Shown here: positions 1 through 32,606 of the stretch, piece by piece
How the letters are laid out: every line of letters starts with the position of its first letter
Position numbering within the stretch: the first letter of the stretch is position 1
NCBI GenBank assembly: GCA_015654705.1
Contig: JAATGL010000293.1
Span: 1-32,606 of the forward strand
Length of the DNA stretch: 32,606 nt
Direction of reading: 5' to 3'
DNA from: Alphaproteobacteria bacterium
GTDB lineage: Bacteria > Pseudomonadota > Alphaproteobacteria > Micropepsales > Micropepsaceae
Made by a program: the position numbers and the translations under genes
The notes under the pieces: model-generated
Seen by the model: only the letters and a program-made list of their open reading frames with translations
Databases searched by the model: none
Told to the model about the DNA's origin: nothing

Positions 1-38
1 AAGCTTGAGTGCCATCTGAGCGACCGAGGGAAGAAATG

Positions 39-137
39 CTATCGGTTGCCGAGGTCTTGCAGCAATGAAGCGGCCAACGCTTCTTCAGCGATGCATATCT
101 GATGTTGCTGCATGGCCGCCGTCAGCGTTTCGTCCCA
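39..137 (-). pseudogene. Unidentified C-terminal coding remnant
   Basis: In the minus-strand frame just beyond the ATPase fragment there is an open stretch with protein-like composition. It contains a run resembling WDETLTAAMQQHQ, ends near LLQDLGNR and stops at 39-41. It is in a different frame from the ATPase piece and has no start of its own. It therefore looks like the tail of another gene joined to the ATPase by recombination. I do not recognise the family. It is short enough to be chance. Confidence 0.25.
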
Positions 138-831
138 TGACAATCCCGGGCCGCCTCCCACAGGGCCTTCCAAACGTCCGAGCCGATGTCAGGCAGCGGC
201 TCGTCGGCGAACAGGTTAGCGGAGGCGGCCGCAGCGGCGGAGCGCGCGGTCACCAAGTGCGTATGGGCATCGCGCAACGCTGCCCAGCTTTCGTCCGTGG
301 CGGCGGCTATCAGCCGCTCGAGCTGCTCGATTGCCGATTTGATGCGGGCTTCCTGGCCCTGGAGCTGGCGGACCGTGCGCGCTGGGTCGCTGGCCAGGTC
401 GGTGTTGAGCGTTTGGAGGCGGGCCTCTTCCTCCGCCGTCAGGCCGGCGAGCTTCTCGACCGATTCCGGCTTGGTCTTGCCCGACAGGCCGGCGATAAGC
501 GTGCCGACTGGCGTGTGCGGCTTGCATTCGGGCTTCGACAGGATTGCAGGTGTTTGCTCCTGGAGCGCCTTTATCTCCGCGGCCAGTTTGGCCTTCACAT
601 CCTGGCATGCCTGCGCGAGACCGGCGAGGATCCGGAGCGGCAGCGGCGTATAGGCCAGATCGTTGGTGTTCTCGACATGGACGTTAGCGGTTCGCGAGTC
701 GAAGACACTGACGGCAGACAGCATCGGATCAGGCGCTGAGCCCTGGGTCCAGGAAGTGCTTCGCTTCTGGCCGCCGATGTAGAAGTCGACGCTGGCGGAC
801 GGCGTGCCCGATGAGGCCGCATAGATGTGCC
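122..831 (-). pseudogene. Internal fragment of a large AAA-family ATPase
   Basis: The minus-strand reading frame carries a block typical of a large SMC/RecF-like AAA ATPase family, with stretches such as HIYAASSGTPSASVDFY, GGQKRSTSWTQGS, VSVFDSRTANVHVE and GSDVWKALWEAAR. The frame is open upstream of the first ATG (724) back to the end of ligF, with family-like residues from about 831. It has neither a proper start nor the N-terminal Walker A region. At the other end the match stops after LWEAAR and the frame terminates a few codons later. Both ends are missing, so this is a decayed internal fragment and not a working gene. The family is recalled from memory; members often lie in mobile or defence regions. 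It marks the left border of the catabolic cluster, about 10 bases beyond the ligF stop. Confidence 0.6.
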
Positions 832-840
832 TTTGACCGC

Positions 841-1596
841 TCAGGCAGTGGCCGATGCGGGGCGCGGGGCTAGGTTCTCGCGCTTGGCCTTCGCGAACAT
901 CTCCTTTGCGGCCGGACGATCGTTGATGCGGCGGATCCAGTCCATCAGGTGCGGCGTGTCCCTGTCGTTCACGGTGTCCGAAAAGCCGCGCTCCATGCCG
1001 TTGGCGATCGCGAAGTTGCAGATGTCGGCCAGCGTATAGTCGGGTCCGGCGAGCCAGGGACTTTCGGCAAGCCGCGCCTCCAGCCGCGCGATCGAGATGC
1101 GGACCTTGCGCATCTCCTCCTCCAGAATTTCTTTGGGGAATCCGTTACGGGCGTTGCGCCATTTGGTGACCTGTTCGGGAATTGGGATGTGCTTCATCTT
1201 CTCCTCGAATTCTTCCTCGGAGATCGCGCGCGCCATCGGGCCGATGGCCCGCTCCCAGCCGATGGTCGAGACGCACCAGCAGAAATATTCATCGACCCAT
1301 TTGGTCCACATCCGCATCTGGGCGATGAGATAGGGATCCTTCGGGCGCAGCGGCTTCACGTCCGGAAAGACGTCTTCGAGATATTCGCAGATCACCGTCG
1401 ATTCGGTGATGATCTTGCCGTCGTGATCGAGCGCCGGAACCTGGCCGCGCGGATTGATCTTCTTGAACCAGCCCTCGTGGTGTTCGAACACGGCCGGATT
1501 GAGGAAATGCGGTGTGAACGCCAGGCCCTTCTCGTAAAGCGCCAGCATGGGCTTCAGGGAGTTGGCGCCGGGACCGAAGCTGTAGAGCGTGAGCAT
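841..1596 (-). CDS. ligF: LigF-like beta-etherase (glutathione S-transferase)
   Basis: This 251-residue glutathione S-transferase would cleave the beta-aryl ether of lignin-type alpha-keto dimers in the cytoplasm, with glutathione attacking the beta carbon. It resembles SYK-6 LigF as I recall it almost throughout: YSFGPGANSLKP at the start, FKKINPRGQVPAL, TESTVICEYLEDVFP, the distinctive WTKWVDEYFCWCVSTIGW, IPEQ..KWR.ARNGFP and ADICNFAIANG. The thioredoxin-like domain is about residues 1-85 and the helical domain follows. AGGAGA lies 6 bases before the ATG. It is third in the ligD-SDR-ligF operon, 31 bases after the SDR. LigF enzymes act on the beta-S ketone. No LigE/LigP (beta-R) or LigG (glutathione removal) partner is in the window. 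Confidence 0.93.
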   Translation of the reverse strand: MLTLYSFGPGANSLKPMLALYEKGLAFTPHFLNPAVFEHHEGWFKKINPRGQVPALDHDGKIITESTVICEYLEDVFPDVKPLRPKDPYLIAQMRMWTKWVDEYFCWCVSTIGWERAIGPMARAISEEEFEEKMKHIPIPEQVTKWRNARNGFPKEILEEEMRKVRISIARLEARLAESPWLAGPDYTLADICNFAIANGMERGFSDTVNDRDTPHLMDWIRRINDRPAAKEMFAKAKRENLAPRPASATA

Positions 1597-1627
1597 GGGT
1601 CGTCTCCTGTGATGTCTCGCGGCGGGA

Positions 1628-2557
1628 TCAGAAATCCTCGGCCGGAACCTTGGTCTGGGCGTCGTAGATCGGGTTGTGCATCAGCGTGCCGAACTGCTTT
1701 ACCAGCGCGGCGCGCTTCTGGTTGATCGGTTCGTCCGGGATGGCGCGCAGCAGCGCCTCGTTGCGGGCGACGATGCCGCCGCGGAATTCGGGATGGCTCA
1801 TGATGAAAAGATCGCCGCGCCGGATGCCGCGCAGCACGCGCTTGCCGACCTCCTCCGGCGTCATGAACAGGCTGGTGTCGTAGCCCGGCTGGGGCCGCGC
1901 ATCGCGCTGACCGGGGATGTTGGTCGCCACCGTCTCATTGCGCAGATGCTCGGGCCGTGTCTCGTTGGTCGTGGCGCCGAGGCTGGTTTGCACCGGACCG
2001 GGGAAGAACACCGAGGCGCCGATGGCCGTGCCCTTCAGATCGGTCGCCAACGATTCCATCATGCCGGCGACGGCGAATTTGGCGGTGCAGTAGAGACCGG
2101 CCCCGCCCACCGCGGAGAAGCCGCCGGTCGAGGAGGTGGTGACGACATGGCCGTCCTCGCCATGCGCCAGCATGCGCGGCAGCATGGTAACGAGGCCGTT
2201 GACCACGCCGCCGAGATTGACCGAGAGATTGAAGTCCCAGTCCTTGTAGGTCGCCGCCTGCATCGGACCCAGCACGCCGACGCCGGCGTTGAGCACCAGC
2301 ACATGGATATTGCCGAAATGCCGCTCGGCCTCGCCAGCCGCCTCGACCCAGCGGGCGCGATCGGTGACGTCGAGCAGGACCGGCTGCACGGCGAGATTGG
2401 TGTTCTCGAATGTCTTCATCGCGTCGGCCAGCGCGCTCTCGCGCACATCGGCGATCACCACCTTCATGCCGGCCTCGGCGAAGACGGTCGCCATGCCGAG
2501 TCCCATCCCGCTTGCGCCGCCGGTGATGAAGGCGGTCTTGCCGCTGACCTCTTTCAT
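1628..2557 (-). CDS. SDR-family C-alpha-dehydrogenase-like oxidoreductase
   Basis: This 309-residue short-chain dehydrogenase has the classical Rossmann motif TGGASGMG near residue 13, an acidic residue in IADVR after strand 2, LNAG, and a Ser...Tyr-X3-Lys active site (TSSTGGF ... YCTAK). Its start overlaps the ligD stop by ATGA, so the two are probably translationally coupled, and ligF follows. This suggests oxidation of the benzylic alcohol of a beta-aryl ether dimer or a related step. In SYK-6 several SDRs (LigD, LigL, LigN, LigO) split the stereoisomers, so this could be the enzyme for the alpha-S alcohols that LigD does not take. That assignment is inference. It is clearly diverged from LigD, particularly after residue 180. 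Confidence 0.85.
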   Translation of the reverse strand: MKEVSGKTAFITGGASGMGLGMATVFAEAGMKVVIADVRESALADAMKTFENTNLAVQPVLLDVTDRARWVEAAGEAERHFGNIHVLVLNAGVGVLGPMQAATYKDWDFNLSVNLGGVVNGLVTMLPRMLAHGEDGHVVTTSSTGGFSAVGGAGLYCTAKFAVAGMMESLATDLKGTAIGASVFFPGPVQTSLGATTNETRPEHLRNETVATNIPGQRDARPQPGYDTSLFMTPEEVGKRVLRGIRRGDLFIMSHPEFRGGIVARNEALLRAIPDEPINQKRAALVKQFGTLMHNPIYDAQTKVPAEDF

Positions 2558-3468
2558 GGCTCGCCCTGCTCCTTGTTGAAGACCCGCGCGCGGTCGGCGG
2601 CCCAGGCCTGCAGCGCCTCGACGCGCTTTTTAGCGCCTTCCGGATCGGCTTCCATCGGCAGCACGGAGTCGACGATCTCGTCGAAATGCTTGCGCAGGCC
2701 CTCCTTCGCCTCGGGATAGGGGATGATGTAGAGCTGGTTGGCCTCGATGCCGCGTTTGATGTGGCCGGCGAGTTCGACGGGCTCCATGCCGTGGATGTAG
2801 ATCGAGTGCAGCGAGGCGATCGCCGCCTCGTTCTCGACATAGCCAGATTTGCCGAATCGGGCGGGACGGATGCGCACGGCCTCCGCGATGTTCGACTTGA
2901 TGTTGGCCGGGCACACCACCGAGACGCCGATGCCGTATTTCTCCAGCGACATGCGGTAGCTTTCCATCAAATTGACCACCGCCGCCTTGGCCGCCGAATA
3001 GGGCGCGGCCAGCGCGCTGCCCTGCAGGCCGCCCAGCGACGAGACCGTCACGATATGCGCCGGCTTTCCGGCCTTGATCATGCGCGGCACGAAGGTGACC
3101 ATGCCGTTGATCACGCCGCCCAGATTGACGCCGATCAGCCAGTCGAAATCGTCATAGGTGGAATTCTCGACCGGGCCAAAACTGTTCACGCCGGCGGTGT
3201 TGAAGAGCAGCGTCGGCGGTCCGCCGAACACCTTTTCGACCTCGTCGGCGGCGCGGGCATAGGCCTCGCGGTCGGTGATATCGAGCACGATCCCGTGCGC
3301 GGTGATGCCCTCGGCCTTCAGATCGGCCAGCGCCTTTTCCACCGCCTGCGCGCGCACATCGGCGATCGCCACCCCGGCGCCGGCACCGCCGAACACCAGC
3401 GCCTGGCCGAAGCCGGCACCCGACGCACCGCCTGTGATAAAGGCAATCTGATCCCGGAAATCCTTCAC
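2554..3468 (-). CDS. ligD: LigD-like C-alpha-dehydrogenase
   Basis: This SDR of 304 residues oxidises the benzylic alcohol of beta-aryl ether dimers to the ketone, using NAD+, as the step before LigF. It is very close to SYK-6 LigD as I recall it: KDF.DQ.AFITGGASGAGFGQ, HGIVLDI.DREAYARAADEVE, NTAGVNSFGP, YDDFDW.IGVNL and SNIAEA.R.RPA...SGYVENE. The active site is the Ser in VSSLGG and Tyr-X3-Lys in YSAAK. The start is GTG at 3466-3468, with GGAGG 5 bases upstream. The longer open frame to 3717 has no family similarity. It heads the operon and overlaps the next gene by four bases. Confidence 0.93.
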   Translation of the reverse strand: MKDFRDQIAFITGGASGAGFGQALVFGGAGAGVAIADVRAQAVEKALADLKAEGITAHGIVLDITDREAYARAADEVEKVFGGPPTLLFNTAGVNSFGPVENSTYDDFDWLIGVNLGGVINGMVTFVPRMIKAGKPAHIVTVSSLGGLQGSALAAPYSAAKAAVVNLMESYRMSLEKYGIGVSVVCPANIKSNIAEAVRIRPARFGKSGYVENEAAIASLHSIYIHGMEPVELAGHIKRGIEANQLYIIPYPEAKEGLRKHFDEIVDSVLPMEADPEGAKKRVEALQAWAADRARVFNKEQGEP

Positions 3469-3652
3469 GCCCGCCTCCCTCCATGGCTCCGCCGCTGTCG
3501 GGCGAAGTCTCAACCTGGACGGTGTCAGCTTAACGCGAAAATTTCGGAAGCACAGGCCCCGTTCTGCCGGCGGCATTCCGTCCGGGCGCCGGCTTGGCAG
3601 AAGCGGGCTCCCGGGCCAGATGCGCTTCGGGCCCTTGAAGGAGCGGTGCGGG

Positions 3653-4324
3653 TCAGCGTGCGGTGCAGCGGGACGGAACGGTCCCCCCGGCGCCGGGATA
3701 ATCGATGCCGATCGCAAACAGGATGGGCGACATGAAGTTGGGTGCCGCGTTTTCGGGAGACTTGACGGTGATCTCTGTCAGGGTCTGGCCGGCGAACGCG
3801 CTGCCAAGATTGAATTTGTGCGCATCGATGCGATGCGTCATGTCCTGACTCTGCGGATTGAGATTGTTGGTCCACCATTCCTGTGTGGAGGTGTTGTTGA
3901 TGTTGTTCGTCCACTGCCAATTGTTGTAGTCGCGGATGGTCAGGTCGCCGCGCAGCCTGGCCGTCATCTGGGCGCCGCCGGTGCCCTTGAAGACGACCGT
4001 CGCGTTGACGACGCCGCTTTGCCCCGCAAACGTGTTCATCAGCATGTAGACCGCCTTCGGCGAGGCGACGGACAGTTTGATCGCGATCTTCTGGCCGGAT
4101 ACGCCGTTCCACAGATTGTTCCCCGCGCCGGGGTCGAGCAGCGTGAAGGTCAGGCGGGAATCCTTGGTCTGCGCGTTGCCGGCGGTGACGCCGACGGGGC
4201 CGTTGACGCTGTACTGCGTATTCATGCAGGCGGAGAAATCGACCGGCCCGAGAACGGGCGTGGCGGCCATGCTCGGCGCGGCCAACAAAGCGCATGCGGC
4301 GGATATCACAAATGTCGTTCTCAT
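3653..4324 (-). CDS. Exported protein of unknown function
   Basis: This 223-residue protein has a clear Sec signal peptide (MRTTFVISAACALLAAPSMA, cleavage after AMA). The mature part is rich in Asn, Thr and hydrophobic beta-type segments. It has a single Cys near each end (FSACMN and PSRC), which could form a disulfide clamp. I do not recognise the family. A small periplasmic or secreted beta-sandwich protein is the best guess. GGGAG lies about 7 bases before the ATG at 4322-4324. It is divergent from the LysR gene at 4601, which often marks the regulated target. It lies 184 bases upstream of ligD on the same strand, so it might share a transcript with the lig genes. Confidence 0.75.
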   Translation of the reverse strand: MRTTFVISAACALLAAPSMAATPVLGPVDFSACMNTQYSVNGPVGVTAGNAQTKDSRLTFTLLDPGAGNNLWNGVSGQKIAIKLSVASPKAVYMLMNTFAGQSGVVNATVVFKGTGGAQMTARLRGDLTIRDYNNWQWTNNINNTSTQEWWTNNLNPQSQDMTHRIDAHKFNLGSAFAGQTLTEITVKSPENAAPNFMSPILFAIGIDYPGAGGTVPSRCTAR

Positions 4325-4412
4325 CTGCCTCTCCCAAGTATTCGCGCGACCAACCTTTGCATGCCGACCGTTGGCCCGATGGCCAGCCCGGATCGGAACA
4401 AAGCATCGCTGC

Positions 4413-4441
4413 AGTATATTCTTTAGCACACTTCTAACGAA
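4413..4441 (-). promoter_or_regulatory. Possible promoter for the exported protein
   Basis: The LysR/exported-protein intergenic region (4325-4600) has one AT-rich island. On the minus strand it contains TATACT (4413-4418) preceded by 17 bases and a weak -35 (TTCGTT, 4436-4441). This would give a leader of about 85 bases to the ATG at 4324. The -35 is poor, as expected if an activator such as the divergent LysR protein is needed. Confidence 0.35.
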
Positions 4442-4600
4442 TTGATGACGGGCACGCATGCGCACCTTGCGGCGCAGTTCCGCGCGGCGACGGCGGCGGG
4501 GGCCTGTAGACGCTCCAACGCAGCACGTCGCCGGCACCACGGTAAATCGCCGGAGCCGCGGATGCTGGCAAAGCCGCGGATCGCGCCATAAGATCGCGTC

Positions 4601-5500
4601 ATGGATCTGCTCCTCAGCCTGGAAGCCTTTTGTTGTGTCGCCGAAACCGGCAGCCTGACGGCCGCGGCGCGGCGTTTGGGGGTGGCGAAATCCGTCGTGA
4701 CCACGCGCGTCCAGCAGCTTGAAGGGCGCCTTGGGGTGCCGCTTTTTCATCGTTCGTCGCGGGCGATGAAATTGTCGGAACTGGGCGGAAAATATTATGT
4801 GGAATGCCAGGAAATCCTGACCCGCACGGACGAACTCACATCGCGGTCCCGCTCCGACGAAAAACAGTTGAGCGGAACGCTGTTCATTCAGGTCCTTCCG
4901 GGCTTCGCGTTGAACGGATTTTCCAGGGCGCTTGCCGATTTCGCGCGGCTGCATCCGGGCCTCAGATTCGAGATCACGGTGAGTGACCAGCTTGTCGATC
5001 CGGTTCATGCCGGCCTTGACCTGGTTTTCCAGATATATCCTCCGGTCTCGGACGCCTTGATCGAGCGGCGCCTCTTCGCGCATGACGGCGTCTTCTGCGC
5101 CTCGCAGGATTATCTGAATGGGGCGCCGCCTCTGGAGACGCCGGAGGACCTCACCCTGCACCGCTTTTCACGCTATTCGTATTATCCGTGGGGTGACAAA
5201 TGGCCCTTGCGGCGCGGCGATACGCTCATCAAGCTGCATTTAAGGCCGATTCTGAAGACCAACAGCGTTCACCTGCTCCGGGACTTCGTGCTGTCCGGTG
5301 CTGGTGTCGCCTATCTGCCCACCGCCATCATCTCCGGCGATCTGCGCAGCGGCAAGCTGGTACGGCTGCTTAACAACTACGTCGCGCCGCAGCTTTGGTT
5401 GTCCGCCGTCTATCCGATCTCCCATCGCTCGTCCGGAAAGATGAAAGTCTTCCTGGATTTCATCAGCAAGCGCTTCTCGGCGGGATATCAGGAGAATTGA
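4601..5500 (+). CDS. LysR-family transcriptional regulator
   Basis: This 299-residue LysR-type regulator has an N-terminal winged helix-turn-helix (about residues 3-62: LEAFCCVAETGSLTAAARRLG, then VTTRVQQLEGRLGVPLFHRSSR) and a two-lobed effector domain from about residue 90. It is divergent from the exported-protein gene and lies upstream of the ligD operon, so those genes are the likely targets. The effector is unknown. Its 3' end overlaps the convergent sigma-factor gene by 13 bases. No strong ribosome-binding site precedes the ATG, but the domain begins right at it. Confidence 0.9.
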   Translation: MDLLLSLEAFCCVAETGSLTAAARRLGVAKSVVTTRVQQLEGRLGVPLFHRSSRAMKLSELGGKYYVECQEILTRTDELTSRSRSDEKQLSGTLFIQVLPGFALNGFSRALADFARLHPGLRFEITVSDQLVDPVHAGLDLVFQIYPPVSDALIERRLFAHDGVFCASQDYLNGAPPLETPEDLTLHRFSRYSYYPWGDKWPLRRGDTLIKLHLRPILKTNSVHLLRDFVLSGAGVAYLPTAIISGDLRSGKLVRLLNNYVAPQLWLSAVYPISHRSSGKMKVFLDFISKRFSAGYQEN

Positions 5501-6219
5501 GTGTCCCGGTGGGGCGACTTGCTGGCGGAGGACGAATTGTTCTCTTCCAGGTTCAACAATTGCGAAAGGCGGATTTTCGCCCGGTAGATCCGGCCTTCGA
5601 TCGCCTTCGGGCTGATGTTCAGGACCTCTCCCGCCTCGATGTGGGAAAGGCCTTCGATCGCGACGAGAATGAGCGGCTCCCGGCAGGAGCGGGGCAGGGC
5701 ATCGATGGCATTGCGGACGCGCTTGAGGTTCTCGTCTTCGATAAGCCCGGTCTCGGCGGACATGACGGGGTCGGCAGGCTCAACCTCAGGCGAAACGGAA
5801 CTCCACGGTTGAATGAAGCGCCGCACCATCATGCGCCGCGCGCGGTCGCGGCATTTGTTGAGCGCGATGCGCCTGAGCCAGATCGGGAAGGACCGGTTTC
5901 GGTCGTAACCGGAAATTCCGTTCCACACTGCGATGAAGCTTTCCTGCAGGACGTCCTGGGCGTCTTCGGCGTCGCGGACGTGGCGGCGCACGAAGCGATA
6001 GAGCCAGGATTTGTGCCGGCGCATCAACTCGCCGAACGCCGCCTGGTCTCCGGCCTGCGCGGAGTCGGCAAGAGCGGCATCCGTCGCCTCGGACACGGGC
6101 ACCGAGCGCAGCATGTCGCGACTTGCGCGGACCGGAGGGAGCGACGATCGTGGCATGGCCTCGTCTCGCGAGCGCATCAACCCGTCGGGGAGAGACAATC
6201 CGGTCGTCGCGCCGGCCAT
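5488..6219 (-). CDS. ECF-family RNA polymerase sigma factor
   Basis: This extracytoplasmic-function sigma factor has sigma region 2 (ALADSAQAGDQAAFGELMRRH ... DAEDAQDVLQESFIAVW ... FPIWLRRIALNKCRDRARR) and region 4 (LPRSCREPLILVAIEGLSHIEAGEVL ... IEGRIYRAKIRL). The LNKCRD pattern resembles CnrH-like sigma factors. The start chosen, ATG at 6217-6219, shares one base with the stop of the hydrolase gene (TGATG) and has GGAG 11 bases upstream, giving 243 residues. Starts at 6177, 6156 or 6114 are possible, since region 2 begins only about 45 residues in. No anti-sigma gene is adjacent. Being co-transcribed with a hydroquinone dioxygenase is unusual. It may pair with the CnrY/CnrX-like genes at 29192-29944 (inference). 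Confidence 0.85.
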   Translation of the reverse strand: MAGATTGLSLPDGLMRSRDEAMPRSSLPPVRASRDMLRSVPVSEATDAALADSAQAGDQAAFGELMRRHKSWLYRFVRRHVRDAEDAQDVLQESFIAVWNGISGYDRNRSFPIWLRRIALNKCRDRARRMMVRRFIQPWSSVSPEVEPADPVMSAETGLIEDENLKRVRNAIDALPRSCREPLILVAIEGLSHIEAGEVLNISPKAIEGRIYRAKIRLSQLLNLEENNSSSASKSPHRDTQFS

Positions 6220-6866
6220 CAGCCGGCACGCTCCAAGCACCGCGACAGGATGTCTTTCGCGGCGGCGATCTCGTCGTCGTTTACCAGATGCTCGCGGCCC
6301 GGATATTGACGCAGGTCGACCACCGCGTTCATGGCGCGGAAAACCTCGGCAGTCTTCTGAACGCGGTCCCACGGCACCCAGGGATCATTGTCCCCGTTGG
6401 AGAAGAGACTCGGCATCCCGCCGAAATCGCCTCCCGACGTTTCCCACACCGTCCCTTGCGGACCGACCAGGCCGCCGGTAAAGGCGATCAGCGCCGCCCA
6501 GCGGGAGGGATTGCGGAAAATATATTCCGCAGCGAGGCATGCGCCTTGCGAAAAGCCGATGAACGCAATCCGGTTCCTGGGCCAACCGCGCGCTTCCAGC
6601 GAACGCACCGCCAGATCGACGCGTTCGAGCGCCCAATCCAAATGCGGCTGGTTGGTTTCCAGCGGCGCCATGAAGCTCTGCGGATACCAGCTCGAATCGC
6701 AGGCATCCGGCGCCACGCAGGATATCCCCAGCGCGATACGCTGCATCAGCTCGAACATGTAGGTGACGGATTGGCCCCGTCCGTGCAGCAGCACACCAAT
6801 CACGGCAGAGGAACCGGCGGCCGGTTCCAGCGACACCGTGGGACGATCCAGCAATGGGTTGCGCAT
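6219..6866 (-). CDS. Phospholipase/carboxylesterase-family hydrolase (MhqD-like)
   Basis: This 215-residue alpha/beta hydrolase belongs to the phospholipase/carboxylesterase family. The nucleophile Ser106 lies in GFSQG, the acid is probably Asp161 (GDNDPWVP) and the base His193 (GREHLV). LLHGRGQS near residue 27 forms the oxyanion region. It has no signal peptide, so it is cytoplasmic. It overlaps the dioxygenase gene upstream by TGATG. The pair is the same as MhqO/MhqD or MhqA/MhqD of Bacillus, where such hydrolases accompany hydroquinone dioxygenases in quinone resistance. Its substrate there and here is not certain. Confidence 0.85.
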   Translation of the reverse strand: MRNPLLDRPTVSLEPAAGSSAVIGVLLHGRGQSVTYMFELMQRIALGISCVAPDACDSSWYPQSFMAPLETNQPHLDWALERVDLAVRSLEARGWPRNRIAFIGFSQGACLAAEYIFRNPSRWAALIAFTGGLVGPQGTVWETSGGDFGGMPSLFSNGDNDPWVPWDRVQKTAEVFRAMNAVVDLRQYPGREHLVNDDEIAAAKDILSRCLERAG

Positions 6867-7822
6867 CAGTAGGACAGAGGCTCCAGTTTGCTCAAAAGCT
6901 CTTCCTTGCGATTGGCAAAGAAGGGCGGGATCTGCATCGACGTGCCGAGCTTCTCGTATGATTCGTCGATCAGAAACCCTTCGCGCTTTGATACCGTGGC
7001 CTCGAACAGCGCGCCGCCGGGCGTACGCACATAGACGGATTCGAAATAACCGCGATCCTTGACATCGGACACGTCAGTATAGCCCAGGCCCTCGAGATGG
7101 AACTTGACCTGGCCCTGCACGTCGAGATCGGACACCTCGAAGGCGGCATGGTGGGGAACACCCTCGCCATACGCCCAGCTGCCCTGTTCGAGATCCGGTT
7201 CGACGCGAAATTCGACCATCGTGCCGGGGCCGCCCAGGCCGACATGGTAGCGGATGTAGTTGCCGTCGGTCTGACGGTTCTGGCCCGTCCATCCGTAATG
7301 CATGAATTCATCCGAGTTCTCGCCGTCGCGCACCGACACCGCAATGCCATGCGTGCCGCGAATGCCGTATTCCTTGGGAACCGCGCCGTTGGAATAGGGC
7401 GCCCGGTCGTCGGCCTTGGCGCCGACCAGCTCGTATTCGATGCCGCAAGGATGGGCGAAGGCGACGAGCTTCTCGCCGAAGCGTTCGCCGAGCCTTGCCT
7501 CGAAGCCCTTCTCATTGAGATGCTTGTGCCAGAACTGCAGCGCCTCTTCCGGCACCGCCATGCTGATCGTGCAGATCTGCCCGCTGCCCTTGCGCGCCTT
7601 GCGGCCGGAGGCGCGCATCGGAAAACAGGTGATCAACGTTCCGGGATCGCCCAGATCGTTGCCGTAGTAGAGGTGGTGGATGGGCTCATCGCCGTCATAG
7701 AGCGCCGTCTTCTTCACGCTTTTGAGGCCCAAGATCTTGGTATGGAAATCGTAGTCCTCTTGTGCGCCGCCGACGCTCAAGGTGAGGTGATGGTGCCGTT
7801 TTATATGCGGATTGGGGTTCAC
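6866..7822 (-). CDS. LinE/PcpA/MhqO-type ring-cleaving dioxygenase
   Basis: This 318-residue vicinal-oxygen-chelate extradiol dioxygenase has two glyoxalase-like modules. It resembles LinE and PcpA, which open hydroquinones between hydroxylated and neighbouring carbons. Shared stretches include HHLTLS near residue 11, VKKT.LYDGDEPIHHLYYGN, GDPGTLITCFPMR, QTDGNYIRYHVG, HHAAFEVSDLDVQ and GYFESVYVRTPGG. Likely Fe(II) ligands are His11 or 12, His224 or 225 and Glu274. The start is GTG at 7820-7822 with GGAGG 5 bases upstream. The longer frame to 7876 lacks similarity. It is first in the operon with the hydrolase and sigma gene, and probably feeds the maleylacetate reductase at 28026. Confidence 0.9.
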   Translation of the reverse strand: MNPNPHIKRHHHLTLSVGGAQEDYDFHTKILGLKSVKKTALYDGDEPIHHLYYGNDLGDPGTLITCFPMRASGRKARKGSGQICTISMAVPEEALQFWHKHLNEKGFEARLGERFGEKLVAFAHPCGIEYELVGAKADDRAPYSNGAVPKEYGIRGTHGIAVSVRDGENSDEFMHYGWTGQNRQTDGNYIRYHVGLGGPGTMVEFRVEPDLEQGSWAYGEGVPHHAAFEVSDLDVQGQVKFHLEGLGYTDVSDVKDRGYFESVYVRTPGGALFEATVSKREGFLIDESYEKLGTSMQIPPFFANRKEELLSKLEPLSY

Positions 7823-7969
7823 GGATTCCTCCAAGATTTTTGTGCGAGCCCGGTGTAGCGCCGCTGGCTCTCGCAAGCCGCGATTTTTGTGCCGTCACCT
7901 CATGTTTCGAGATATTGAAGCTTCCCGTATGGCAGTCAATCGCAGCCTACCGAGGCACGTTTGGTTTCG

Positions 7970-7997
7970 CAGAACCACATGTTCTGCATTTCAGAAC
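7970..7997. promoter_or_regulatory. Overlapping palindromic operator candidate
   Basis: Three alternating half-sites, CAGAAC (7970-7975), GTTCTG (7981-7986) and CAGAAC (7992-7997), are each separated by 5 bases. They form two overlapping perfect palindromes with an 11-base period, one helical turn. The site lies in the 292-base divergent region between the dioxygenase and the SnoaL-like gene, about 150 bases from the first and 120 from the second. A repressor or activator could act on both. The GTTC-N9-GAAC core recurs at 16183 and 8543. Confidence 0.55.
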
Positions 7998-8114
7998 GTG
8001 CATGATCGCGGCCGTCGCGACCCCGTCACGAATTTTCTTGCTGCTATGTCCTGCGCCTCGCACAATCGCAGTCCCGCTCGTCGGGTGCGGCTCGAGGCTG
8101 CGCAGGAGGAAAGC

Positions 8115-8519
8115 ATGTCCGTGGTTCCCGAAAGCGCGCAGCCAGGATCGGGCTGGATCGAAATCATCAGGAGAAAAACGCCCGAGGCCTTTGCCGAGGC
8201 CTTTACAATCGACGCGGTGCTCGATGCCTCCGTGTTGAAGCAGCGGATAGAGGGTGCGGAGAAGATCAGGAAAGTCTTTGCCGCCACTTCGGGCATGTAT
8301 GAAAGCATCGCTTTCACCCATGAGACGATCGACGGTCGAAAGACCTATCTGGAATGGCGGGGCAGGACGTTCAACGGCCTGCCGGTTGAGGGCCTCACCG
8401 TGCTGACGCGCGACCCCGCCGGCAAAATCGAACGGGTCTGCCTCATGCACAGCCCTCTTCAGACGGTGGAGACGTTCTCGGCGGAACTGATGCGGCGGTT
8501 GGACGGAAATCTCCGGTAG
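8115..8519 (+). CDS. SnoaL-like (NTF2-fold) protein
   Basis: This small cytoplasmic protein of 134 residues resembles the SnoaL/NTF2 alpha+beta barrel family: an N-terminal helix (PEAFAEAFTIDAVLDASVL), the ligand-pocket strand YLEWRGRTFNGLPVEGLTVL, and DPAGKIERVCLMHSPL. Such proteins may be isomerases, hydrolases or simple binding proteins, so the fold does not settle the function. The ATG at 8115 has AGGAGGA 4 bases upstream, which rules out the longer open frame starting at 7812. It is divergent from the hydroquinone dioxygenase across the palindromic operator, so the two may be co-regulated. Confidence 0.75.
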   Translation: MSVVPESAQPGSGWIEIIRRKTPEAFAEAFTIDAVLDASVLKQRIEGAEKIRKVFAATSGMYESIAFTHETIDGRKTYLEWRGRTFNGLPVEGLTVLTRDPAGKIERVCLMHSPLQTVETFSAELMRRLDGNLR

Positions 8520-8521
8520 GA

Positions 8522-8560
8522 CGTTCGGCGGGCTGCCGTTCCGTTCGAAAAGGCCGAACG
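8522..8560 (+). terminator. Stem-loop after the SnoaL-like gene, or operator
   Basis: CGTTCGGC (8522-8529) pairs with GCCGAACG (8553-8560). A competing shorter pair is CGTTCG (8542-8547) with CGAACG (8555-8560). No T-run follows, so a simple intrinsic terminator is doubtful. The inner part also has the GTTC-N9-GAAC pattern (8543-8559) seen at 7981 and 16183, so it may be a protein-binding site. Both readings are open. Confidence 0.35.
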
Positions 8561-8600
8561 CGGGGTTCGCCCACGGCAAACGGTCCGGCGGCGGGATTTC

Positions 8601-8630
8601 TTGACTGGATTTTTTGCTGGTCCAGATTAT
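8601..8630 (+). promoter_or_regulatory. Possible promoter for the exported protein/FAD/AcnX operon
   Basis: TTGACT (8601-8606) is followed after 18 bases by GATTAT (8625-8630), in the otherwise gene-free 277-base stretch between the SnoaL-like gene and the exported protein. It would leave a leader of about 165 bases before the ATG at 8797. The hexamers are fair but not strong. Confidence 0.35.
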
Positions 8631-8796
8631 CGCGACGGCCCGGCGTGATCCCAAAGTTTCACGTTGAAGCCGCCGAACCGCGCTGAAGACGGCGGTCGGG
8701 TCGTCAGGAGGAAACGGCAACGGATTTCGACGCCGCACAGATGCGGCCGGATTTGAGTCCGGGTCAGGAAAAAATAACACTCAAGAAGGGGCGGAA

Positions 8797-9813
8797 ATGA
8801 AAAGGAATCAAACAGGCGACAATCATGTCCGGGAGAAGGCAATGTCCGCGGGCACATCCGCGCGCCGGGGCTTGCGGTCGATCTTGCTGGGTGGAGTGGC
8901 CTTTGCAGGCGCCATGATGCTGTCGGCCGCGGCGCCGGCAGGCGCTCCGGTCAAGGTGTGCCCGAGCGTACCGAACGCCGCCTGTCACAACGAGCCGGCG
9001 GCGGATACGCCGGTTCCCGCCTATGCCCAGGCTTCATACAAGGTCTATCTGGACATGAAAGCCAAAGCGCATGGCGGTACGCGCCATACGCCGGCAACGG
9101 TTCCCGACTGGTCGGGCATCTGGGTGCGGATCGGGCCGCCGAAATTCGACGTCAACCAGCCCGGCAAGATGGAAGACGGCAAGGTCAGCGCCGATCTCAC
9201 GCCGGCCGGCAAGGCGGCCTTCAAGAAGGAGCTGGCCGATATCGCCAAGGGCAACGAATACGATCCCATTTCGAGCTGCCTGCCTGCCGGATATCCGCGC
9301 CTGCTCGCGTCGCTGTTCCAGTGGGAATTCGTGAACACCCCCAAGCAGACCTGGTTTCTCTACGAGCAGCAGAGCGAACAGAGAAATATCTATACGGACG
9401 GACGCGGTCACGTGCCGCAGGACGAAGCCTACCCCCTGTGGGACGGCGATTCGATCGGGTTCTGGGACGGCGACACGCTGGTGGTCCACACCGTCAATGT
9501 GCGGCCGAGCTATTATCAGCGCAGCCAGCCCTATTATTCCAACAAGACGAGCACCGTCGAACGGATCCGCATGGCCAATCCCAACTTGATCGAGGACGAC
9601 GTCACCGTCTGGGATCCCGTCAATCTGGCGAAGCCCTGGCACGTCGTGCAGCATTGGGGCCGCGTCACCAGCGACGACAACCGCATCGACATGTGGTCCT
9701 GTGACGAAAATGCCAATGTGAGCAAGACAGCGACGGGCGGAACCAATATTCTCCTGCCGGGCGACAAGGGCTACCGGGATCCGGACAAGCTCGATCTGAC
9801 GCCAGGCAGATAG
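8797..9813 (+). CDS. Exported protein of unknown function
   Basis: This 338-residue protein has an N-terminal export signal (hydrophobic core about residues 26-45, ending AAAPAGA). The mature domain holds DWSGIWVRIG, LTPAGKAAFKKEL, a CLPAGYPRLL segment, IYTDGRGH and WDGDSIGFWDGDTLVVHT. This pattern recurs in uncharacterised periplasmic proteins of aromatic- and steroid-degrading Proteobacteria, as I recall. Four Cys residues (CPS, AACHN, SSCLP, WSCDE) could form two disulfides. No catalytic residue can be named. The start at 8797 has a purine-rich AAGGGG site. A start at 8842 (MSAGTS) preceded by GAGAAGG would give a more compact signal peptide. It is followed by the FAD oxidoreductase after 89 bases. 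Confidence 0.75.
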   Translation: MKRNQTGDNHVREKAMSAGTSARRGLRSILLGGVAFAGAMMLSAAAPAGAPVKVCPSVPNAACHNEPAADTPVPAYAQASYKVYLDMKAKAHGGTRHTPATVPDWSGIWVRIGPPKFDVNQPGKMEDGKVSADLTPAGKAAFKKELADIAKGNEYDPISSCLPAGYPRLLASLFQWEFVNTPKQTWFLYEQQSEQRNIYTDGRGHVPQDEAYPLWDGDSIGFWDGDTLVVHTVNVRPSYYQRSQPYYSNKTSTVERIRMANPNLIEDDVTVWDPVNLAKPWHVVQHWGRVTSDDNRIDMWSCDENANVSKTATGGTNILLPGDKGYRDPDKLDLTPGR

Positions 9814-9902
9814 GCGTTGTTTCGCATCCCGGAACCCAAGGGCCGTTTTCGGCTTCGGCGGGCTGACCGGGAGCGAAAATGGCGTGAGAGAGGAAATGCG
9901 TG

Positions 9903-11213
9903 ATGAGTGTCCCTGAAGGCGTCTCGACGGAAACCCGCGTGGTGAGGCTCAACGGCGGCGGGGACGCCTGGCGCGTGGATGCGGATATCTGCGTGGTGGG
10001 CTCCGGCGCCGCGGGCATGTCGGCGGCGCTGCAGGCGGCCCGGCTCGGGCGCAAGGTCGTCCTGATCGACGGCCTGCCGGCCCTGGGCGGCCAGGCCGTC
10101 AACTCGATCATCGGAACCTTCTGCGGCCTCTATTCCAACGGTCCCAACGGTTATCGTTTCACCCATGGCGTCGTGGACAAATTGCTCGCCGATCTCGGCG
10201 CGCGGCCCCGCACGCTATTTTACGACCGCAAGCACACGGTGGTGGTCTTCTATGACGAGATCGCGCTGTCGCGCTGGATAGAGGAGGAAGTCCGCAAGGC
10301 CGGCATCACCGTCATCGTCGGCGCCGTGCTGCGCCGGGTCGTGGTGGAGGGACGCCGGGTCCAGGAACTGGAGATCGCGACGCGTTACGGGGACGTCAAG
10401 GTGCGCGCGACGGGATATGTGGACGCCAGCGGGGACGCCGCCCTGACGTGGCAGGCCGGCTTCGAATGCCGCGAACCCGATGTCGGCACCGTCTACGGCA
10501 CCCAGATGGTGGTGCTGGAGAACATCGACGAAAGCCACTATCCGCCGCGCGAGGAAATCACCGCGCGGATGCGGGAGAAAGGCGACGAATACGGCCTCTT
10601 CCGGCGCGAATGCTTTCCGTTCCTCATCCCCGGACGCGGCATCGTCGCCCTGAACATGACTCATATCGAGACGCCGCTGGATCCGCTGAAAGTGTCCGCC
10701 ATAGGGCTGACGGGAAAAAACGAGGCCGACAAGGCCGTCGACTTCCTGAAGAAGGAATTTCCCCGCTGTTTCGGCGATGCGACCGTGCGCGCCTATGGCC
10801 TGCCCGGGATTCGCCAGACGCGCTGGATCGTCGGAAAGCAGCAACTCACGCTCAAGGACGTTCAGGCGGGCACGCGTTTTGCCGACGCGATCGGGCGCAC
10901 TGCCTGGCCGGTCGAGCTGCACGATCACGCCACGGGGCATGTCTGGCAGACCTTCGACGAGGACCATGTGCATTACATTCCGCTGGGCGCGATGATCCCG
11001 CGGGAAGCCGACAACCTGGTCGCCGCGGGACGCTGCATCGACGGCGACAAGGCGGCCCTGTCGAGCGTGCGCGTCATGGGGCCCTGCATGGCCGAAGGCA
11101 TGGCGGCGGCGCACGCGCTCGATCTGGCCGGGACCGGAAGCGTGCAGCAGATCGACCTTGCCGCGTTGGCCGAACGCGTCCGCGACAATGTCGAACGCCG
11201 GGATCCGGACTAG
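9903..11213 (+). CDS. FAD-dependent oxidoreductase
   Basis: This 436-residue flavoprotein has an N-terminal FAD-binding Rossmann fold (ADICVVGSGAAGMSAALQAARLG, about residues 26-48, then VVLID), a central DASGDAALTWQAG motif that also contacts FAD, and a C-terminal NLVAAGRCIDGDKAALSSVRVMGPCMAEG segment typical of the FAD_oxidored family. It has no signal peptide. Its substrate cannot be read from sequence. It lies 22 bases before the two aconitase-X genes, so it probably oxidises a precursor or product of that hydro-lyase. ATG at 9903 is preferred over the GTG at 9900. A GAGAGGA site lies 8-9 bases upstream. Confidence 0.85.
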   Translation: MSVPEGVSTETRVVRLNGGGDAWRVDADICVVGSGAAGMSAALQAARLGRKVVLIDGLPALGGQAVNSIIGTFCGLYSNGPNGYRFTHGVVDKLLADLGARPRTLFYDRKHTVVVFYDEIALSRWIEEEVRKAGITVIVGAVLRRVVVEGRRVQELEIATRYGDVKVRATGYVDASGDAALTWQAGFECREPDVGTVYGTQMVVLENIDESHYPPREEITARMREKGDEYGLFRRECFPFLIPGRGIVALNMTHIETPLDPLKVSAIGLTGKNEADKAVDFLKKEFPRCFGDATVRAYGLPGIRQTRWIVGKQQLTLKDVQAGTRFADAIGRTAWPVELHDHATGHVWQTFDEDHVHYIPLGAMIPREADNLVAAGRCIDGDKAALSSVRVMGPCMAEGMAAAHALDLAGTGSVQQIDLAALAERVRDNVERRDPD

Positions 11214-11235
11214 AACGCCACGCGAGGAGACGCCG

Positions 11236-12522
11236 ATGAAACTGACCGATCAGGAAAAGGCGATGCTGGACGGCGCTGGCGGCGCCGCCAAGCGCAAGGC
11301 GATGGAATTGCTGATCCGCTACGGCGAAGCCCTGGGTGCCGAGCGGTTCGTCGATACCAACAACGTCACCGGCGTGCCGGGCTGGGCCACCGATTTCCTG
11401 CGCCACTATTACAAGGACCGTGGAACGTCCTACGAGGCGATCTTTTCCCTGTTCGATCTCGACAGCGACGAGATCGTCGAGGTGCCGAAGATGAGCGTCT
11501 ATAGCTGTCATCTACAGGGCAGCATGGATCCGAAACTCTGGAAGGAGCAGGGCAAGACGGCAGACGCGCTGGCGGACTATCTGCAGGACGAGGCCGGCGT
11601 CGCCGCGCACGGCATCCAGGTTCTCAAGACCTGCACGCCCTATCTCGCCGGCAATGTGCCGGTGAAGGGCGAGCATTGCGCCTGGATGGAATCCTCTGCA
11701 GTGGTGTTCGGCAACTCCGTCATCGGCGCCCGCATCAATGTCGAGGGCCGCGAAAGCACCAGTTCGGCGATGCTGACCGGCAAGATTCCCGATTGGGGCC
11801 TGCATCGCGACGAGGGCCGTCTCGGCACCCATCACATCGCGGTCGAGGTGCCGGTCGCCGACGTCTTCAACTGGGGCATGCTGGGATATTTCGTCGGCGA
11901 CGCGGTGCAGGAAAACATCCCCGTGCTGACCGGCGACGTCAGCAATCCCAGCCTGGTAAAGCACAAGCATTTCGGCGCCGCGGCGGCCTCGTCAGGCGGT
12001 ATCGAGCTCTATAACATCGTCGGCCTCACGCCGGAAGCGGCGTCGTATGAAATGGCGTTCGGCGCGCGCAAGCCGGTCGAAAACCTGCGATACGGCAGGC
12101 GCGAGCGGCGGCAGGTCTACGACACGCTCAATTCGGTCGGCAGCAACGCCGACGTCGATTTCGTGATGATCGGCTGTCCGCACGCCTCGATCGAGCAGAT
12201 ATGGGAGGTCGCGACCCTGCTGGACGGCCGGAAATTGCACAGCGGCACCAATCTTTGGATATTCACCTCGCGCTCGGTCAAATCGGTCGCCGACACCACG
12301 GGCTACACCAAGATCATCCGCGATGCGGGCGGCTACATCATGACCGACACCTGTTCGGCGTTCGGCCGCACGATGCCGCCGGACACCAAGGTGGTCGCCC
12401 TGGATTCCGCCAAACAGGCGCACTATCTGCCGGCGATGATGGGCGTCGAGGCCTGGTTCGGAACGACCAGGGACTGCATCGCCGCCGCGACGACGGGGCG
12501 CTGGAACGCGAGCGCGCCATGA
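11236..12522 (+). CDS. Aconitase X catalytic (large) subunit
   Basis: This 428-residue protein matches the aconitase-X catalytic domain, an Fe-S hydro-lyase relative of aconitase. Seen are KTCTPYLAGNVP (Cys133), HCAWMESSAVVFGNSVIGAR, a GCPHAS motif and a C-terminal TDTCSAFG. These are places where family members keep cluster or active-site residues. The swivel subunit is encoded separately by the next gene (ATGA overlap), a two-subunit arrangement. Characterised bacterial AcnX enzymes dehydrate cis-3-hydroxy-L-proline, and archaeal ones mevalonate 5-phosphate. No proline racemase, ornithine-cyclodeaminase-like or mevalonate gene is nearby, so the substrate here is likely something else, perhaps a hydroxy-acid from aromatic breakdown (inference). 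GAGGAGA precedes the ATG. Confidence 0.88.
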   Translation: MKLTDQEKAMLDGAGGAAKRKAMELLIRYGEALGAERFVDTNNVTGVPGWATDFLRHYYKDRGTSYEAIFSLFDLDSDEIVEVPKMSVYSCHLQGSMDPKLWKEQGKTADALADYLQDEAGVAAHGIQVLKTCTPYLAGNVPVKGEHCAWMESSAVVFGNSVIGARINVEGRESTSSAMLTGKIPDWGLHRDEGRLGTHHIAVEVPVADVFNWGMLGYFVGDAVQENIPVLTGDVSNPSLVKHKHFGAAAASSGGIELYNIVGLTPEAASYEMAFGARKPVENLRYGRRERRQVYDTLNSVGSNADVDFVMIGCPHASIEQIWEVATLLDGRKLHSGTNLWIFTSRSVKSVADTTGYTKIIRDAGGYIMTDTCSAFGRTMPPDTKVVALDSAKQAHYLPAMMGVEAWFGTTRDCIAAATTGRWNASAP

Positions 12523-12971
12523 CGAGCGAAATCCTGGAAAACGCAATCGCCGGCGGACGCACGATCATCCTGCGCGGCCGCAAGGTCGTCGGCGGCACGG
12601 CCGAGGCGGAGGCCCTGGTGACGCGCCAGACGATCTCGGGCTGGGGCGGCGTCGATCCGATGACCGGAACGATCATCGAGCTGCGCCATGAGCTTTGCGG
12701 CCAGTGCTTCAGCGGAAAGGTCCTGGTGTTTCCCGGCGCCAAGGGATCGTCCGGATGGTCGACGATCTTCCACACCGCGCGGCTCGCCGGGACGGCGCCG
12801 GCGGCGATGGTGTTCACCGTCATGACGACGAAGATCGCGATGGGCGCCGTCGCGATGCATTGCCCCTCGGTCACCGATTTCGACCGCGATCCGTTCGAGG
12901 TCATCGAGACCGGCGACCGGGTCAGGGTCGACGGCGACGCGGGGATCGTCGAGATCACCAAACGCAAATAG
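12519..12971 (+). CDS. Aconitase X swivel (small) subunit
   Basis: This 150-residue protein is the DUF126/AcnX swivel domain. It shows ILRGRKVVGGTAEAEALVT at the start, ISGWGGVDPMTG, then CGQCFSGKVLVFPGAKGSSGWS, where the Ser-rich loop is expected to reach into the active site of the large subunit. Its ATG overlaps the large-subunit stop (ATGA), so the two are made together and should form a heterodimer. It is followed after 40 bases by the transporter. The CGQC pair just before the loop is worth checking for a cluster or redox role. Confidence 0.88.
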   Translation: MTSEILENAIAGGRTIILRGRKVVGGTAEAEALVTRQTISGWGGVDPMTGTIIELRHELCGQCFSGKVLVFPGAKGSSGWSTIFHTARLAGTAPAAMVFTVMTTKIAMGAVAMHCPSVTDFDRDPFEVIETGDRVRVDGDAGIVEITKRK

Positions 12972-13011
12972 CGAGCGGCGGTTTGCAAGAACGGATGGGC
13001 GCAAGCACCTG

Positions 13012-14400
13012 ATGCCGACACAAGCGATCGATCTCTCCGAGATCATAGAACGGCAACCGCTCAACCGCTTCATCGTCCGGCTGATCGCCGTTTCGGTGCT
13101 TGTGACCTTCTTCGACGGCTACGACATGCAGGGCATCGCCTATGTCGCGCCCTATCTGCAGGCGGCGTTTCATCTCGACAAGCTGATGCTGGCCAATGTC
13201 TTCAGCATCGGCATCCTGGGTACGCTGTGCGGCGGGATCATTGTGGGCGGCCTCGGCGACTATTTCGGCCGCCGTCCCGCGATCATCTGGTCGTGCGTGG
13301 TGTTCGGTGTGCTGATGTGCCTGCTGGGCTTCGCCGGCTCGTACCTGCAGCTCCTCATTCTGCGCTTCGCGGCGGGAATCGCGCTTGGCGGCTTGTTGCC
13401 GGCGGCGTGGGCGCTGAACATCGAATACGCGCCCAGGCGCTACCGCTCGACGATCGTCACCATCGTCATGCTCGGCTATACGCTGGGCGCCAGCCTGGCC
13501 GGGCCGATCGCGATCTGGCTCATTCCGCGCTTCGGCTGGCCGTCGGCGTTTCTGTTCGGCGGCATCGGCTCGCTGCTCGCGGCGTGTCTTCTTTTTTTCA
13601 CGCTGCCTGAATCGCTGCGGTTTCTATGCGCCCGCAAGATCGGCACGGAAACCATCGCCCGCACCGCGCGCAGCCTGGCGCCCGGCCGCAGCATCCCTTC
13701 GGCCACGCGCTTTTTCCTGGCCGATGAAACCGAGGCGGCGCAGGGCGGCTTCAGGCCCGGCCGGCTGTTCGCCGGAGAATTGCGCTGGATCACGCCGCTG
13801 CTCTGGCTGGGCTTCGCCATGAGTTCGATGGCGGTCTATTTCGCCGCGAACTGGAGTCCCATCATGTTCGAAAGCCTGGGCTTCACGCGTGCAACCGCTG
13901 CGCTCGTGAGTTCCGTCAGCCAGTTCGGCGGCGCGCTGGCGGGATTGGCGCTGATGCGCTTCACGGACCGGCATGGAACCATCGCCTTGACCGTGATGCC
14001 GGCGCTGGCCGTTCCGGTCCTGCTGGTCTGCGGCCTCGTGGCGTTACAGCCCGCGTTTTTCCTGATCCTGGCGTTCACCGGCGTCGCGTTCATTCTCGGC
14101 ACCCATATCGGGCTGATGAGCATCGCCGGCATCTTCTATCCCAGCGCCTATCGCGGCACGGGCGCGGGCTGGGCCGCCACGGTCGCGAAGGTCGGATCGA
14201 TCTGCGGTCCGCTGGCGGGCGGCCTCGTGCTGTCGTCGTCGCTGGCCGTTCACAGCGTCTACGCCATCCTGGCGATCTGCCCGCTGCTCGTCGGAGCCTG
14301 CGTGCTCGTGCTCGGCCAGATCCACACGGGCATCCTGCGGCGCGAGCGCGATGTCGCGCCCGCGCGGATCGTCCCGGTCGAGCCGATCATCCCGGGCTGA
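13012..14400 (+). CDS. MFS transporter, aromatic acid:H+ symporter type
   Basis: This 462-residue major facilitator protein has about 12 membrane segments. The first carries FFDGYDMQG, the DGxD motif of aromatic acid:H+ symporters (PcaK, BenK, VanK type). The loop 2-3 signature follows as GGLGDYFGRRPAI, with RFAAGIALGGLLPAAWAL in segment 4. It probably imports an aromatic or related carboxylate across the inner membrane. It is last in the FAD oxidoreductase/AcnX operon, so the imported acid may be the substrate of that unit. The ribosome-binding site is weak (GGATGGG about 9 bases upstream). Its 3' end overlaps the convergent carboxylesterase by 14 bases. Confidence 0.9.
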   Translation: MPTQAIDLSEIIERQPLNRFIVRLIAVSVLVTFFDGYDMQGIAYVAPYLQAAFHLDKLMLANVFSIGILGTLCGGIIVGGLGDYFGRRPAIIWSCVVFGVLMCLLGFAGSYLQLLILRFAAGIALGGLLPAAWALNIEYAPRRYRSTIVTIVMLGYTLGASLAGPIAIWLIPRFGWPSAFLFGGIGSLLAACLLFFTLPESLRFLCARKIGTETIARTARSLAPGRSIPSATRFFLADETEAAQGGFRPGRLFAGELRWITPLLWLGFAMSSMAVYFAANWSPIMFESLGFTRATAALVSSVSQFGGALAGLALMRFTDRHGTIALTVMPALAVPVLLVCGLVALQPAFFLILAFTGVAFILGTHIGLMSIAGIFYPSAYRGTGAGWAATVAKVGSICGPLAGGLVLSSSLAVHSVYAILAICPLLVGACVLVLGQIHTGILRRERDVAPARIVPVEPIIPG

Positions 14401-16036
14401 TCTGCCCCTGCCGAACGTGCATCTCGATCAGCGCCTTGCGCATTTCAGGATGCGGGTCGGCGACGATTTTGCATTCGTCGTTGAAGATCATCACGGCGCG
14501 GTCGGACGGCGAATAGGGCCGCCAGTGCGGCAGGCCCGGCGCGTCGGGATTGCCGGTGCGCGCGAAATTCGTCCACGCGGCGCTCATCCGGTCGGCCAGC
14601 GCGTAGCGCTCCTTGCCGCTGCCGGTGATGTCCCGGGCGGTGGGCACGTCGAGATTGTCGAACGCGTAGCAGATTTCAAGCGTATGCGGCACGCCCAGTT
14701 TGCCGTCGCGCACCGGCGTCGGCTTCTCGAAATGATAGACATAGGCTGGCGCCTTGCCCTGCGCCGCCTTGCGTTCCGCGGCGACCGCGACGTTCGCCGT
14801 CATCCAATTGTCGCTGGCGATGATCTGATAGAGGCGCACGTTGCTCGCATCGGGATAGTCGCGCTTGTACAGCGCGATCATCCTGCCGGTCTCGGCATCG
14901 TCCGTATGCAGATTACGCTTGACGTCCGCCTGCAGGGTCGCGTCGTCGATAGGATCGACCGGCGTGGCGGTGAAGAAGGTGACCTCGGTCAGGTTGCTGC
15001 CGAGAAGCAGCGGCACGTCGGCCGACAGGGCGGGCGCCACGGGATCGAGCGGACCGTTGCCCGACACGAGGCTGCGGCCGTCCATCACCGGCCCGAACCG
15101 GTTGCCCGCGGGCCCCGCCGCCTTCATCGCATCCAGGATTTTCTGGAACGGCATCTGTTGCAGCTGATCGACCTGGTTCGGTGTCAAATTGAGCTTCGCC
15201 AGCACCTGCTTTGCGGTATCCGTAGCCTGCTCGGCGGTGATCGCCTTAAACGCGAGGCCGCTCTGGGCGATCGCGCGGTGAAAGAGGCCGGCGGCCTGGG
15301 GCATCGCCATCAGCGTGGTGACCTTGCCGCCGCCGCCCGACTGGCCGAACAGCGTGACGTTGGCGGCATCGCCGCCGAACTCCGCGATGTTGTCCTTTAT
15401 CCAGCGCAGCGCGGCCACGATGTCCAGTTGTCCGACATTTCCCGAGTCGGCGTATTTCGTGCCGCCGATGCCGGCCAGATAGAGATAGCCGAACGCATTG
15501 AGCCGATGGTTCACCGTCACCACCACGACGTCGCGTTTGCGCGCCAGATTGGTGCCGTCGTAATGCACGTCGCCGCCCGAGCCGCTGGTGAATCCGCCGC
15601 CATGCAGCCAGACCATCACCGGGCGCTTCCCGCCGTCGCGCAGTCCGGCGGTCCAGATGTTGAGCCGCAGGCAATCCTCGCCGAGCGGCGTCTGATCGTT
15701 CGAGATCGCTTCTTCCTTTATCACTGCGCCTTCCGACATCGGTTGCGGCGACTGATGGCCGAGTTCTGTCGTGTCCAGCAGGCCCGTCCATGGTGCGGGC
15801 GGTTGAGGCGGCATGAAGCGGTTCCCGCCATCGGTCGACGCGCCGTACGGGACGCCTTTGAAAGCCTTGACCGTGCCGTATGCGGCGCCGCGAATCTCGC
15901 CATAGGCCGTCTTCGCCGATGGCGCGTCCGCCGCGATCGCGGGAATGCTCTCCATCGCCAACCCGACGGCGATCATTCCTCCCGCCGCCATGAGCCGGCG
16001 ACGATCGACGTCGATGCCTTTTTCCGCGTTCTTCAT
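14387..16036 (-). CDS. Type-B carboxylesterase, exported
   Basis: This 549-residue esterase belongs to the carboxylesterase type B family. The N-terminus carries a twin-arginine-like signal (DRRRLMAAGG, then a hydrophobic stretch ending AIAADA), so the enzyme is probably periplasmic. The oxyanion loop is HGGG (145-148) and the nucleophile Ser233 sits in FGQSGGG rather than the common GESAGG. GEDCLRLNIW and NVRLYQI fit the family, and the catalytic His is probably in GVPHTLE. It would hydrolyse aromatic or phenolic esters, complementing the tannase-family enzyme at 19227. Its promoter region is shared with the divergent TonB receptor. Confidence 0.9.
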   Translation of the reverse strand: MKNAEKGIDVDRRRLMAAGGMIAVGLAMESIPAIAADAPSAKTAYGEIRGAAYGTVKAFKGVPYGASTDGGNRFMPPQPPAPWTGLLDTTELGHQSPQPMSEGAVIKEEAISNDQTPLGEDCLRLNIWTAGLRDGGKRPVMVWLHGGGFTSGSGGDVHYDGTNLARKRDVVVVTVNHRLNAFGYLYLAGIGGTKYADSGNVGQLDIVAALRWIKDNIAEFGGDAANVTLFGQSGGGGKVTTLMAMPQAAGLFHRAIAQSGLAFKAITAEQATDTAKQVLAKLNLTPNQVDQLQQMPFQKILDAMKAAGPAGNRFGPVMDGRSLVSGNGPLDPVAPALSADVPLLLGSNLTEVTFFTATPVDPIDDATLQADVKRNLHTDDAETGRMIALYKRDYPDASNVRLYQIIASDNWMTANVAVAAERKAAQGKAPAYVYHFEKPTPVRDGKLGVPHTLEICYAFDNLDVPTARDITGSGKERYALADRMSAAWTNFARTGNPDAPGLPHWRPYSPSDRAVMIFNDECKIVADPHPEMRKALIEMHVRQGQISPG

Positions 16037-16182
16037 GTCGTCTTTCCCTTCCCTGCCAGCGCCGCGCGGACGCTGATCTTTGTCGTCATCGGCGGCATGC
16101 CGAATGCGGCGCAGAACGCGCGCCCGATCTCATCGCGACCCGAAAGTTAGAGGAAAATCCCAACCTCGCCATTGCTTCCACC

Positions 16183-16199
16183 GTTCTGAAAACAAGAAC
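16183..16199. promoter_or_regulatory. Palindromic operator candidate, second copy
   Basis: GTTCTG (16183-16188), 5 bases, AAGAAC (16194-16199). The architecture matches the operator at 7981-7997 (GTTCTG-N5-CAGAAC), and the loop is also AT-rich. It lies about 145 bases upstream of the carboxylesterase and 175 upstream of the TonB receptor, so it may control either or both. Confidence 0.5.
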
Positions 16200-16272
16200 G
16201 ATTGGTTCGGGGAAGCCAAACGTCTGGCGGCTTTACACGACGGTTGGGTATTTCAATTATCACATCCAAACA

Positions 16273-16300
16273 GCGTCGTCACATCACGGTGTGACGACGC
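16273..16300. repeat. Perfect 11-base inverted repeat
   Basis: GCGTCGTCACA (16273-16283) and its exact reverse complement (16290-16300) flank a 6-base loop. As DNA it is a 28-base palindrome suited to a dimeric regulator. As RNA it would form a very stable hairpin. There is no T-run. The TCACA/TGTGA order is opposite to the CRP consensus, so CRP is not indicated. Confidence 0.6.
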
Positions 16301-16313
16301 GCGCAACGCAGAT

Positions 16314-16358
16314 GATCGTTGCGATAAACGATCGCGCTTCGACTCAGAAAGCGCGATC
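16314..16358 (+). promoter_or_regulatory. Two mutually exclusive leader stem-loops
   Basis: Stem A pairs GATCGTT (16314-16320) with AACGATC (16327-16333). Stem B pairs GATCGCGCTT (16330-16339) with AAGCGCGATC (16349-16358). They share bases 16330-16333, so only one can form at a time. Stem B ends 2 bases before the GGGGGAG ribosome-binding site of the TonB receptor. This geometry could allow a switch in the leader, or it could be two DNA-binding palindromes. Confidence 0.45.
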
Positions 16359-16374
16359 AAGGGGGAGATGGAAG

Positions 16375-19227
16375 ATGTTTTGCAATCGATTTGTTTTTTT
16401 GCTCGCCGGTGTTTCAGCCCTCGCTCTGACCGCGAGTGCAGCCATGGCGCAGGAGGCGCCTGCCGCGCAGCCGCAGGCGGCGCAGGCGTCCGATACCCCT
16501 TCCAACATCGAAACCGTGGTCGTCACCGGCTCGCTTGTCGTGACCAACGGCTTCCAGGCGCCGACCCCCGTGACCGTGGTGTCCGGCGTTCAGCTGCACG
16601 ATGCGGCGCCGAGCGTGGTGGCCGGCCTGCAACTGCTTCCGCAGCTTGGAACCTCCACGTCGTCCCTGACGCCGAACCTGATCAACGGTTCGGGCGCGGC
16701 GACCGTGAGCGCGGAAAATCTGCGCAATCTGGGTACCGGCAGAACGCTTGTCCTGCTTGACGGACGCCGCACCCAGCCCGGCGGCAGCGGCGGCTACACC
16801 GACACCAGCATGTTTCCCGATCTTCTGGTGCAGCGGGTCGATATCGTCACCGGCGGCGCATCCGCGGTGTACGGATCCGATGCGGTCGCGGGCGTGATCA
16901 ATTTCATTCTGGACACGGATTTCGTGGGCTTCAAAAGCCAGGCGCAGGGCGGCGTGTCCGGCAATGCCGACTCGCCGCTGTACGGCGTCGAGCTTGCCGC
17001 AGGCACGACCTTCGCCGGCGGACACGGGCATGTCGTCGTCTCCGCGGACACATCGGGTGAATCGGGCCTCGCCGGCCGTGCGAGGGATTGGGACAACGAA
17101 GGATGGAGCGCGTTCGCCAATCCGAACACCAGCCCCGGCCAGCCACAATATCTCCTGCGCAAGGGCGTCTCCACGATTAACGGGCTGAGCACCGGAATCA
17201 TCACGTCGTCGCCCGGTCTGTCGGGCATCGCGTTCGACGCCAGCGGCAATCCCTATCAATTCCCCTATGCCAGCGTGATCAGCGGCAATGGCGCGCAGGA
17301 GATCGGGTCGAGCGGCTTGCGGTTGCCCAGCACCATTTCGGCGGGCGTCAACGCGGAGCACGTTTTCGCGAACGTCAAATACGACGTGAACGACAGGATC
17401 AGTTTGTTCGTCCAGGGCGCCTACGGCTACAACTCATCGGTCTTCAGCGTCGCGGTGCCCTACTTCATCGCGAATTCGTCCTTCACGATTTTCAGCGGCA
17501 ATGCCTATCTCCCGGCGTCGCTGCAGTCCCAGATGACGACCCAGGGAATTAACTCGTTTCAGCTGGGCAAGATCTGGACGGATCTGGGTCCGATTCTCTC
17601 GACCCAGCTCAACAGCACGATCGATCTCTATGCTGGCGGCAGGGTGAAGCTGTGGAACGACTGGTCCTGGGACACCTATGTGCAGCACGGCAGCAACCTG
17701 CTCACCAACACCGACGGCAACCTGCCCATACGCTACAATCTCTACAAGGCGGTGGACGCGGTGGTGAATCCCGCCAATGGCGCGATCACCTGCAATTCGA
17801 CGCTCACCGATCCGGGAAACGGCTGCGTGCCGCTTGACCTGTTCGGGTCTCATCCGCTGAGCCCGGCGCAGCGCGCCTATATCATCGGCCAGAACAGGGC
17901 GCGGTCTTTCACGCAGCAGGAAGTCGCTTCGACCACCGTGCATGGAACGGTGATCCCCGACTGGGCCGGCGACATCACGGCCGCAGCGGGGTTCACCTAT
18001 CGCAGCGAATATGCCTCCGTGAGGGTCGATCCGACCTCCACGGAGACAATAGACTGCGCCGCACAGGGCATACGCGGCTGTCCTCCCACGATCAAAGGGC
18101 TCACGGGCGGATATACCAACGTCAATATCCAACCCTCGGCGGGCCGCTACGACGTGAAAGAAGCCTTCGGCGAGGTCTTTGTTCCGCTCGCCAAGGATCT
18201 GCCGTATCTGGAAAGCCTGGATCTCGACGCGGCATTCCGCTACGCGGAATACAGCGCCTCCGGCGACGCGGAGACATGGAAGGCGGGACTAACCTATCAG
18301 CCGCTCGACGAAGTCCGCCTGCGCGGAAGCATGTCGCGCGATCTTCGCGCGCCGAATGTCGGCGAACTGTTCGGCGGCACCACGTTCGGCGTCGGTACCG
18401 TAACCGATCCAGAAAACAACAACCAATCGGTCCCGAACGTCTTCGAGTATTCTGGCTCGAATCCGAATCTGAAGCCTGAGACGGCGCTGACGACAACAGG
18501 CGGCGTCGTCTACAATCCCAATTGGCTTCCCAACTTCGGCGCGTCGGTCGATTACTATCACATCGCGATCTCCGGCGCGATCGCGGCGCTCACGGCCCAG
18601 CAGGTCGTCAATGCCTGTTCTGAGGGCTATACTGCGGTCTGTTCCCAAATCCTCAGGTCCCCGCCGACGAACACGAATCCGCTAGGCACGATCACCACTA
18701 TTTACGCCACAAACCTAAATTTGTCGCAGCTCAAGACATCAGGCGTAGACTTCGAAACCAATTATACGACCCCGCTGTACAAGGGGGATCTCACATTCCG
18801 TCTGTTGGGAACCTATTTGGCGAACCGCGTATCCTATACGCCGAACGCCGCTCCCATATTCCAGGCCGGTTCGGGAAGCCTTCCGCTCTGGCAGGGAACG
18901 CTGTCGGCGGGCTATGTGCAGGACCAGTGGTCGCTCATCCTGACCGAACGGTTCATCGGCGGCGTTCATCGCGAGACACCGCCGACGACGATCGACCTGA
19001 ACAACACGCCCGACGCCGAATACACGACGTTGACGATGAAGTACGCTTTCGATGGCGACGACGGCTGGGGCAAGAAGGAACTCTATTTCACGGTCGACAA
19101 TCTGTTCGACCAGAACCCGCGCATCACGGCGACGAATGGCGGCCAGGGCGCCAATTATTCCGTGACGACGGGCTTGTATGACGTGATCGGCCGCTACTTC
19201 ACTGTCGGCGTAAGAGCCAGTCTGTGA
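16375..19227 (+). CDS. TonB-dependent outer-membrane receptor 1
   Basis: This 950-residue receptor has a signal peptide (MFCNRFVFLLAGVSALALTA, cleavage after AMA), a TonB box (ETVVVTG), a plug domain (NLGTGRTLVLLDGRRTQPGG ... VDIVTGGASAVYGSDAVAGVINFIL) and a long beta-barrel. It ends in the YFTVGVRASL strand typical of outer-membrane proteins. The plug is of the large-substrate type common in sphingomonads. The start at 16375 places the signal peptide correctly and has GGGGGAG 7 bases upstream. The TGA stop shares a base with the ATG of the tannase-family gene, so the likely cargo is an ester or oligomeric phenolic processed by that enzyme (inference). Confidence 0.93.
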   Translation: MFCNRFVFLLAGVSALALTASAAMAQEAPAAQPQAAQASDTPSNIETVVVTGSLVVTNGFQAPTPVTVVSGVQLHDAAPSVVAGLQLLPQLGTSTSSLTPNLINGSGAATVSAENLRNLGTGRTLVLLDGRRTQPGGSGGYTDTSMFPDLLVQRVDIVTGGASAVYGSDAVAGVINFILDTDFVGFKSQAQGGVSGNADSPLYGVELAAGTTFAGGHGHVVVSADTSGESGLAGRARDWDNEGWSAFANPNTSPGQPQYLLRKGVSTINGLSTGIITSSPGLSGIAFDASGNPYQFPYASVISGNGAQEIGSSGLRLPSTISAGVNAEHVFANVKYDVNDRISLFVQGAYGYNSSVFSVAVPYFIANSSFTIFSGNAYLPASLQSQMTTQGINSFQLGKIWTDLGPILSTQLNSTIDLYAGGRVKLWNDWSWDTYVQHGSNLLTNTDGNLPIRYNLYKAVDAVVNPANGAITCNSTLTDPGNGCVPLDLFGSHPLSPAQRAYIIGQNRARSFTQQEVASTTVHGTVIPDWAGDITAAAGFTYRSEYASVRVDPTSTETIDCAAQGIRGCPPTIKGLTGGYTNVNIQPSAGRYDVKEAFGEVFVPLAKDLPYLESLDLDAAFRYAEYSASGDAETWKAGLTYQPLDEVRLRGSMSRDLRAPNVGELFGGTTFGVGTVTDPENNNQSVPNVFEYSGSNPNLKPETALTTTGGVVYNPNWLPNFGASVDYYHIAISGAIAALTAQQVVNACSEGYTAVCSQILRSPPTNTNPLGTITTIYATNLNLSQLKTSGVDFETNYTTPLYKGDLTFRLLGTYLANRVSYTPNAAPIFQAGSGSLPLWQGTLSAGYVQDQWSLILTERFIGGVHRETPPTTIDLNNTPDAEYTTLTMKYAFDGDDGWGKKELYFTVDNLFDQNPRITATNGGQGANYSVTTGLYDVIGRYFTVGVRASL

Positions 19228-21026
19228 TGCGCAGGTCGGTTGCCCTTCTGAGCGTCGGCGCCGGGGCGTTTGCCATCGGCGCCTCGCTCGCCCAGGGGGC
19301 TTCGCCCCCGCGGCGCGCCGTGCCGACGACATCGGGTTCGCCTGCCGAGGCTTGTTCGTCTCTGATCGCGCAAAACGGCAAGAATGCCTTTCCCAACGCG
19401 ACCACGGTCATCAGTTCGGCCGTCTATCGTGAGGCCGCGCCGGCGGCGAACGGCACGCCGGCGCATGCGGCGCATTGCGAGGTGCTCGGAACCATCAATT
19501 CCCGCGTCAGCACGGTGGATGGCCAGTCCTACGCCATCAAATTCCACATGCGCCTTCCCGTTGCGTCGGCATGGAACGGGCGTTTCTTCTTTGAAGGCGG
19601 CGGCGGCTATAACGGCCGCCTGAGCGAGGCGTTCGGGCCGCTCGGCGGTCGCCAGCCCGATGACGGCCTGTCGCTGGGCTTCGCGGTCGTCTCGACCGAT
19701 TCCGGCCACGACAACAAGACCAACAACAATCCCGACGCCGGCGGCCCGCTTTCCTTCGGCGGAGACCCGCAGGCGCGGTCCGATTTCTTCTACAATTCCT
19801 ATGGCGAGGTGACGCGCGTCGGCAAGGCGCTGGTGCGGCTCTACTATGGCCGCGGCGCCAACAAATCGTATTTCGTGGGATGCTCGGAAGGCGGCCGCGA
19901 AGGCCTTTTGATGTCGCAGCGTTTCTACGACGAGTATGACGGCATCATTGCCGGCGATCCGGTGTTCCGCTCGATCTATTGGAGCTATGCCAGCATCCGC
20001 AATGCGCAGGTCCTGACCGATCTGGCGAAGAAGGAGGGGCTCGTCTCCGGCGATGCGGAAGCGCCGCTGAACAAGACCTTCAGCGATCTCGATATCGACG
20101 TCGTCGCGAAAGCGGTCTTGAAAGCCTGCGATGGTCTGGACGGCCTCGAAGACGGACTGGTCGGCAATCCCCAGGCCTGTACGGACGAGAAGATCTATCC
20201 CAGGCTGGATGAGATCACCTGCAGCGGCGCCAAGAACGACACGTGTCTCACCCACGACCAGATAAAAGCCCTCAAGGATATCGAAGCCCCGGTGTTGAAC
20301 GCGCGGGGAGAGGAGATCTCGGCGGGGAATGTGCTCGATCCGGGCATGGCGGGGGATTCGGACAAGGGGCTCAATGCCGCGTGGCACACCACGATGCTGG
20401 GCGTCTTCGGCGCGCCGCCGGGCAATCCCGCCGCCGTTTCCGGCAAGCTCTCGATGGTCGAGGAAGCCGTTCCGATGCTGTGGATCACGCCGCCTCGTCC
20501 GGTCGCGGCATCCGAAAGGCTCAAATACGTCCTGAATTACGACTATTCCCGCGCCGATCCGGATGCCGCCAGGGACTACCCGGCATCGGGAATCTTCACC
20601 GAGGCGCCCGGTCTCTATGCGCCTGCGGACTCGACCGATCTGACGGGCTTCAAGTCGCGCGGCGGAAAGATGATCGTCTATCACGGCGTCGGCGATCCCT
20701 CCGTGCCCTACACCGAAACGGCGAAGTGGTACGCGCGGATGAACGCGCGCATGGCAGCGTCTGGCTTTGTCCGGCTCTTCCTGGTGCCGGGCATGAATCA
20801 TTGCACCGGAGGCCCGGCCACCGACAGATTCGATCTGCTGACGCCTCTGGTGAACTGGGTCGAGAAGGGAACGCCGCCCGACCAGATCACGGCGGAAGCG
20901 TCGGAACCGTCCTTTTTCCACGTCGCGCATCGCAGTCGGCCGCTCTGCCCCTATCCGCAATGGCCGCATTATCTGGGAGACCGCGACGTCAACGAGGCTT
21001 CGAGTTTCGTTTGCAGACAGAACTGA
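19227..21026 (+). CDS. Tannase/feruloyl esterase family hydrolase
   Basis: This 599-residue secreted esterase has a signal peptide (about residues 1-23, ending SLAQG). It carries the full CS-D-HC pattern of tannase-family enzymes: Cys219-Ser220 in GCSEGG, Asp490 in GVGDPSVPY and His525-Cys526 in NHC, where the two Cys residues bridge Ser and His by a disulfide. FFEGGGGYNG forms the oxyanion region. Family members release gallate, ferulate or related acids, and some hydrolyse terephthalate-type esters. The exact ester cannot be told. Translation is probably coupled to the TonB receptor by TGATG. The Rieske oxygenase starts 85 bases downstream, so the freed acid may go straight to ring hydroxylation. 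Confidence 0.9.
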   Translation: MRRSVALLSVGAGAFAIGASLAQGASPPRRAVPTTSGSPAEACSSLIAQNGKNAFPNATTVISSAVYREAAPAANGTPAHAAHCEVLGTINSRVSTVDGQSYAIKFHMRLPVASAWNGRFFFEGGGGYNGRLSEAFGPLGGRQPDDGLSLGFAVVSTDSGHDNKTNNNPDAGGPLSFGGDPQARSDFFYNSYGEVTRVGKALVRLYYGRGANKSYFVGCSEGGREGLLMSQRFYDEYDGIIAGDPVFRSIYWSYASIRNAQVLTDLAKKEGLVSGDAEAPLNKTFSDLDIDVVAKAVLKACDGLDGLEDGLVGNPQACTDEKIYPRLDEITCSGAKNDTCLTHDQIKALKDIEAPVLNARGEEISAGNVLDPGMAGDSDKGLNAAWHTTMLGVFGAPPGNPAAVSGKLSMVEEAVPMLWITPPRPVAASERLKYVLNYDYSRADPDAARDYPASGIFTEAPGLYAPADSTDLTGFKSRGGKMIVYHGVGDPSVPYTETAKWYARMNARMAASGFVRLFLVPGMNHCTGGPATDRFDLLTPLVNWVEKGTPPDQITAEASEPSFFHVAHRSRPLCPYPQWPHYLGDRDVNEASSFVCRQN

Positions 21027-21111
21027 GAATTGCGGCTTTGGTGGGAGATGTCGGCCTGCCGCGCCGTCCATGTGAACGGACGCTCCTCGCCGTGACGGCC
21101 GGAGGGAGACC

Positions 21112-22443
21112 ATGACGCCGAAGAATGCGGACGCGCTGATCGACGACCGGCCCCAGGACAAGGTCTTCGGGGTCGACCGGTCCGTTTTCACCGACGAAGC
21201 GGTCTTCCAGGACGAGTTGCGGCTGATCTTCGAAGGCACCTGGGTGTTCGTCGGGCTCGAGACGCAGCTTCCGCGCCCGCACAGCTTCTTCACGACTCAC
21301 ATCGGCCGCCAGCCCGTTCTGGTCATGCGCGACGGCGAAGACAAAATCGGCGCCTTTCTCAACACCTGCCGGCATCGTGGCCTGATCCTGTGTCCGTTCC
21401 GGCGCGGAGACCAGAAATTCCATACCTGCCGCTATCACGGCTGGACCTACGATTCGTCCGGGCGCAACGCGCTGGTGACCGACCGGCAGGTCGGCCAGTA
21501 CACGCCGCGCTTTGCGCAATTGGACCACGATCTCGTCCGCGTCCCGCGTCTCGCCGGCTATCGCGGCCTGCTTTTCGCCAGCTTGAATCCGGACGTTCCG
21601 GATCTTGAAGAGCATCTGGACGAAGCCAGGACCTTCATTGACCTGGTGCTCGATCAGAGCCCGGTGGGGCAGGTCGAGTTTGTCCCGGGCGATGTGACTT
21701 ACACCTTCCAGGGAAACTGGAAGCTTCAGTTCGAGAACGGGCTCGATTTCTATCATTTCCAGTCGACGCACAGCGCCTATCTCGACATCGTGGCGAAGCG
21801 CTTCGCCGAGGGAACCGCGGGCGCGCTCAGCGCCGAGCCCGAACAGGAAGCGCCGGTGCAGGGCAGTTTCAACTTCCGCCACGGCCACGCCGTCAACTGG
21901 TCGATCAAGAACACGGACAATGCATCCGGCCGCAAGCCGCTGCGGCTGGAGGTCGACGCCGTCCGCGCGCGGGTGGGCGCCACGCGCGCAAAATGGATGC
22001 TGCGGCAACGCAATCTGACGATTTTTCCCAATCTCCAGATCATCGACGTGCAATCGATGCAGCTGCGGACCTGGCGGCCTCTTGCGGTCGGCGTGACCGA
22101 GATCACGTCCCATTGTCTGGGCATCGTCGGCGAAAGCGCCGAGGCCCGCCGCCTGCGCATTCGCAACTATGAGGACTTCTTCAATCCGACCGGCCTGGCG
22201 TCGTCCGACGACAATCTGATGTTCGAATATTGCCAGGACGGCTACGCCGCCGAAGCCGGGCCGACACAGGGCTATGAACGGGGCCTGGCGTCGCGGCCGG
22301 ATGGCGCGGCCGACTATGCGGCCGAACTCGGCATCTCGCCCGTCGAAAGCGCCGTCGGCGAATTGTTTTTCGGCGGCGAAATGAATTTCCTTCCCGGTTA
22401 TCGTGAGTGGCGCCGTTTGCTGTCGCGGGGAAGGAATCGATGA
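21112..22443 (+). CDS. Rieske ring-hydroxylating dioxygenase, alpha subunit
   Basis: This 443-residue catalytic subunit hydroxylates an aromatic ring with O2. The Rieske [2Fe-2S] ligands are Cys86, His88, Cys106 and His109 (CRHRG ... CRYHGW). The mononuclear iron site is Asp212-X2-His215-X4-His220 (NGLDFYHFQSTH), with a further acidic ligand probably in SSDDN. The layout resembles the benzoate/anthranilate dioxygenase group. The substrate is unknown. The tannase-family gene upstream suggests a benzoate- or cinnamate-type acid. A strong GGAGGGAG site precedes the ATG. The beta-subunit gene overlaps by four bases. Confidence 0.93.
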   Translation: MTPKNADALIDDRPQDKVFGVDRSVFTDEAVFQDELRLIFEGTWVFVGLETQLPRPHSFFTTHIGRQPVLVMRDGEDKIGAFLNTCRHRGLILCPFRRGDQKFHTCRYHGWTYDSSGRNALVTDRQVGQYTPRFAQLDHDLVRVPRLAGYRGLLFASLNPDVPDLEEHLDEARTFIDLVLDQSPVGQVEFVPGDVTYTFQGNWKLQFENGLDFYHFQSTHSAYLDIVAKRFAEGTAGALSAEPEQEAPVQGSFNFRHGHAVNWSIKNTDNASGRKPLRLEVDAVRARVGATRAKWMLRQRNLTIFPNLQIIDVQSMQLRTWRPLAVGVTEITSHCLGIVGESAEARRLRIRNYEDFFNPTGLASSDDNLMFEYCQDGYAAEAGPTQGYERGLASRPDGAADYAAELGISPVESAVGELFFGGEMNFLPGYREWRRLLSRGRNR

Positions 22444-22955
22444 CCCCGGCATCGGTGGACCCGGCCCTGCGGGCGCTGGCGGCCGATCTGCTGTTCCGGG
22501 AGGCGGACGCGCTCGACAATCAGGACTGGGCGAACTGGCTGGCGATGTATCGCGAAGATGCGCGATACTGGGTTCCGGCCTGGATCGACGAACACAGGAC
22601 GACCGCCGATCCGGACACCGAGCTTTCCCTCATCTATCACACGACGCGGCGCGGGCTCGAAGAGCGGGTCGGCCGCATACAATCGCGAAAATCGATCACG
22701 GCGACGCCGCTCCCCCGCACGCTCCACCTGATCGCCGGCCTGACGATCGCGGAGGCCGATACGGAGGCGATGCGCGTGCGGTCGAACGCGGCGGTCCATG
22801 TCTACGATGCGCGGACCGCGGCGCACCACGTCGCCGCGCTGCGCTATGAGCATTCGTTCCGCTGCGCGCCCGGCGGCGGCTGGCTGATCGCGGCAAAGAC
22901 GATCGTCCTGGTCAACGACCGGATGCCCAGCGTGGTGGATTTCTATGCCCTGTGA
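22440..22955 (+). CDS. Ring-hydroxylating dioxygenase, beta subunit
   Basis: This 171-residue small subunit has the NTF2-like fold of dioxygenase beta chains: LLFREADALDNQDWANWLAMYREDARYWVPA near the start, the RI.SRKSITATPLPRTLHLI segment, and a C-terminal KTIVLVNDRMPSVVDFYAL. It has a structural role in the alpha3-beta3 hexamer. The ATG at 22440 overlaps the alpha stop (ATGA). A start 33 bases earlier lies inside the alpha gene and is not needed. Its 3' end overlaps the ferredoxin gene by 11 bases. Confidence 0.92.
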   Translation: MTPASVDPALRALAADLLFREADALDNQDWANWLAMYREDARYWVPAWIDEHRTTADPDTELSLIYHTTRRGLEERVGRIQSRKSITATPLPRTLHLIAGLTIAEADTEAMRVRSNAAVHVYDARTAAHHVAALRYEHSFRCAPGGGWLIAAKTIVLVNDRMPSVVDFYAL

Positions 22956-23301
22956 TCCCGAGACCGGCGACGACGCCGCCTGGAAAGTCGTCATGCCGGC
23001 GGTGGATGCGGCCGAGGGCGAAGTGAGCGCCTTCAGGCTCAACGGCGAGAACCTGGCGGTCTATCGCGTGGACGGCGCCTTCTATATCACCGACAACATC
23101 TGCACCCATGAATGGGCGGAATTGTCCGACGGCCTGCTGGAGGGCTGCGTGATCGAATGTCCCTTCCATCATGCCCGCTTCGACATTCGGACCGGCGCGG
23201 TGGTCGCGGGGCCCGCCGAACAGGCGCTGAAGTGCTACGCCGTCCGCGAGCGCGATGGTTTTATCGAGATCCGCGACGGCAGCGAACCGGGCGATAGCTG
23301 A
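22945..23301 (+). CDS. Rieske-type ferredoxin of the dioxygenase
   Basis: This 118-residue [2Fe-2S] ferredoxin has Rieske ligands in ICTHEWAEL (Cys, His) and CPFHHARFD (Cys, His). It resembles NdoA/BphF-type electron carriers and would pass electrons to the oxygenase. The gene overlaps the beta-subunit gene by 11 bases. No ferredoxin reductase is encoded in the window, so that function must come from elsewhere. The alpha, beta and ferredoxin order is complete apart from that. Confidence 0.92.
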   Translation: MPCDPETGDDAAWKVVMPAVDAAEGEVSAFRLNGENLAVYRVDGAFYITDNICTHEWAELSDGLLEGCVIECPFHHARFDIRTGAVVAGPAEQALKCYAVRERDGFIEIRDGSEPGDS

Positions 23302-23327
23302 ACCCTCAGCCTTGTTCGCAGGGTCAG
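23298..23327. terminator. Weak stem-loop between convergent genes
   Basis: CTG-ACCCT (with one bulged A) pairs with AGGGT-CAG across a 13-base loop. It lies in the 22-base gap between the ferredoxin stop and the HupE/UreJ stop. It could end transcription from both sides, but there is no T-run on either strand. Confidence 0.3.
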
Positions 23328-24520
23328 GCGTAGCTGCGGCTGATGAACCAGAAGACCCCGATACAGACGAGAAAGGCGGAACAGACATCCGTGACGATCG
23401 GGCGGGGCAGGGCGAGCTTCATCTTTACCATCAGATAGACGATCAGGCTCACGCCGAGCACCAGGCTGAGCTGGCCCACTTCGACACCGGTGTTGAATCC
23501 CACCAGCAGTTCCGCGAGCCGGCCGGTCGGCAGGCGCATCTCCAGAAGGCTGGAGGCAAAGCCGAAACCATGGATCAGGCCGAATACCAGCGTAACGACG
23601 ACACGCAGTCGCGCCGCGTCCTGAAGATGGCCGGTGATCATCAGGTAATTGCCCGTGAACAGCCCGGCGCCCAGCAGCAGCAACGCCGGCAATCCGCCCA
23701 GGCCCGCGACCTGCATGATGGCCATCACGACGAGCGTGCCACCGAACGCGAGCGCGATGGTGCCGGGCCGCCGCAGGGAGACGGCGATGTTCTCCGCTCC
23801 GATCAGCGCGATGGTGAGCGCCACCAGCGCGTCGATATATTCGGGATGCGGGCGCACGATGCCGGTGACGGCGAGCGCCAGCGTCGCGCTGTGTCCGAGC
23901 GTGAAGCCCGTGACGACGAAAGCGAGATCCTTCAGCCGCCGCGAGATCAGGATCAGGCCGAGCAGGAACGACATGTGGTCGACGCCCGTCAGGATGTGCC
24001 TGATTCCCAGGCCGACATAGGAGAAGAAGCTCGCATTCTGCAGCGGATTGTCGCCGTTGACCGATGCGCTGAGCGTGGTCTGGTCGCCGGTGAAAAGCTG
24101 CTCGACGAAGGAGCCGTCGCCGGTGACGATCTGGGCGTAGTTGATATGCGACGGGACGATGTCGAAGAACGCCTTGTCGATCAGGAAAATTTCCTTCCCC
24201 GGCGCGCAGGCATAGGAGAACTCGAAGCGGCTGTAGCCTTGCGCCGCCGAGCCCTTCTCCGGCCCGTAGGCTATGGCGCATGGCTTGCCCCCGGCGCTCG
24301 CGCCCAGGCGCTTGAGGAGATAGTCGCCGACCATCTGGTCGGTCGGATTCCGGCCCGGCGGCGTGAGGCGTTTGGCTTCCTGGTCTGGCACCGTGAAGGT
24401 GAGATCGACGGTGGAGCCGGCTATGTGCCAGGCGGAATGCGTCTCGCTCAGCGTGTGCGCGTTTGCCAGCGCCGGCATGAGCAGCGCCGCGGCCAGCGCA
24501 AGAAAAGCAAGGACCTTCAT
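23324..24520 (-). CDS. HupE/UreJ-family membrane protein
   Basis: This 398-residue protein has a signal peptide (ending LANA), a periplasmic N-terminal domain of about 145 residues, then about seven membrane segments with the family's polar motifs: GIRHILTGVDHMSFLLG, TGFTLGHSATL, LIGAENIAV and GLIHGFGFA. Related HupE/UreJ proteins are thought to carry nickel or cobalt into the cell. For this longer, signal-bearing subgroup the cargo is not established. The mature protein would begin with His, which could bind metal. It is the last gene of a cytochrome-PPIase-HupE operon with ATGA overlaps, under a GGGAA...CGTATAG promoter-like element. Confidence 0.85.
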   Translation of the reverse strand: MKVLAFLALAAALLMPALANAHTLSETHSAWHIAGSTVDLTFTVPDQEAKRLTPPGRNPTDQMVGDYLLKRLGASAGGKPCAIAYGPEKGSAAQGYSRFEFSYACAPGKEIFLIDKAFFDIVPSHINYAQIVTGDGSFVEQLFTGDQTTLSASVNGDNPLQNASFFSYVGLGIRHILTGVDHMSFLLGLILISRRLKDLAFVVTGFTLGHSATLALAVTGIVRPHPEYIDALVALTIALIGAENIAVSLRRPGTIALAFGGTLVVMAIMQVAGLGGLPALLLLGAGLFTGNYLMITGHLQDAARLRVVVTLVFGLIHGFGFASSLLEMRLPTGRLAELLVGFNTGVEVGQLSLVLGVSLIVYLMVKMKLALPRPIVTDVCSAFLVCIGVFWFISRSYA

Positions 24521-25452
24521 TGCGCGTACCGCCTGTAACGGGGCGAGAGGAGGATGTTCGCCCGGCCCACGAGGAACTTCTCCTCATTGGCCTGCAGGCG
24601 CGCCTCGGCGTCGTTCTTGTAGTCGGTCAGCACTTTCTCCCGCGCGTCCGCAAAACTCTCCCTCACGGGCGGCGTGTTCTGGCTCACGACCAGAAGATGA
24701 TAGCCATCCGCTTGCTGGATCGGAGCCGAAACCCGTCCTGCCGCGAGCGCCGTCGCGGCCGCGAACAGCGTGTCTCCCAGATGGATCCTGGCCGCGAAGT
24801 AGAATTCCTCGCCGCTGGTCTTCTGCGTATCTCTGAGGCCGAATCGGGCGGCGGCATCGGCGATGTTCATGCCGCCGCGCAGCGCCGCCGTGGCCTGGGT
24901 CGCCGCCTGTTCGGTGCCCGCGATGAAATCGCCGACCGTGATGGAGCCTTCCGTCGCATAACGGGTGCTGTGATCGCGATAATACGCTTCAAGCTTCGCG
25001 TCGCTCGGGACGTCGGTGGTGACGTCGGCCAGCACCTGCTGTTCCACCGCGGATACCAGCGCATTGCGCGTGTCGGGATCGGATTCCGGCATGCCCAGTT
25101 CCAGGCCGCGCTGGACATAGACTTCCTCGCGGATCATGTCGTGCAGAACCTTGCGCTTCTGCTGCTCGCTCGCCTTGTCGGACGTCAGGCCGTAGAGCGT
25201 CTGAATCTGGGCGTCGAAATCGACCGCCAGGATCGGCTGCTGGTTGACCAGGGCCACGTCCTCGGTCGGCACGAAGTCCACCGTCGTGCCTTTCGAGGTG
25301 AAAAGGCCGAAGCCGGCGATCAGAAGCCCCAGCACGGCGCCGGTGCCGAGCAGAAGGAAGGCCCGCCGCGGATTGGTCTGGGAAAAGGATTTCCACAGCC
25401 AGTCCTTCTCTCTCGGTTTTCTACCGCGGACCTTGGCTTCCGTCTTGCTCAT
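24517..25452 (-). CDS. Membrane-anchored parvulin-like peptidyl-prolyl isomerase
   Basis: This 311-residue protein has a cytoplasmic basic head, one membrane segment (about residues 31-52, AFLLLGTGAVLGLLIAGFGLF) and a periplasmic SurA-like part. That part has a helical chaperone region (KRKVLHDMIREEVYVQRGLELGM), then a parvulin domain with FAARIHLGDTLFAA and QQADGYHLLVV. It probably helps fold its operon partners or an outer-membrane protein. The ATG at 25450-25452 overlaps the cytochrome stop. The longer frame to 25566 lies inside the cytochrome gene. It overlaps the HupE/UreJ start by ATGA. Confidence 0.85.
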   Translation of the reverse strand: MSKTEAKVRGRKPREKDWLWKSFSQTNPRRAFLLLGTGAVLGLLIAGFGLFTSKGTTVDFVPTEDVALVNQQPILAVDFDAQIQTLYGLTSDKASEQQKRKVLHDMIREEVYVQRGLELGMPESDPDTRNALVSAVEQQVLADVTTDVPSDAKLEAYYRDHSTRYATEGSITVGDFIAGTEQAATQATAALRGGMNIADAAARFGLRDTQKTSGEEFYFAARIHLGDTLFAAATALAAGRVSAPIQQADGYHLLVVSQNTPPVRESFADAREKVLTDYKNDAEARLQANEEKFLVGRANILLSPRYRRYAQ

Positions 25453-26249
25453 GGTGCTGTTCCAGATGGTTGCGATGCGGCTGGCGCCGCATGCGAGCGG
25501 TCGTTGACGAGGACGGCGAGGGCGCGGATTTCCAGCGGCGTCAGCCTGCCCTGCCATGCGGGACACACGCCGGCATGGCCTTCGGCGATGGAGCGGAAGA
25601 CGGAGCGCGGCGAGCCGTCACCATACAGCCAGATATTGTCCGTCAGATTGGGGGCGCCGACCTCATGATCGCCGCGGGCATCGGGCGTGTGGCAATCGTA
25701 GCAGGCCCCCTTGTCGGTATAGAGGCGCGCCCCACGCGCGACCGCGCCGGGCTCCTGGCGCCGGCCGCCGAGCGAAAAGATATAGGCCGACACATCCCTG
25801 ATCTCGGCGGGGCTCAGGGCCTGGAGTTTCTCCTTTGTGTCGTTGGGCCGCACGAAGGAGGGCATGAAGGCAAGATTGCGCGCCTTCGGGTTCCCGGAGC
25901 GAATCCCATAGGTGACGGTGTACTCGATCTCGGACACATGGCCGGAGCCGTAGAGCCAATCGTCGTCGACCAGGTTCGCGGCGCCGAGATCGGCCTTGCC
26001 CTTCATGTCCGCCCCATGGCAGCTCGCGCAGTTTTCCGTCCAGAGCGGCCGCGCCATGGCGTTCGCATAGGCGACGAGCCGGGGATCCTGCGGCACCAGG
26101 TCCGGGTCCGTCGTCAGCAGTGCATCATCCATGACCCAGACATAGGCGATCCAGGCGATACCGGCGACGATCAGCAGCCCGGCCCCGATCAGAGCCACGC
26201 GCCGCAAGAACCATCGATCCAGGGCCGTGTCGCCTGTCCTGCGCGCCAT
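25449..26249 (-). CDS. Membrane-anchored diheme cytochrome c (CcoP-like)
   Basis: This 266-residue protein has an N-terminal anchor (about residues 18-40) and two cytochrome c domains with heme motifs CASCH (74-78) and CYDCH (183-187). The arrangement recalls CcoP of cbb3 oxidases. The first domain has the expected axial Met (AFMPSF, Met129). In the second, the matching position reads GVCPAW, so Cys229 replaces Met. A Cys-ligated heme would have a low potential and could sense or resist full reduction. No oxidase subunit is nearby, so it probably serves another periplasmic electron path. It is first in the operon with the PPIase and HupE/UreJ genes. Confidence 0.88.
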   Translation of the reverse strand: MARRTGDTALDRWFLRRVALIGAGLLIVAGIAWIAYVWVMDDALLTTDPDLVPQDPRLVAYANAMARPLWTENCASCHGADMKGKADLGAANLVDDDWLYGSGHVSEIEYTVTYGIRSGNPKARNLAFMPSFVRPNDTKEKLQALSPAEIRDVSAYIFSLGGRRQEPGAVARGARLYTDKGACYDCHTPDARGDHEVGAPNLTDNIWLYGDGSPRSVFRSIAEGHAGVCPAWQGRLTPLEIRALAVLVNDRSHAAPAASQPSGTAP

Positions 26250-26294
26250 CGAGTCCGCCTTTTCCTCGCGATCCGGGTGACTGGCTCGTCTCCT

Positions 26295-26320
26295 CTATAC
26301 GCATCGCCGTGCCGCTTCCC
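26295..26320 (-). promoter_or_regulatory. ECF-type promoter-like motif, cytochrome operon
   Basis: On the minus strand, GGGAA (26316-26320), 14 bases, then CGTATAG (26295-26301), 45 bases before the cytochrome ATG. It mirrors the element at 26388-26413. The two also share AAGGGA and CGATGCGTAT in the same relative positions. The same bipartite pattern recurs at 27494 and 29983. Confidence 0.6.
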
Positions 26321-26387
26321 TTCGATGCCGGTCCGTTCTGCGTCCGGCGGCCCCAAGAAACGGCCAAAAAACGCAGCCTGCCGACAA

Positions 26388-26413
26388 GGGACAGCGCGTT
26401 TCGATGCGTATGA
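26388..26413 (+). promoter_or_regulatory. ECF-type promoter-like motif, DUF6644 pair
   Basis: GGGAC (26388-26392), 14 bases, then CGTATGA (26407-26413), 34 bases before the TTG start at 26448. It shares a 10-base identity (CGATGCGTAT) and AAGGGA with the divergent element at 26295-26320, at identical spacing. Confidence 0.6.
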
Positions 26414-26447
26414 CCTTCCGAGAAGAACTTCCGACACGGGGCCGGTT

Positions 26448-26951
26448 TTGAATCGCTTTATTTCTCTGCTGGCGGGCACCGATCTGAGCCAGGCGATACA
26501 GAATTACGAATGGATCATCCCGACGATCCAGTCGATTCATATCCTTGCGGTTTCCATCGTTCTCTCCTCCGTTGCAATGGTGGTGCTGCGCCTGATGGGC
26601 AAGGCGGGATTGCGCACCTCGATCGCCGATACCGTCAAACGCTATGTGCCGTGGATCTGGGGCGCGATCGTCGTGCTCGCGATCACCGGCACGCTCCTGG
26701 TGATCGGGGAACCGAAGCGCGAACTGACCAATGCGGCCTTTCAGCTGAAAATGGTGATGGTGCTGGTGGGCGTGGCGATCATCGCCGCGTTCCAGATCAG
26801 CGTCGGCCGCCACCCGGAGTTCTGGAACAAAACCCCGGAGCATCGCGCAGGCCTGAAGCTGATCGCGGTCGGGACGCTGGTTCTCTTCATCGCCATCGCC
26901 GTGGCCGGTCGCTGGATCGCCTACATGATCGTCGACTATGCGGCAGCCTGA
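26448..26951 (+). CDS. DUF6644-like inner-membrane protein 1
   Basis: This is a 167-residue protein with four hydrophobic segments (SIHILAVSIVLSSVAMVVLRLM, WIWGAIVVLAITGTLLVIG, KMVMVLVGVAIIAAFQI and LVLFIAIAVAGRWIAY). The QSIHIL motif in segment 1 has a His in a membrane helix, which could bind heme or metal. The TTG at 26448 is the only sensible start, because upstream codons in frame lie in the promoter region. The ribosome-binding site is poor. It is paired with a paralogue 21 bases downstream. The function is unknown. The cytochrome-like topology and the divergent diheme cytochrome suggest an electron-transfer role (inference). Confidence 0.75.
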   Translation: MNRFISLLAGTDLSQAIQNYEWIIPTIQSIHILAVSIVLSSVAMVVLRLMGKAGLRTSIADTVKRYVPWIWGAIVVLAITGTLLVIGEPKRELTNAAFQLKMVMVLVGVAIIAAFQISVGRHPEFWNKTPEHRAGLKLIAVGTLVLFIAIAVAGRWIAYMIVDYAAA

Positions 26952-26972
26952 ACGCGAAATCCGGACAGCGAC

Positions 26973-27467
26973 ATGAGCATCGACGCCATCCTGGAAGCGA
27001 TTTACAATTGGCCGATTTCGGCGGCGATCCGGACGGATTATTTCTGGTTTCCGTTCCTCGAATCCGTCCACGTCGTCTGCATCTGCCTGGTCGTCGGGTC
27101 GATCTTCGTCGTGGATTTGCGGCTTCTCGGGATCACCTCCAACAAGAAGCCGGTCACCGAGCTGGCGAAGGAGGTCCTGCCATGGACCTGGGGCACGTTC
27201 GTCATCGCCGTGATCGCCGGCACGCTGATGTTCATGTCCAAGACAACCAATTACTACGCCGACGATTTCTTCCGCTACAAGATGGTCTTGATCGTGCTGG
27301 CCGGCGTCAACATGGCCGTCTTCCATCTCTTCACCTACAGAAGCGTGGAGAAATGGGACCGCGACGTTCCCACGCTGCTGGGCGCCAAGCTGGCCGGGGG
27401 ATTTTCCCTGCTTTGCTGGATCGGGGTGGTGTTCTGCGGCCGCTGGATCGGCTTCACCGTGATCTAG
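26973..27467 (+). CDS. DUF6644-like inner-membrane protein 2
   Basis: This 164-residue membrane protein has four hydrophobic segments and is clearly related to the preceding protein: WFPFLESVHVVCICLVVGSIFVVDLRLLG aligns with its first helix, PWTWGTFVIAVIAGTLMFM with the second, and GRWIGFTVI with its GRWIAYMIV end. The helix-1 His (ESVHV) is conserved between the two copies. They probably form a heterodimer. Translation starts at ATG 26973, 21 bases after the first gene's stop. Function unknown. Confidence 0.8.
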   Translation: MSIDAILEAIYNWPISAAIRTDYFWFPFLESVHVVCICLVVGSIFVVDLRLLGITSNKKPVTELAKEVLPWTWGTFVIAVIAGTLMFMSKTTNYYADDFFRYKMVLIVLAGVNMAVFHLFTYRSVEKWDRDVPTLLGAKLAGGFSLLCWIGVVFCGRWIGFTVI

Positions 27468-27493
27468 CGCCGGCTTTTTCCACCACCGTTCGT

Positions 27494-27520
27494 GGGAAGG
27501 GCGTCGGCGCGCACGTATAG
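27494..27520 (+). promoter_or_regulatory. ECF-type promoter-like motif, DUF6152 operon
   Basis: GGGAA (27494-27498), 15 bases, then CGTATAG (27514-27520), about 83 bases before the ATG at 27604. Spacing is one base longer than in the other three copies. A TGGTG/CACCA palindrome (27530-27542) lies just downstream, in the position of an operator or early leader hairpin. Confidence 0.55.
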
Positions 27521-27603
27521 CTTTGGAAGTGGTGTGCCACCATCTCGGATGTGGCGAATGGGTGCCGCTTGGGGCGGACGATCGGTCAGGAAGGAGCAAC
27601 AGG

Positions 27604-27999
27604 ATGAAATTTGTTTTCGGTACGGCAGCGATTGCCTTTGCGCTTGGGCTTGGCGCGATGCCGGCTCTTGCGCACCATTCCGCCGCGATGTTCGACCATC
27701 AGAAGAAGGTCACGCTGAGCGGCAATGTGAAGGAGTTCCAGTACACCAATCCCCACTCCTGGCTGCTGGTCATGGTCAAGGGCCAGGACGGCAAGCCGAC
27801 CCTGTGGAGCTTCGAGGCCGAAGGCCCGAGCACGCTGCTGCGCGCGGGCATCAAGTTCTCGACCTTCAAGCCGGGCGACAAGGTGACCATCATCGCCAAC
27901 CCGATGAAGGACGGCCGCCCCGCCGGCGCGCTGCTCCAGGCGACCAAAGCCGACGGCACGGTGTTCAGTCCGCGTCCGTCGGGGCCGATCAAGAGCTGA
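27604..27999 (+). CDS. DUF6152-like periplasmic protein
   Basis: This is a 131-residue exported protein. The signal peptide (MKFVFGTAAIAFALGLGAM) would be cut after PALA, leaving a mature N-terminus of His-His-Ser, or Ala-His-His if cut one residue earlier. Either could chelate copper or nickel. The domain is a small beta-barrel: KKVTLSGNVKEFQYTNPHSWLLV, WSFEAEGPSTLLRAG and GDKVTIIANPMKDGRPAG. It recalls OB-fold DUF6152 proteins found near TonB receptors in Alphaproteobacteria. AAGGAG lies about 9 bases before the ATG. The maleylacetate reductase follows after 26 bases. Confidence 0.82.
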   Translation: MKFVFGTAAIAFALGLGAMPALAHHSAAMFDHQKKVTLSGNVKEFQYTNPHSWLLVMVKGQDGKPTLWSFEAEGPSTLLRAGIKFSTFKPGDKVTIIANPMKDGRPAGALLQATKADGTVFSPRPSGPIKS

Positions 28000-28025
28000 T
28001 CCTCCGTCCGCCGGAATGGGAGGCA

Positions 28026-29090
28026 ATGAGATATTTTTCTTATACCGGCCTGCCCAGCCGGGTCATCTTCGGTGCCGGCGCGCTGGCGCGTGCTGGTGAG
28101 GAAGTGGGCAGGCTGGGCTGCGGCCGGGCGCTGCTGCTCTCGACGCCGGAGCAGGAGCCGGCCGCACGCGCCCTGGCCGCGCAGCTCGGCGATCTGGCCG
28201 TCGGGGTCTTTGCGGGCGCCTTGATGCACACCCCGGTCGCCGTCACCGAGACCGCGATGGAGGCCGTGCGCTCCCTGGGCGCCGATTGCACCGTAGCGCT
28301 CGGCGGCGGCTCGACCATCGGCCTGGGCAAGGCGATCGCCCTGCGTACCGACCTGCCGCAGATCGTCATCCCCACGACCTATGCCGGCTCGGAGGCGACG
28401 CCGATTCTGGGCGAGACGAAGGACGGTCTCAAGACCACAGAGCGCAGCCTCAAGGTGCTGCCGGAAGTCATCATCTACGATGTGGAGCTGACCTTGACGC
28501 TGCCGACCGGCTTGACCGCGACGTCTGGCATGAACGCGATCGCGCACGCGGTCGAGGCGCTCTATTCCCAGGACGCCAATCCGGTCACGTCGCTGATGGC
28601 GGAAGACGCGGTCGCCACGCTGGCCCATGCGCTGCCGGACATCCTGCGCGATCCGCAGGATAGGCAGGCGCGGTCGGAAGCGCTGTACGGCGCATGGCTT
28701 TGCGGTATCTGCCTGGGCACCGTCGGCATGTCGTTGCATCACAAGCTTTGCCACGTGCTGGGCGGTACCTTCGACCTGCCGCACGCGGAGACCCATACCG
28801 TGGTGCTGCCGCATGCCGCGGCCTACAACGCGCCGAACGCGGCGCCGGCCATGCAACGGCTGGCGCGGGCGCTCGGCGTGAAGGATGCGCCGCGCGGATT
28901 GTACGATCTGGCGGTCGGGCTGGGCGCGCCGACGTCGCTCAAGGCGCTCGGCATGCCCGAAAGCGGCATCGATCGGGCGGCCGATCTGGCGCTGGCCAAT
29001 CCTTACTGGAATCCGCGCCCGCTCGATCGGGACGCCATCCGCTCCCTTCTCGATGATGCCTGGCACGGCCGTCCGCCGTCCTTGAATTAA
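28026..29090 (+). CDS. Maleylacetate reductase
   Basis: This 354-residue iron-alcohol-dehydrogenase relative reduces maleylacetate to beta-ketoadipate with NAD(P)H. Seen are the short N-terminus RVIFGAGAL typical of maleylacetate reductases, the nucleotide loop ALGGGSTIGLGKAIAL, the active-site region PTTYAGSEATPILGETKDG, and the His-rich GMSLHHKLCHVLGG and LPHAETHTVVLPH. It fits directly after the LinE-type dioxygenase at 6866 and before the CoA-transferase at 32123, as LinF does in the lindane and hydroquinone pathways. It appears co-transcribed with the DUF6152-like gene (26-base gap, GGGAGG ribosome-binding site). Confidence 0.93.
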   Translation: MRYFSYTGLPSRVIFGAGALARAGEEVGRLGCGRALLLSTPEQEPAARALAAQLGDLAVGVFAGALMHTPVAVTETAMEAVRSLGADCTVALGGGSTIGLGKAIALRTDLPQIVIPTTYAGSEATPILGETKDGLKTTERSLKVLPEVIIYDVELTLTLPTGLTATSGMNAIAHAVEALYSQDANPVTSLMAEDAVATLAHALPDILRDPQDRQARSEALYGAWLCGICLGTVGMSLHHKLCHVLGGTFDLPHAETHTVVLPHAAAYNAPNAAPAMQRLARALGVKDAPRGLYDLAVGLGAPTSLKALGMPESGIDRAADLALANPYWNPRPLDRDAIRSLLDDAWHGRPPSLN

Positions 29091-29117
29091 ATATGGAGCC
29101 GCTGAAGCCCGTCTCGC

Positions 29118-29123
29118 TATAAT
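29118..29123 (+). promoter_or_regulatory. Consensus -10 before the anti-sigma gene
   Basis: A perfect TATAAT lies 68 bases upstream of the ATG at 29192. No good -35 is present at 16-18 bases. This unit therefore looks read by the housekeeping sigma with an activator. It lacks the GGGAA...CGTATAG motif of its neighbours. Confidence 0.4.
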
Positions 29124-29191
29124 GTGTCGACCTGACGCGCCGGAAGCGCGGCGGGACTTCGCAAGCGGGTTTTGCGGAAAAGGAATGTTCG

Positions 29192-29476
29192 ATGGCCGAG
29201 AATCTGGATGCGCTGATCGACGGTCTTCGCGCCGGTACGTCCGCCTTGCCGCGACTGGACGGCATGGAAGCGGGCGTATGGCATGAGATCGAGCGGCGCC
29301 GGAATCTTCGCCGGCGGATGTCGGGGCGGATCCAGAGCCATTGCGCGATTGCCGTGATGGCGCTGCTGATCGGCGCGACGATGGGCTTTGTGCATATCGC
29401 GTCGCCTGTGAAGGCGCGGCACGCCTCTTTCGCCATGATGCTGACCGAACTGCCGCCCTCAACCTTGATCGAGTGA
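29192..29476 (+). CDS. Small membrane protein, CnrY-like anti-sigma candidate
   Basis: This 94-residue protein has a cytoplasmic N-terminal half of about 45 residues rich in Leu, Arg and Glu (LDALIDGLRAGTSALPRL ... VWHEIERRRNLRRRM). One membrane helix (AIAVMALLIGATMGFVHIA) and a short periplasmic tail follow. Size, topology and linkage to a CnrX-like sensor match CnrY-type anti-sigma factors, whose N-terminus holds an ECF sigma at the membrane. Sequence similarity alone would not prove it. AAGGAA precedes the ATG. No sigma gene is next to it. The nearest seen is at 5488. Confidence 0.65.
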   Translation: MAENLDALIDGLRAGTSALPRLDGMEAGVWHEIERRRNLRRRMSGRIQSHCAIAVMALLIGATMGFVHIASPVKARHASFAMMLTELPPSTLIE

Positions 29477-29479
29477 TCC

Positions 29480-29944
29480 GTGGACTGGAAAAGCACGCTC
29501 ATCGCCGCGGTGGTCGCGGCTTTCTCCGGTTTCACGGGGGCCGAACTCAGCGCCGGTCGCAACACGGCGTCGATCTCGGCGTTTCAGCCGGCAAATGAAG
29601 GCACGCTCGCGGAGACGATCAACCAGTTGCTCGAACGGCAGATCAGTCTTTCGCCGGCGCAGAAGTCGCAGGTCGCGGCGATCAACAGCCGGTACACGCA
29701 CGATCGCAACGGGCTGATGGCGAACCTTTACATGACACGCGCTCAGCTCGGCGGCGCCTTTTCTGAAAACATGACGCTGAGCGGCCCGACCAAGGATTCG
29801 ATCAAGCAGATGGAGACGATCGTGGGCGACCTGCAGACGCAGACCATCACGCATATCGTCGAGCTGCGCGACGTGCTCACGCCGGCCCAGCGCCAGATCT
29901 ACGACCAGAAAGTGGTCGAGATGCTGATGCGCGACGAGCAGTAG
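29480..29944 (+). CDS. CnrX-like periplasmic sensor with altered metal ligands
   Basis: This 154-residue protein has an N-terminal membrane anchor and a periplasmic helical-hairpin domain of the heavy-metal-sensor (Metal_resist/CnrX) family. TITHIVELRDVLTPAQRQIYDQKVVEML aligns without gaps, from memory, to the C-terminal helix of CnrX. On that alignment the CnrX ligands His42, His46, Glu63, His119 and Met123 become Asn48, Glu52, Asn69, His125 and Leu129, so only one is kept. It may sense something other than nickel or cobalt. The GTG start at 29480 lies 3 bases after the anti-sigma candidate stop, indicating a coupled pair. Confidence 0.75.
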   Translation: MDWKSTLIAAVVAAFSGFTGAELSAGRNTASISAFQPANEGTLAETINQLLERQISLSPAQKSQVAAINSRYTHDRNGLMANLYMTRAQLGGAFSENMTLSGPTKDSIKQMETIVGDLQTQTITHIVELRDVLTPAQRQIYDQKVVEMLMRDEQ

Positions 29945-29963
29945 CATCCCTCGCATGGACCAA

Positions 29964-29987
29964 TTCCCGCCGTGTGTTCCGCGGGAA
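29964..29987. repeat. Inverted repeat overlapping the receptor 2 promoter
   Basis: TTCCCGC (29964-29970) and GCGGGAA (29981-29987) flank a 10-base loop, 20 bases after the sensor stop. The right arm contains the GGGAA half of the promoter-like motif at 29983. It may act as a transcription terminator for the sensor gene, as an operator, or both. No T-run follows. Confidence 0.4.
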
Positions 29988-30008
29988 AGGGCACCGGCAT
30001 CCGTATAG
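29983..30008 (+). promoter_or_regulatory. ECF-type promoter-like motif, TonB receptor 2
   Basis: GGGAA (29983-29987), 14 bases, then CGTATAG (30002-30008), 27 bases before the ATG at 30036. Same spacing and -10 half as the element before the cytochrome operon. Confidence 0.6.
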
Positions 30009-30035
30009 CAAGAGACGCTGGGGCACTGACATGGC

Positions 30036-32093
30036 ATGCCGGTTTCGATCGAAGGCAGGACCTGGAACGGCTGCGCTTTTCTCGTGGTAGGCATTCTTCT
30101 GAGCTTGAATGCCCGTGCCCAGAATGCGGACACGATCGAAACGGTGACGGTCACGGCCGAGCGGCGCCAGTTGCTGGGTACGGCCCTGACCTCCAGCCAG
30201 GGCGTGGTGGTCGATGACGAGCTGACCCTGACGCCGGCCTTTCGCGTGGGCCAGATGCTGGAAACCGTGCCGGGCCTGGTCGTCACCAGCCACAGCGGCG
30301 AGGGAAAGGCGAACCAGTACCTGCTGCGCGGCTTCAATCTGGACCACGGCACCGACCTGGCCGTCGGCGTCGACGGAATGCCGGTCAACGAGCGCAGCCA
30401 TGCCCATGGCCAGGGCTATGCCGATCTCAATTTCCTGGTGCCCGAACTCGCCGTCGACGAGCGGTTCACCAAGGGCCCCTATTTCGCGGAGAAGGGCGAT
30501 TTTTCCTCCGTCGGGTCGGTCGATCTGAGCTATCGCGACACGATCAACGATCAGGCGGAACTGTCCGTCGGCAGCCAGGGGTTCGAGCGGCTGTTCTCTG
30601 CTGGTTCGGCCGAAACCAGTGACGGCGTGATGTTGGGGGCGCTGGAGCTGCAGCATTACGATGGTCCCTGGGTTCACGCGGACGATCAGCGCAAGCTCAA
30701 CGCGGTGCTGCGCTACAGCGCCGGCGACGAACAGGACGGCTATTCTGTCACCGGCATGTATTACGGGGGCGTGTGGAACGCGACCACGGACCAGCCGCAG
30801 CGTGCGATCGGCGAAGGGCTCATCAGCCGCTTCGGTTCGCTCGACCCCAGCGACGGCGGCCAGGCCCAGCGCTACAGCCTTTCGGGCCAGTATCATGCGG
30901 CGCTCGGCCCGGGCGAACTAAAGGCAAACGCCTATGCCATCGCAAACCGTTTGACGCTGTGGAACGATTTCACCCATTTCCTGATCGACCCGCTGAACGG
31001 CGATCAGGAGGCGCAAACGGAAAACCGTCTCACGCTCGGCGGTGGCGCGCATTACGACGAGACGGACGCCATCCTGGGCTTCGCCAACGATCTGACCGCG
31101 GGCGTCGAGACGCGTTACGACAATGTGCATCTGGCGCATTTGCATACAAAGGATCGCATCTTCCTCGCTCTCACCGATCGGGACCGGATCCAGGAAAGCA
31201 GCATCTCCGGATATGCCCAGCTCACGACCCATTGGACAGGCTGGCTGCGCAGCGTGCTGGGCGTGCGGGAGGACTACTTCAATGCCCAGGACGGCGGCAC
31301 CAATCACGGCCACGCCGAACAGGACTTGTTCCAGCCCAAGGGCAGCCTGATCGCCACGCTATCGCCCGATGCCGAACTCTATCTCAGCGCCGGGCGCGGC
31401 TTCCACAGCGACGACGTGCGCGGCGTCACCCAAGCGGCGCAGCATGGGCTTTCCGGCGCGCCGCTGCTCGCGCGTTCGACCGGCTGGGAGGCCGGCATGC
31501 GCGAGCAATTCCTGCCCAATCTTTCGGCCACCTTGACGGCGTTCGAGATACAATTCCAATCCGAGCTGACCTACGATCCCGATATCGGCCAGACCTCGGC
31601 CGGCCCTCCCAGCCGCCGCAGGGGCATCGAGCTGAACACCACCTGGCAGGCGCTGGAATGGCTCGAACTTTACGGAAGCATCGCGGCCAGCAACGCCCGT
31701 TACACCCAGAGCACGGATGACGGCACGGGTCATATCGGCCGCTTCATTCCCAACGCCCCCGATGCGGTGGCCTCCTTCGCGGCCTATATCAAGGACCTGG
31801 GGCCGTGGGGCGGCGGTCTGGATTATCGCTATCTGGGCGCCTATCCGCTGTCGTCGGACGACCGGGTGCGGGGCAAGGGGTATGGCGAATGGAACGCGGA
31901 AATCGGCTACACGCTGCAGACGGGCTGGAAGCTCGGGATGGGCGTCTATAATATCCTCAACACGAGGGCCAATGCCGCGGAGTTCTGGTACATAGATCGC
32001 CTGCCGGGTGAGCCTGCGGGCGGCGTCGCCGATGTTCATGTCCATCCGCTGGAACCGGTCTCGGTGCGGTTCACCATCGGAAAGGCATTCTAA
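30036..32093 (+). CDS. TonB-dependent outer-membrane receptor 2
   Basis: This 685-residue receptor has a signal peptide (hydrophobic core CAFLVVGILLSL, cleavage after ARA), a TonB box (ETVTVTAE), a plug (QMLETVPGLVVTSHSGEGKANQYLLRGFNLDHGTDLAVGVDGMPVN) and a 22-strand-type barrel ending VSVRFTIGKAF. The plug loop RSHAHGQGYADLNF is His-rich and belongs to a receptor subgroup I associate with small or metal cargo; this is not certain. It is shorter than receptor 1. Its promoter-like element is shared with the cytochrome/HupE and DUF genes, and the CnrY/CnrX-like pair lies immediately upstream. A metal-complex cargo is a reasonable inference. The ribosome-binding site is weak. Confidence 0.9.
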   Translation: MPVSIEGRTWNGCAFLVVGILLSLNARAQNADTIETVTVTAERRQLLGTALTSSQGVVVDDELTLTPAFRVGQMLETVPGLVVTSHSGEGKANQYLLRGFNLDHGTDLAVGVDGMPVNERSHAHGQGYADLNFLVPELAVDERFTKGPYFAEKGDFSSVGSVDLSYRDTINDQAELSVGSQGFERLFSAGSAETSDGVMLGALELQHYDGPWVHADDQRKLNAVLRYSAGDEQDGYSVTGMYYGGVWNATTDQPQRAIGEGLISRFGSLDPSDGGQAQRYSLSGQYHAALGPGELKANAYAIANRLTLWNDFTHFLIDPLNGDQEAQTENRLTLGGGAHYDETDAILGFANDLTAGVETRYDNVHLAHLHTKDRIFLALTDRDRIQESSISGYAQLTTHWTGWLRSVLGVREDYFNAQDGGTNHGHAEQDLFQPKGSLIATLSPDAELYLSAGRGFHSDDVRGVTQAAQHGLSGAPLLARSTGWEAGMREQFLPNLSATLTAFEIQFQSELTYDPDIGQTSAGPPSRRRGIELNTTWQALEWLELYGSIAASNARYTQSTDDGTGHIGRFIPNAPDAVASFAAYIKDLGPWGGGLDYRYLGAYPLSSDDRVRGKGYGEWNAEIGYTLQTGWKLGMGVYNILNTRANAAEFWYIDRLPGEPAGGVADVHVHPLEPVSVRFTIGKAF

Positions 32094-32122
32094 GGACGCA
32101 CGCCTCTCTTGTTGGAGTTTTC

Positions 32123-32606
32123 ATGATCAGCAAAGTCTACAGCGATGCCGCGAGCGCCCTTGCCGGAATTCCGTTCGACGGGATGACGGTCATGTCGGGG
32201 GGCTTCGGGCTTTCCGGCAATCCGGAGAATCTGATCGCCGCGCTGAAGGCGAACGGCGCGAAGCATCTCACCGTCATCTCGAACAATTGCGGCGCCGACA
32301 ATTTTGGATTGTGGATGCTGCTGGACAACGGCCAGATCGACAAGATGATCTCCTACTATGTCGGCGAGAACATGCTGTTCGAAAGCCTCTACCTGTCGGG
32401 CCAGCTCGAACTGGAACTGAACACGCAAGGCACCCTGGCCGAGCGGCTCCGCGCGGGCGGCGTCGGCATTCCCGCGTTCTACACCAAGCCGGGCGTCGGC
32501 ACGGTCGTGGCCGAAGGCAAGCCGACCGAGACTTTCGAAGGCGAGACCTATGTCCGCGAGACCTGGCTGCGCGCCGACCTTGCCATCGTCAAGGCATGGC
32601 GGGGCG
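32123..32606 (+). CDS. 3-oxoacid CoA-transferase subunit A (cut by window end)
   Basis: The first 161 residues of a CoA-transferase A subunit are present: a start of MISKVYSDAASALAGI, then GMTVMSGGFGLSGNPENLI, VISNNCGADNFGLW and SYYVGENMLFESLYLSGQLELEL, followed by GVGIPAFYTKPGVGT, all typical of succinyl-CoA:3-oxoacid CoA-transferases (ScoA/PcaI group). The reading frame is open to the window edge. It would activate beta-ketoadipate made by the maleylacetate reductase, but acetoacetate cannot be excluded. TTGGAG lies 6 bases before the ATG at 32123, and the gene begins 29 bases after the TonB receptor. A B subunit is expected just beyond the window. Confidence 0.9.
   Translation, partial: MISKVYSDAASALAGIPFDGMTVMSGGFGLSGNPENLIAALKANGAKHLTVISNNCGADNFGLWMLLDNGQIDKMISYYVGENMLFESLYLSGQLELELNTQGTLAERLRAGGVGIPAFYTKPGVGTVVAEGKPTETFEGETYVRETWLRADLAIVKAWRG

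Follow-up and report, generated by a model that had tools for sequence, protein, structure and literature searches.

The window, by which we mean the whole 32,606-nt stretch of DNA analysed, carries four transcription units each preceded by a two-block, promoter-like motif, an ECF sigma factor gene and, 23 kb from the latter, adjacent genes for a small membrane protein and a sensor-like protein (Table 1). Pfam matches agree with the original prediction for the diheme cytochrome c, the peptidyl-prolyl isomerase (PPIase), the HupE_UreJ_2 permease, the two DUF6644 proteins, the DUF6152 protein and the TonB receptor, whereas its maleylacetate reductase is assignable to the iron-containing alcohol dehydrogenase (Fe-ADH) family only. 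The permease is a possible Co/Ni importer, transport being judged from its family, and the DUF6152 protein is probably exported. In Pfam and TIGR family searches, none of the genes that the four promoters precede matched an efflux pump. No fold matched the structure model of DUF6644b at E <= 0.001, and the model of the DUF6152 protein (pLDDT 52) was too poor for use. No mention of DUF6644 or DUF6152 was found in the literature searched.

Table 1. Coordinates of the genes and proposed promoters in the window
Feature	Position	Strand	Remarks
CnrH-like ECF sigma	5488..6219	-	last gene of glyoxalase-family / alpha-beta hydrolase / sigma cluster
HupE/UreJ_2 family permease	23324..24520	-	Pfam PF13795, E 4.5e-39
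PpiC-type PPIase	24517..25452	-	Pfam PF13145
Diheme c-type cytochrome, cbb3 subunit III-like	25449..26249	-	Pfam PF13442/PF00034, two stretches; TIGR00782 below cut-off
Promoter 1	26295..26320	-	AAGGGAAG-N12-GCGTATAG; exact match 26296-26320; before cytochrome c-PPIase-HupE unit; matrix score 20.4, rank 1
Promoter 2	26388..26413	+	AAGGGACA-N12-GCGTATGA; exact match 26388-26412; before two DUF6644 genes; matrix score 14.0
DUF6644 membrane protein a	26448..26951	+	TTG start; PF20349, E 3.6e-8; CopD match below cut-off
DUF6644 membrane protein b	26973..27467	+	PF20349, E 5.8e-12; helical model, pLDDT 72
Promoter 3	27494..27520	+	GTGGGAAG-N13-ACGTATAG; exact match 27494-27519; before DUF6152 and Fe-ADH genes; matrix score 10.5, within background
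DUF6152 protein	27604..27999	+	PF19649, E 7.1e-34; signal peptide by eye
Fe-ADH family protein	28026..29090	+	Pfam PF25137/PF00465
CnrY-like anti-sigma (candidate)	29192..29476	+	94 aa; one TM stretch by eye
CnrX-like periplasmic sensor	29480..29944	+	top hits CnrX/NccX, E 2.7e-7 to 1e-6
Promoter 4	29983..30008	+	GCGGGAAA-N12-CCGTATAG; exact match 29983-30007; before TonB-dependent receptor; matrix score 16.3
TonB-dependent receptor	30036..32093	+	closest solved relatives CntO and FoxA, weak, E 3.8e-8

The promoter motif in the window and its known counterparts

The pattern GGGAMN{14,15}CGTATR has exactly four matches in the window, at the predicted positions less their last G/A. As predicted, the two divergent copies (promoters 1 and 2) share AAGGGA and CGATGCGTAT, and all four are correctly oriented shortly before a start codon, at distances of 46, 35, 84 and 28 nt from the motif end (promoters 1 to 4). 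Dinucleotide shuffles of the window (n = 100) gave a mean of 0.05 matches and a maximum of 1; because the four sites themselves served to define the pattern, such exact-pattern counts, here and in the genome, are post hoc.

A first weight matrix, built on 17 loci together with cnrYp and cnrCp (19 sites), included poor sites. Among these 17 Y-X-sigma loci, a site precedes Y in 11 and no good site was found in six (L063, L068, L100, L102, L107, L108), which were dropped from the second matrix because their best upstream site scored <17. By eye, L063 and L068 nevertheless have near-matches. The independent matrix rests on 13 sites, all outside the window, and the window, L089, L090 and L157-L161 were kept out of training; each upstream region contributed its best-scoring sites to the training, a choice biased towards motif-like sites. 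Three of the four window sites (promoters 1, 4 and 2) rank 1st, 3rd and 4th among distinct window sites. Rank 2 (17.7) goes to an opposite-strand site that overlaps the sensor gene at its 3' end, which is not a promoter position. Together these make four sites scoring >=14, compared with a mean of 0.33 and a maximum of 2 in 200 shuffles. The site at 27494 (promoter 3) scores at background level (at >=10, seven sites observed vs 5.1 expected). The motif is real.

Both CnrH-dependent promoters of Cupriavidus metallidurans share the sequence and spacing of the motif. The cnrCp promoter of pMOL28 (GGGAA-N14-CGTATA) matches the window pattern letter for letter, and cnrYp of the same plasmid reads GGGGA-N14-CGTATA. 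Published transcription starts (PMC9045368) lie 25 and 24 nt before the respective genes, and both motifs end 7 nt short of them. The predicted ECF-promoter look and local regulon are supported, in the form used by the CnrH group. The accompanying statement that no described system has this membership does not stand as regards promoter and switch type, which are already known, and the CnrH-like sigma and CnrYX-like pair encoded in the window had been overlooked; the combination of genes may be undescribed.

EcfG-type general-stress promoters (GGAAC-N16/17-CGTT) were rejected as the identity of the motif because both spacing and -10 differ. CnrH is placed in ECF20. The likeness of the window to the ECF20 promoter/sigma pairs used in synthetic switches lies in this placement. 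The passages describing those pairs, whose parts come from other organisms, name ECF20 and not CnrH (PMC3817407, PMC10880074).

The sigma factor and its candidate regulators

The best solved relative of the window sigma is CnrH (4cxf, E 4.4e-29), about eleven orders of magnitude ahead of the next (3.4e-18). Its ATG overlaps the stop codon of the alpha-beta hydrolase gene. CnrH is the sigma factor of CnrYXH, the nickel/cobalt switch of C. metallidurans, in which CnrY is the anti-sigma and CnrX the sensor; NccYXH is a related system. The CnrX match of the window sensor (E 2.7e-7) spans residues 47-153, and its Metal_resist Pfam match lies just below the cut-off. In nine genus relatives, all ten CnrX matches adjoin a homologue of the window sigma. 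The upstream 94-residue protein matches no Pfam family and nothing meaningful in the PDB, solved CnrY included; used as a query, it retrieves the gene at the CnrY position in L101, L105, L106 and L158. Position, size, alignment and this retrieval from relatives suggest that it is CnrY-like.

H42, H46, E63 and H119 are metal ligands of CnrX. Met123 is a further ligand; it is described as a residue that CnrX homologues conserve and that signalling requires (PMC7689651). At H42/H46/E63/H119/M123 the window sensor has N, E, N, H and L, so that four of the five ligands are replaced. Met123 is absent from all six sensors of the window's subgroup, and each of the five complete ones also lacks two or more of the remaining four ligands. 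H46, E63, H119 and M123 are all retained in 18 of 20 other sequences, the exceptions being L101 and L104.

Sites in the own genome and in relatives

In the genome scan proposed with the original prediction, the exact pattern has seven matches in the own genome bin (3.02 Mb), four of them in this contig, vs five for the reversed pattern, and the relaxed motif shows no excess (10 vs 13 for the reversed control). Because the relaxed motif lacks genome-wide enrichment, the regulon appears local as far as seen. The eight relaxed matches elsewhere and the L006/L007 sites are each covered by an ORF of at least 100 aa, weak evidence in G+C-rich DNA, and no further own-genome targets are claimed. Pooled, six g277 genomes have 41 sites against 22 for the reversed control, two of these genomes showing no excess (G454, 4 vs 5; G451, 5 vs 7); 30 of the 41 sites were examined as loci, with four more within L089 and L160.

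An intact Y-X-sigma operon is present in same-family genomes (L089, L090, L157, L158). Among orthologous upstream regions, the motif precedes Y-X-sigma and the adjoining DUF6152 gene in 4/4 relatives each and the cytochrome unit in two of four g277 loci (L089, L090), always 30-88 nt before a plausible start codon. No site was found at the orthologous cytochrome unit in L099, L132 and L074. The only locus from the HupE search of named genomes, in a Phenylobacterium MAG, has orthologues of the cytochrome-PPIase-HupE, DUF6644 and DUF6152 genes but no site, which counts against the proposal. The gene cbiM (cobalt/nickel uptake), present in two of seven genomes searched, has the motif 58-72 nt upstream in both. 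In G450 it was found by family search and the site was seen afterwards; in G453 it was found through the motif, so that this site is no independent test, and the same holds for the TonB receptor relatives L186 and L195.

The HupE search of plasmids gave no match. DUF6644 neighbourhoods on plasmids of Novosphingobium humi and Sinorhizobium mexicanum have no good site beside these genes, the nearest being weak (11.8 with the first matrix, before the DUF6644 gene in L109). Seven of 13 class-level HupE matches were examined; all have HupE and six have PPIase, with no sigma or sensor match in these seven loci. Eight family-level loci (L091-L098) have PPIase and HupE only.

A proposed CnrH-group switch with different targets

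We consider it highly probable, from the sequence comparisons above, that the four sites are -35/-10 elements for a CnrH-group ECF sigma, most likely that at 5488-6219(-), gated by the CnrY/CnrX-like pair. In the idle state, the sigma would be held at the inner membrane by the CnrY-like anti-sigma, itself gated by the periplasmic CnrX-like sensor. An envelope signal would relax the X-Y interaction and free the sigma, which with RNA polymerase would transcribe the cytochrome-PPIase-HupE, DUF6644, DUF6152-Fe-ADH and TonB-receptor units together. We infer that the signal is probably something other than Ni/Co binding at the CnrX site, because the ligands are mostly gone.

The regulon could instead belong to another CnrH-like sigma missing from the bin, the 5488-6219 gene serving some other function. 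The bin is just 75.6% complete, so further sigma candidates may be missing; the window sigma stands behind a glyoxalase-family/hydrolase pair, and a motif-type site precedes neither the sigma cluster nor Y-X, unlike in relatives. However, the window sigma (91/95) and the window X (96/93), each in a tree of its own, group with one and the same g277 set, a small clade in which the two genes are neighbours. Moreover, of ten Sigma70_r2 matches in the bin, eight were extracted and aligned, and only the window sigma has the CnrH-like region 4.2 helix KA[IV]E.R; the remaining two (L012, L017) do not match it. We regard a missing sigma as unlikely. That the motif is a transcription-factor binding site or part of housekeeping promoters is very improbable, given a two-block structure, spacing and position like those of the mapped CnrH-dependent promoters and an orientation towards genes that is kept in relatives. 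Chance similarity of G+C-rich upstream DNA picked by eye could draw on the derivation of the pattern from the four sites and on the background score at 27494, but is scarcely credible against the excess of sites scoring >=14, one of them off promoter position, and the sites before orthologous units in other genera.

The CnrH-group switch proposed here resembles CnrYXH/NccYXH in its homologous sigma and sensor, small candidate CnrY-like anti-sigma and promoter sequence and spacing. The window sensor differs in lacking four of the five CnrX metal ligands, including Met123. CnrYXH targets CnrCBA efflux, whereas the window targets would be the cytochrome, PPIase, HupE, DUF6644/DUF6152, Fe-ADH and TonB receptor. 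The Y-X-H gene order is broken by the detached sigma, and the own-type promoter before Y (autoregulation) is absent from the window but present in 4/4 orthologous loci. Homologous Y-X-sigma operons on plasmids of Caulobacter henricii, Sphingomonas sp. HMP9 and Novosphingobium sp. ES2-1 (L067-L069) have this site type near Y in L067 and L069 and an imperfect one in L068. Unlike the window, these copper-associated operons have as neighbours either copper genes (copA/copB/copC/copD, P-type ATPases, cueR) or RND efflux genes in an operon, and their sensors retain H46, E63, H119 and M123. Judged by these comparisons, the switch type is known, and what is new is the ligand-poor sensor subgroup, the predicted target set (relative to CnrYXH, the cytochromes, TonB receptor and HupE, and CbiMNQO in relatives) and, in the window, a sigma gene separated from Y-X, neither being preceded by the motif. 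The predicted regulon content (HupE, TonB receptor and, in two relatives, CbiMNQO) points to acquisition or handling of cobalt/nickel-like metals together with envelope electron transfer.

CnrYXH is a well-studied periplasmic metal alarm. A tentative wider reading, which we hold to be possible though doubtful, is that this metal-efflux alarm has been rewired: a CnrX derivative without metal binding at the CnrX site would gate a CnrH-type sigma for TonB uptake, HupE/CbiMNQO import, c-type cytochromes and DUF6644/DUF6152. The rewired switch would need two inputs, because sigma supply in the window lineage would have moved to a catabolic-looking gene cluster. The promoter matrix is now usable for finding further targets, and DUF6644, DUF6152 and the HupE_UreJ_2 permease gain a regulatory context. 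With its ties to genes of uptake-like and electron-transfer type, the conserved subgroup without Met123 offers a natural experiment on the range of CnrX-type sensing.

The motif and its likely owner

The exact motif (GGGAM-N14/15-CGTATR) that the original prediction placed before four transcription units was recovered. It has four matches in the 32.6 kb window, in the same places and in the right orientation, compared with 0.05 expected from dinucleotide shuffles of the window, and the gaps to the start codons are 46, 35, 84 and 28 nt. The whole 3.02 Mb bin contains seven exact matches, four of them in the window contig, and five for the reversed control; a relaxed motif showed no genome-wide excess in the window's own genome (10 vs. 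13 for the reversed control). As the pattern was derived from the four sites themselves, an independent test was required.

A weight matrix was built from 13 sites: 11 from loci of other genomes encoding a CnrY-like anti-sigma (Y), a CnrX-like sensor (X) and an ECF sigma (six of 17 loci were dropped), and the CnrH-dependent promoters cnrYp and cnrCp of Cupriavidus metallidurans. The four window sites score 20.4 (26295), 16.3 (29983), 14.0 (26388) and 10.5 (27494), and three of them rank within the top four distinct sites of the window on both strands. Four sites score at least 14, whereas 200 shuffles averaged 0.33 such sites and never gave more than two. The matrix cannot separate the score of the 27494 site from background. 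The remaining top-four site (17.7) lies antisense to the 3′ end of the sensor gene, with GCGCAT replacing GCGTAT, and is possibly a chance match or an antisense start.

Background was drawn from PMC9045368, PMC7689651, PMC7406223, PMC3817407 and PMC10880074. On pMOL28, GGGAA-N14-CGTATA lies upstream of cnrC and GGGGA-N14-CGTATA upstream of cnrY. PMC9045368 puts the start sites 25 and 24 nt ahead of the respective genes; counted from the gene starts in the pMOL28 plasmid table, each motif stops 7 nt short of the implied start. The window motif thus has the sequence of a CnrH promoter.

The likely owner of the motif is encoded within the window, namely the CnrH-like sigma together with the Y-X pair. 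With the 94-aa protein as the query, a matching small gene was found in relatives, the alignment including a common PSTLL-type tail; solved CnrY gave no match. In region 4.2 the window sigma reads KAIEGRIYRA, close to the KAVEGRIGRA of CnrH; none of the seven other sigmas aligned from the genome shows this likeness, the alignment covering eight of ten matches and the other two being partial or divergent. In nine genomes of the genus, each of the ten CnrX matches adjoins a homologue of the window sigma. The window Y-X operon has no sigma gene, and the CnrH-like sigma lies elsewhere on the same contig, where its ATG overlaps an alpha/beta-hydrolase stop codon. A convergent LysR gene overlaps the end of the sigma gene. 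An aromatic/plant-polyphenol type catabolic stretch lies on this contig as well.

Features in the window and in related loci
Feature	Location	Strand	Remarks
Motif site	26295-26320	-	cytochrome-PPIase-HupE
Motif site	26388-26413	+	two DUF6644 genes
Motif site	27494-27520	+	DUF6152 and Fe-alcohol dehydrogenase
Motif site	29983-30008	+	TonB receptor (30036-32093)
Further high-scoring site	29924-29952	-	
ECF sigma	5488-6219	-	best solved relative CnrH, E 4.4e-29; next 3.4e-18
Small protein (Y), 94 aa	29192-29476		directly upstream of X gene, in CnrY position; assigned by position, detection in relatives and alignment
CnrX-like protein (X), 154 aa	29480-29944		best solved-structure matches CnrX and NccX, E 2.7e-7 to 1e-6
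Gene run ending in sigma	5488-7823	-	glyoxalase-family protein, alpha/beta hydrolase, sigma last
Catabolic stretch	9900-22955		Aconitase X parts, tannase/feruloyl esterase, TonB receptor, ring-hydroxylating dioxygenase subunits
CbiMNQO importer genes (G453)	L099:8322-11034	-	site at L099:11006
Response regulator and histidine kinase (Phenylobacterium)	L074:3207-5479	+	named by eye; between DUF6644, DUF6152 and cytochrome-PPIase-HupE genes
TonB receptor (G454)	L090:6656-8935	-	split into two ORFs; frameshift or assembly error

Sites in related genomes

HupE matches (E <= 1e-20) were found in 14 of 96 family genomes, own included. The closest, G455 (55% identity) and G454 (51% identity), both have the cytochrome-PPIase-HupE unit, DUF6644 genes and DUF6152 together with an intact Y-X-sigma operon; in G449 and G453, DUF6152 is divergent from Y-X-sigma. 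The expected conservation of sites upstream of orthologues stood for Y-X-sigma (4/4 loci, scores 23.5, 16.5, 19.2 and 20.1; a fifth locus, L159, ends at a contig edge) and for DUF6152 (4/4; 17.9, 14.5, 15.1 and 15.5). It stood in part for the cytochrome unit (2/4; L089 16.3, L090 14.3), where the matrix scan found no site in L099 and L132. It failed for the L089 and L090 DUF6644 genes, for which no separate site reaches such scores, and for the Phenylobacterium MAG locus L074, which has the cytochrome-PPIase-HupE, DUF6644 and DUF6152 genes and no site. All ten conserved sites are 30-88 nt from a plausible start codon. In L074 the regulator has apparently been swapped relative to the sigma-motif loci. 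Two Novosphingobium humi plasmid loci (L109, L111) carry tandem DUF6644 genes near DUF6152 with no sigma or sensor match and no good site; thus the DUF6644/DUF6152 group exists under other regulation.

In six genomes of genus g277, GAGGG-N16/17-CGTAT occurs 41 times compared with 22 for the reversed control; neither G454 nor G451 alone shows an excess over that control. In the 30 loci from which gene context was taken, the genes that follow a site include those for DUF6152 proteins, relatives of the window's TonB receptor (L186, E 4e-143; L195, E 4e-71), a diheme cytochrome (L183) and two similar small CxxCH-motif proteins (L178, L182). Other sites lie inside long reading frames (e.g. L173, L181, L191) or before genes without an evident link (L172, L196). 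The G453 site (score 21.9) is 58 nt upstream of cbiM of a CbiMNQO cobalt/nickel importer. A family search made after this site was found detected CbiM in two of seven genomes, with no match in the window's own; the second, G450 (L185, a cbiM fragment), has a site 72 nt upstream (score 19.8).

Relation to CnrYXH and possible function

Outside the window's X clade, 18 of 20 sequences (CnrX counted) retain all four of H46, E63, H119 and M123 when aligned to CnrX, L101 and L104 being the exceptions. Within this subgroup (window, L089, L090, L157, L158 and partial L159), M123 is replaced by L or V in all six sensors and H119 by Y in five, the window keeping H; among the five with data, H46 is lost in four (retained in L157) and E63 in two. 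According to PMC7689651, CnrX homologues share Met123, and signalling depends on it. The window groups with the same subgroup in separate trees of sigma (91/95; 95/91 in an earlier tree with fewer members) and X (96/93, without L159), the window X having a long branch and an uncertain exact placement.

The best reading is that a CnrYXH-related ECF switch controls the four window units. In contrast to its orthologues, the window sigma is detached from Y-X, and no site precedes either; thus positive feedback is absent or acts via other promoters. Misassembly of the bin may be an alternative explanation. Since the metal ligands, Y-X-H order, autoregulation and target type, all checked in the window, differ, the system is classed as a CnrYXH variant and not as a true member. 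Neither DUF6644 nor DUF6152 was mentioned in the literature searched. No similar regulon was found among the matches listed in titles and abstracts on HupE, cobalt, TonB or cytochrome ECF systems, or on ECF sigma, CnrX, copper or Caulobacter.

Copper may be an alternative metal, given the multicopper oxidase behind a G451 site (L180). HupE has been shown to carry cobalt in a cyanobacterium (PMC7689651), and the weak solved relatives of the window TonB receptor include the metallophore receptor CntO; on these grounds it is a reasonable guess, and no more, that the switch serves cobalt/nickel-type acquisition.
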